This document shows positions 1-64,000 of a stretch of DNA of 64,000 nt, in pieces. Source of the DNA: Terebella lapidaria (Eukaryota; Annelida; Polychaeta; Terebellida; Terebellidae); NCBI GenBank assembly GCA_949152475.1, contig OX424567.1, forward strand, positions 19,865,402 through 19,929,401, written 5' to 3'. Under the pieces are notes generated by a model. The model worked only from the letters and a program-made list of their open reading frames with translations. It did no database searches and was not told the origin of the DNA. A program made the position numbers and the translations under genes. Every line of letters starts with the position of its first letter. The stretch's first letter is position 1.

Positions 1-560
1 TGACGTTGATTTGCATGGTATCACAAATGTATATTATTGGAAGATGTAACTATATAATTTTATACCATGATTATATAGAGTGGTACACCAGCATAGCAAC
101 CATTCCTTTAATACTGCCCCTAGCAACCATGGTTGCTAAGGGCGTAACTCACAGCCTAAAAGTAAAATTGGTTTTGAAAAGCTTTGTATGAGATAAATAA
201 ATGTAGATAATTGATATTTCCACTTTCTTGAGCCACATAATGGAATATTGATGGCATTCAGGCCGCTAGCAACCATGGTTGCTATGGGCTTTATCAAAAG
301 AATGGTTACCATGGTAACCAATTGAAATAACTAAATATAGCTTATATTTGATGTTGAACATTGAAGATATTGGACCAACATCCATCAGGTGAACTGATAT
401 CTTTAATCAAATATTAGATTTCAAGACTTTCATGTAGCTAATTAACATGTGTTCCCGTTTTGACGTCATGAATGCTCATTATAATACTTAATTAGGTATT
501 GATTTTTGGTTAAAAATTGTAATAAAAGTCCTCATAACTTTGGGACTAATTATGATAATG
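1..560. repeat. Dispersed repeat with 18-bp CCATGG-centred palindromes
   Basis: The perfect palindrome TAGCAACCATGGTTGCTA occurs at 121-138 and 267-284. A second palindrome, TGGTTACCATGGTAACCA, lies at 303-320. The text around 455-500 (a TGACGTCATGAAT core, then CTCATTAT) resembles 13,095-13,130, and the first palindrome recurs at 12,768-12,785, so this is one dispersed family. The palindromes match the shape of X-box/RFX sites. No coding signal was seen. Confidence 0.6.
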
Positions 561-2100
561 ACATGCCGTAAAAACCACAATGATCAGTGCGATGTCCTCT
601 TTTGTGTGTTAAAAATGAGTTCTGAGACAATTCTTATGGCCTATATAGGTCTATATTGAATAACGATTTGAAAATCACGCAGATTGATAATCAGGTCAAA
701 TTGAGTAAATGTATTAATTCATTTATTTATTTTTATTTATTCATTGCGATATTGCTGGAGAAACGATCAAGCAATGCATTTCAACATTGCACGCACACGC
801 AATGACAACAGAGAAATGTGTTATTGGTGTGACAGTTGTCCCTGGTATTGTGTGTATTGGTTTTGTGTGCCTCTGCGATATACTTGTAGGTCTACATGTG
901 CACTAGCAACAGAGGAGGACAAGTTATAATGATCTGAGCAACACTATGCTCAATATGGTGACCTCCATAATTATTCATATCAAAAACATACACACCTTTT
1001 CGTTGATAATAAAAGCTTTAAAAAAATCAGAGAAATCTTGTCGTAAACTTGTAATAAGAAATCGATAAGAGTTTTTAATAAAAGTTTTTTATTGTCATCA
1101 TCAACATCCTGTTGGGTTGTTAGTGATAGGTTGATACTTAGATCAGCCCCCTGAGTGGGTCGAGTAGGTGTCGTCATCAAGTGTATGCATCAACCTATTA
1201 CCGCTTATAACCAGATTTGGATGATACCAATAAAAGCCTAACATCAAACACCTTCAAAATGGAAGACAGCCAAATGGGCCAAATGGAAGACAGCTTTTAG
1301 CTAATTTGGTCCCTCAATTTTCATCACAAATATTAGTTTTCGCCATTCCATCATTTGTATATAACGTGTGAAAATTTAATAAATTGCTATCCTATCCTAT
1401 CCTATCCTAGAAACAAAGCCCGACCAAACATAAATATCTGTAGCCACACTGGCGTCATCCGGGGCAGACAATGTGTAATTATATTTGTTTCTACTGTATA
1501 CCAGATGGAGTTAGTGCACAACTGCTCAACAACTTATTAAACCAATTTAGAAATTCGAAACAAACATGTATTAGGCTCTGCATATAGTTTGTGCGAGAGA
1601 AAAAGTCAAGTCACAATTATAGCGTTGTGCAAAAATAAGTTCCAATATTGCGTGTTCAAATGGAGCAACCACCCAGCAGAGTGCCACCCCCCCCCCCCCC
1701 CCACACACTCCCATATCTACCAGAGCATTCCATTGAAACACGACGAATACAGTAGTACATTTACTGTTTAGCTCCGTCGAACACCGGAATTATAATTAAA
1801 ATTTGTTTATTTTTCACAAGAAATTACTAATGACATCAACACTATATTTAGAAATGCCAAGAAAGAGAAGAAGAGGAAACTCCTCCTAAAAGTTGATGTA
1901 ACGCAGCAATATATAGATATTCATTTAGTTGCATACCAGTACTGAGGATGTGTCAACTAATCAAGACAGCTTCTGAACGGGATTAAGTCCTTCAAATTTT
2001 CAATCATTTTTTTTGTCTCAAAACTAATTTCTGTTGAAAAAATGTATATTCAGTGTGGCCCTACGTAGTTCACACATTGTGAAATGCATTAGAGTAATCC
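561..2100. other. Non-coding stretch, no gene recognised
   Basis: Only short frames are present and none has a recognisable product or convincing splice context. It contains a short CCTAT pentamer run near 1,389-1,408 and a poly-C tract at about 1,687-1,702. Nothing else could be supported. Confidence 0.6.
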
Positions 2101-2104
2101 AGCC

Positions 2105-2725
2105 TATTTTCGGACACCACCAGAAATCGGACACTTCATGATTTATCACCATTTCTATGTCAGTTATTATGCCGCAAACAAATTTTCTCAAACACTGAAA
2201 CAAGGCAAGTGTCTGTGGTCTTTGCTGCTTCGAAGAAATTTCTGCGAAGTGTTAGCAGAGGTATCTAGTTTGATAAGTTCCGCAATGTTAGCTTCCATGT
2301 TAGTGTTAGTGTCCGAAAACTGTCTAGTGTACTCTATATGAGCTTCCTGTCCTCAGGGCTGCTTGATTTTCTTTCATAACTGATATTTAGCCTTGCAACA
2401 ACTGCCGACTGACAGCTTCATGTATATAGCCTAAATTATAATGATATAGATTTTATTCTTAAAGATACAGAAGGTGTCCGATTTCTGTCTGGAGTGTCCG
2501 ATTACTGTCGCTTGAACTCACAGTTCATAATTCACCAATATCGAAGTCAGGACAAAATAATATTTCCATACGACTTTATAACTTTTACCACATTTACGTA
2601 TACTTTTACCACATTTACGTATATGCCGTTGCATGTAAAATAAATCATCTGGTATCTTTCTCTACAGTCATTATTGAGATTTCACCTTAAGTGTCCGAAA
2701 ACTGTATGGTTTACTCTACTTGGTA
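2105..2725. repeat. Element with repeated GTGTCCGA motifs
   Basis: The motif GTGTCCGAAAACTGT followed by a T/A-rich ACTCTA tail occurs near 2,310 and again near 2,690 in the same orientation. Related motifs (GGACACCACCAGAAATCGG near 2,113 and GTGTCCGATTTCTGTCTGG near 2,473) are in opposite orientation. This suggests a small non-autonomous element with motif-bearing ends. The boundaries are approximate. Confidence 0.4.
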
Positions 2726-2940
2726 ATGGTTATAGATCTATATCAATTAAAATTTTTATCACACTGTTTTTTCTCTGGCGGCTAAACACCGTGATTGAAC
2801 TAAGCACAGATGTACCACAATGACATATATTCAATGACGTATACATTTCTTCATTGAAAAACACGTTGAATATCAGTGCGATTCAGAATATATTTTACAC
2901 ATATTTCTGTGCATGTAAAGGTTTTCGTGGGTAGGTTGAA

Positions 2941-2962
2941 GGGTGGGGTGGGGGGAGGGGAG
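2941..2962 (+). other. G-quadruplex-forming motif
   Basis: Four runs of three to six G are separated by single T or A residues, which is an ideal intramolecular G-quadruplex pattern on the + strand. C-rich counterparts lie at about 3,583-3,606, 3,679-3,697 and 43,110-43,136. Confidence 0.55.
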
Positions 2963-3068
2963 TTAAGCCCCTTGTTTATGACAGGAGTACACATGAAAAA
3001 TTTAATTTCATACTTTCGAATCCCCTTCACATCCCTGGCCAGATAGCGCGATACGGATTCCATTTCTT

Positions 3069-3127
3069 AGGCCTAATTAGGCATCCCGATTGAAAATCGG
3101 GAGGCCTTATGTTTTTGTCTGTTTTTT

Positions 3128-3173
<46 letters not shown>

Positions 3174-3420
3174 CTTCCGCCGTTCGGTTTCCGGATCATA
3201 ACTCTTGAACGCCTTAATCTATCTTTCCGAAATTTTCACAGCTCATCCGAAATACTTTGCTCCTAACCCCTATTGTTTTTCGTCGAGACCTGAAATCCAA
3301 GATGGCCGCCAGCGGCCATTTTGGAAAAAAAAATCGGGCGATTCCTGTCAATGTCATAATTTGATTCAGGCAATTTCCAGGGGGAAAAATTTTTTGGGTG
3401 TAATTTTTTTTGGACTTAGA
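3069..3420. repeat. Dispersed repeat: terminal hairpin, long poly-T, CTTCCGCC core
   Basis: It begins with AATTAGGCAT and a short hairpin (CCCGATTGAAAATCGGG). A ~50-bp T-rich tract follows, then TTCCGCCGTTCGGTTTCCGG. The same order appears in reverse complement at about 63,300-63,625 inside an annexin intron. This supports a dispersed transposable element rather than unique sequence. Confidence 0.55.
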
Positions 3421-4829
3421 ATTTTTCCCTCACCTGCCCCCATGCAGATGTAATACTGTGACTGAGCCATGCTACTGTATTCACTGACTGCAGCCTGCAT
3501 GTCCAGCATGAGGCTAGGCTCTGCCCTCTCAGCCAGTGCAGTATATGAGAGCCCTGCTCAGTAATGCCTGTGATAAGGCAATACCCCCCCCCCCCTCCCT
3601 CCCCCACCTCCACTGTCAGCCAGTCTAATCTGCATATGAATGTAGCAATGTATCAGTGACTTGTATGCACTGCCCCTCTTCCCCCCCCCCCCCCCTCTCC
3701 TGTCCCCTCACCCCAGTTTACTATACTAACACCAACAAGTTGGAACAATGCCCTCCTTCCCTTTCTAAAGAAAACAATAGGTGGTTATATAATGATGACC
3801 CAAACTGAAGATAACAGCTTTGAAGGTCTGCCTGGGCCTTGGTTGCCAGTCAATTGTTCATTGTATTCAGTTAAAACAGCACTGTGTTTATCTGGATGAA
3901 ACTACATGCATTGTTTTGTTTTCTAGCTGTATTTCACATGCAGTGACCAAATTATCATTGTTTTACTTAGTCAGAACCCAGAATAATTTCCTTTTTGCTT
4001 GTATTATGAATGTCTGTCATGTCTGTACATTTAATACCTATTGAGATTAAAACAAATATCTGATGGACATTTGTCTAGTGAGCAACTGCTACATTGTATA
4101 ATTTGAACTCTCACTCCCACCTGTGTTCAATAATCCTGGTATATGTATTATAATAACAGTCAAGTTTCACCATTAGAAAAGAAAAGAAAAATTGGGGGAT
4201 GCCACAAAGCCTATAGGCTTTTATGTCTAGTTTCGCTTCGTCTTCGCCGAATATTTGAAGCCTCGCGATGTCATCCGTATACATGTACGAAGTGCCGCGA
4301 ACGCGTTGACCAGCTGCTGCCACCGGCTACACGAGGAGATGGGATGGATGGTATACTAGTTACTTTTGTACAAAAGCCGTCAACACAAACTTCGGAAGCT
4401 CGGAGCCGATTTCGCATATTATCATAGATAGAGATTGATGAACGTATGAACTCATTGATTCAGCCAGGTCCACATCTATGCTGCATTTTCAATTAAACCC
4501 GAACCAACATATTATGGACATAAAATCAGGCAAGGCCTAGATCTAGAATCTAGTACTCGGCGAATATACTATTCACGTAGGCCTATTCAAATGAGATGTA
4601 GTTGGCGCGACGCGCGGCGCGACGCGAGGCGCGAAGTACTTGCGCGACGCACGGCGCCGTAAAGCCGTAAAATTTGTGGTCGGTGACTGCCAAGGCTAAA
4701 GTCAATGTTTGGAGGGGATTTTCAACAACATTTCGGGGTATTTAAGTGCGTTGTCATACATAATTTGGGTGCTCTAGTGTATCGGGGTGAATACAAAAAG
4801 AATTTGGTGTGTCAACCTAGATAACTATT
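3421..4829. other. Non-coding stretch with poly-C and CG-rich tracts
   Basis: No gene was recognised. Poly-C/CCCTCC tracts occur at about 3,583-3,606 and 3,679-3,697. A strongly CpG-rich stretch of GCGCGAC-type motifs lies at about 4,603-4,665. Short open frames here lack family resemblance. Confidence 0.5.
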
Positions 4830-5243
4830 GTGATTTGTTTGTTTTCGTCCCGAGCACCAATGTGGGCCATCTTGGACGCGCTCCGCGTCGCTTGGGCAGA
4901 GTATCAATAAATAAATTGAATAATCAGTTATAAACATTATCAGATTGTACGCTGTATATTTTATAATTGATGAACGAGTATATTGCGTAAGCTTAACTTA
5001 ATACGCCCTGTTGCCTCGGATCTTGGCCTTAGGGTGGTGATTTGTTTGTTTTCGTCCCGAGCATCAATGTGGGCCATCTTGGACGCGCTCCGCGTCGCTT
5101 GGGCAGAGTATCAATAAATAAATTGAATAATCAGTTATAAACATTATCAGATTGTACGCTGTATATTTTATAATTGATGATCGAGTATATTGCGTAAGCT
5201 TATTTTAATACGCTCTGTTGCCTCGGATCTTGGCCTTAGGGTG
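4830..5243. repeat. Two-copy tandem duplication, 207-bp unit
   Basis: Positions 4,830-5,036 and 5,037-5,243 align end to end with only a few substitutions (for example CACCAATG against CATCAATG, and GATGAACGAG against GATGATCGAG). Both copies begin GTGATTTGTTTG and end CCTTAGGGTG. This is a recent local duplication with no coding evidence. Confidence 0.85.
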
Positions 5244-5350
5244 GTGAGCATTTTGTTGGAGGAAACGTTCCAGAGAACCCGGCGGAAGTTGGTGATCACA
5301 CACCGCACCCTACTGCCAAGGCGAGGGATCGAACCTGCCCATACTATAAA
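5236..5350 (-). repeat. Possible tRNA-derived SINE remnant
   Basis: On the minus strand the sequence GGTTCGATCCC (about 5,326-5,336) is a good RNA polymerase III B-box. No convincing A-box was found upstream of it, so this is at best a truncated or degenerate SINE. Confidence 0.3.
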
Positions 5351-5555
5351 CCTGACTGCATTGGTAGGAACTTATAATTCACATGTAAAAATAAGCACAA
5401 ATGCAGTGAAAATTGTTTCTTTTTCTGTAATCTCTGTACATGTATTCTGAACGTCCATCAAGTGAACATGAAAAGTATTATGTATGGTGACTAATAATAA
5501 GTCATAATTATGTCATTGTTACTATGATTACAGGTAATTATTAGCCCCTATCGTG

Positions 5556-8500
5556 ATGGATAAAGTGTACTGGCTTGCCCCAATCTTCTCCACCTTGTTT
5601 ATATACTTGTTCCTCAATGCATCACTACAAGTCAAGGTAGAATTGTACTACATTATTGTGTATTGTTTTATAAAGTGTAATAAAGGGAAAATTCACTCCC
5701 CTCTGTAGAAGAACTAATGCCAAACTCACCTGTCAGTGAAACACGCTTTTTGGCCATAGTTTTGTTTGGAATAATCGGATCAACTTGCAATTTAGTGTGT
5801 CTTTATAATTGGGTGTCATGCCGCAATTTTTCACCAACTTTCAGAATTCTAACCAGAAAAATGAAAAAGTTGGCAATCTACCCCAATGTTAAATTTCAGT
5901 ACAAAACGGAATCAAATAAATTACATCAATTTCAGGGTTTTATCATCTTTTTGCCTGTTACAGAATTAATATATTGCGTTGTTTTTGAATCAGAAAGCAC
6001 AGTCGGTGTATATTACATGTAAGTGAATATGTTTATTTTGAAGCAATACATAACTCAAACATTGAATACAAGTTGCTGTATGTTGTGCCGGATCCGAAAT
6101 TCCATGTTGGGCTGATATTTAACATTGGGGTAGAATGCCAACTTTTTCATTTCTTGAGATAGAGTAAGAAATTAGGTGAAAAATTGCGGCACATGATACC
6201 CAATCAAGACACACACAATTCCAAGTTGTTACGATGATCCGAAACAAAAATACGGCCAAAAAGCGTGTTTCACTGACAGATGAAGTTGACTTTGGGCATG
6301 TAAAACAACAGATATGAAAAGCAATTTTAAAACAGCTGCTAATTTAGTACCATCTAGAGTAATATTTTGTGTTTTTTTAAAGTGATATGTATGTTGTTTT
6401 TTCTTTCCTAGAATGTGCAAAAGGCACCTCCTTATGCCGTCATTGACGAAGCCATTGACCTAAACATTTCCAAGGTACATTTAGTGACAAATGAACACTG
6501 CTCACAATGGCATTTTACTGGACTCTATAGCAGGGTAGTGGACTGAAAGTGGAACATACTGTCATCAGTAACTGTCCCATAACAAGGTTCCTGATTTATA
6601 CTGTTTTCCAAAATATCATAGTGATTGACACTGTATTATGGTTGTGATCAACGAACATCACTTTCCGCCATACAGAGATCGTATGTTCCACCGAAACATC
6701 ACACGCCAATGATCATAAGAAAGGCCTGCAACTTCACGGCATTCAAGGAACAGCTTGATTTGGACTCCACTCCTCCTATCATCCCAGTCGAGCTGCTGGC
6801 CAGCTGTCGCATTGTCATCAACAACCGTGTACCTAAGACAGGGGGAACAAGCTCGTTAAAGATTTTCAACGTTCTGGGCCAGAAACACGGATATAAAACG
6901 ACTTTTGGCTGTCGATTTGAAATCATGCATCTTAACACTTCGTGCGTGGTGAGTGATTCGATGTGAATATCTATTAAGTGTTTTAAGCGTGTGTAGGCAC
7001 ACATAATTATATGGTCGGCCTTATGTACTGGTGTGGGTGTATATCTTAGGCTGCTCCTGTTTAATTTTTTGTTTCTCGTCCTTTGGAGATTCAAAAGCTA
7101 GGAGGGAGGGCGGAAAAAACAAACAGACCCTCAAATAAAAAAGGATATACCGTGCAATGATTCTCTGAATGCAAACGATCCAGAATGATGTTTTCACACT
7201 TTCATCCACCCACATATATAGCAAAGATATACATAATTATACATTGTAAATGCTAAAAGACAATTCATTCATGTTTAATATTTCAGACCCAGATCATGGA
7301 AACCCGGAATAAAAAGCTTATGTTAATAAATCACTACCATTTTGCTGAATTCTCAAAGTGAGTTTTATTCACAAATACTAAAGAAATATACGTTTATAGG
7401 AATATCGGGAATTTAACAATGACAATTCTCACATTTGAGCTCGAATAAAAAAATAATATATATGATTTATCAATAGCAAAAAGTGGTGTCTGTCATTCCG
7501 AAACACATTTCTGTTTGTTTCAGTCCTCACAAGGAGAAAGCTGTGTATATCAACGTGGTCAGAGATCCAGTTGACTGGTTTTCTTCATCATATAACTATT
7601 TCGAGGGCGCTAGAAGAAGCAGGGGGCTTTCATCCATTGTTCAGAATGTGAGAGATTGAATAATTAATCTGCCTATCCAATCTGAACAAATATGTGACTG
7701 AAATATAAATCTGCATTGTGGTCAGCAGTTTGAACACGTCGCAAAGTGATCTGAGAATAAGTTTATGAATTGTTCTTTTCCAGCGAAGTATCGGGGAGTG
7801 TATTCAGTTCGAGGAATGTTGGCGATTTTTTCACTACATGTCCGCAATGTCCTACCTGTGCGGGGAGGCGCCAGTTTGTCAGTCAGTATTCATCATCGTA
7901 TCAGCTGGAACATGCTGAAATACTTTCTCTTTTTTCAAGTTTACACAAAGTAAATAGCTTAACATCATTCAAAACCATATTTTTATGAAGCAGTTGAGCA
8001 TGTTGATCATGTGAAAAGTATGACGAGATAAATTAGAAATACTCCAACAGGAAAAAATTCTGAACATATTAAGATATGATACTTCTCAATGTGTATTCCA
8101 TCATGATTGTATTTTTACCTATTGGCATGGCGTTGCGTCCGTCGTCCGTCGTCCGTCGTCGTCCGTCGTCGTCCGTCGTCCTCGTCGTCGTCCACATTTT
8201 TATCTTTTTTGTTTACAGGCGAATTTTTCTGAAATTTAGCACAAAAATACTTAAAAATAATTCAAGAAGGAGGTTTTTTTTAGTTTTTTGATGTTCGCAT
8301 TTTTTTCAAAATGGCGGCCGTTTTCGACGAAAAATGCCTGATTTTGGACTTTGGCGGCCATTTTCTCAAAATCTGTTCAGTAACTTTTTTTCTTTTTGAT
8401 AAATAACACTCCTCATATGTACTCCTATGATGTCTATAAATTTCGTTGCGCTTGAATCGCTCGAAGTGGGCCATTTTGGCCCAAACTCGGTTCAAATGGG

Positions 8501-10080
8501 ACTTTCCCATGTTAAATTCTCCTATGCTTTATAATGGGACACATTATGCCTAATATCTCACTTGATATTGAGATTAGAGACTAGGAGTCAATTGTGGACC
8601 TATAGGAAATGATATATGCTGAATATTCTCGTGACCTTGAATTTGACCTCTGACCTCAGTTTCAAGGTCAGAGCACAAAATGGCTTATATCTCGCTTATT
8701 ATCGACTCTACAGCTTAGGAATCAATTGTGGACATATAGGAAATGATATATTCTGAATATTCTCGTGACCTTGAATTTGACCTCTGACCTCAGTTTCAAG
8801 GTCAGAGCACAAAATGGCTTATATCTCGCTTATTATCGACTCTACAGCTTAGGAATCAATTGTGGACATATAGGAAATGATATATGCTGAATATTCTGAT
8901 GACCTTGAATTTGACTTTCGACCTCATTTCCAAGGTCACAGGACAAAATGGCTAATATCTCGCTTGTTATCGACTTTACAGCTTAGCAATCAATTATGAA
9001 CATATAGGAAATGATATATGCAGATTATTGTCATGACCTTGAATTTGACCTTTGACCTCATTTTCAAGGTCACAGGACAAAATGGCTAATATCTCACTTA
9101 TTATCGATTTTACAGCTTAGGAATGAATTGTGGACATATAGGAAATGATATATGCTGAATATTCTCGTGACCTTGAATTTGACCTCTGACCTCATTTCCA
9201 AGGTCCAAGGACAAACTGGCTCATATCTTGCTCCTCTATTGACTGTATGACTTGGGAATCAATTGTGGACATGATATACATGATATAGAAAATGATATAC
9301 ACTGAATATTTTGATGACCTTGAATTTGACCTTTGCCCCTTCATTTTCAAGGCTACAGCATAAAATTGCTAATATCTCTCTGATTATTGAACTTACAGCT
9401 TAGCAATCAACTGTGGACATGATATATGCTTAATGTTATATATGCTGAATATTCTCTTGACCTTGAATTCAACCAGTGACCTGGCTAATACCTAAAATAT
9501 TAAACATTGTCCGGTAACCTATCTTTGGCCCTTGGCCTAATTTTTTTTCTCATCAAAGGAATTATACAGAGGGTGCTTTGCGGCTGGCCTTGCGACACTT
9601 GGCCGAAGATTACCTGGTCGTTGGTATCACGACGAATTGGGCGGATTATTACGAGGTGTTGGAATTCCTGATGCCTCACATGTTTTCTAATGCACGCAAA
9701 ATCAACCGCAGATTCGGTATGGACATGCAAATATTCCGCAAATTCAGAAATTTGCAGTCATTATTTTTTATTGAGTAGATAGTGGTCTCTTACAGTGTAA
9801 AATTTTTCATCACGATAAGGTAATTATGATATCAAATTTGAGTGTTTTGTATTTTATGTTCATCTCGACAGAGGCAACAATGCGGGATAGAACGAAGACG
9901 GAAAACATTGGATTTTTGACTGACGGTGAGAAACAAATACTTCAATCCAAGATGTCTATCGAGTACAGGCTTCACAGTGCTGCGATTGAACGCTTCAATA
10001 AGATTCTCAAAGCTGTACGGTTTTTAAAACAATACAACGGAAATACTGACGAAAACACGGATGAAACAGATGACATTTGA
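5556..10080 (+). CDS. Sulfotransfer_2 family uronyl/heparan sulfate 2-O-sulfotransferase-like enzyme, 8 exons
   Basis: Exons: 5556-5636, 6412-6474, 6676-6948, 7287-7357, 7524-7647, 7784-7881, 9559-9716, 9872-10080. All introns are GT-AG and the phases join into one 358-codon frame, close to the ~356 residues of heparan sulfate 2-O-sulfotransferase. The start is the first ATG, followed by a short N-terminal hydrophobic stretch (WLAPIFSTLFIYLFLNA) that fits a Golgi type II signal anchor. Exon 3 holds the 5'-phosphosulfate-binding loop NRVPKTGGTSS. Exon 5 holds the 3'-phosphate motif INVVRDPVDWFSSSYNYF. Exon 6 has the family's Cys-containing stretch (CGEAPVC), and exon 7 the YLVVGIT segment. By family knowledge it transfers sulfate from PAPS to a uronic acid 2-O position in glycosaminoglycans; the exact acceptor cannot be read from sequence. 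It could equally be an invertebrate pipe-like paralogue. Intron 6 is enlarged by a repeat. Confidence 0.88.
5717..6302. repeat. Foldback (long inverted-repeat) element in sulfotransferase intron 1
   Basis: Arm 5,717-5,900 matches the reverse complement of about 6,118-6,302: GTCAGTGAAACACGCTTTTT, GCCGCAATTTTTCACC and AATGAAAAAGTTGGCA recur in inverted order. The arms are ~180 bp at roughly 80-85% identity around a ~220-bp centre. This is typical of a MITE or foldback element. The open frame inside it is incidental. Confidence 0.75.
8085..9540 (+). repeat. Dispersed element with GTCCGTC end and tandem TGACCTTGA units (sulfotransferase intron 6)
   Basis: It starts in a CGTCCGTCGTC-rich tract (~8,124-8,195) and continues with a conserved block containing GCGGCCATTTT. 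It then holds about seven ~120-180 bp units with TGACCTTGAATTTGACC and ATAGGAAATGATATATGC. It ends near GTCCGGTAACCTAT and CCCTTGGCCTA. An inverted relative with the same order lies at 33,880-34,805, and a shorter one at 35,205-35,985. It lies in the intron between exons 6 and 7. Confidence 0.7.
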
Positions 10081-10396
10081 CTTGATGTGGGGAATTTTGC
10101 AGCAGTCTTTTATTTGTGATTTTATAAAAAAAATATATATATATTTTATGTGTTGTTTATGTGTTTTTTATGTGTTCATTTTTGTTTCTGAATATAATAT
10201 TATCATACTCAAGAGATTATAGTTTTCATTCTAGTTATTATGTTTATATCCTCACACCTATAATTTTGTCGAAATATGGAAAATATGGCTGAAATAATTA
10301 ATTTTGTAAATTACTTATTGTATTTTGTTTTAATGTAAATGTTTTGAATATCATAACGCTCACGTAATTTTTTTTAATATCATAATGTTTGTGGAT

Positions 10397-10674
10397 AATA
10401 AAATATGATAATTCGATGTTCTTAGAGAAGAATATACACACATGTTTTTATACCGATTAAGGTCCTCGTTTCCGTCTGGTATTACACGGAGTAACTGTCG
10501 ATCATATCTCCACAAATCTGATGGGCAATTTGTCAGTTTGAGAACTCTCTAGCTTTCTGTGTTGGTGCTTATACTGTTAAAAATGACTATATTCTTTGTA
10601 ATATGTTGACAGTTTTATGTTTTTATATGTATGTGTGTTTTTATATATGAACCTAGCGCGTCTGTAGTAAATAA
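10397..10674 (+). promoter_or_regulatory. Candidate polyadenylation signals of the sulfotransferase gene
   Basis: AATAAA occurs at 10,397-10,402 and 10,669-10,674, some 320 and 590 bp after the stop codon, in A/T-rich sequence with downstream T/GT-rich stretches. Either could end the transcript. Confidence 0.4.
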
Positions 10675-10699
10675 ATGATGATGATGAGTACGAAAATTA

Positions 10700-12400
10700 T
10701 ATATCCGAAGACTGTTATTTATTTATTTTTTTGTTGAATCGCTTTTTCTCAAAATCCAAGGGAAATCCACTTTTATTTCAAATCTATACTTGACATGTCA
10801 TTCTAGGCTGATTATAATGTGTATCAAGTTATGGTGGACCTGGAACCGCTTGAAAGGCCCGAAGTGGCACACTGGCCTCTGGGGACAGAACGCTTGTAAA
10901 TGACCCTGCGGTTTGTATTATTAACATAGGATGTCATAGTCTGTGGGCCATTCTGAAAAAAAAAAATCGTCGCCAAATCGGTGCAAGCGATGTGTTTCGA
11001 AACAGCCCATTTTGTCACGAAATGTGTCGCCAATCGGCCATCTTGGTCGCCATGGCAACCAAAATCGATAGGTTTTGGGATGTTACTATAAGCAGAAACA
11101 CATAAGAGGATCTCTTTAGGTTTGTGCTATAAGGCATATCCATATGGAATATTGTCAGAAACAGTTCAGATTTGCAGCTTGTGGAACGTTCACAAGGAAG
11201 TCTGTACGGCGCTTGTAGCGACGCGACGATCGCAAATCCATAGTATCTGCCTAACTTTGTTCAGGAGATACAATAAACTCTTAGTGATGTATTCATGGAA
11301 TTGTTTTGTCCAAAATGGTAATACGTGGTAATGAATAGCGCAGCTACATTTGAAAACAGATTTCCTTCGCAATTAGCTATTTCTGACGTTCAAATACCTG
11401 TCGAAGTGCATTTTTGCAATTCAAATAATGCATAATTGTTACTGGAATGTATTTAGCTGGATTCCTCAACCCTCAAAATCTAAGAAAGGACACCAAGATT
11501 ACACCTCTAGCACGTCTAGAAGCAGAGAAAAACCAAATACGAACTTTATGATTGGACTCGGCGGCCATCTTGGAAAAAATCAGTTTTTCCATTGTTTGGA
11601 CACTTTTACTAGTTTTAGAGAAGGTTACCCGGTCTAATATTTTCCCTGATATAAAAACCTACAGAATGACACCAAGAAACCTAATATGCCTGATTTGGCG
11701 ACGAAAACCTATTTTAAAGGTCTCCTGGAAAATGGCCTAAGGACTATCACGCTAATCATAATTGGCGGTAGATAATGATACAGCACTGAGCACGTGGTTA
11801 CGAAAATAACCAAGGTCGAAAAATACATCTGATCATATCGAATACACAAACTAGATTAATGCTGTTAAAGGCACAGGTATCTAGACCACAATAAAACATG
11901 ATTTATATTACCTCTCATGCCTCTTTCCATGCAAAGTTTTAAGTTCCAGCATGCGTTCAATGTTCATCCAAAGTTTTGCGCATTTTCTACTCTCCTCTAA
12001 ACAACGTCAACACTGATAATAAATTATTCGCGTCATGAACCGGAAACAAATTTAGCGGACTCGCTAGGTGTCACTACCTTACTGTGAAATAGCGAAAATA
12101 TGTGCACGCGTTATGATACAAAACGATAAAGGCAAAAAAACTGAAATGCATTATGATTTGAACTGAAACACTTTACAATGAACATATTGTGAGTCATGCA
12201 TGAAGAAACTATCAGTGAATTCGAACTTGACCTAAAGTCTCAAGGTCATGCCTAACCTGAAATTTGTGAATCAGCCTCCGCAGACGAAACGCTCGTAGAT
12301 ATACAATTATTGTAGTGCTTAAGTTTGTATTATGATCATTTCGATAACTTTGAAGTTGACCACATGACCTTGAATGGTAAGTCTCAATGTCATGTTTGAC
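10700..12400. other. Non-coding stretch, no gene recognised
   Basis: Short frames only. Several GGCCATNTTGG-type phrases are shared with other repeats of the window, so this is probably old repeat DNA. Part of 12,200-12,520 (CTGAAAGATCTCATTGATCT) resembles 13,450-13,500. Confidence 0.5.
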
Positions 12401-13500
12401 CTGAAATGCTTAAAGTACTAGTATAGTGAAAATATGATGTGAACTTATCTGAAAGATCTCATTGATCTGAGCAAAATGTTTTTTACGGCATGTAAATATC
12501 ACAATCCGTTCAAAAGTTATAGCAATTTAAAGACTGAAATCGGCAAATTTGTTTTTTCAAAACAATTTAGCTAATTAGTATGCAAATGAGATATTCATGA
12601 CGTCATCAGGGGAAGTTGTTTAAATTAGGTACTTTGATATGTATTATTCATTCATTTAATGTTATGATTACTCATCAAAACTCATTCTATACAGATTTTA
12701 ATATGAATAATCAGTGTTTTCACTTTTTCTGTTGCTGTCAAGGTAACCAGTGACCTGGTATGGCCCATAGCAACCATGGTTGCTAGGGCCAGAAATCCAC
12801 TTAGAACAGGGTATGCACAAATAAAAATGGTGCCAACTTGAGCTCTATAATAATTTATTTCATGAATAATCAACAGAAAGTCTGTGGATATATTGACTTG
12901 GCAGTTAATGGCCATGGCAACCATGGGTAACTACGGCTATAGGGAACGACTGGTAGCCATAGTAACAGTACAGTTTGTGTGGATATTGACTATGTATGGT
13001 ACATAATAATATGCACTAGTCAGATCGTCAGAACCTTCAATGAGAATCATTATATCATGGCTTGAAATATCCTAATTAAAATTTGTTCCCCTCGTGACGT
13101 CATGAATTCTCATTATCATCTAATTTGCATATTAATGAGTTGCTAGAACTTTTCAAGTGGCTTCTCTAATGTAGTGCCAGAATGGCAGTTTCAAATGGCT
13201 GTAACTTTTGAATGGATAGAGATATTGATATACCGTAAATACCATTTTGCTCAGATCAATGAGATCTTTCATATAACAAAACATCATATTTTCACTTTGC
13301 TCAGATCAATGATATAGATATTTTCACTTTGCTCATATCTCAGGGCCATACCAGGTCACTGGTTACCTTGACAGCAACAGAAAAAGGGAAAACACTGATT
13401 ATTCATATTAAAATATGTATAGAATGAAAATATGAAAGTGAAAATATGATGTTTTGTTATATGAAAGATCTCATTGATCTGAGCAAAGTGAAAATTTTAA
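12400..13500. repeat. Inverted-repeat region with CCATGG palindromes
   Basis: Arm 12,681-12,766 (ending CCAGTGACCTGGTATGGCCC) is the near-exact reverse complement of 13,342-13,427. An outer pair (TCATTGATCTGAGCAAA at ~12,460 and ~13,470, and its complement near 13,245-13,300) extends the structure. Palindrome TAGCAACCATGGTTGCTA lies at 12,768-12,785. It is the same family as 1-560. Confidence 0.65.
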
Positions 13501-13674
13501 GTAGACCTCTGCAGACAACACGCATGTGGATAGAGCTTAAGAGGGCATTATAAGCATAGGAAACCTATGTTGGATCTCCTGATGACCTTGGACTTGATCT
13601 CAGGATACCTTGGGTGGTATACCACAAGGTCACATTTGATGTGAACGATGTAAATTGCCCTTTGCAATCAAGAT

Positions 13675-13749
13675 AATAGATGCTTTGTTGTGACGTCACA
13701 CTGGACAGCAAAATCATGTACAACGTCCAGTGATTGTCGGTTCTATTGT
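13675..13749. repeat. Left inverted flank of the 1,414-bp tandem array
   Basis: The left flank (AGATGCTTTGTTGTGACGTCA, then ACTGGACAGCAAAAT) matches the reverse complement of ~18,470-18,545 (AGATGCTTTGCAAGTGACGT, then ACTGGACGGCAAAAT). The array therefore sits between imperfect inverted repeats, as if inside one transposable element. Confidence 0.5.
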
Positions 13750-16700
13750 GGTATCACACCTGGGATACCTCCGATGAACATCCGTGTACCCAATCAAATA
13801 GTGCCTAAAAAAACCTTGGATTTCAGGCATGTATGCAGTCTTTGTGGATATTGAATATATAACTAGTGGTGTTTTGCAGCTAAAAAGCTTCGAACATTGC
13901 ACTACATGTCGTTTTGACAAAACATTAAATGTCTGGTATTCCTACGCCGAACACACATGTTTCGAGGGGACCTCGGCTGTCAGATGCTCGTCGGCAAAAC
14001 GGGCGGAAACTGGTGATTTTTTTCATTTAGATTTAGCGAAAAAACGAGCGTGTGACCATATGACGAAATGACATTTTTATTACAGCCCAGTGATGTAGCT
14101 GTCAGAAAAAATGAACAATAAGTTTATTTTCTTCCCCTTTGATAGAGATAAGAGGGTCCGAAGTGGGGAAATTTACATTGATTTATATAGGGCCTTCTAA
14201 CCCAGGTGTGCAGCCTTAACAAAAACCCCTTTTTCATGCTAATTGATCATTTTTTCTCCCGATTTAATATTTTGGCATGTTGAGTTCATGCATTGCATGA
14301 CACCTGACTATTGTAGACTATGTTTGCATCACTTATCCAGCTGAATAGGCAAAAAAATCACGAAAATATTATATTTCTGGCGAAATTCATGGAAACGGCT
14401 CTAATTTGAAGTCAAAAATGACTGAATCGGGTGCAGTCAAGCATAATTGCCATGGCAACCATTATTTTTTTGGCTCAGTGAACTTTTCCGAGGGAGGACT
14501 TGGACCATAGCACATCATTTTTTACCACGACTTGTTGGATTTAGCTAGTACTGCAGGAACAAGTTAACTGTAGCCCAACCTTTTAAGCAGTCCGGGCAGT
14601 CGAGATAATTTTTACAGACTGGTCTGTTCTTGGTATGCAGTTCAGCAGGACCCAAGTTCCTTTCACTCAAACAGAATAAGTATGAATAATAATGAAAACC
14701 CTCCTATTGGGTAATTAAGTCACAAAATAGGCAATGGGACATGAAATAATCCGAAATTTTACCATAAAAACCAGAGTTTTGAGGATATTTAGAGTTTGTA
14801 AGACATATCATGATGATAACCGTTTCCATGGCAACGGATAATGGGTTTTGGCAAAATATCTCATTGCGCGTTTTACAATTGTCATATATATGTATAATAT
14901 TGTTCAAAGTAGCTCCTAGAAGGAAATAATAATAAATAAAATATTGCAACACTTCTACTCAATATTTGCTTTTATGTTGCAAATCCTGTGTCATTCACCT
15001 CGCTTGCGACGACATGTACGACAAAAGACCCAATATCTGAGGACCTATTTCGAAATGAATTATACTTAATTTCACCCAGCCACTTTTTCTCTTAACTACA
15101 AATACTACATATTTTATGTAGTAGCAAAAAAATAACAATCAGGACAAATTAAGTTTCTCTTAAGGTATCACACCTGGGATACCTCCGATGAACATCCGTG
15201 TACCCAATCAAATAGTGCCTAAAAAAACCTTGGATTTCAGGCATGTATGCAGTCTTTGTGGATATTGAATATATAACTAGTGGTGTTTTGCAGCTAAAAA
15301 GCTTCGAACATTGCACTACATGTCGTTTTGACAAAACATTAAATGTCTGGTATTCCTACGCCGAACACACATGTTTCGAGGGGACCTCGGCTGTCAGATG
15401 CTCGTCGGCAAAACGGGCGGAAACTGGTGATTTTTTTCATTTAGATTTAGCGAAAAAACGAGCGTGTGACCATATGACGAAATGACATTTTTATTACAGC
15501 CCAGTGATGTAGCTGTCAGAAAAAATGAACAATAAGTTTATTTTCTTCCCCTTTGATAGAGATAAGAGGGTCCGAAGTGGGGAAATTTACATTGATTTAT
15601 ATAGGGCCTTCTAACCCAGGTGTGCAGCCTTAACAAAAACCCCTTTTTCATGCTAATTGATCATTTTTTCTCCCGATTTAATATTTTGGCATGTTGAGTT
15701 CATGCATTGCATGACACCTGACTATTGTAGACTATGTTTGCATCACTTATCCAGCTGAATAGGCAAAAAAATCACGAAAATATTATATTTCTGGCGAAAT
15801 TCATGGAAACGGCTCTAATTTGAAGTCAAAAATGACTGAATCGGGTGCAGTCAAGCATAATTGCCATGGCAACCATTATTTTTTTGGCTCAGTGAACTTT
15901 TCCGAGGGAGGACTTGGACCATAGCACATCATTTTTTACCACGACTTGTTGGATTTAGCTAGTACTGCAGGAACAAGTTAACTGTAGCCCAACCCTTTAA
16001 GCAGTCCGGGCAGTCGAGATAATTTTTACAGACTGGTCTGTTCTTGGTATGCAGTTCAGCAGGACCCAAGTTCCTTTCACTCAAACAGAATAAGTATGAA
16101 TAATAATGAAAACCCTCCTATTGGGTAATTAAGTCACAAAATAGGCAATGGGACATGAAATAATCCGAAATTTTACCATAAAAACCAGAGTTTTGAGGAT
16201 ATTTAGAGTTTGTAAGACATATCATGATGATAACCGTTTCCATGGCAACGGATAATGGGTTTTGGCAAAATATCTCATTGCGCGTTTTACAATTGTCATA
16301 TATATGTATAATATTGTTCAAAGTAGCTCCTAGAAGGAAATAATAATAAATAAAATATTGCAACACTTCTACTCAATATTTGCTTTTATGTTGCAAATCC
16401 TGTGTCATTCACCTCGCTTGCGACGACATGTACGACAAAAGACCCAATATCTGAGGACCTATTTCGAAATGAATTATACTTAATTTCACCCAGCCACTTT
16501 TTCTCTTAACTACAAATACTACATATTTTATGTAGTAGCAAAAAAATAACAATCAGGACAAATTAAGTTTCTCTTAAGGTATCACACCTGGGATACCTCC
16601 GATGAACATCCGTGTACCCAATCAAATAGTGCCTAAAAAAACCTTGGATTTCAGGCATGTATGCAGTCTTTGTGGATATTGAATATATAACTAGTGGTGT

Positions 16701-18459
16701 TTTGCAGCTAAAAAGCTTCGAACATTGCACTACATGTCGTTTTGACAAAACATTAAATGTCTGGTATTCCTACGCCGAACACACATGTTTCGAGGGGACC
16801 TCGGCTGTCAGATGCTCGTCGGCAAAACGGGCGGAAACTGGTGATTTTTTTCATTTAGATTTAGCGAAAAAACGAGCGTGTGACCATATGACGAAATGAC
16901 ATTTTTATTACAGCCCAGTGATGTAGCTGTCAGAAAAAATGAACAATAAGTTTATTTTCTTCCCCTTTGATAGAGATAAGAGGGTCCGAAGTGGGGAAAT
17001 TTACATTGATTTATATAGGGCCTTCTAACCCAGGTGTGCAGCCTTAACAAAAACCCCTTTTTCATGCTAATTGATCATTTTTTCTCCCGATTTAATATTT
17101 TGGCATGTTGAGTTCATGCATTGCATGACACCTGACTATTGTAGACTATGTTTGCATCACTTATCCAGCTGAATAGGCAAAAAAATCACGAAAATATTAT
17201 ATTTCTGGCGAAATTCATGGAAACGGCTCTAATTTGAAGTCAAAAATGACTGAATCGGGTGCAGTCAAGCATAATTGCCATGGCAACCATTATTTTTTTG
17301 GCTCAGTGAACTTTTCCGAGGGAGGACTTGGACCATAGCACATCATTTTTTACCACGACTTGTTGGATTTAGCTAGTACTGCAGGAACAAGTTAACTGTA
17401 GCCCAACCCTTTAAGCAGTCCGGGCAGTCGAGATAATTTTTACAGACTGGTCTGTTCTTGGTATGCAGTTCAGCAGGACCCAAGTTCCTTTCACTCAAAC
17501 AGAATAAGTATGAATAATAATGAAAACCCTCCTATTGGGTAATTAAGTCACAAAATAGGCAATGGGACATGAAATAATCCGAAATTTTACCATAAAAACC
17601 AGAGTTTTGAGGATATTTAGAGTTTGTAAGACATATCATGATGATAACCGTTTCCATGGCAACGGATAATGGGTTTTGGCAAAATATCTCATTGCGCGTT
17701 TTACAATTGTCATATATATGTATAATATTGTTCAAAGTAGCTCCTAGAAGGAAATAATAATAAATAAAATATTGCAACACTTCTACTCAATATTTGCTTT
17801 TATGTTGCAAATCCTGTGTCATTCACCTCGCTTGCGACGACATGTACGACAAAAGACCCAATATCTGAGGACCTATTTCGAAATGAATTATACTTAATTT
17901 CACCCAGCCACTTTTTCTCTTAACTACAAATACTACATATTTTATGTAGTAGCAAAAAAATAACAATCAGGACAAATTAAGTTTCTCTTAAGGTATCACA
18001 CCTGGGATACCTCCGATGAACATCCGTGTACCCAATCAAATAGTGCCTAAAAAAACCTTGGATTTCAGGCATGTATGCAGTCTTTGTGGATATTGAATAT
18101 ATAACTAGTGGTGTTTTGCAGCTAAAAAGCTTCGAACATTGCACTACATGTCGTTTTGACAAAACATTAAATGTCTGGTATTCCTACGCCGAACACACAT
18201 GTTTCGAGGGGACCTCGGCTGTCAGATGCTCGTCGGCAAAACGGGCGGAAACTGGTGATTTTTTTCATTTAGATTTAGCGAAAAAACGAGCGTGTGACCA
18301 TATGACGAAATGACATTTTTATTACAGCCCAGTGATGTAGCTGTCAGAAAAAATGAACAATAAGTTTATTTTCTTCCCCTTTGATAGAGATAAGAGGGTC
18401 CGAAGTGGGGAAATTTACATTGATTTATATAGGGCCTTCTAACCCAGGTGTGCAGCCTT
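13750..18459. repeat. Tandem array, 1,414-bp unit, 3.33 copies
   Basis: Full copies start at 13,750, 15,164 and 16,578, and a 468-bp partial copy runs 17,992-18,459. The copies are nearly identical; one difference is T in copy 1 against C in copies 2 and 3 in the run before TTTAAGCAGTCC (copy 1 ~14,582). The 80- and 82-codon frames repeated in each unit have no family resemblance and are treated as chance. Each unit holds CCATGGCAAC motifs (first copy ~14,451 and ~14,825). The identity implies very recent expansion or homogenisation. Confidence 0.92.
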
Positions 18460-18545
18460 GTGATTTCACTGGGAATTTTGCCGTCCAGTATGGCGTCGTA
18501 AATATGGAAAAAATACGTTATGACGTCACTTGCAAAGCATCTATT
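18460..18545. repeat. Right inverted flank of the 1,414-bp array
   Basis: Reverse-complement counterpart of 13,675-13,749; see that entry. It includes TGACGTCACTTGCAAAGCATCT at ~18,520-18,541. Confidence 0.5.
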
Positions 18546-18695
18546 TTGAGTGGTCAAGGTCAAAAGTTCTTTATTATACTGACAAGTGACCTAATAAGAA
18601 AACAAAGAAAACATGATAGTAAACAAAAGCCACCCAGTCTTATCAGGCTTATTTGTCAGCTACAAAAAAGAAATGATCGATGACGTTATGATGGT

Positions 18696-19008
18696 TTATG
18701 TACAATGCAAGTATCGTGGACGGGCAGAGTCCCAAGCTGTGACAAGATATATAGCAAAATGTTTCCCACCCTGTTTTATTATAGATATAAATTTGTCCTC
18801 ATCAGTCATTAGTGAAAATACAACATTGATATCACACAGTTTCTCATATAGTAATTTTCTATCAGAACATTATACTCTGGGCAAATGCATACAAAATGGA
18901 ACTCATCTTCTACAGTAGACATAGTACATACTGGGCACAATCTTTCGTCAAGAGGAACACCAGTAAAGCGCCCAGTTTCAATTGACAATTGTAGTATACC
19001 ACATATAA
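18696..19008 (-). pseudogene. 3' remnant of a non-LTR retrotransposon reverse transcriptase
   Basis: Reading the minus strand, ETGRFTGVPLDERLCPVC followed by VEDEFHFVCICPEYN is the zinc-knuckle region that ends many LINE (Jockey/CR1/L2-type) RT proteins. The frame then shifts near 18,855 and continues as EDKFISIIKQGGKHFAIYLV to a stop at 18,696. Only the C-terminus survives and it is frameshifted, so this is a dead fragment. Confidence 0.7.
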
Positions 19009-19124
19009 ATTTGCAACTATGTGGTATTATACATTAAGTGGATCCGGTAGTAATCTTATTCAGTTAATCTCAATATTATGTTTGATCTGATTTAGAAAAA
19101 CAGTGCAAATTGCCATCTGCAGAC

Positions 19125-21540
19125 AGGCTGGCTTATCACTTGTCTCACGCATGATTGATCAGGGCCTGTGTACATACTGAACTGAATGAGAGGCGGCGCC
19201 TAGTGTTATGATGGCTTGTACGCTTGACTGAGCAAGGCATATATTCTGAGCTGGCTGAGAGGCGGAGAGTAGTGTTATGCTGGACAGGCTGGCTTATCAC
19301 TTGTCTCACGCATGACTGAGCAGGGCGTGAATACTAGACTGACTAGTGTTATGCTGGCTTGCATGCTTGACTGAGCGAGGCTTATACACTGGACTGGCTG
19401 AGAGGTGTAGCTAGTGTTATGCTGGACAGGCTGGCGTATCACTTGTCTCAGGCATGACTGAGCAAGGCTTATATTCTGGACTGAGAGGTGTAGCTAGTGT
19501 TATGCTGGACAGGCTGGCTTATCACTTCTCTCACGCATGACTGATCAAGGCTTATATTCTGGACTGGCTGAGAGGCGGAGACGAGTGTTATGCTGGACAG
19601 ACTGGCTCACCACTTGTCTCACGCATGACTGACCAAGGCTTATATTCTGGACTGGCTGAGAGGTGGAGCTAGTGTTTTGCTGGACAGACTGGCTCACCAC
19701 TTGTCTCACGCATGACTGACCAAGGCTTATATTATGGACTGGCTGAGAGGCAGAGCCTAGTGTTATGCTGGGCAGGCTAGCTTATCCCTTGTCTCACGCA
19801 TGACTGAGCAAGGTGTGTATACTTTAATGACTAAGAGGCAGAGCCTAGTGGTGTGCTGGCTTGCACACTTGACTGACCAAGGCTTATATACTGGACTGGC
19901 TGAGAGGTGGAGCTAGTGTTATGCTGGACGGACGGACGGGTGAACGGATGGGCGTTACGGGCGGACCCAATGTTAAATTTCCTATCTTAACTTTCCCCAT
20001 AAGTCCTGAAAAAATCCCCATAAGACCGCACTTTCGGCTTAAACTGTGGTTGTGGGGCGTTTTCAGCTTTATTCCCCCTAAGAAATCCCCATAACTCCGT
20101 TCCGTTTGCCCTGGTTTACTAGTATCACTTGTCTCACGCTCGACTGGACAGGTCCATATACAGGACTGGCTGAGAAGTGGAGTGAATGTTTTGCTGGAAA
20201 GGCTGGCTTATCACTTTCCTCATGCTTGACCCAGCAAGGCTTATATTCTGGACTGGCTGAGAAGCGGAGACTAGTGTTATGCTGGACAGGCAGGCTTATG
20301 CTGAACAAGCTGGCTCATCACTTGTCTCACGCGTGACTGAGCAAGGCTTGTTTTCTGGACTGGCTAAGAGGCGGAGATTAGTGTTATGTTGGCCTGCACG
20401 CTTGACTGAACAAGGCTTATATACTGGAATGACTAAGAGGTGGAGACTAGTGTTATGGCGGACAGGCTGGCTGATCACTTATCTCACGCATGCCTGAGCA
20501 GGGCGTGTATACTGGATTGACTGAGAGTCAGATACTAGTGTTATGCTGGACGAGCTGGCTTATCACTTGTCTTACGCATGACTGAGCAAGGCTTGTATTC
20601 TGGACTAGCTGAGGCAGAGCCTAGTGTGACGTTGGACAGGCTGGCTTACCACTTGACTCATGCATGACTGAGCAAGGCTTATATATTCTGGACTGGCTGA
20701 GAGGTGGAGCCTAGTGTTATGCTGGACAAACTGGCTTATCATTTGTCTAACGTATGACTGAGCATGGCTTATATTCTGGACTGGCTGAGAGGTGGAGCCT
20801 AGTGTTATGCTGGACAGGCTGGCTTATCACTTGTCTCACGCATGACTGAGCAGGGCTTATATACTGGACTGGTTGAGAGGTGGAGTTAGTGTTTTGCTGG
20901 GCAAACTGGCTTATCATTTGTCTAACGTATGACTGAGCAAGGCTTATAGACTGGACTGACTGATAGGCAGAGCCTGGTGTTTTGCATGACTGAGCAAGGC
21001 TTATATTCTGGACTGACTGAGAGGCAGAGCCTAGTGTGACGCTGGACAGCCTGGCTTATCACTTGTCTCACGCATGATTGAGCAAGGTGTGTGTACTGGA
21101 ATGACTGAGAGGCAGAGCCTAGTGGTGTGCTGGCTTGCACACTTGACTGAGCAAGGCTTATATACTGAACTGGCTAGTGTTATGCTGGACAGACTGGCTT
21201 ACTAGTATCACTTGTCTCACGCTCGACTGGGCAGGTCCATATATACAGGACTGGCTGAGAAGTCGAGTGAATGTTTTGCTGGAAAGGCTGGCTTATCACT
21301 TTCCTCATGCTTGACCCAGCAAGGCTTATATTCTGGACTGGCTGAGAGGTGGAGACTAGTGTTATGCTGGACAGGCAGGCTTATGCTGAACAAGCTGGCT
21401 CATCACTTGTCTTACGCATGACTGAGCAAGGCTTGTTTTTTGGACTGGCAGAGAGGCGGAGATTAGTGTTATGTTGGCCTGCACGATTGACTGAACAAGG
21501 CTTATATACTGGAATGACTAAGAGGTGGAGACTAGTAAGT
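19125..21540. repeat. Degenerate minisatellite, ~87-90 bp unit
   Basis: About 25 irregular copies share CTGGCTTATCACTTGTCTCA, CGCATGACTGAGCAAGGCTT, ATATTCTGGACTGGCTGAGA and CTAGTGTTATGCTGGACAGG. The array is interrupted at ~19,930-20,125 by unrelated GGACGGACGG and CCCCATAA-rich sequence. Related arrays lie at 48,108-48,235, 52,966-54,200 and, inverted, 54,860-55,170. Because many units are near 29 codons long, short open frames appear on both strands; I do not call them genes. Confidence 0.85.
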
Positions 21541-21790
21541 AGTAGTAATTTATTTCAACAGATCATAGAATACATAAATAAATAAACACAAACATACAAA
21601 AACTGATCCGTCAGGGAGTCACATGACCAGTTGGTCGTCTTCCTGTGACCCCCCTCATAAAGGAAACAAAATGGACATTAGCAGGAAACAAACTTAATAA
21701 AGAATTTGTTGGTAGAATATTAAAATGAAACTGGGAAGAAAACATGAATACAACTTATAAACACCCTTATCTAATATATTTACAAACATA
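21536..21790 (-). mobile_element. Probable 3' tail of a CR1-like non-LTR element
   Basis: On the minus strand the sequence ends GATCTGTTGAAATAAATTAC followed by ACTACT repeats, that is an AATAAA signal and a short microsatellite. This is the usual end of CR1-type LINEs. No RT motif is retained, so the assignment is tentative. Confidence 0.4.
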
Positions 21791-21974
21791 CACGAGTTGA
21801 GCACGAGAAGGCAGAGGATGCGGAGGAGGAGGACAACACCGACGACAAGGCAAAAGTCGCCGACTGGCTCCGGCGGTGTACAGGACGATCACACTCAGAT
21901 GTAATCGTACCACTAGACCACACCGGAGCCAGGCGGCGAGACAGACCAGACCAGAAATCTAAAATAAGGGGTGG

Positions 21975-21989
21975 TATATATATATATAC

Positions 21990-22043
<54 letters not shown>
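21975..22043. repeat. TA/CA microsatellite
   Basis: A short (TA)n tract passes into (CA)n of about 25 units. It is followed by GTATAACCTGCCAACTGAGG, which also flanks the CA/TA tract near 47,650 in inverted order, so microsatellite and flank belong to one mobile or duplicated unit. Confidence 0.8.
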
Positions 22044-22045
<2 letters not shown>

Positions 22046-22049
22046 TCGT

Positions 22050-23010
22050 ATAACCTGCCAACTGAGGACCATGATTTTTCACCTGCCAAGTGAGGACCAC
22101 CATTTCTGCAGCACATACAGCCATAAAAAGTTAGTTTTAAACTCATATCCGGAATTAAAAACAATCCGTTCATTCAGTATTTTCGAAAAGTCAATATTTT
22201 CTGGTATGAAATTTCACACTCTAACTGAGGACATTTATACACACAGCCCAAGTGAGGACATTCATCAACACAACCCAACTGAGGACCTTAAACACAACCC
22301 AACTGAGGACATTAAACACAACCCAACTGAGTACCTTAAACACAACCCAACTGAGGACCTTAAACACAACCCAACTGAGGACATTAAACACAACCCAACT
22401 GAGGACCTTAAACACAACCCAACTGAGGACATTAAACACAACCCAACTGAGGACCTTAAACACAACCCAACTGAGGACATTAAACACAACCCAACTGAGG
22501 ACATTAAACACAGCCCAACTGAAGACATTAAACACAACCCAACTGAGGACATTAAACACAGCCCAACTGAGGACATTCATAAACACAACCCAACTGAGGA
22601 CATTAAACACAACCCAATTGAGGACATTAAACACAACCCAACTGAGGACATTAAACACATCCCAACTGAGGACATTCATAAACACAGCCTAACTGAGGAC
22701 CTTAAACACAGCCCAACTGCGGACATTAAACACAACCCAACTGAGGACATTAAACACAGTCGAACTGAGGACATTCATAAACACAACCCAACTGAGGACA
22801 TTAAACACAACCCAACTGAGGACATTAAACACATCCCAACTGAGGACATTCATAAACACAACCCAACTGAGGACATTAAACACAACCCAACTGAGGACAT
22901 TCATAAACACGACCCAACTGAGGACATAAACACAACCCAACCGAGGACATAAACACAACCCAAATGAGGACATTTATAAACACAACCCAACTGAGGACAT
23001 AAGCACCACA
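22050..23010. repeat. 24/27-bp minisatellite with CCCAACTGAGGAC core
   Basis: About 35 copies of ACACAACCCAACTGAGGACA with a TTAA or TTCATAA spacer give units of 24 or 27 bp. Because both lengths are multiples of three, a 293-codon frame at 22,071-22,952 reads KHNPTEDI/HKHNPTEDI, and other forward and reverse frames also stay open. There are no splice sites, no start context and no family match, so I treat it as satellite rather than a gene. Confidence 0.85.
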
Positions 23011-23024
23011 CAACTGTGGACAGC

Positions 23025-23105
23025 CTATAACTTCCTGTAGGCCTACCAAATCGACCCACAGCCTATAACTTCCTGTAGGCCTACCAAATCGCCCTATCGC
23101 CTGTG
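23025..23105. repeat. Two-copy 39-bp tandem repeat
   Basis: ACAGCCTATAACTTCCTGTA followed by GGCCTACCAAATCG occurs twice back to back, just before the 41-bp array. Confidence 0.75.
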
Positions 23106-23329
23106 CGTACCAAACACAGTACATGCACTCCACATTGCTGGCTTTCCTCCTGGCCCCTTTGAGTCCCTACACGACCTGCCCCACCATCTACCGTCCACCG
23201 GATACAATCCACGGGTATCGCCATTCATGTCGCCAAACCATTCTTCATGTTCCCATCAACTCCTTTATGTACCAGACCTGTCAAGTAGTATATTCTCCTA
23301 CATATTTCTGCCTTACATGCACTCATCCT

Positions 23330-26300
23330 GTACCTTCACGTCCACGCACTCTCCTACATGTACCCATCCTGTCCTTTCACGTCCATGCCCTCCCCCACAT
23401 GCACTAACCTTGTCCCGTCATGTCCATGCCCTCTCCTATATATGTATCCATCCTGTCCCGTCCATGCCCTCCCCCACATGCACTCGCCTTGTCCCTTCAC
23501 GTCCATGCCCTCCCCCACATGCACTCGCCTCGTCTCTTCACGTCCATGTCCTCTTCTACATGCACTCGCCTTGTCCGGTCATGTCCATGCCCTCTCCCAC
23601 ATGCACTCGCCTTGTCCCTTCACGTCCATGTCCTCTTCTACATGCATTCAACCTGTCTCTTCACGTTTATGCCCTCTACTCATGCACTGACACTGTCCGT
23701 GTTTGTGCAGACTTCTCCTACATTACTCGCTCCAGATGTTCCTCTGCGTCCACGCCCTCTCTTACCTGTACCTGCCCTGTTCCTCTGTGTTTGTGCCGCC
23801 CGCTACATGCACCCGACTTGTACTCTATGCTTCTGTCGCCTACTAGCATCGCCCTGTCCCTGCCCTCTCCTACATGTATCCGATCCGACTGGCATATGTA
23901 CTCGTACAGTGCCCATGTGTTTATGTCCTCTGATACTTGTATTCACCTGGGGCTTCGTGTCCACTCTACTACATGTACCCACCTGGTCCCTTCGTGTTCC
24001 TATCCTCTGCTACATAAACCCAACCTCTCTTCTGGTGCCTGCAATCAACTACATACACACACCATGTCCCTTCGTGTCCCTGCACTCTACTACATATACC
24101 CACCCTGTCCCTTCATGTTCCTGCACTCTACTACATATACCCGCCCTGTCCCTTCATGTTCCTGCCCTCCACTACATATACCCACCCTGTCCCTTCGTGT
24201 TCCTGCCCTCTACTACATATACCCACCCTGTCCCTTCGTGTTCCTGTCCTCTATTACATATACCCACCCTGTCCCTTCGTGTTCCTGCCCTCTACTGCAT
24301 ATACCCACCCTGTCCTTTCGTGTTCCTGTCCGGTATTACATATACCCACCCTGTCCGTTCGTGTTCCTGTCCTCTACTGCATATACCCAGCCTGTCCCTT
24401 CGTGTTCCTGTCCTCTACTACATACACCCACGCTCTCGCTTGCTGCTGCTGTCCCTGCCCTCATCTACATATACCCACCCTGTTTGTTCGTGTTGCTGCC
24501 CTCTACTGCATATATCCACCATGTCCATTCGTGTTCCTGCCCTTAACTGCATATACCCAACCTGTCCGTTCGTGTTCCTGCCCTCTACTACATTTACCCA
24601 CCCTGTCCGTTCGTGTACATGCCCTCTACTACATATAGGCACCCTGTCGCTTCATGTTCATGCCCTCTACTGCATATACCCAACCTGTCCGTTCGTGTTC
24701 CTGCCCTCTACTACACATACCCAGCCTGTCCTTTCGTGTTCCTTCCCTCTACTGTATATACCCAACCTGTTCGTTCGTGTTCCTGCCCTCTACAACACAT
24801 ACCCAGCCTGTCCCTTTGTGTTCCTGCCCTCTACTGCATATACCGACCCTGTCCGTTCGTGTTCCTGCCCTCTACTACACATACCCAACCTGTCCGTTCG
24901 TTTTCCTGCCCTCTACTACACATAACCAGCCTGTCCCTTCGTGTTCCTGCCCTCTACTGCATATACCCAACCTGTCCGTACGTGTTCCTGCTCTCTACTA
25001 CACAAACCCACCCTGCCCGTTCGTGTTCCTGCCCTCTACTATATATACCCATCGTATCCTTCCGTGTTTCCGCACTCTTATACATATACAAACCCTGTTC
25101 GTTCGTGTTCCTGGCCTCTACTGCATATATACACCCTGTCCCTTCGGGTTCCTGCCCTCTACTACATATACCCACCCTGTCCTTTCGTGTGCCTGCCCTC
25201 TACTGCATGTACCCACCCTGTCCATTCGTGTTCCTGCCCTCTACTACATATACCCACCCTGTCCTTTCGTGTGCCTGCCCTCTACTGCATGTACCCACCC
25301 TGTCCATTCGTGTGCCTGCCCTCTACTGCATTTACCCAACCTGTCCGTTCGTGTTCCTGCCCTCTGCTACATATACCCACCTTTTCAGTTCGTATTCCTG
25401 CCCCGTATTACATATACCCAATATGTCCGTTCATGTTCCGGCCATCTACTACATATATCCATCACACCCCTTCGTGTACCTGCCCTCTACTACATATAGC
25501 CATCATGTCCATTCATGGTCCTGCCCTCTACTACATATACCCACCCTGTCCGTTCGAGTTCCTGCCCTCTACTACATATACCTATCCTGTCCCTTTGTGT
25601 TCCTGCCCTCTACTACATATACCCACCCTGTCCATTCGTGTTCCTGCCCTCTACTACATGTACTCGCCCTGTCCCTTCGTGTCCACGCCCTCTACTACAT
25701 GTACTCGCCCTGTCCCTTCGTGTCCATGCCCTCTACTACATGTACTCGCCCTGTCCCTTCGTGTCCACGCCCTCTACTACATGTACTTGCTCTGTCCCTC
25801 CGTGTCCACGCCCTCTACTACATGTACTCGCCCTGTCCCTCCGTGTCCACGCCCTCTACTATATGTACTCGCCCTGTCCCTTCGTGTCCACCCCCTCTAC
25901 TTCATGTACTCGCCCTGTCTCTCAGTGTACATGCTCTCAACTACATGTACTCGCCCTGCCCCTTCGTGTCCACGCCCTCTACTACATGTACTCGCCCTGT
26001 CCCTTCGTGTCCACGCCCTCTACTACATGTACTCGCCCTGTCCCTCCGTGTCCACGCCCTTTACTTCATGTACTCGCCCTGTCCCTCCGTGTCCACGCCC
26101 TCTACTACATGTACTCGTCCTGTCGCTCCGTGTCCACGCCCTCTACTACATGTATTCGCCCTGTCCCTTCGTGTCCAGCATTCTACTACATGTAATCGCC
26201 CTGTCCCTCTTTGTCCACGCCCTCTACTACATGTACTCGCCCTGTCCCTTCGTGTCCACGCCCTCTCCTACATGTACTCGCCCTGTCCCTTCATGTCCAC

Positions 26301-29300
26301 GCCCTCTACTACATGTACTCGCCCTGTCCCTTCGTGTCCACGCCCTCTACTACATGTACTCGCCCTGTCCCTTCGTGTCCACGCCCTCTACTACATGTAC
26401 TCACCCTGTCCCTACGTGTCCACGCCCTCTACTACATGTACTCGCCCTGTCCCTCCGTGTCCACGCCCTCTACTACATGTACTCGCCCTGTCCCTCCGTG
26501 TCCACGCCCTCTACTACATGTACTTGCTTTCCGTGTCCACGCCCTCTACTGCATGTACTGGCCCTGTCCCTCCATGTCCACGCCCTCTACTACATGTACT
26601 CGCCCTGTCCCTTCGTGTCCACGCCCTCTACTACATGTACTCGCCTTGTCCCGGCGTGTCCACGCCCTCTACTACATGTACTCGCCCTGTCCCTTCGTGT
26701 CCACGCCCTCTACTACATGTACTCGCCCTGTCCCGTGTCCACGCCCTCTACTACATGTACTCGCCCTGTCCCTTCGTGTCCACGCCCTCTACTACATGTA
26801 CTCGCCCTGTCCCGTGTCCACGCCCTCTACTACATGTACTCGCCCTGTCCCGTGTCCACGCCCTCTATTACATGTACTTGCCCTGTCTCTCAGTGTTCAC
26901 GCCCTCTACTACATGTACTCGCCATGTCCCGTCGTGTCCATGCCCTCTACTACATGTACTCGCCCTGTCCGTCCGTGTCCACGCCCTCTACTACATGTAC
27001 CCGCCCTGTACCTTCGTGTCCACGCCCTCTACTACATGTACTCGCCCTGTCCCTTCGTGTCCAGCATTCTACTACATGTAATCGCCCTGTCCCTCCGTGT
27101 CCATGCCCTCTACTACATGTACTCGCCTTGTCCCTTCGTGTCCACACACTCTACTACATGTACTCGCCCTGTGCCTTCGTGTCCACGCCCTCTACTACAT
27201 GTACTCGCCCTGTCCCTCCGTGTCAACGCCCTCTACTACATGTACTCGCCCTGTCCCTCCATGTCCACGCCCTCTACTACATGTACTCGCCCTGTCCCTT
27301 CGTGTCCACGCCCTCTACTACATGTACTCGCCTTATCCCTCCATGTCCACGCCCTCTACTACATGTACTCGCTCTGTCCCTCCGTGTCCACGCCCTCTAC
27401 TACATGTACTCACTCTGTCCCTTCGTGTCCAGCCTTCTACTACATGTACTCGCCCTGTCCCTTCGTGTCCACGCCCTCTACTACATGTACTCGCCCTGTC
27501 CCTCCGTGTCCACGCCCTTACTACATGTACTCGCCCTGTCCCTCCGTGTCCACACCCTCTACTACATGTACTCGCCCTGTCCCTCTGTGTCCACACCCTC
27601 TACTACATGTACTCGTTCTGTCCCTCCGTGTCCACGCCCTCTACTACATGTACTCGCTCTGTCCCTCCGTGTCCACGCCCTCTACTACATGTACTCGCCC
27701 TGTCCCTACGTGTCCATGCCCTCTACTACATGTACTCGCCCTGTCTCTTCGTGTGCACGCCTACTACTACATGTACTCGCCCTGCCCCTCTGTGTCCACG
27801 CCCTCTACTACATGTACTTGCTCTGTCCCTCCGTGTCCACGCCCTCTACAACATGTACTCGCCCTGTCCCTCCATGTCTCGCCCTCTACTACATGTACTC
27901 GCCCTGTCCCTCCGTGTCCACGCCCTCTACTACATGTACTCGCCCTGTCCCTCCGTGTCCACGCCCCCTACTACATGTACTCGCCCTGTCCCTGCGTGTC
28001 CATGCCCTCTACTACATGTACTCGCCCTGTCCCTTCGTGTGCACGCCCTCTACTACATGTACTCGCCCTGTCCCTCCGTGTCCACGCCCTCTACTACATG
28101 TACTTGCTCTGTCCCTCCGTGTCCACGCCCTCTACTACATGTACTCGCCCTGTCCCTCCGTGTCCACGCCCTCTACTACATATACACACCCTGTCCTTTC
28201 GTGTCCACGCTCTGTACTACATGAACTCGCCCTGTCTCTCAGTGTCCACGCCCTCTACTACATGTACTTGCCCTGTCCCTTCGTGTCCACGCCCTCTACT
28301 ACATGTACTCGCCCTGTCCCTCCGTGTCAACGCCCTCTACTACATGTACTCGCCCTGTCCCTCCATGTCCACGCCCTCTACTACATGTACTCGCTCTGTC
28401 CCTCCGTGTCCACGCCCTCTACTACATGTACTCGCCCTGTCCCTACGTGTCCATGCCCTCTACTACATGTACTCGCCCTGTCTCTTCGTGTGCACGCCTA
28501 CTACTACATGTACTCGCCCTGTCCCTCTGTGTCCACGCCCTCTACTACATGTACTTGCTCTGTCCCTCCGTGTCCACGCCCTCTACTACATGTACTCGCC
28601 CTGTCCCTCCATGTCTCGCCCTCTACTACATGTACTCGCCCTGTCCCTCCGTGTCCACGCCCTCTACTACATGTACTCGCCCTGTCCCTCCGTGTCCACG
28701 CCCCCTACTACATGTACTCGCCCTGTCCCTGCGTGTCCATGCCCTCTACTACATGTACTCGCCCTGTCCCTTCGTGTGCACGCCCTCTACTACATGTACT
28801 CGCCCTGTCCCTCCGTGTCCACGCCCTCTACTACATGTACTTGCTCTGTCCCTCCGTGTCCACGCCCTCTACTACATGTACTCGCCCTGTCCCTCCGTGT
28901 CCACGCCCTCTACTACATATACACACCCTGTCCTTTCGTGTCCACGCTCTGTACTACATGAACTCGCCCTGTCTCTCAGTGTCCACGCCCTCTACTACAT
29001 GTACTTGCCCTGTCCCTTCGTGTCCACGACCTCTACTACATGTACTCGCCCTGTCTCTTCGTGTCCACGCCCTCTACTACATGTACTCGCTCTGTCCCTC
29101 CATGTCCACGCCCTCTACTACATGTACTCACTCTGTCCCTTCGTGTCCAGCCTTCTACTACATGTACTCGCCCTGTCCCTTCGTGTCCACGCCCTCTACT
29201 ACATGTACTCGCCCTGTCCCTCCGTGTCCACTCCCTCTACTACATGTACTCGCTCTGTCCCTCCGTGTCCACGCCCTCTACTACATGTACTCGCCCTGTC

Positions 29301-32300
29301 CCTCCGTGTCCACGCCCTCTACTTCATGTACTCGCCCTGTCCCTTCGTGTCCACGCCCTCTACTGCATGTACTCGCCCTGTCCCTTCGTGTCCACGCCCT
29401 CTACTACCCTGTCACTCCGTGTCCACGCCCTCTACTACATGTACTCGCCCTGTTTCTTCGTGTCCAGCCTTCTATTACATGTACTCGCCCTGTCCCTCCG
29501 TGTCCACGCCTCTACTACATGTACTCCCCCTGTCCCTCCGTGTCCACGCCTCTACTACATGTACTCGCCCTGTCCCTCCATGTCCCGCCCTCTACTACAT
29601 GTACTCGCCCTGTCCCTCCGTGTCCACGCCCTCTACTACATGTACTCGCCCTGTCCCTCCGTGTCAACGCCCTCTACTGCATGTACTCGCCCTGTCCCTT
29701 CGTGTCCATGCCCTCTACTGCATGTACTCGCCCTGTCCCTTCGTGTCCACGCCCTATACTACCCTGTCCCTCCGTGTCCACGCCCTCTACTACATGTAAT
29801 CGCCCTGTCCCTTCGTGTCCACGCCCTCTACTACATGTACTTGCCCTGTCTCTTCGTGTCCATGCCCTCTACTACATGTACTCGCCCTGTCCCTTCGTGT
29901 CCACGCCCTCTACTACATGTACTCGCTCTGTCCCTCCGTGTCCACGCCCTCTACTACATGTACTCGCCCTGTCTCTTCGTGTGCACGCCTACTACTACAT
30001 GTACTCGCCCTGTCCCTCTGTGTCCACGCCCTCTACTACATGTACTCGCTCTGTCCCTCCGTGTCCACGCCCTCTACTACATGTACTCGCCCTGTCGCTC
30101 CATGTCCACGCCCTCTACTACATGTACTCGCCCTGTCCCTCTGTGTCCACGCCCTCTACTACATGTACTCACCCTGTCCCTTCGTGTCCACGCCCTCTAC
30201 TACATGTACTCGCCCTCTCCCTCCGTGTCCATGCCCTCTACTACATGTACTTGCCCTGTCCCTCCGTGTCCACGCCCTCTACTACATGTACTGGCCCTGT
30301 CCCTCCGTGTCCACGCCCTATACTACATGTACCCGCCTTATCCCTCCGTGTCCACGCCCTCTACTACATGTACTCGCCCTGTCCCTTCGTGTCCACGCCC
30401 TCTACTACATGTACTCGCCTTATCCCTCCGTGTCCACGCCCTCTACTACATGTACTCGCTCTGTCCCTCCGTGTCCACGCCCTCTACTACATGTACTCAC
30501 TCTGTCCCTTCGTGTCCAGCCTTCTACTACATGTACTCGCCCTGTCCCTTCGTATCCACGCCCTCTACTACATGTACTCGCCCTGTCCCTCCGTGTCCAC
30601 GCCTCTACTACATGTACTCGCCCTGTCCCTCCGTGTCCACACCCTCTACTACATGTACTCGCCCTGTCCCTCTGTGTCCACGCCCTCTACTACATGTACT
30701 CGCTCTGTCCCTCCGTGTCCACGCCCTCTACTACATGTACTCGCTCTGTCCCTCCGTGTCCACGCCCTCTACTACATGTACTCGCCCTGTCCCTGCGTGT
30801 CCATGCCCTCTACTACATGTACTCGCCCTGTCCCTTCGTGTGCACGCCCTCTACTACATGTACTCGCCCTGTCCCTCCGTGTCCACGCCCTTTACTACAT
30901 GTACTTGCTCTGTCCCTCCGTGTCCACGCCCTCTACTACATGTACTCGCCCTGTCCCTCCATGTCCCGCCCTCTAACACATGTACTCGCCCTGTCCCTCC
31001 GTGTCCACGCCCTCTACTACATGTACTCGCCCTGTCCCTCCGTGTCCACGCCCCCTACTACATGTACTCGCCCTGTCCCTGCGTGTCCATGCCCTCTACT
31101 ACATGTACTCGCCCTGTCCCTTCGTGTGCACGCCCTCTACTACATGTACTCGCCCTGTCCCTCCGTGTCCACGCCCTCTACTACATGTACTTGCTCTGTC
31201 CCTCCGTGTGCACGCCCTCTACTACATATACACACCCTGTCCTTTCGTGTCCATGCTCTGTACTACATGAACTCGCCCTGTCTCTCAGTGTCCACGCCCT
31301 CTACTACATGTACTTGCCCTGTCCCTTCGTGTCCACGACCTCTACTACATGTACTCGCCCTGTCCCTTCGTGTCCACACCCTCTACTACATGTACTCGCT
31401 CTGTCCCTCCATGTCCACGCCTCTACTACATGTACTCGCCCTGTCCCTCCGTGTCCACACCCTCTACTACATGTACTCGCCCTGTCCCTCTGTGTCCACG
31501 CCCTCTACTACATGTACTCGCTCTGTCCCTCCGTGTCCACGCCCTCTACTACATGTACTCGCTCTGTCCCTCCGTGTCCACGCCCTCTACTACATGTACT
31601 CGCCCTGTCCCTGCGTGTCCATGCCCTCTACTACATGTACTCGCCCTGTCCCTTCGTGTGCACGCCCTCTACTACATGTACTCGCCCTGTCCCTCCGTGT
31701 CCACGCCCTTTACTACATGTACTTGCTCTGTCCCTCCGTGTCCACGCCCTCTACTACATGTACTCGCCCTGTCCCTCCATGTCCCGCCCTCTAATACATG
31801 TACTCGCCCTGTCCCTCCGTGTCCACGCCCTCTACTACATGTACTCGCCCTGTCCCTCCGTGTCCACGCCCCCTACTACATGTACTCGCCCTGTCCCTGC
31901 GTGTCCATGCCCTCTACTACATGTACTCGCCCTGTCCCTTCGTGTGCACGCCCTCTACTACATGTACTCGCCCTGTCCCTCCGTGTCCACGCCCTCTACT
32001 ACATGTACTTGCTCTGTCCCTCCGTGTGCACGCCCTCTACTACATATACACACCCTGTCCTTTCGTGTCCACGCTCTGTACTACATGAACTCGCCCTGTC
32101 CCTCAGTGTCCACGCCCTCTACTACATGTACTTGCCCTGTCCCTTCGTGTCCACGACCTCTACTACATGTACTCGCCCTGTCCCTTCGTGTCCACACCCT
32201 CTACTACATGTACTCGCTCTGTCCCTCCAAGTCCACGCCCTCTACTACATGTACTCACTCTGTCCCTTCGTGTCCAGCCTTCTACTACATGTACTCGCCC

Positions 32301-33520
32301 TGTCCCTTCGTGTCCACGCCCTCTACTACATGTACTCGCCCTGTCCCTCCGTGTCCACTCCCTCTACTACATGTACTCGCTCTGTCCCTCCGTGTCCACG
32401 CCCTCTACTACATGTACTCGCCCTGTCCCTCCGTGTCCACGCCCTCTACTTCATGTACTCGCCCTGTCCCTTCGTGTCCACGCCCTCTACTGCATGTACT
32501 CGCCCTGTCCCTTCGTGTCCACGCCCTCTACTACCCTGTCACTCCGTGTCCACGCCCTCTACTACATGTACTCGCCCTGTTTCGTCGTGTCCAGCCTTCT
32601 ACTACATGTACTCGCCCTGTCCCTCCGTGTCCACGCCTCTACTACATGTACTCGCCCTGTCCCTTCGTGTCCAAGTCCTCTACTACATGTACTCGCCCTG
32701 TCCCTTCGTGTCCACGCCCTCTACTACATGTACTCACCCTGTCCCTCCGTGTCCACGCCCTCTACTACATGCACTCGCCCTGTCCCTCCGTGTCCATGCC
32801 CTCTACTACATGTACTGGCTCTGTCCCTCCGTGTCCACGCCCTCTACTACATGTACTCGCCCTGTCCCTTCGTGTCCACGCCCTCTACTACATGTACTCG
32901 CCCTGTCCCTCCATGTCCCGCCCTCTACTACATGTACTCGCCCTGTCCCTCCGTGTCCACGCCCTCTACTACATGTACTCGCCCTGTCCCTCCATGTCCC
33001 GCCCTCTACTACATGTACTCGCCCTGTCCCTCCGTGTCCACGCCCTCTACTACATGTACTCGCCCTGTCCCTCCGTGTCAACGCCCTCTACTGCATGTAC
33101 TCGCCCTGTCCCTTCGTGTCCATGCCCTCTACTACATGTACTTGCCCTGTCTCTTCGTGTCCACGCCCTCTACTACATGTACTCGCCCTGTACCTTCGTG
33201 TCCACGCCCTCTACTACATGTACTCGCTCTGTCCCTCCGTGTCCACGCCCTCTACTACATGTACTCGCCCTGTCGCTCCATGTCCACGCCCTCTACTACA
33301 TGTACTCGCCCTGTCCCTCCGTGTCCACGCCCTCTACTACATGTACTCGCTCTGTCCCTTCGTGTCCACGCCCTCTACTACATGTACTCGCCCTGTCCCT
33401 CCGTGTCCACGCCCTCTACTACATGTACTTGCCCTGTCCCTCCGTGTCCACGCCCTCTACTACATGTACTGGCCCTGTCCCTCCGTGTCCACGCCCTATA
33501 CTACATGTACCCGACCGGTT
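23330..33520. repeat. Giant minisatellite, 41-bp unit, ~230-250 copies, stop-free on the + strand
   Basis: The unit starts CTGTCCCTCCGTGTCCACGC and ends CTCTACTACATGTACTCGCC. Three zones are visible: divergent copies with CCCCCACATGCACTCGCC (23.3-23.7 kb), copies with GTTCCTGCCC and TACATATACCCACC (24.0-25.65 kb), and copies with GTCCACGCCC and TACATGTACTCGCC (25.65-33.5 kb). Higher-order copies are offset by about 739 bp (27.87/28.61 kb) and 818 bp (30.96/31.78 kb). Because 41 is not a multiple of 3 and no forward frame contains a stop, all three + frames read a shared 41-residue cycle, giving frames up to 2,011 codons. There is no gene evidence; the ORFs follow from the unit. Confidence 0.95.
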
Positions 33521-33594
33521 ACTGTGTTTCTGAGCTGTCTCACACCGCCATAAATTTCCTAGCGAGGAGAAATATTCTACTGCAATATTATACA

Positions 33595-33850
33595 CTTTAT
33601 TTATCAGTCAGATAATCAGATGTCAAGTTCATTCAACAACATTTTGATTAAACACCTGATACATGTTCATCTACATATGACATTAATAGGAGTATATCCA
33701 CACTAAATGCATCCCAGAACAGTTCAATGAACGGAATGGAGAACTCTTATTTTGCACCATGCTTTCTATAATTTGTTCACAAATTTATCATTCAGTTAAT
33801 CAGACGTCAAATTCATTCATCAATATTTCGATCAAACCCGTGATACAGGC
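33595..33850. repeat. Two diverged copies of a ~66-bp segment
   Basis: TTTATCAGTCAGATAATCAG...CCTGATAC (~33,598-33,662) and TTTATCATTCAGTTAATCAG...CGTGATAC (~33,783-33,847) are ~80% alike, ~187 bp apart. Confidence 0.55.
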
Positions 33851-33879
33851 ACCATTCAATTATATTGTAACAACAATAA

Positions 33880-34805
33880 ATTAGCCCAAGGGCTGAAATA
33901 GGTTACTGGACAATTTTGTGTTTTTTCAGTCATTTTGTGCTTGGACCTTGAAAATAAGGTCAAAGGTCATATTCAAGGTCATCAGAATATTCAACATACC
34001 AGTATATCATTTCCTATATGTCCACAGTTGATCCCCAAGCTGTATAGTCGACAAAAGGTGAGATATTATCCATTCTGTGTTCTGCCCTTGAAAATGAGGT
34101 CAAAGGTCAAATTCAAGTCATCCGAATATTTGACATATCATTTCCTATTGATTCCCAAGCTGTAAAGTCAATAAGCTAGATATTAGCCATATTTTGTGCA
34201 AATGACCTTGAAAATGAAGTCAAAGGTCAAATTCAAGGTCATCAGAATATTCGGTTCATATCATTTCCTATATGTCCACAATTGATTCCCAAGCCATTAA
34301 GTCGACAATAAGCTAGATATTAGCCATTTTGTGCTCTGACCTTGAAAATGAGGTCAAAGGTCATATTGAAGCCCATCAGAATTTTCGGCATATATCATTT
34401 CCTATATGTCCACAATTGATTGCCAAACTCTTATCTCAATATTAAGTGAGATATTAGTAACAATGTGTCCCACTATGAACCCTAGGAGAATTTAACATGG
34501 AAGTCCCATTTGGGCTAATAAGTTTGGGCCTAAATGGCCCACTTCGAGCGATTCAAGGGCAACAAAATTTATGCACGTTATGAAGGACATCCTCGTGCAA
34601 AAAAAAGGAAAAAAAGTTACTGAACAGATTTTTTAACATTTCAAAAAATTGCGAAAATCAAAACTAAAAAATACCTCCTTCTTGAATTATTTGCATTTTT
34701 GTGCTAAATTTCAGAAAGATTCGACCGTAAACAAAATGTGGACAATGACCCCGGATGACAGACAACGACGGACAACGGACGCAACGCCAAGCCAATAGGT
34801 TATCG
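33880..34805 (-). repeat. Inverted copy of the TGACCTTGA/GTCCGTC element
   Basis: The order is the reverse complement of 8,085-9,540: GGTTACTGGACAATTTTG end, units with AGGTCAAAGGTCA and TCAAGGTCATCAGAATATTC, TCATTTCCTATATGTCCAC, then a GACGGACAACGGACGCAACG end. Perfect AGGTCAAAGGTCA occurs at 33,957-33,969, 34,097-34,109 and 34,351-34,363. Confidence 0.7.
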
Positions 34806-34908
34806 GGCCATAGGTCTGGAAACCTGAAATCAACAAATCTTAAGCTAGTCAAGTTCCAACAAATCTTAAGCTAGTCAAGTTCCAGCTTCCATTTGATAGA
34901 TGTTAAAG

Positions 34909-36413
34909 TCACATTTTTTTCAGCTTTCTTCTGGCAGTTTGATTAGAATTGTGCACCCAATTCTTCACATCTTTCCAACTTCGAAAACGCAAGGCTGGTT
35001 CATTTCTAATGGCATTGTCACAGCCGATTCTGTTTGGAACCTTCAAGGTTCTCAGATTCTTATCCAGCTGCCGCCTTACTGCTGCCTTCTCTTCTGTGGT
35101 CCAAGGTCTTCGAGCACTGATGACCTTCTTAGGAGGTGGGGGCTGCGGGACTTCTGGAATGAACACATATTTCATTAATCAGCACCTTCTCCACATGGCT
35201 ATACATAAAATTAGCCCAACGGCTGAAATAGGTTACTGGACAATTTTTACATGTGACCATAAGATATAGCACTCAAGCTCATCTGAGGTCAAGTTCAAGG
35301 TCACCAAAAGTTGTGCCATATATGGCTTCCTATATGCTCATAATACAAACCTAAGCCACTTTATAATGGCCACTTTGTAATGGCCATTTTGAACTTTCAA
35401 GGTTATCGAAGGTCAAATCCAAGGTCACCACAAAATATTATCAAACAGATTTTGTGCAAATGACAACTGCTGTTAACATTGAAAATCCCTATCTCGAGCC
35501 GAAATGGGGAAAATTCAAAATGGCCACCGAAAGTGGCCCAATCCAGAACTTATGTCCCGAGTTCAAAATCAAGCTCCGTTTCGCTCTACGACTCACCGTT
35601 TCCGAGATACTGCCACTTTTCGTTCAACATGGGAAACTCTAAAATTGGGCAAGGCCAAATTCAACGAACATGGGGTTTGTGCTGTACTATGTGCTAGTCA
35701 TATAGATTTTCTGAGCCCAATTAGAAAAAAATTCATCGAACAGATTTTGTGCGAATGGCAACTACATTTAACATGGGAAATCCCTATCTCAAGCCTAGAC
35801 CGAATTTGCAAAGGCCCATGGATCGGCCCGAAACAAGGTCCGGAGATATGTACCCATAGAACATTTTATGAATTACAGCAATATTCATCAAACAGATTTT
35901 TCCCAGCGTTTGACAACGCGGACGCCGCCGACCGACGGAAGCCGGACGCTACCTGATGACAATAGCTTATCAAACCTTTGGTCCGGTAAGCTAAAAACAT
36001 CGTGTCTTTACGGACAAATACTATTAAACAGCCTGGAAGGAGATATAAAGGAATTGAAGAGACACATCATTTAGAAGTACTTGCCTTCATCAGAACTGTT
36101 TGGTTCAAATTCTTCATCAAGTTCATCCTGTTCGCTTTTCTCATCTTCAATCAGTTCTGTAAAATATACAATGCTAATGATGAGCTGAGTGTCCAATGGA
36201 AATGGGTCAGAACAATTATACACAATCAAATATCATCATGAGCACTGACATCATGTTGACATTATAATATTTACCGTTTTCATCAAACTTGATAGTGTCA
36301 TAGTTTGCGCCCTGTTGTACGTGCCCGGTATTAATCAGATGGAGAACCTTGGATACTTTTGCAGCCTGGAACACATCATCAGCCAATCTGTAAAAATTTC
36401 TGTGGACCTTCAT
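34909..36413 (-). CDS. 3' exons of a tyrosine-recombinase-like protein with SANT/Myb-like tail (partial)
   Basis: Three exons join in phase: 36275-36413, 36085-36156, 34909-35153 (151 codons to a stop). The first begins at a CAG acceptor and reads MKVHRNFYRLADDVFQAAKV; the VHRxFYRL...AKVSKxL pattern is what I recall from large uncharacterised animal proteins whose core resembles tyrosine recombinases (H...Y end of the active site). The middle exon is acidic (EDEKSEQDELDEEFEPNSSD). The last has PWTTEEKAAVRRQL...CDNAIRNEPALRFRSWKDVKNWV, a SANT/Myb-like module often C-terminal in that family. The second intron uses AG|GCAAGT, the consensus of rare GC-AG introns; a GT at 36,080 would break the frame. 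Upstream exons are unresolved. Whether it is a domesticated gene or part of a Crypton-like transposon is not decidable here. Confidence 0.6.
35205..35985 (-). repeat. Relative of the GTCCGTC element inside the recombinase-like gene's intron
   Basis: It starts with GGCTGAAATAGGTTACTGGACAA and contains AAGTTCAAGGTCACC. It ends with GACGCCGCCGACCGACGGAA and CGGACGCTACCTGATGAC. It also holds GTTTCGCTCTACGACTCACC, shared with the tandem repeat at 40.8-41.2 kb. Lies between the last two exons. Confidence 0.55.
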
Positions 36414-36423
36414 CTGTGTGGTT

Positions 36424-39155
36424 GGTCTATCCGGGGTCTGATGGCTCGCCAATACAAATAGTCCCATTAGTAATGGGGTTGGTCTATCAGGGGTCTGACG
36501 GCTCGTCAATACAAATAGTCCCATTAGTAGTGGGGTTGGTCTATCAGGGGCCTGACGGCTCGTCAATACAAATAGTCCCATTAGTAGTGGGGTTGGTCTA
36601 TCAGGGGCCTGACGGCTCGTCAATACAAATAGTCCCATTAGTAGTGGGGTTGGTCTATCAGGGGCCTGACGGCTCGTCAATACAAATAGTCCCATTAGTA
36701 GTGGGGTTGGTCTATCAGGGGCCTGACGGCTCGTCAATACAAATAGTCCCATTAGTAGTGGGGTTGGTCTATCAGGGGCCTGACGGCTCGTCAATACAAA
36801 TAGGCCCATTAGTAGTGGGGTTGGTCTATCAGGGGCCTGACGGCTCGTCAATACAAATAGGCCCATTAGTAGTGGGGTTGGTCTATCAGGGGTCTGACGG
36901 CTCGTCAATACAAATAGTCCCATTAGTAGTGGGGTTGGTCTATCAGGGGTCTGACGGCTCGTCAATACAAATAGTCCCATTAGTAGTGGGGTTGGTCTAT
37001 CAGGGGTCTGACGGCTCGCCAATACAAATAGTCCCATTAGTAATGGGGTTGGTCTATCAGGGGTCTGACGGCTCGTCAATGCAAATAGTCCCATTAGTAG
37101 TGGGGTTGGTCTATCAGGGGCCTGACGGCTCGTCAATACAAATAGTCCCATTAGTAGTGGGGTTGGTCTATCAGGGGCCTGACGGCTCGTCAATACAAAT
37201 AGTCCCATTAGTAGTGGGGTTGGTCTATCAGGGGCCTGACGGCTCGTCAATACAAATAGTCCCATTAGTAGTGGGGTTGGTCTATCAGGGGCCTGACGGC
37301 TCGTCAATACAAATAGTCCCATTAGTAGTGGGGTTGGTCTATCAGGGGCCTGACGGCTCGTCAATACAAATAGTCCCATTAGTAGTGGGGTTGGTCTATC
37401 AGGGGCCTGACGGCTCGTCAATACAAATAGGCCCATTAGTAGTGGGGTTGGTCTATCAGGGGTCTGACGGCTCGTCAATACAAATAGTCCCATTAGTAGT
37501 GGGGTTGGTCTATCAGGGGTCTGACGGCTCGTCAATACAAATAGTCCCATTAGTAGTGGGGTTGGTCTATCAGGGGTCTGACGGCTCGTCAATACAAATA
37601 GTCCCATTAGTAATGGGGTTGGTCTATCAGGGGTCTGACGGCTCGTCAATGCAAATAGTCCCATTAGTAGTGGGGTTGGTCTATCAGGGGCCTGACGGCT
37701 CGTCAATACAAATAGTCCCATTAGTAGTGGGGTTGGTCTATCAGGGGTCTGACGGCTCGCCAATACAAATAGTCCCATTAGGAGTGGGGTTGGTCTATCA
37801 GGGGTCTGACGGCTCGTCAATGCAAATAGTCCCATTAGTAGTGGGGTTGGTCTATCAGGGGCCTGACGGCTCATCAATACAAATAGTCCCATTAGTAGTG
37901 GGGTTGGTCTATCAGGGGTCTGATGGCTCGTCAATACAAATAGTCCCATTACTAGTGGGGTTGGTCTATCAGGGGTCTGACGGCTCGCCAATACAAATAG
38001 TCCCATTAGTAGTGGCGTTGGTCTATCAGGGGTCTGACGGCTGGTCAATACAAATAGTCCTATTAGTAGTGGGGTTGGTCTATCAGGGGTCTGACGGCTC
38101 GTCAATACAAATAGTCCCATTAGTAGTGGGGTCGGTCTATCAGGGGTCTGACGGCTCGTCAATACAAATAGTCCCATTAGTAGTGGGGTTGGTCTATCAG
38201 GGGTCTGACGGCTCGTCAATACAAACAGTCCCATTAGTAGTGGGGTCGGTCTATCAGGGGTCTGACGGCTCGTCAATACAAATAGTCCCATTAGTAGTGG
38301 GGTCGGTCTATCAGGGGTCTGACGGCTCGTCAATACAAAGAGTCCCATTAGTAGTGGGGTTGGTCTATCAGGGGTCTGACGGCTCGTCAATACAAATAGT
38401 CCCATTAGTAGTGGGGTCGGTCTATCAGGGGTCTGACGGCTCGTCAATACAAATAGTCCCATTAGTAGTGGGGTTGGTCTATCAGGGGTCTGACGGCTCG
38501 TCAATACAAATAGTCCCATTAGTAGTGGGGTCGGTCTATCAGGGGTCTGACGGCTCGTCAATACAAAGAGTCCCATTAGTAGTGGGGTTGGTCTATCAGG
38601 GGTCTGACGGCTCGTCAATACAAATAGTCCCATTAGTAGTGGGGTTGGTCTATCAGGGGTCTGACGGCTCGTCAATACAAATAGTCCCATTAGTAGTGGG
38701 GTCGGTCTATCAGGGGTCTGACGGCTGGTCAATACAAATAGTCCCATTAGTAGTGGGGTTGGTCTATCAGGGGTCTGACGGCTCGTCAATACAAATAGTC
38801 CCATTAGTAGTGGGGTCGGTCTATCAGGGGTCTGACGGCTCGTCAATACAAATAGTCCCATTAGTAGTGGGGTTGGTCTATCAGGGGTCTGACGGCTCGT
38901 CAATACAAATAGTCCCATTAGTAGTGGGGTCGGTCTATCAGGGGTCTGACGGCTCGTCAATACAAATAGTCCCATTAGTAGTGGGGTCGGTCTATCAGGG
39001 GTCTGACGGCTCGTCAATACAAAGAGTCCCATTAGTAGTGGGGTTGGTCTATCAGGGGTCTGACGGCTCGTCAATACAAATAGTCCCATCAGTAGTGGGG
39101 TTGGTCTATCAGGGGTCTGACGGCTCGTCAATACAAATAGTCCCATTAGTATTGG
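36424..39155. repeat. 63-bp minisatellite, ~43 copies, open on both strands
   Basis: The unit is GGGGTTGGTCTATCAGGGG, then CCTGACGGCTCGTCAATACA, then AATAGTCCCATTAGTAGT (with C/T, A/G and other variants). The period is 63 bp = 21 codons with no indels, so a 933-codon + frame and a 991-codon - frame both run through. Variants (GGCC/GGTC, CAATAC/CAATGC, AGTCCC/GGCCC) recur in blocks, pointing to higher-order amplification of several units. The array ends 7-10 bp before the acceptor of the 36,413 exon, so its last copy supplies that intron's 3' end. Confidence 0.95.
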
Positions 39156-39393
39156 TTTAGAATGGTAATGAATATAATGCAATAAGCACAAATGATACCC
39201 TCACAATCATAACATTATGGAAAGCCTCATTGGCCACAAGAGCATTTTCATTATTACCAGGCAAGCAATATGAATTACACGCATGATTTGCAATGAGAAT
39301 GAAAATGTATGCCAAACCGTACCAGTAAATACAAAACAGGAATTACCAGTGTATGCAATTACTAGTACTAGTGCAAGCTATCTGCTCACTCAC

Positions 39394-40112
39394 AGCATTT
39401 TCAACCGTGAAGTATTCACGCAGCTGACTGTTGATCCTGGTCAGAAGTTCCACATTTGCACGATCTGTCACAAGAATAGTCTGATTTGAACACTGATTAT
39501 TTATTTACTAGGGACTTTAAATACCGTTTTCATAAATACTGTTTTCATGTAATATATTCTTACAACGTCGTGAATGTCTGCGAGGAATCAGTTTCTGATA
39601 TATGTATACTGTGCTGTAGCACAGAAACAGACCATGATACAATTTGAGGAAGTTTACCGTATCATGTTTATTCACCATTGGAAAGAGCAGTGTCTGGTGA
39701 CCATTGCGCATGCTCAGGTACAGGCAGTGGACAAATGCCGCAGTCAGTTTCCTGATATTGAATAAATGAAAAAGCACATATTCAGCATATTTAGTACATA
39801 ATTCATCTCTGATAACTTAAGGAGTTTCGCTCTCAGGTTCAGATACATGTACAGTGATGTAGGGGCCAAAATTTACAATTTATTTCTTCACATCGTGATT
39901 TTGTTATATGAGGGAATTTACAAATTTCAATTGTAAACTTTTCATTTCTTGCTATACATGTACTTACCTCTAAACTGCATGTAATGTTCCATGCATTGAA
40001 GTTGATACTTAATATTATACAGTTTGTTTGAACATAATTCCTACCTGTTCAGTTCTCTTCTCATTGCTTTCTGTGTTGCTGACGTTTGATTTTCCGTAGT
40101 CATCCACCAAAG
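39394..40112 (-). other. Possible upstream exons of the recombinase-like gene (unresolved)
   Basis: Three segments have good splice borders on the minus strand: 40045-40112 (TTTCAG acceptor, CAG|GTAGG donor, reads LVDDYGKSNVSNTESNEKRTEQ without its first residue), 39676-39751 (ATATCAG acceptor, G|GTGAAT donor) and 39420- or 39394-39480. Two phase-consistent readings exist for the last two (a Cys-rich one beginning ETDCGICPLP, or LTAAFVHCLYLSMRNG). Neither joins cleanly in phase to the exon at 36,413. A short YQLQCMEHYMQFR segment with a GTAAGT donor lies at ~39,969-40,005. They may be exons of this gene or of another. Confidence 0.3.
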
Positions 40113-40779
40113 CTGAAAGGTACACAAACTTTCTTAAAACATGTGAAATTGGAGCCACATTCTGGAATAACCACAGCATTAATCAGCTTAAATCAGTGTT
40201 ATATATTTCAAGTTCGGCATAAACACCTATCACACCAATCGCAGATAATTAACTGTCCTCTGGTGCAAATGATAAACCTGGCGGTCTGGGAAAACAATCC
40301 TTGTCATCAGCTGCTACAATCATAGCAGTATTCTCATGATTTTGCGCAATTTGCTGATGCGGACCATTTCAAAATCATTGTGCGTGATTTTAGAATGCTG
40401 ATAGTGATGCAGGGTCCGGTGCTAAAGTTAACTTGTCAACTTTGGAGGCTATACATATTTATCATAATTAGCTTTTCGTCTCGCTTTAGGCCAATGACAT
40501 ACTAGTACTGTGCTGAAATGTAATAGTGGAGTCGAGAAAGTGACAAATAAGAAGAATCGAGTCTTTTGCCTATTCATGTTATTTGAAGGCTATTGAGGCT
40601 ATCTGTGTGCTTGATGAAAACCGATAAAGAGCTGTATCAAAGTATTTTTGATGAGATCTGAATATTTATTGAAGATCCTTTGAGACTGTCAAGACTTATC
40701 TTCTAGAAATGAGCAAAAATAATAAGAAGAAAAAATAGGACCAAGGGTCCTGAAGCTTACCGGTACTTACCGGCCAAGT

Positions 40780-41225
40780 TCAACCCAAGTACCCCTAAAG
40801 CATATTTGTCTAGGGCCGCGAGTCCGTGAATAATGTCCGGCCGCTCTATGATGCACTGTTTCCGAGATACGGCCGAAAAATGAAATTGCTGACTCGGCAA
40901 AATATTGTTTTTGGCCCAAGGCCAAGTTCAACCCAAGTACCCCTCAAGCATGTTTGTCTAGGGCCGCGAGTCCGGCCGTTTCGCTCTATGATGCACTGTT
41001 TCCGAGATATGGCCGAAAAATGAAATTGCTGACTCGGCAAAATATTGTTTTTGGCCCAAGGCCGTTTCGCTCTATGATGCACTGTTTCCGAGATACGGCC
41101 GAAAAATGAAATTGCTGACTCGGCAAAATATTGTTTTTGGCCCAAGGCCAAGTTCAACCCAAGTACCCCTAAAGCATGTTTGTCTAGGGCCGCGAGTCTG
41201 TTTCGCTCTACGACGCACCGTTTCC
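40780..41225. repeat. Irregular tandem repeat, ~100-150 bp units
   Basis: GCCAAGTTCAACCCAAGTAC, CTAGGGCCGCGAGTC, TCTATGATGCACTGTTTCCG and AATTGCTGACTCGGCAAAAT recur two to three times. The block GTTTCGCTCTACGACGCACC at ~41,200 recurs at ~35,577, so the unit derives from a dispersed element. The long minus frame across it is a by-product. Confidence 0.75.
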
Positions 41226-41426
41226 CAGACTTAAACCCGAGCCTCATTGATGACTCACTGAAAACTCGTTTGAGTCATAGGTCAAAGGTCTTTCCATGGA
41301 TTGTTCCCAAAATCAATAAGCTTCTTCCCTGGTGCTGTATGAATCACCCCGTGTTGTTTTATAGCCACTGTGTCAAATCTATATCTGGACATCAGTATAC
41401 CTTGTGTACTGTGAAAAGCACCACAC

Positions 41427-41475
41427 AAGGGCATCTGAAAGCAAAAACCATTTGCTGCATGGCCTTTCAGATGCC
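41427..41475. other. 13-bp perfect-stem hairpin
   Basis: GGGCATCTGAAAG and CTTTCAGATGCCC form a perfect inverted repeat separated by ~21 bp. No neighbouring terminator or structural RNA context is evident; it could be the relic of a foldback element. Confidence 0.5.
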
Positions 41476-41514
41476 CATGCGAGGAAAGATTTTTTCTGAG
41501 TTTGACTCGTCAAC

Positions 41515-42250
41515 AATCATCACCCCCTGTTCGCGGCACAGCGGTAAATCAATTCTTGACGTTATCGGTTCTAAATTCTTGACGTTATGTGCGAAATTTT
41601 TGACGTTATCTTTGTTTGTGTTTTGTTCTTTCGAGATTTTAGCATGAATTAACTCATTTCGCTCAGGTAATTGGGGAAAGGGTGAATATATCACTGTATA
41701 TATTCGAGTTATGTGTTAGATGAAGCATTATGACATCCCAATAACTCAATGAAATATCAAAAAAGTTGAAAATCATGCCTCGTAGCTATTTGAATGTAAT
41801 AGATGCAGTTTATTCCCATATATTGATTCAGATATGATCTCAATTTGAGATTAAATATAATGGCAGCTAATTTATGAATAAGCACTGGAAGGGTCAATGC
41901 CCAGATTATAAATTTAACATAATTGTCAGTCGTTTTCAGCCAGCAATGAAAAGTTTGGTATTCTTGACGTTAGTTCGTCATGCTTTACGTTATTGATAAC
42001 GCCAATAATTTAGTGCCATGCAGAAATGGGAATGCATGCATGTAGATTCCCTCATTAATAATAATTGTTCCATATCAGCTTTATATAATTATTTAACATG
42101 CATGTCCAGTCCTTTCCGGGGATATACAAAGCGATACCATCAAAAATCATACCCATATCATCAAGAATTTCCAACATAACGCCAAGAATTAAAAACCGAT
42201 AACGTCAAGAATTTATTTACCGCTGTGGCGCGAACAAGGGGTGAATCATG
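41515..42250. mobile_element. Non-autonomous inverted-repeat element with TTGACGTTAT motifs
   Basis: The left end (CACCCCCTGTTCGCGGCACA, GCGGTAAATCAATTCTTGAC, GTTATCGGTT) matches the reverse complement of the right end (~42,160-42,248) over ~75 bp at about 85%. The motif TTCTTGACGTTAT is repeated three times at the left end and again at the right end and inside (~41,960). The internal ~560 bp has no transposase. This is a MITE-like element; superfamily not determined. Confidence 0.75.
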
Positions 42251-42317
42251 GGCAAGATCCCACCCAGTGAGATTTTGGTAAGTACTAGTACTTCACGGTA
42301 CAAAAGTGATATAGTAG

Positions 42318-44553
42318 CACGCTGGGAAAGGCGATCTCCAGAATCTGAGGTTGAACGCTGGAATTGGAGGTTGAACGTCCGAATCTGAGGAAATGGCGCA
42401 AAGAAAGCAAAACATTGTGAGTCGCTCCTATGATATTTGGTGAATACTGTATTTCATAACGATTATTGGCAAAAAAGAGTGTGTCCATAGAGCATGCGAA
42501 CATATATGGCTTTCAGGAATAAGCAAGATTGGTGTGAGAATGCACAGACCAGGCAGTAAACTGGGACACAAAATAGCGGGTCAATATCCGTATGCAAACG
42601 AAGTGCGAATTTGCAACCAAATTTGACATTTCGAAGAGATATGTGGCAAAATACACATGTTTCACGCACATAAATAGTTACAATTCACCTATTACTACAA
42701 CAGAGACATCAGTATATACACATCATCTGATAAAACACGATTTACGAGCACATTTCGATTTGACAGCTGCAGCTCCATGTGTATTGAGGACGGCAACTCC
42801 ATGATTTCAAATAATGAGGTAGAATTGGGTGGCCCTGAAAGAGCAATGTGTTTGCTAGTTTGTCAACAGTTGAAAAAAAAAGTTGATTTTAGGTTTGTCT
42901 TCCGCAACAGTTTGATAGATTTAGGGACCTATTCTGGTATTATTTGGTTGAACGCATGTGTTTATTCAGAATTTACTGCGCAATACTATTACCTTATGCC
43001 ATCATCATTTTGCTGGTTGTATTGATAGAGTGTGAAACAAATATGTTCTTCAATAAATCGTATATGCCTACTACATTTGTATACTTTTCTCTGGTTGACA
43101 CCTGGATACCCCCCCCCCCCCCCTGCCCCACCCCCATGCAGGTTTACTTGGATGAGGACAGACTTGGGGATTGATAAAATACAGGTGTATATGAATCCAT
43201 TCTTATGATCCAATTTGAGCGCTAATTGACAGGGTTAAATACTTGATTTAGGCATGAAAACTTGTAGCAGACGTGTGAAATTTATTTAGGTAAAAAATGT
43301 TGGTGTCACACCTACATGTTCGTGCCTGAATTATTCCGGTATATTATGGAATTTGAGCTTCGCACATATATTATTGTGTGCAATGTGACAGTTGCTTTGG
43401 AGAAGGTATCCCGAAAATCTAAATATAATTTCATATTGCCATATCAGCTGTAGTTTTTCATTTTATTTTTATGGACATGACTGCTACTTTGCAACAAATG
43501 TAATTCAGTGCAATGCAGTGCTCGTAAATTTCAGACTCACTAATATGGTCAATTTTTGTTTTAACATTTCAAATAAATCTGCAGGGTACCTGCGAATTAT
43601 GACAGGATGTTATTTACTTACTGAATATCGTGGTATGTTGTGTGTGTAGAAATTATATCACGTACATATATCAATTGCGCATAAAATATCAATATGCATA
43701 TTCCTGTTGCAAACTTCTGTTCTTTTTAAACCATTTCTAGTGCGTTCAAGCCTTCCGTAGTGCCCTGGAAAACACTAACCAGATTCATTACAAAATTTAA
43801 ACCTATTTAAAATGTCCTACAATGGATCTATATCACGGTAGAATGAAGAAAATTATAAACTTTCATTCAATGGCTTCACGTATTATCTGTTTCTTGTCTG
43901 AAAAATCTAGCGGATCTTGAATTTGGGTGCATGTACGAGGGATAAGACCACATGGCTGTATATTTCGTGTGTCATGAACCCCATATCACCAAAGCAGAGA
44001 CGTCACCAAACCTTGAGAGCGATGTGTTCTTGGTAGCACTCGTCACTCTGTTCCGTGAATTCCGGTGTTGCCGTTTTTTATGAGCCCTCATACTCGTGGA
44101 GTTGCAGCCTAGTTCCATTTCATGTCGAATACTCAATAATTTCGCCAAACATTCAAGAAATCTGGTCAGATATAAAGTCTTTTGCACCTAAACAACCCTT
44201 CTGCACAATCTCAAGTGCTATATTTGGTTATTTAGTGAAATAAACTGGTTTATTCATTCGATGCGTGTTGTCGCCTAGATGTTATTTCAGTACCTAAAAC
44301 TGTGCCGCGATTTATCAGATAACTGTGTGATATACTAAGGAGTTTTTGTTCTAGCGAGGGACAATGATCATTCGCATAACTGATGCACACTGTTATATCG
44401 ATGACACGGACGAATTTACGTACCTTTTGAGGGCTTTTCCCTCAATCATCCTCACAATGTTTTGTTTCTTTTCGCGATTTCCTCTGATTCGGGCGTTCAA
44501 CCTCCAATTCCGGCGTTCAACCTCAGATTCTGGAGATCGCCTTTCCCAGCGTG
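42318..44553. mobile_element. 2.2-kb non-autonomous DNA transposon with ~103-bp TIRs and AGTAG duplication
   Basis: Left TIR 42,318-42,421 begins CACGCTGGGAAAGGCGATCT; right TIR 44,451-44,553 is its reverse complement with a few changes. The TIR holds 2.5 copies of a 20-bp repeat (GAATCTGAGGTTGAACGCTG). The 5-bp sequence AGTAG lies directly outside both ends (42,313-42,317 and 44,554-44,558), as expected of a target-site duplication. No transposase is recognisable inside; open frames there are short. A 5-bp duplication with a CAC start is compatible with, but does not prove, a Transib-type element. Confidence 0.75.
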
Positions 44554-44828
44554 AGTAGACAAAACCTGCAGAAAATTCTGATGTTTTACCATCGCCAAAA
44601 CACAACACCAAAACATCATGCAAATCCAAAATGTGATATTTTACAACATGTACAACTGGTACAAACATAACAAATGTTGTGTTGATATCAGGTCATTCAG
44701 TCATTGTCTTTATGTTATATCAGCGTATATGTCGTGTATCAAAGACAAGTCAGTGCACTGCACAGTACACATAATAACACACTAATCATGCTAATGACTG
44801 GTGCATGAATATTTACACAAAAACTTAC

Positions 44829-44892
44829 TCTGCGGGGCTTGGTCACGACTGCCAATCGCCGTTTCCCAGTCATTTCCTCGAAGACGAATAGT
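44829..44892 (-). other. Possible short exon
   Basis: On the minus strand a TTTTCAG acceptor and an AGA|GTAAGT donor bound 64 nt that are open in two frames (reading IRLRGNDWETAIGSRDQAP or LFVFEEMTGKRRLAVVTKPR). It could be a further 5' exon of the recombinase-like gene. No homology is recognised. Confidence 0.25.
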
Positions 44893-44984
44893 CTGAAAAT
44901 TATATGAACATGAGAAAAAAATATGACCAAGAGTCCTGACAACTGAAGCTTGCTCGTACTTTGCCCAATATTTTCATTCTCCAT

Positions 44985-46611
44985 ATAAATTAACGGTATT
45001 TCCCGTTTTTTTCCCTGTTTTTTTCTTCAATTCACACTAAGATTATACACTTGAGTAATCACAAACGAGGGGATAGCAATTTTTCCCGCAGCCGCTTCAC
45101 TCCTAGGAGTAGGGCCTGCACGAGTAAAAAAAATGCACCCGGATACCCGTACAATCGCATACATGAAAACCTGACCCGACTTAGGTACCCATGATCATGG
45201 GTTTATATACTGTATATATGTTCTGAGAAGTGTTTTCGAAAGAAACTTGCTAAAACTGGCTTGTGTTTGACAGAAATTAAGTTACCAGGTAATGAAAGTG
45301 TAGAAAGTGACCAGTTGGGATACCAACTCATCTCAGCCTAGGTAAGGTTAAAGTAACGATAGAAAACTAATAAATAATAGTGTCTGTCTGTGCTCATGCC
45401 CGTTCACAGAGTTCGGGTTGCTCATTCTTGACCCGGATCGGATGTTAAGTTGTTAACCAGACCCGTGTCGGACGGGACAAGGAGGGGGCGTGGAGCTGGC
45501 TGGACGGACTGCTTTTTAGGGGCAGCACAAGTACTCGTCAACGAGTCAAGTCACAGCAAGGATCGAGTTTTTTATTGATAACCGAGTACTCGGGGAAGCA
45601 ATTTCAGTAATAATATCACGAAATGTGCCCAAAACTGTGACAAAACGTTGAGAAAAGATCGAAATCTAAGTTGCTTTGACATTGTTTCGAATAGGAAATC
45701 ACTTACGCAATGATAGTTGGACTCTAGACATGACATCAGAAGCGTGCTTTAGCGAGTGCCCAATTAACTGAATACAGTAGTCAGTAGTCATTAGTCAACT
45801 GACTGTTATTGTCTTATTGATGATCTATTTTAATTTTTTTTGCCATGGTAATCCAGAGTTGGTACTTTGATACTAGTACTCGGTTATGAGTTGAGTCACA
45901 ACACCCGAGTACTTGAGTTACAAAATTTGGCCTAACTGTCGAATCTAGCGGGCAAATATGTTCCCCGTGTTTAACAATACGAAACATACTGTAAGTGCAT
46001 TTGATTTCGCAAGTATTAATATTAATTTTCGCGTTTTTCAAATGTGGATTTTTTCGTGAGGATTTAATTTCGCGGGTTTACGTGACAAAGGACCGTCACT
46101 TCCATGAACATACATGTACAGGAATGTTTCATTTCCTGAATTTGACATTTACTTATGCCAACAAGGATATAATGGCCAATGTGTCATAAACATGATAAAA
46201 ATATAGTCCAATGCCCAGGGAGAGGGCTATTGGTTATGGATATTTGTGCATGGAGTGTGGTAAAATGTAAGCCACTTAAATTTTTTGATGGTTTTCATTT
46301 CATGGTCTTTAAACATGTATGTCTTCAAAATATGTAAAATTACATGGTCTCTGCTTGCCGCCAGACTCCAGTCCTAGCACAAAAGGACAGGCGCGGTAGA
46401 ACACGCGTTTGGAATACAGTAGGTCAGCCGTTGTAGCGATTTGAGCCGAGGTCATTGCCTACGCAGTCCAAAGTGCGGGTGGAGACATATTTGCTGGGAT
46501 TAATTTTCGCGATTTTGTTCTGCTCGCGAAAATCGCGAACTAAATACGACTCTACTCGAGAAAAATGTGTGCTTTTACAGTATATTGAGTGCGTTATGAT
46601 CTCCCTACGAG
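44985..46611. other. Non-coding stretch, no gene recognised
   Basis: No splice-bounded open frame or family motif was found. It includes ACTCG/GAGTACTCGG-rich phrases (45.5-45.95 kb) and a GATTTAATTTCGCG-type phrase repeated near 46,060 and 46,500 that looks like old repeat. Confidence 0.45.
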
Positions 46612-46987
46612 CTGTCCGTCCCTAAGTCGCCACACCCCAAAAGTCGCCATGTGGGTTATATTTTTGTTACAAACAGTGCAATCTTTGGCAAATCCTAAAT
46701 GAAAGTTCCACTAATATGGATGGAATGTGATGTGTAGTCACAATTACCATGATTACGATTGTGACAAAAATGATCGCAGTAGATGCACCATGGCGACTTT
46801 GGGGATGCGGCGACTTAGGGACAGACAGCTCATATGCTACAATCAGACAATTGTACCTACCTACCTCTCAAGATACATCCATATAAAGTGGAAGTATCAT
46901 TTATGATTTGTGAAAGATTGTACTGTTTGTAACAAAAATATAACCCTCATGGCGACTATTGGGGTGTGGCGACTTAGGGACGGACAG
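46612..46987. mobile_element. Foldback/MITE element, ~376 bp
   Basis: CTGTCCGTCCCTAAGTCGCC at the left end and its reverse complement at the right end open inverted arms of ~110 bp. The arms share GGTTATATTTTTGTTACAAA and CATATTAGTGG/ATATGGATG-type inner sequence. A third copy of the end (GCGGCGACTTAGGGACAGAC) lies inside at ~46,807-46,826, so the element has two nested right ends. No coding capacity. Confidence 0.75.
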
Positions 46988-46999
46988 TTTGTAGCCAGT

Positions 47000-47560
47000 C
47001 GCCTCCATCATCATTCATGATGCCTCAATCATTCAACACATGTGTCATTTACACTCTATTGTAGTAAATTATAATAATTTCACATTCACAAGTGTATATC
47101 CTAGTTTCCATGCTTGCTGTGCGCCGTGTGCGGTCGGCAGCGCTCGGTATCGACGGACTCACTCGGTAGTGCGGGTTGAGCGATAATAGAGGTTTTTCGA
47201 CTTCGTGGCTTCGAAATGCGGCTAATATGTGAACATTTCTTTTTACTTGGTTTCAATATACCTCTCTATGGTTATTTCTTAATCCTACCATGTTTCAAAG
47301 TTGTTATTTTGTACAGATCGGCGTTTTACTCACCACCTGTCCGGCAACAATTTCACAGGTCAAGCCAAGTTGACGGTCGGCCGTGAAGGTCAAGGTCGCT
47401 CAACTCTCCCACCGCGAGCACACGACACACACACCCGACAGAAAAATGGCGTGGCCATACACACATGTTTCATGCGGTGGGTGCCAAGTGAGGACATTTC
47501 GGAATAATGCTTCTAATCATTGATAGTGACTAACTAACGCATTTCAAATAAAAATAATCG
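47000..47560. other. Non-coding stretch, no gene recognised
   Basis: Contains GTGCCAAGTGAGGACATTTC near 47,485, the first of several AAGTGAGGAC/AACTGAGGAC phrases shared with the 22-kb minisatellite. No gene evidence. Confidence 0.45.
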
Positions 47561-47564
47561 TGTG

Positions 47565-47870
47565 ACCAACTGAGGACCGGGGTGTGTGTCCTCAGTTGGA
47601 CATACGGTCCTCACTTGGTTGGTGTGTTTTCTAACGTTGGTCCCCAGTTGGCAGGTTATACAAACACACACATATATATACATACACACACATATATATA
47701 TACATACATACACATACACATACATATACATATATATATATACATATATACATATACATACATATATACACATATACATATACATATACACATACATACA
47801 TACACATACACACATATATACACATACATACATACACACACATGCATATATACATACACGTACATATATA
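47565..47870. repeat. CAACTGAGGAC block followed by TATACA/CATACA microsatellite
   Basis: Alternating GTCCTCAGTTGG, GGTCCTCACTTGG and CCCCAGTTGGCAGGTTATAC precede ~210 bp of (TA/CA) repeats. The pairing of this phrase with a CA/TA tract is the mirror image of 21,975-22,110. Confidence 0.75.
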
Positions 47871-48235
47871 GATCACTTAAACTTAATGATAAGTATGGCA
47901 TTTAAGAAATAACGTCAAATTAGTAGTTACATTGTTTGCAAAAAGTATTTTCACAAGTTACATTATTAGAGTACAAGTCTATAAAATGATGCCTAAGCAG
48001 GGTGCTAAATCTCTTCCTGTTAATTTCGTCTTTAAATTTGACTGGGAAATTATTCCAAACATTGGGGATACTATAATACACATTCGATTTGGACCAGTTA
48101 GTTATGGCGGACAGGCTGGCTGATCACTTATCTCACGCATGCCTGAGCAGGGCGTGTATACTGGATTGACTGAGAGGCAGATACTAGTGTTATGCTGGAC
48201 GAGCTGGCTCATCACTTGTCTAACGTATGACTGAG
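47764..48235. repeat. Upstream 472-bp direct repeat bracketing the Penelope-like element
   Basis: Identical, as far as I can read, to 52,622-53,093 (constant offset 4,858). It consists of microsatellite, ~240 bp of otherwise single sequence, and the start of the ~87-bp minisatellite. To the left the microsatellite continues; to the right of the second copy the minisatellite continues, so the repeated DNA appears to be pre-existing host sequence. Confidence 0.93.
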
Positions 48236-48243
48236 AGACTTCC

Positions 48244-48281
48244 GCACTTGACAAAGGATTCAACTCCGAAACCGGTCGTGC
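48244..48281 (+). ncRNA. Hammerhead-ribozyme-like motif (type I, degenerate core)
   Basis: Stem I: GCAC 48,244-48,247 with GTGC 48,278-48,281. Core TTGACAA 48,248-48,254, then a GGA/TCC stem II with loop TTCAAC. GAAA lies at 48,268-48,271, followed by a two-base-pair stem III and GTC ending at 48,277 (expected cleavage site). The canonical CTGATGA is replaced by TTGACAA, so C3 and G8 become U3 and A8, which could still pair. Hammerheads are known in Penelope-like elements; activity here is uncertain. Confidence 0.55.
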
Positions 48282-48513
48282 AACAGGCAGAGTACATTGT
48301 GAGTAACCGTTTTTGATATTGTTTTGTATTATTTTGTTTTGTTTTAGATCTGGTCAGATTATTGACCATATCTTTGCATTCAGGCTTCTTCAAACGTTTT
48401 GTTTCCATTTTATACAATTGTTTTTATTTTTATAATTTTATCCTTCGGTTTTATCATCCAAATCAAATTCGTTCTGGTTTTAATACTTTCAAAATTAATT
48501 GCTGAAACGTATC

Positions 48514-50235
48514 ATGGCTCTTTCCAAACCTCCTCACTTCCGTTCTTTTTACACTCTTCTTCAATGCTTTCACCATCTTTCACTAATGCTCCAGCAGTCT
48601 CAAGGCCAAGTCACCAGGGCTTTCAGTAAAAAACAACAACACCTGGATGACTTCATTAAACCTGCTTGTTCTGGTCCTCTGATCAAACAAAAAATCTCCA
48701 AAATAAATCAAAATTGGGTACAAAACGTGACCGAACAATTGGTGGAACACTACGAGAGCTCAATTCAAAACCTTTTGGCCCACATTTCCTCTTTAGGTTT
48801 ATCTGATTCGGACATTGCAAATTCGGTAGCTCTCGTCATTCAGCAGGCTAAATCTCATTTCGGCAAAAAACTTCAGGCTTCCACCATCCAGAAATTCAAA
48901 AGCTCCACTCTTCCAAATTCCCCTATTCCAAATTCTAACTCTCAATCCAAACCTCAGACTTGTGAGGTTAAAGGTCACAAACACCCACTTAGTAATTTCT
49001 TCCCATGTAATATATCCTATCGTGGTATGAGATTCCCTTGCCTTGAGCACATCTATCAGTATCACAAAGCCCGGTACCATGACTGTCAACACCTAGCCAA
49101 TCGGATCCTTAGGGCTCCCCATGCAGGAGTGGCTAAACGTTTGGCTAGTGAAATCCCTAGCCTGTCCCCATTCTGGCATAAAAGTAAAAATGGAATCATG
49201 CGTCAACTTCTCCAAGTTAAGTTTAATTCTTGCAAATTGTTCCGTGACACTCTGATGGGCCTACCTGAAGGGTGTCACATTGTCCATCCAGTTCCTGACA
49301 GCCACTGGGGTGTTAATCGTCATGGTCAAGGCTCTAACTTCTTTGGCCGCCTCCTAATGGACCTAAAACGTGCCAACTCTCCTACTAACAATCCTAAACC
49401 CTCTCGCTCTTCACCTCCATTTTCAAATAACACCCTCCCTAAAACCCTTCCCTCTGTGTCCACTTCTAACCGCTTCCAACTCCTGGACACTCTCTCTAAT
49501 CCTCCTTGCCTCTCATCATCTGATGATTGGCCACCTCTCTCTCGCTCTTCTCCTGATAACCGCCTTAGTGCCACGCCCAAACGGCGTCCGCTCTCTCCTT
49601 CTTCTCCTGAACTCTCACCCTCCTCTCTACCTAAAGGCAAACGCTCTCGCTTTGCCTCTCCTAAAAACTCTCCTAACACCACTTTCCATGTCTCTCCTTC
49701 CACTATCAGAGGGCCCAAAACTCTTTGGGCCCTTCCTAGACTAACCTCCTCCACTGTCGTCCTCGGCTCTTCTAACCTCTCTCGCATCACCAAATCCCCC
49801 GTCAGTGATATCCAAGTTGTGTCTTATCCTGGAGCTTTGTTCAACCATCTCAGAATGATGTTCACGGCCTGTAAAAAATCATTTGATGCCCCCAAAAACT
49901 TAATCTTAAGTGTTGGCCTGAACAATCGAAGCTCCAAACCAAGTGTTACCTCAATTCCAGAGCTGAGGAATATGCTCAGCAGTGCTTTCCGAATCTTCCC
50001 CCACTCCAAAATTCTTATTCCAAAAATTAACTACTCAGACAATCTTCCGTCTGTAGAGAAACGCAACTTGGATATGATTAACAGGGCTTTGGATGACATG
50101 AGTTCACGTTTCAGCAATCTCACAGTTGTTAAACAATTGGATCCAATCAGGTTCTCTACACAGCCAGATAACATTCATTGGACTGAACAAACGGCCAATG
50201 AAATGTTGAAATGCTGGCTCAGTCATTTAAACTAA
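48514..50235 (+). CDS. Penelope-like element ORF1: NADAR domain plus SGNH-hydrolase-like domain
   Basis: Start chosen at ATG 48,514 (ATCATGG context); an in-frame ATG at 48,499 gives 578 codons, numbered here. Residues 1-150 look helical. Residues ~158-291 match the NADAR fold (YbiA/DUF1768): LSNFFPC 164-170, LEH 182-184, W226, VKF 240-242, SHWG 268-271 and GSNFFGRLLM 278-287. A Ser/Pro-rich basic linker follows (KRRP, KGKRSR, possible nuclear signals). Residues ~418-578 look like an SGNH hydrolase: LGSSN 422-426 (nucleophile block), YPGA 443-446, GLNN 473-476, DNIH 557-560. NADAR enzymes are known to cleave ADP-ribose/NAD-type N-glycosidic bonds, some from nucleic acid; SGNH domains occur in ORF1 of several LINEs. 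The role in this element is not known; a nucleic-acid-binding or host-defence-countering role is inference. Confidence 0.82.
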   Translation: MALSKPPHFRSFYTLLQCFHHLSLMLQQSQGQVTRAFSKKQQHLDDFIKPACSGPLIKQKISKINQNWVQNVTEQLVEHYESSIQNLLAHISSLGLSDSDIANSVALVIQQAKSHFGKKLQASTIQKFKSSTLPNSPIPNSNSQSKPQTCEVKGHKHPLSNFFPCNISYRGMRFPCLEHIYQYHKARYHDCQHLANRILRAPHAGVAKRLASEIPSLSPFWHKSKNGIMRQLLQVKFNSCKLFRDTLMGLPEGCHIVHPVPDSHWGVNRHGQGSNFFGRLLMDLKRANSPTNNPKPSRSSPPFSNNTLPKTLPSVSTSNRFQLLDTLSNPPCLSSSDDWPPLSRSSPDNRLSATPKRRPLSPSSPELSPSSLPKGKRSRFASPKNSPNTTFHVSPSTIRGPKTLWALPRLTSSTVVLGSSNLSRITKSPVSDIQVVSYPGALFNHLRMMFTACKKSFDAPKNLILSVGLNNRSSKPSVTSIPELRNMLSSAFRIFPHSKILIPKINYSDNLPSVEKRNLDMINRALDDMSSRFSNLTVVKQLDPIRFSTQPDNIHWTEQTANEMLKCWLSHLN

Positions 50236-52514
50236 ATCATTCTGAGAGTCCACCGAACTCCAGTACGACTAATAATGTTGTGAACCTTTCCAAATTTACA
50301 CTTTCGGACACACAAATCGCTCTTCTAAATCGTGGTTTGACTTTTGTTCCCACACCCAAAATAACATTGGATCCAATTGAACAAGCTGTGCAAGATTTTG
50401 GTAGAAAACTCAAACTTCAAAATTATTTTTCTCACCGTCCAAATTCATTTACAAATAGATCAAAATTCACTCCAAAATCTACCTGGACTCCACCCAATTC
50501 CATGATTGACAAGCCTGTTTTAGATTGCATTTCGGCAATATCTAAAGAAATTGAAAATTTGAAAATTCAACCAGAAACCAAAAACCTAACGAAAATGGAA
50601 TATAAAACTATAAAGGATTTACAAAATAACGTAGACTTGGTAATCAAAAAAGCAGATAAAGGTAGTGCAGTCGTAATTATGGATAGGCAAAATTATATTA
50701 ATGAAGGCCTTCGTCAATTATACAATCCAGCTCATTACCGAGAAATTGACACTCCTCTTTACTTAGAAAATTCAGAAAAAATAACAAAAATTTTAAAAGG
50801 ATTACGCAGTTGTGGATGCCTTTCTGGAAAAGTATTCCAATTTCTTTTACCACCAGAACGCCCTCGTCAAAGAAGATTTTATATGCTACCTAAAATTCAT
50901 AAACCCAAAGACTCCTGGCCAATTCCAAATGTAATGCCTCCAGGGCGCCCAATTGTTTCGGACTGCAGCAGTGAATCTGAAAAAGTAGCTATGTATATTG
51001 ATTCATATATAAAAGATCAAGCAAATAAGCATCCGTCATATATCAAAAACACGTATGACTTTTTAGATAAAGTTAGAGGGCTTGAACTAGATCCAAATTC
51101 TTTACTAATCACTTTAGATGTTGAAAGTATGTATACTAATATAAATCATGAAGAAGGTATCCAAGCAATTAAAAATGCATTCCCGACTCTGAAAAACAAT
51201 GAACTATTCAAAGGTATAATAGAATTATTGGAAATTTCACTTAAATGTAATGACTTTGAATTTGACGGTAAGACATTCCTACAAGTTTCAGGCACAGCCA
51301 TGGGTCAGAAATATGCACCTCATTATGCAGATATTTATATGGCTGAATTTGAAAAGCAAGCTTTACAAAAGTGTCCATTCAAACCAGATTGCTATTATAG
51401 GTATTTAGATGACATTTTCCTCATTTGGCCACACGGCACTTCCAAATTTAATCAGTTTCTCGAAATTTTCAATTCTCATAGGGCATCAATCAAGTTCAAA
51501 GCTGAAATTAGTACTGATTCAGTTAATTTTCTGGATACTACTTTGTTCAGGAGCAAAGAAAACACATTAGAAGCAAAAGTTTTCTTCAAACCAACGGATA
51601 CTCATCAGTTGCTGCATAAGCTCTCTTTTCATCCAAAGCACACTTATAAAGGACTAATCAAGTCCCAAGTTTTTCGATTTTTCCAAATTTGCTCCTATCC
51701 AGATGATGTTGAATTAGCTTGCCAAACATTATTCAAGGCACTTTCGAAACGTAACTATTCAAAACGTTGGCTTCGCAAAATCAAGAATGAAACATTGAGA
51801 ATTCTAAACAGTGAGGAAAGGCTAGGTGCTGATTTTCAGTTGCCCACTTCCAGCTCATCTGGCTCAAAACCTTGTAATTCTAGACTATGTCAAACATGTC
51901 ATTTAGTTCCAAATTGTCAAAATTTCTCAGGATCAGTTTTTGAACAAACCTACTCAATCAACTCAGCTTTGGATTGCAACTCAGAAAATATAATTTATCT
52001 ATACACTTGTAAGCTTTGCGAAAAACAATATGTAGGTGAAACCGGTAAATCACTCAAATTCAGAAACAATCGTCACCGTGCTGCAATAACTAGCTGCAAT
52101 GAGGAAAATGCATTATACAGTCATCTATCTAAATTTCACAGCAAAACTGAATTTTCCATCGATTGTTTTTCTCTTTTACCAATTGAACAGGTTTCCGATC
52201 TTGGTGATGAACTTTTAAACAAACAATGGCGACTTGAAAGGGAATATTGTTGGATTGATACTTTAGGCACTTTCGAGCCTCATGGCCTCAACGTTCAAAA
52301 ATTTACAAAGTATGACCCTTTGAACAAAAGTAAAAATAAATTCGACCTGGTGTATATAGTACCCTTCTCAAAAACAGGTGCTCTTTCGGCCCAAATTGTT
52401 AAAAAACATATGAAACAACTCAACAAAAATACTGATGGTGATATTAAAATAGCAACAGCTTACAAGAAGCATCAAAACCTTAAAGAACTTTTAGTCAGAA
52501 GCAGACTTAAATAA
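50211..52514 (+). CDS. Penelope-like element ORF2: reverse transcriptase with GIY-YIG endonuclease
   Basis: 767 codons, overlapping the end of ORF1 by 25 nt in another frame. The N-terminus has the family phrase LLNRGLTFVPTP. RT motifs in order: KADKGSAVVIMD (~146-157), RRFYMLPKIHKP, GRPIVSDCSSES, catalytic LDVESMYTNI (D303), SGTAMGQKYAPHYAD (~359-373), YRYLDDIFLIW (YLDD 398-401) and NFLDTTLF. A Cys-containing linker (CQTCH...C) leads to the GIY-YIG domain: NIIYLYTC (593-600), KQYVGETG, LKFRNNRHR, and a distal REYCWI. By family knowledge it makes cDNA primed at a nick cut by the nuclease. The overlap suggests reinitiation or frameshifting for expression. All catalytic residues seen are intact. 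Confidence 0.95.
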   Translation: MLAQSFKLNHSESPPNSSTTNNVVNLSKFTLSDTQIALLNRGLTFVPTPKITLDPIEQAVQDFGRKLKLQNYFSHRPNSFTNRSKFTPKSTWTPPNSMIDKPVLDCISAISKEIENLKIQPETKNLTKMEYKTIKDLQNNVDLVIKKADKGSAVVIMDRQNYINEGLRQLYNPAHYREIDTPLYLENSEKITKILKGLRSCGCLSGKVFQFLLPPERPRQRRFYMLPKIHKPKDSWPIPNVMPPGRPIVSDCSSESEKVAMYIDSYIKDQANKHPSYIKNTYDFLDKVRGLELDPNSLLITLDVESMYTNINHEEGIQAIKNAFPTLKNNELFKGIIELLEISLKCNDFEFDGKTFLQVSGTAMGQKYAPHYADIYMAEFEKQALQKCPFKPDCYYRYLDDIFLIWPHGTSKFNQFLEIFNSHRASIKFKAEISTDSVNFLDTTLFRSKENTLEAKVFFKPTDTHQLLHKLSFHPKHTYKGLIKSQVFRFFQICSYPDDVELACQTLFKALSKRNYSKRWLRKIKNETLRILNSEERLGADFQLPTSSSSGSKPCNSRLCQTCHLVPNCQNFSGSVFEQTYSINSALDCNSENIIYLYTCKLCEKQYVGETGKSLKFRNNRHRAAITSCNEENALYSHLSKFHSKTEFSIDCFSLLPIEQVSDLGDELLNKQWRLEREYCWIDTLGTFEPHGLNVQKFTKYDPLNKSKNKFDLVYIVPFSKTGALSAQIVKKHMKQLNKNTDGDIKIATAYKKHQNLKELLVRSRLK

Positions 52515-52621
52515 TCCAACAAAATTTGTTCAATGTCGCTCATTGAATTTTTATTGCTGTTTTATGTTATGTGTTACTCTTACAATTATCTTGTGCCAGT
52601 GCATTTTTTATTCTCTCCAAA

Positions 52622-53093
52622 ATATACACATATACATATACATATACACATACATACATACACATACACACATATATACACATACATACATACACACACA
52701 TGCATATATACATACACGTACATATATAGATCACTTAAACTTAATGATAAGTATGGCATTTAAGAAATAACGTCAAATTAGTAGTTACATTGTTTGCAAA
52801 AAGTATTTTCACAAGTTACATTATTAGAGTACAAGTCTATAAAATGATGCCTAAGCAGGGTGCTAAATCTCTTCCTGTTAATTTCGTCTTTAAATTTGAC
52901 TGGGAAATTATTCCAAACATTGGGGATACTATAATACACATTCGATTTGGACCAGTTAGTTATGGCGGACAGGCTGGCTGATCACTTATCTCACGCATGC
53001 CTGAGCAGGGCGTGTATACTGGATTGACTGAGAGGCAGATACTAGTGTTATGCTGGACGAGCTGGCTCATCACTTGTCTAACGTATGACTGAG
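52622..53093. repeat. Downstream 472-bp direct repeat bracketing the Penelope-like element
   Basis: Second copy of 47,764-48,235; see that entry. The minisatellite that starts in its last ~125 bp continues to ~54,200. Confidence 0.93.
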
Positions 53094-54200
53094 CAAGGCT
53101 TATATACTGGATTGACTGAGAAGCAGATACTACTGTTATGCTGGACGAGCTGGCTCATCACTTGTCTAACGTATGACTGAGCAAGGCTTATATACTGGAT
53201 TGACTGAGGGGCAGATACTAGTGTTATGCTGGACAGGCTGGCTCATCACTTGCCTCATGCATGACTGAGCAGGGCGTGTATACTGGACTGACTAGTGTTA
53301 TGCTGGCTTGCATACTTAACTGAGCAATGCTTATATTCTGGACTGACTGAGAGGCGGAGACTAGTGGTATGTTGGTCAAGCTGGTGTATCACTTATATCA
53401 CGCATGACTGAGCAATGCTTATATTCTGGATTGACTGAGAGGCGGAGACTAGTGTTATGCTGGACAAACTGGCTTATCATTAGTCTAACGTATGACTGAG
53501 CAAGGCTTATATTCTGGACTGGCTGAGAGGCGGAGACTAGTGTTATGCTGGACAAACTGGCTTATCATTTGTCTAACGTATGACTGAGCAAGGCTTATAT
53601 TCTGGACTGGCTGAGAGGCGGAGACTGGTGTTATGCTGGACAAACTGGCTTATCATTTGTCTAACGTATGACTGAGCATGGCTTATATATTGGACTGACT
53701 GAGAGGCAGAGCCTAGTGTTATGCTGGACTTGTCTAACGCATGACTGAGCAGGGTATGTATACTGGACTGACTGGGAGGCAGAGCTTAGTGTTATGCTGG
53801 GCAGCCTGGCGTATCACTTGCTCACGCTTGACTGAGCATAGCTTGTACCCTGGACTGACTCGGAGGCAGAGCCTAGTGTTATGCTGGACAGTCTGGCTTA
53901 TCACTTGTCTCACGCATGACTGAGCAGGGCTTATATACTGGACTGGTTGACAGGGGGAGTTAGTGTTTTGCTGGACAAACTGGCTTATCATTTGTCTAAT
54001 GATGACTGAGCAAGGCTTATAGACTGGACTGACTGATAGGCAGAGCCTGGTGTTTTGCTGGACAGTCTGGCGTATCACTTGCTCACGCTTGACTGAGCAT
54101 AGCTTGTATCCTGGACTGACTCGGAGGCAGAGCCTAGTGTTATGCTGGGCAGCCTGGCTTATCACTTGTCTCAAGCATGACTGAACAAGGCATACATACC
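52966..54200. repeat. ~87-bp minisatellite, second array
   Basis: About 13 copies of the unit described at 19,125-21,540 (TGCTGGAC..CTGGCTTATCA, TAACGTATGACTGAGCAAGG, TATACTGGA..TGACTGAGAGGC). Units near 87-89 bp leave short frames on the minus strand (repeating SVSPVYKPCSV), regarded as chance. Confidence 0.85.
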
Positions 54201-54860
54201 TAGAGAGAGTGTGTTATATGAAAAAATCCCATGAGGCAATATTGCGCCTGCATGCGTTGAACCAGCCAATAACAACTACAAGTGTACAAACCGTGTATGC
54301 CGAAACCAACACGTGTTTGTTTACTTGAGTCATTGTCATCATTGCCGAAAGTTAATTCGGTTGACGGCACACACTGTGGGTCGAGGCAGAATTATATAGA
54401 TACCATGTTGCAATATGTTTGTGGTGTTCATACTGAACCCATATCCATTTGACGATAGGTGTCAATGCAACGACCAAACAGGATGGTTGGGGATATAAGT
54501 ATAATTTTCAATGATACGTATGTATGACTGGAATGACCAAATCTATTATCAATCTAGATGTATTCAATTTATCATTAGAACGTAGAAGGCGCACGACAAA
54601 TGTAACGTTTATAGCCTTGAATGGCATTACCAGTTGTGCCAACAAACGAATTCTTTCCGGTATTATTGCCAGGACATAGAACATAAAAATGGTGTCAATA
54701 CCAGGTAACACTGACGCCACTTAGTTTAGGTATGTATTGCTCTTACGTGTAGAGCAGACGTATGTCTCACATGTACAGGCCTTACTGAAGTGAAGCGCGA
54801 CGGGCGAGTCCATTGTTCATATCCCACTCTAGGGGCGATATGAGGACCATTCGTGCAAGC
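54200..54860. other. Non-coding stretch between minisatellite arrays
   Basis: No recognised gene or repeat; short frames only. Confidence 0.45.
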
Positions 54861-55170
54861 CAGCATAACACTAGTCTCCACCTTAGTGATACTAGTAAGC
54901 CAGTCTGTCTACCACTACACTAGCTCCACCTCTCAGCCAGTCCAGTATAAAAGCCTTGCTCAGTCGAGTGTGCAAGCCAGCACACCACTAGGCTCTGCCT
55001 CTTAGTCATTCCAGTATACACACCTTGCTCAGTCATGCGTGAGACAAGGGATAAGCTAGCCTGCCCAGCATAACACTAGGCTCTGCCTCTCAGCCAGTCC
55101 AGAATATAAACCTTGCTCAGTCAAGCGTGCAAGCCAGCATAACACTAGTATCTACCTCTCAGCCAGTCCA
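54860..55170. repeat. ~87-bp minisatellite, inverted array
   Basis: Three to four units in reverse complement (AGCATAACACTAGGCTCTGC, CAGCCAGTCCAGTATA, GCCTTGCTCAGTC) relative to the arrays at 19-21.5 and 53-54.2 kb. A single forward unit follows at ~55,380-55,480. Confidence 0.8.
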
Positions 55171-55254
55171 AATGTAAGTGTGAAATAATACACTGTTACT
55201 GAGGCGATATTAGGGAAGCTTGTTAGGGACATTAACTTTTTTTACTTTTGAATT

Positions 55255-55375
55255 AACTTTTTTTCTCCCTAATGATTTACTCCCTGGGAAAAAGTAGAGA
55301 AACTGGGAAATAAATATTTAAAACCCGGCATTAAATATTAAAACCGGGAATTAAGTATTAAAACCTGGAGTAATA
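55255..55375. repeat. Short tandem AT-rich repeat (~21 bp, ~4 copies)
   Basis: TATTAAAACCGGGAATTAAG and close variants follow one another; a different CCCCATAAG-rich sequence interrupts the 19-21 kb array. Confidence 0.5.
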
Positions 55376-56319
55376 CTAGACTGAGTGAGATGCAGATCCT
55401 AGTGTCATGCTGGCTTATCACTTGTCTCACGCACGACTGCGCAAGGCTTACATTCTAGACTGGCTAAGAGGCGGAGACTAAAGTCGGCGCATAATTTATT
55501 GGCGCTGACATATCTCATGAAATTTCGGAACTTACTGACTTGTATTATATGACATTCGGGGAACGTTTGAACAAGCCTGTGACCAAAGTTGCTGACGTGA
55601 ATTCGAAATTTGTTTTTCACACAGAAGACTACTATTTCAATAAATACGATTCTCAATGGGATTTTACCATTGCAACAACGAGCGGGAAAGCATACAGTCA
55701 AAACAGTGGTGAATGCCAATGCAACAGCTCATTAATGCAAAGAAAAATCATTAGCCTGACCAGTGGTGTGCAACGGTCCGACAAATAACATGTGATGGCG
55801 TTATATGCTGTTCAAAAACGGATAGTGGTAACAGTTTGATGTCCCGGAATGGCTGAGAGTATAATTGTATATTTGCGTGAAAAACTATATGTCACAGGCA
55901 GAATAGGATATAAAACTATGTTTGATTGCAGTACATTGTTATCGCTAAGCAAATGAACACAATCAATATTCAGCAATATATTAATTGAGGATTTGGGGTG
56001 TTTAATTTTTGACCAACTGATATCCTGCCCGGCTATGCTCGCCTTGATCTCGCCTGAGTCATCTGAGTCAAATTATATAGCTCAGCCCAGTATTGGTTGA
56101 GGGATTGTCTCAAAGATGTCATGCCAGATTCCAGAAAAAAATGTCAAAATTCCTGGGCTGGATTGCGCTGTTGATCAATCAAACAAAATATTGATCATAA
56201 TATTGATCATAATAAATTTCAACGTACCGCTCATATGCTTATATATTCCTTGGCATATGAGCCAAAATACACGTACTCTATATACCATATATGTACATGT
56301 ATGTGAATTTTTCAAACTA

Positions 56320-57390
56320 TTTTTGTATTTTTCTTTGGCTAATTTCCGATCGTATGGTGTACGGCAAATGATCGTACGACGAAAATTCTCCATTATCGCA
56401 AATGTCTGCGCTCATAAGTCAAAGACAATCAATCTGACCAATCTGAAATTTAAAGGACCGAAGCGCTATGGCAGTGGCATGGTTCTCCTTAAATTTTGTC
56501 GGAATCAAATGGAAAAGGTTGCCATAGCAATGGAAAACGTGGAAATCACATAATTGGCTATAACTCCAGTTCTACTTTATATTAACAATATTTGTATTTT
56601 TCTTTGGCCAATTCCCAATCGGATGGTGTACGACCGATTATCGTAGGATGAAAACTCCATTATCGTGCATTATCGTCCATTATTGCCCGATGTCGAAAAA
56701 TTGGGGGTCACGGCATTGGTTATTTTTTTTACAGCGACTTTTCAGTGCATGCCAGCGCTCATAACTCGACGACACACAATCCAATCAATCTGAAATTTAT
56801 AGGGCTGAAGCGCTATGGTAGTGACTCGGTGCTCCACAAATTTCGTCAAAATCGGATGAAACAGGTTGCCATGGCAACGGAAACAGTGAAAATCCCACAA
56901 TTGTCTACAACTGCGGTTCTACTTAATATTAATTTTTCCAACTATTTTTGTATTTATCTTTGACCAATTCCCAATCGTATGGTGTACGGCCGATGGTAGT
57001 ATGACGAAAACTCGCCATTATCGCCCAATGTCGAAAAATTGGGGGTCACAATTTTTTACTTTGGGTCTTCTGAGATTCAAGACCATGACATGTTGCGAAG
57101 CCATTTTCGATCTTTTTGAACTATTTTCGTTCAGGAGCCGTGCTTTGATAATAGAAACATCATTGCGAAATTCAGCACAATATTGAGCGACAAGGTCAAG
57201 ATCTCGAAAAAGGTCAAAATCGAAAAGCCGCAATAGCTCTGCTTCAATATATTCATTATTAATTTCCCTCATTAATTTTGTATTTTTTGATAGTCCATTC
57301 CACATCATTTGCTATATGATCGATGGTCGTACGATCCAAATTCCCTTCTATCGCCCAAGGTCGACAATGTAAGGGTCATCAGCTTTGATC
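56320..57390. repeat. Degenerate tandem repeat, ~270-360 bp units
   Basis: The phrase TTTGTATTTTTCTTTGG, then CGTATGGTGTACGGC and CCATTATCGC recurs near 56,320, 56,590, 56,950 and 57,285. Between copies CATAACTCGACGACAC and GGACCGAAGCGCTATGG also repeat. GTTGCCATGGCAAC, a perfect palindrome, lies at 56,865-56,878. The rest of 55,480-58,350 is A/T-rich with no gene recognised. Confidence 0.65.
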
Positions 57391-58351
57391 TTAGTAACCA
57401 AATCTGAAGGGGCGAGGGTCTGCAATCTCTGATTGTCTCGTTAATACATAGATATATGTCCCCTTTGTCTAGATATTTATTGATAATACGTGTTTTCAAA
57501 CCTGTGTACTTTTTGTATTGCAAACATTTTCTGTTATTTTTTTCAGATATCACAATGTGTCACAAATATTTCATTACAACCAATTTTACAATATTTGTAT
57601 ATTCATGAGAAAGTTAATTATGTCTGCAAGACTGTAATATATTTGAAATAAATATGATTACCTGACATTAAGAAAACATGACAACATGTAACATTTGTAT
57701 GTATACATCAATTTACTGAGAAAACAATATATGTACATGTATCACAGACACATAGTCTACATCAAACATGTATTAATGTTTAAAATAATATAAATATTAC
57801 ATAATATATCATATACACATCAAATATTAGAGGAAGTTTAAAGTAAATTTATACAAATGTATGTGTATAGATCTGCATCATTCATAATTGAAATAACAAA
57901 ATCAGAGCATGATTTTGATAATTAAAAGAAAGTATCATGATGTTTTTCTCATGAATTTGTTAAATATCTCTAGAACTAATATATTATACATTAGAAAGCA
58001 ATAATAAAGCACCAGCTCAGAACAAAACATGCTAATTAAGATATTCGCTGCAAATGTGTAGCCTACATCGCACAATAAATAATATCATGACAATTTGTTG
58101 TAAAATTCTAGACACTCTAATATCAATACACTCTGGTAGCAGGAAAGGTGTTATCATTATGGTGTGTACTCGAATTTTTTACTATTTATATAATTTAACA
58201 ATTAGAACATGATTAATACAGGAGGAATGCAAATTTCCTTTTTCCAAGGAATACACATAAAGCTACTGTAAAGGATACATGGAACATATAATGAATGGGA
58301 CATTTTTAAAATTAAATATATTATCGTGCTGCAAAGTTTCGGGACATGCAA

Positions 58352-60792
58352 TTATTTTTTCTTGATCATTCCTTCCTCCCCTATCAACGTCAACAAGGTT
58401 TTCTTGTAGTCCCCGGAAGTGTCGTCCTGTAATGAACATAAAAAAGTGCACTGGGTTAGCATTCATTTCTTTTTATATTTCTGATGAATTCTCAGTACGA
58501 ACACAATCATTCCTTGATGAAATTCGTGGATGTAGAGATGATTATATTAGATGTTCTGAGCAAAAATATTCAAATTTTTTTAAGATGAATTAAATGTGCA
58601 AAATTCACAGACAATGTGCCTTATATATTTCTGGTTAGCTTATGGAGGTCTTTTTTATTGTTACAAACATACACCTTACATATTATATTGTATATTTTAA
58701 TAATTATAGTTTTTAAGAAACATATACTATTGCATTACAACATCAATATTTTCCCCCAAAACATATATTCTCTTTCATTACAAGAACCATACAAAAACAT
58801 AAACAAATTAGAATGAAACTAAAATACTGACAGCGATGAACTTTCCGAGGGGTTGTGAGTGTCTGGTCTGGAACTTCTCCTTGATTTGAACCATGTCCAC
58901 CTCACACCGTGTGATGACAGTCCGCACGAGGGAATCGTCCTTCGTGCCGAGTCCCTTCATGCTCTTGTACAGCGTGTCCGCGAAGTAGTTCTGGATGTTC
59001 CGGATCACGCCCACTGAGGAACAAGGAATAAATATAGTGTAGACCATGGTTGAGTTGCAATTTGAGTTTGAAAATTTCAGTATAATTGACTTTTTTTCCA
59101 AAGGGTTTTTCTCAAAGGATATTCAAAGTTCACTAAGCCTACAACTGAATTTTGGAAGAATCACTCACATTGTTTTCTGTATCTACTTGGGGTAGTGATG
59201 GAATGTATTTATTAATAATTGAGATATATGATCCAAAATCATTATGTAATTTACATGTATGTAGTACGTATATATACATACCAACAGTCAGCATGCTACG
59301 TTTAATATCTCCAGACATCTCAGACTTGATCGAGTCCTCAATTTCCTTGTTGGCGAGCTTTGCATATTCCTCAAACGTTGCTCTCAGCTGTGCAAAACTC
59401 CTACAAATATGGGAACCAAATTCCAATGCAATAAGCTTTCAATAATTTAAAATTAGATGAATGAAATGTTTATTCTTAAACAATGATAAGTTTTAAATAT
59501 TGTAATTTGACATCATAAAACTTTCAAGAACACCAACTGGGAATACTTGACCGACCTAGAACACAAAATCACGTTGAATCTTGACTCGTCCGTTCCGAAT
59601 TTCTTCTCGCCTGCTTCGAATAGGTCCTTTGCATCTTTCCGTGCCTTCCTGCGGTCGATGATGTTGCCCGTCGGACGGTTGGCTTGCAGCATAGAGATCA
59701 GTATTCGCCTGAAGTGACCGGACGTGTCCGACTTAATGTCGTCCTCCAAATTCTTGTTGTACACTTTGAGTGAGAGAAGAAATTCATCTTATTTCAAAAA
59801 TGATCCCATTGTATTTTTTACAACAAACAGGTTCTTTTCTCCCTATTGGTCAAAGTAAAATCGAAAATTTTCAGAACATGTATAGACCTTGGGATATGGT
59901 ATCGAAAATCATACTATTACACTGTACATGTATAAGTTTGAGGCATACAAAATCCGACATACAATTTTTGTACTTGGCGACAATGGCTTCCAGTTCCTCA
60001 TTACTCCTAGTACACAGGATCTCTATCAGACAATCTTCGTCAGTCCCGGCTCCCTACAGGGTAGAACACACACAAATGGTAATTTCAGTGTGTATTATCT
60101 TTATATCATGTATATACGATTCTCAAAGAAACAATAGCTTATGTTAATCGCTGTCAACAAGGAGAATGGTAACTCCACAATTGATGAAAATCAATAATGG
60201 TAAGCCATGTTTGTACTCTAAACTGTTTGAAAAAGATTTAACTACATGCAAAGGCACATTTTCAAAACATATATATTGAGCAAAAAATGTTCCACAAAGT
60301 TCCATGATGTATCAACCTTCATGGCTTTGTGAAGTTGCTCTGCGTCAAACTCTGTAGGCGTCATGCACATGGCAAGGATGGCGTTTCTGAAGTTTCCGCT
60401 GAGTTCCCCGTGAAGTTCTTTCTTGAGATCCTTGCCGATCGTCTCCCGATACGTCTTGACCAGCTGTAGGCGCTGCTCATTGGAACGGTGACACATCACG
60501 TTAATGATAGCTGCTTCATCCGTACCTAGGGAAAAATACAATCCATTGAATTACGGTGTATGCAAGCTGATTTATTAATCTATAGCTAATGACTATGATT
60601 TTGCGATGAAGGAAAGAGATACGGGCAAGAATAATTGAAACATTGGTCAGTGATATGTAAACATAGCAAGTTTCCAGCTTTATTGATTTTGATGCTAGAT
60701 CTGTGTTTACCTAGGCCTTTCATGGCCTTCAGAAGAACTTGGCAGTCCTGCTTCGGGTCGAATGGATCAGCTGGCAGAAGTGTAGGGTCTGC
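58352..60792 (-). other. Annexin core 2 (repeats 5-8)
   Basis: Starts [20 protein letters not shown], the usual entry to a first annexin repeat, and runs 321 residues to the stop. Exon lengths mirror core 1: 91 and 91 nt for repeat 2/6, 182 and 182 nt for repeat 4/8, and 209 nt here against 95+114 nt in core 1, so one intron was gained or lost. The 208/119 border is shifted 7 codons relative to 187/143. Repeat 8 has an extra Lys in its loop (GTKDD). Confidence 0.8.
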
Positions 60793-63700
60793 CTGATAAC
60801 AACAAAATTGTGACATCAGAAACAAAATAATATTTGAAATAATCAATGACAGAGATGTGAATTTTCTTGCAGAAGTGATATATACACACAAAAGTGATAC
60901 CCATAAGTAACAACAAGGTATGCCAGCCATTTCACACTTGTATACTCCTTGACATGTATATTTTGTTCATGGTTTTCCTTTCACTGAACCATTACCAGAC
61001 ATTTATCTCATTGAAAAATGACAATTTTGAAAACCAAGAATTGCACAAAATTAAATCAATCATAAACAAAGCCAAAACTGAACTCCTCAAACCCGGCCCC
61101 GGCTCTGCCCTCCCTACAACCTCTACACCAACCTCCACTTGTTCCTCTTCGACCTCCTCGAGTTCCGGTTCTCCCTCTGCCTCCTCGATATCGTCTGCGG
61201 TTGGAACCGGAGGCGCGCGCTCCCCAATCAACGCTAGCAACATCTCGCGGTAGTCTCCGGATGTGTCGTCCTGAAGGGGAGAGTCAGCGTCAAGTCAATA
61301 CCGGGTGCCAAGTACGAGTGAAATGTTCTCGTCAATGCTTCATTTTATTGAGTTATATTGATGGTGTTTATTTTAGACTGTTTTCAGGTTTAAAAACTTG
61401 AAAACATGTTTATCCAATGTGAACCCAATGTGTCACCTAAACCCAAGTGAAGCTGTAAACTGCAAGACCTGACTTCTAGCATGCAAGTCGTAGCCACGCA
61501 AGCAGGCTCGCAAAGATAAATTATTCTTCTTTTATATTATATATATTATTATTATTATATATATTATTACTATAACTGTTGAGAATAGACCTTGATCCAC
61601 TCGGCTAATGTCCCCTTGAACTGTTGCTGAAAAGCCTCCTTGATCTGGACCATGTCGATTTCACAGCGTGAAACGACGACCCGCACCATGGCTTGATCGT
61701 CAGTTCCCGCGCCTTTCATAGCCTTCTGCAGCTTGAGGGCAAAGTATCCAGGCTTGTTCCGAATCACTCGCACTGGCAGGAAAAAGACAATTTTTGGAGG
61801 TAAATTTCATTGAATTTGTATTCAGGCTTTAACAGTTTTTCACAACTGAAATCAAAATGAAGGTGAATACTACACAAGAAAAACGAATTATTATTAAATA
61901 TATCCATTCGATGAACTGACCGACTGCAAGGAGGCTGTTCTTGATGTCTCCAGAGAATTCTGACTTTATCGCCTCCTCGATGTCTCTCTTGGAAAGCTTT
62001 CCGTACTCTTCGAAAACAGCTCGCAAGTGAGCGAAACTTCGGCGCAGAATGATTTGGTTGAAACTGTTGAAATGATATGAACAAACATGCGAAAATGATA
62101 AATTAAGATACAGAAATGTATCGGAAATGTTTAATTAGCAGGATTCGTTCACAGGTATCCATGTCCCAAAAGAAACATAAGTTATAGATATGAGCCTGGC
62201 CACTGTACAATGAAAATGTAAAGTACTGGATTTGAACATGTTCATAAGTTTATTCTTCCATCTTATCCTGCAATTATAATTTCACTTTTATAACACATCT
62301 CGCCCTATTGTCCTTACGTTGACTCATCAGTGCCCCACTTCTTGCCCTCCCCAGCCTTATATAGATTCTTGGCGTCGTTCTCGGCCTCGGTTCGGTCAAA
62401 CTCGGGACTTTCATTCCTCTGCCCCTGGATCTGGTAGGTCAGCAGCTGTTTGAAGTCTCCCGATGTATCACTCTTGACGTCCTTCAACATGTCCTTGTCA
62501 TACACTGGCGGGGACGAAAAGGAACAATAAAACATCCAATAGTCTCAAAAAGACCCAATTCCTTGCTGCGAAATTAGGAACAGCAACTGAAAATGTTTTA
62601 ACTTGAAGTAAAACATTTTGAATTGATGTAGTGAACCATTTCTCAGAACACCCTGACTGCTTTTGTACAGATAAGTGTACACATATAGTTTTACAAGTCG
62701 TACGAGTAACTGTATGAACAATTTAGCTGGACAGATTAAAACGTACGTTTATAGTAAGCCTCCTTGATGGCCTTGATTTGTGCATTTGTTCTCGTACAGA
62801 GGATCTCAATCAGAGCATCCTCATCTGTTCCCAGACCCTAGAAGAAATCATGTAAGAAGCATGTAAACAAACAATCAAACCTACAGCTACATGCATTCAT
62901 ACCTTGACAGCATGTTTGACCTCGCAACAGTGACTCTGATATACTTTGATGATGATTTTGTCTTTAATACCTTGCATTTAACTGCAATATACCACTATAC
63001 ATGTACATGTAATTCAATGCTGTCTGAAGACAACAGTGTGTTTGACCTTGCAATACGGTAAGCGACTTTCACCCTGCCATACCCTGTAGTGCAACAATTT
63101 TGCACTGACTGACTACAGATCAACATTTCCGTACACATACTTTGACGGCACGTTTGACTTCAGTAGCGTCATAGACATCTGGGGGCAGACAGAGGGCCTT
63201 CAGCATCTCCTTGAAGTCAGAGCTTGTCTCACTGATCAGCTCCTCGCGCAGGTCCTATCAAGTATTCATAAGTTAAGTTGATATGTACACATACATGTAG
63301 TGGTGTCTCTGAAGGCTAGCTGGTGGATCCAGAATAGGCGCAAATTTACGTGTAAACACATATGATTTGCACTAATTATCGTCATATAAACCGATGACAA
63401 ATTCATCCTCACGGACCTCGGATCCAGCTCAAAAAGAATAGGGTTCTTCCACATATCATTTCTGACTTGTGGTGAAAATTTGACGAGGATCCGTCAAGGC
63501 AATCTAAAGTTATCGTCCGGAAACCAAAAGTGGCGGAAGAACAAAAAAAAACAAAAAAAACAAAAAACAAAAAAAATTCTGCTAAAACCATAAAGGCATT
63601 TCTGCCGAAATGCCTTAATTACTTCAATAACTATGTGCATGAATGTAGATTTAAAAAGCTATAGTATTTCAGACTGAGAGGAGAGTTCATCCATACTGTA

Positions 63701-64000
63701 CCTTTCCAAACATAGTTTTGAACATCTTGACAATCTCCTGTCTCTGAGAACTGATTCTGTAGCCAAGTATGTCCACAATCACTCTTTCATCTGTGCCTGT
63801 GATTGGGTATGTGTTAAAGAGATGAGAAAACTAAACAATCATGTAAACTTACTTTTTGGCTCTATAAAGCAATTACATGTACATGTACATTTGCACCATA
63901 CTTTTATGCATTCATGGATATTTATCAATATCGGCAGATAAAAAGCAGAAAATAATGCTCACCGAGACCCTTCATGGCACCTCTCAGCGCCTCGCAGTCT
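58352..64000 (-). CDS. Eight-repeat annexin (annexin A6-like), 5' end outside the window
   Basis: Fifteen exons, all GT-AG and in phase: 63963->64000, 63702-63796, 63141-63254, 62747-62837, 62318-62504, 61921-62063, 61591-61772, 61133-61270 (donor inferred), 60711-60792, 60317-60525, 59963-60053, 59556-59763, 59282-59400, 58832-59013, 58352-58426. Annexins are cytosolic proteins that bind acidic phospholipids through calcium in the GxGT...D/E loops. Repeats 1-4 show [36 protein letters not shown]; repeats 5-8 show [36 protein letters not shown]. Between them lies an acidic linker ([19 protein letters not shown]). The stop follows [11 protein letters not shown]. If the linker does not splice, this would be two tandem annexin genes, but the second half lacks its own start exon. 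Confidence 0.85.
61133..64000 (-). other. Annexin core 1 (repeats 1-4) and acidic linker
   Basis: Visible part runs from the first calcium loop to [17 protein letters not shown] and the linker. The linker exon has phase-0 candidate donors at GAG|GTTGGT (61,133) and GAG|GTTGTA (61,121), both of which join in phase to 60,792. Without splicing the frame runs on to a stop at ~60,992, which would give a shorter annexin with an acidic tail. Confidence 0.7.
63300..63625 (-). repeat. Second copy of the TTCCGCC/poly-T dispersed repeat, in an annexin intron
   Basis: Reverse complement of the 3,069-3,420 type: AATTAAGGCATTTCGGCAGA hairpin end, T-rich tract, then TTCTTCCGCCACTTTTGGTT. Lies between exons 63141-63254 and 63702-63796. 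Confidence 0.55.

Follow-up and report, generated by a model that had tools for sequence, protein, structure and literature searches.

A structurally intact Penelope-like retroelement of Terebella lapidaria with a predicted NADAR fold and an SGNH-like domain in ORF1

Organisation of the locus

We analysed a 64-kb stretch of Terebella lapidaria DNA, here called the window. It contains a Penelope-like retroelement with two ORFs that is young and structurally intact; its features are collected in Table 1. The element body is composed of a 278-nt leader, ORF1, ORF2 and a 107-nt tail. ORF1 starts with an ATG at 48514 and its frame is already open from 48499. A reading made from the letters alone (the sequence-only reading) had placed ORF1 directly ahead of ORF2. 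This was confirmed: both ORFs lie on the same strand, overlap by 25 nt in different frames, and ORF2 stays open through 767 codons. When the 4386-bp body was simulated 1000 times under a Markov-1 model, the longest run of codons without a stop, on whichever strand, was 115 at the median and never exceeded 239; in the real sequence ORF1 spans 573 and ORF2 767 codons.

Table 1. Features of the T. lapidaria element and its flanks, numbered by position in the window
Feature	Position	Strand	Remarks
Left 472-bp direct repeat copy	47764..48235	.	microsatellite + 88-bp minisatellite; read as target-site duplication
Element body	48236..52621	+	4386 bp, exactly between both 472-bp repeat copies
Hammerhead-like RNA motif, candidate	48244..48281	+	begins at 9th base of body
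ORF1, 573 aa	48514..50235	+	N-terminal region, NADAR, Ser/Pro-rich linker, SGNH-like domain
NADAR domain, ORF1 residues 155-286	48976..49371	+	retains E178 and K185; no acid at third catalytic place
Linker, ORF1 residues 291-405	49384..49728	+	41% Ser+Pro
SGNH-like domain, ORF1 residues 409-573	49738..50232	+	S420, G440, N470, D552, H555
ORF2, 767 aa	50211..52514	+	reverse transcriptase + putative GIY-YIG endonuclease; open
RVT_1 match, ORF2 residues 286-429	51066..51497	+	motifs LDVESMY, GTAMGQKYAP, YRYLDDIF
GIY-YIG match, ORF2 residues 594-685	51990..52265	+	below Pfam cut-off
Right 472-bp repeat copy	52622..53093	.	continues into 88-bp minisatellite array

The two flanking repeat copies are 100% identical, and in each the microsatellite precedes the minisatellite. 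The last 135 bp of the left copy (48101-48235) match a satellite at 20452-20586 with 97.0% identity. A microsatellite array (47657-47858) spans the outer edge of the left copy and a tandem array (52959-53293) that of the right copy. Because the satellite occurs elsewhere in the window, the arrays run across the outer edges and the copies are identical, we interpret the two copies as host satellite DNA duplicated over a long stretch at the target site, and the insertion as recent. A tandem-repeat run on the joined flanks was uninformative, both copies being identical. A perfect target duplication of 472 bp is, to our knowledge, longer than those of other retroelements, and this would speak for element-derived terminal repeats (pLTRs) rather than duplicated target DNA. 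Such terminal repeats are known from non-telomeric Penelope-like elements (PMC6431247). However, the repeat consists of microsatellite and 88-bp satellite also present off the element, at about 19-21 kb and 54.9-55.2 kb, and tandem arrays extend over both of its outer edges; pLTRs are therefore very unlikely here, and we retain the target-site duplication. Within the window, the 88-bp minisatellite is found at three sites at least (19200-21520, 52959-54199 and, inverted on the minus strand, 54896-55178). An AC/AT microsatellite adjoins the 3' end of the element.

ORF1 and ORF2 are each open, and one insertion unit encloses the two; no other observation argues as strongly for ORF1 being part of the element. 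A chance neighbour was rejected for the copy studied, as ORF1 and ORF2 share the unit between the identical repeats. A blastn search for other copies of the body gave no match of at least 100 bp in the 64-kb window, and tblastn of ORF1 and ORF2 in the window returned self matches only at E 0.01. No relatives of ORF1 were confirmed in IMG/VR and GTDB genomes, nor of the NADAR piece, the SGNH piece, ORF2 or the RT piece, each searched singly in IMG/VR; these collections are not animal genomes, and the misses therefore say little. A host or foreign frame captured in one copy, rather than a working part of a family, would fit the single copy in view in 64 kb, but is highly improbable, as ORF1 occupies the space from leader to ORF2 with a 25-nt overlap, runs for 573 codons without a stop, lies together with the leader inside the repeat-bounded unit and has a NADAR precedent in ORF1 of oyster Tx1 LINEs (PMC12477816).

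Near the 5' end of the body we noted a candidate hammerhead-like RNA motif; such motifs, like element-derived terminal repeats, are common among Penelope-like elements but do not define them. A loosened descriptor, with one extra base allowed, gave a single match in the 64 kb, both strands included, whereas 30 simulated sequences yielded 0.033 matches on average. This statistic is weak, since the descriptor was written after the motif had been seen. A stricter descriptor gave 0 matches, and an Rfam search detected no hammerhead. The hammerhead core carries a C3-G8 pair; the motif has U and A at this pair, plus one extra A before helix II. Neither the string in IMG/VR nor a looser form in GTDB was found (not animal genomes). 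The motif is thus a weak candidate.

Other features of the window were recorded as well. A C-rich tandem repeat with a 41-bp unit and a GC skew near -0.5 fills about 10 kb at 23314-33510, and the long open frames therein are probably repeat artefacts. A 57-bp tandem repeat at 36416-39155 (about 48 copies, 97% matches) is open for more than 900 codons on both strands, probably a consequence of its unit length being divisible by 3. An inverted repeat at 46605-46994, with arms of about 118 bp that are 90% identical, could be a small hairpin element. On the minus strand, 60589-60966 probably represents an annexin exon, its residues 62-92 aligning with annexin VI (E 7.5e-6); together with the satellites, it is what animal DNA would be expected to show. 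Pfam, run on five open frames of the window besides ORF1 and ORF2, this one included, gave no match at E 0.1.

The NADAR domain of ORF1

The NADAR domain proposed for ORF1 was confirmed by a profile search, in which Pfam NADAR (PF08719) matched with E 2.2e-16 and 61 bits (cut-off 35.1). The best NCBIfam model was TIGR02464, riboflavin-intermediate N-glycosidase (E 7.3e-18, 65.3 bits, under its cut-off of 73.7). All motifs quoted for ORF1 occur in the claimed order, for the NADAR part LSNFFPC (159-165), LEH (177-179), W221, VKF (235-237), SHWG (263-266) and GSNFFGRLLM (273-282). Judged by structural matches, the predicted model of the domain has the YbiA fold, and pieces of nidovirus and other RNA-virus polyproteins are among the 50 matches listed. 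A tblastn search of ORF1 in phages yielded 214 records, and the best 20 of the 214 align over the NADAR part only.

NADAR catalytic residues have been assigned as E43/E88, K50/K95 and E125/D171 (PMC11543638). By alignment, E178 and K185 of ORF1 are the counterparts of E43 and K50 in the P. nicotianae enzyme. Where this enzyme has E125, ORF1 residues 254-261 (CHIVHPVP) contain no Glu or Asp. Back-counting from the shared D262 places Val257 at the Glu position with His258 adjacent, and alignment A2 puts Ile256 there. His255 and His258 are thus near the third catalytic place; the register is uncertain, and a His at this place is possible. In an alignment with six phage proteins and YbiA, all of these have Glu at the third position. 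Twelve of the 14 columns that are uniform in 70 IMG/VR viral NADARs are matched by ORF1 (lost are an Asn, replaced by His258, and a Leu, replaced by Phe277), a conservation that is flattered because the 70 proteins were collected with patterns containing the E..K or D..WG motifs, hence some of these very residues. Counted on the alignment, and with chain numbers assumed to be shifted by two relative to the paper, G78 and R79 of the P. nicotianae enzyme correspond to Ala and Ser in ORF1.

The de-ADP-ribosylation activity put forward in the sequence-only reading is therefore backed by the kept E178 and K185, but not by the third catalytic residue, which is not acidic. This missing acid inclines us towards binding or altered chemistry. 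In known NADARs the third residue is Glu in the YbiA type, Asp in DarT1-linked proteins such as E. coli C7 NADAR, and His in phage gp30.3 (PMC11543638, PMC11125620). We give even odds to the domain having any part in binding or removing ADP-ribose, and an active nucleic-acid de-ADP-ribosylase seems unlikely.

It is well possible, if not what we favour, that the domain is catalytically dead and was kept for binding, as an ADP-ribose reader or as a structural RNA/RNP-binding module. This would agree with the lack of an acid in 254-261, a place where 61 of the 70 viral NADARs have Glu (and four His), and with the preserved phosphate-contacting Lys. In C7 NADAR, K95 is essential and replacement of the equivalent Asp (D171A, D171N) abolishes efficient activity (PMC11543638). 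On the other hand, the Glu that aligns in C7, E173, is dispensable and D171 does the work, hence the position can shift (PMC11543638). Furthermore, His258 or His255 could substitute: gp30.3-type phage NADARs carry His at this place, and the phage NADAR that was assayed is active (PMC11125620). In view of these phage proteins altered catalysis is possible; loss of catalysis is possible too.

Action on another N-glycosidic substrate, such as a free ADP-ribose derivative, NAD-capped RNA or a riboflavin-pathway metabolite, is a doubtful reading. TIGR02464 as top NCBIfam model points in this direction, but its score stays under the cut-off. Soluble ADP-ribose derivatives or RNA-processing by-products have been suggested as possible preferred substrates of viral NADARs, although the same source favours macromolecular targets for eukaryotic RNA viruses (PMC9503650). 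A metabolic role also gives a retroelement no obvious gain.

The SGNH-like domain and ORF2

The C-terminal part of ORF1 contains GSSN (418-421), YPGA (438-441), GLNN (468-471) and DNIH (552-555), and with these the invariant S, G, N and H of the four SGNH blocks plus an Asp (Table 1). In a Pfam search of this region nothing scored above cut-off (Lipase_GDSL_2, E 0.081), and the sequence match to 4c1b had E 0.48. A model predicted from one sequence reached a pLDDT of 56.9 and a pTM of 0.54; GSSN, DNIH and part of GLNN lie in stretches with pLDDT <50. In this low-confidence model GSSN follows the first strand, GLNN follows the second, and DNIH precedes the last helix. Foldseek with the model returned mostly SGNH/GDSL proteins among the 50 matches listed, at TM-scores of about 0.5 or lower and an rmsd near 12 Å. 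The claimed SGNH-like domain thus holds as to its ordered motif set and draws support from the fold matches of a low-confidence model, but did not pass the Pfam cut-off. Taken together, the models and motifs indicate that a NADAR fold and an SGNH-like domain are combined in ORF1.

ORF2 matched Pfam RVT_1 with E 9.7e-12, and the catalytic motifs are intact. The GIY-YIG match (E 0.0021, 18.8 bits) is under the cut-off of 22.6; it lies C-terminal to the RT, i.e. at the expected place, with its motifs in order. We take the ORF2 motifs to be of Penelope type, and the KKADKG and KQYVGET stretches presumably reflect a resemblance to the Penelope-like group. A PDB sequence search with ORF2 gave no match at E 0.01. 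The proposed succession of NADAR, SGNH-like domain and RT/GIY-YIG within one element is upheld, and we are highly confident of the element class and the domain identities taken jointly.

Discussion

The explanation that we favour, by a modest preference, is that ORF1p acts with the element RNP, its SGNH-like domain working on membranes or esters and its NADAR domain handling ADP-ribose. ORF1p would be translated from the same RNA as ORF2, with ORF2 translation perhaps arising by re-initiation at the 25-nt overlap, and would accompany the RNP. The SGNH-like domain may tether the RNP to membranes or hydrolyse an ester (lipid or acetyl), in line with proposals for zebrafish ZfL2-1 ORF1p. The NADAR domain could bind, and perhaps remove, ADP-ribose that host ADP-ribosyltransferases place on the element nucleic acid or RNP; alternatively, it may bind free ADP-ribose derivatives. 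This substrate and host target are inferred by analogy with NADAR-bearing RNA viruses of invertebrates, from which a role in countering host ADP-ribosylation is suggested. A stronger version, in which the element encodes a nucleic-acid de-ADP-ribosylase fused to a membrane-acting esterase, directed against a host ADP-ribosylation defence on retroelement RNA or cDNA and with the histidines beside the lost Glu as catalysts, appears quite unlikely to us.

Besides invertebrate RNA viruses, NADAR domains are now seen in Pol of an LTR element (Ectocarpus Gypsy), in ORF1 of a LINE (oyster Tx1) and in a Penelope-like element. Unrelated RNA-based replicators have thus acquired the domain repeatedly, which may reflect a common pressure, for which host ADP-ribosylation is the leading candidate. 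The roles of eukaryotic NADARs have been termed unclear (PMC11125620), and the T. lapidaria element makes one of them testable. The fusion with an SGNH-like domain fits a swapping of ORF1 modules among retroelement classes.

The architecture had been presented as undescribed. This appears to stand for the fusion but not for its parts, as NADAR (PMC12477816) and SGNH ORF1 (PMC3905857) both have precedents. The pairing within a Penelope-like element is what appears new: we found no report of it in the accessible text of the NADAR-domain and Penelope-like ORF1 literatures, each searched separately. NADAR (YbiA-family) domains are present in ORF1 of several Crassostrea (Magallana) gigas Tx1 LINE families in Repbase, and in the Pol of one of four Ectocarpus Gypsy lineages (PMC12477816). 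The oyster elements share with ours a NADAR in ORF1 of a non-LTR-type retroelement, but are, by their description, LINEs without the RT plus GIY-YIG arrangement; the Ectocarpus element is likewise a retroelement with NADAR, there in Pol. The main text of PMC12477816 has no mention of SGNH or esterase.

SGNH esterases, in turn, are known from ORF1 of CR1, RTEX and Penelope-like elements, with membrane targeting as the favoured role (PMC3905857). These ORF1s, e.g. that of ZfL2-1 (4c1b), have the SGNH fold with its catalytic residues, as is predicted at low confidence for the T. lapidaria protein; for ZfL2-1, a coiled coil and the esterase are described there, and no NADAR. GDSL ORFs are also found in Athena/Terminons (PMC5408684, PMC6431247), in which a Penelope-like RT is accompanied by an accessory ORF for a GDSL hydrolase. 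Unlike the T. lapidaria element, they are giant, endonuclease-deficient and telomeric, and the word NADAR is absent from the accessible text of PMC5408684. The view until recently was that a Penelope-like element has either a single ORF and an endonuclease or two ORFs and no endonuclease (PMC6431247); the element described here has two ORFs plus a predicted endonuclease. Outside the retroelements, NADAR domains occur in invertebrate nidoviruses, hepe-like viruses and picornaviruses (PMC9503650). These positive-strand RNA viruses encode RdRp polyproteins, in contrast to the ORF1/ORF2 organisation of a retroelement, but in both cases NADAR stands alongside the polymerase of an RNA-based replicator.
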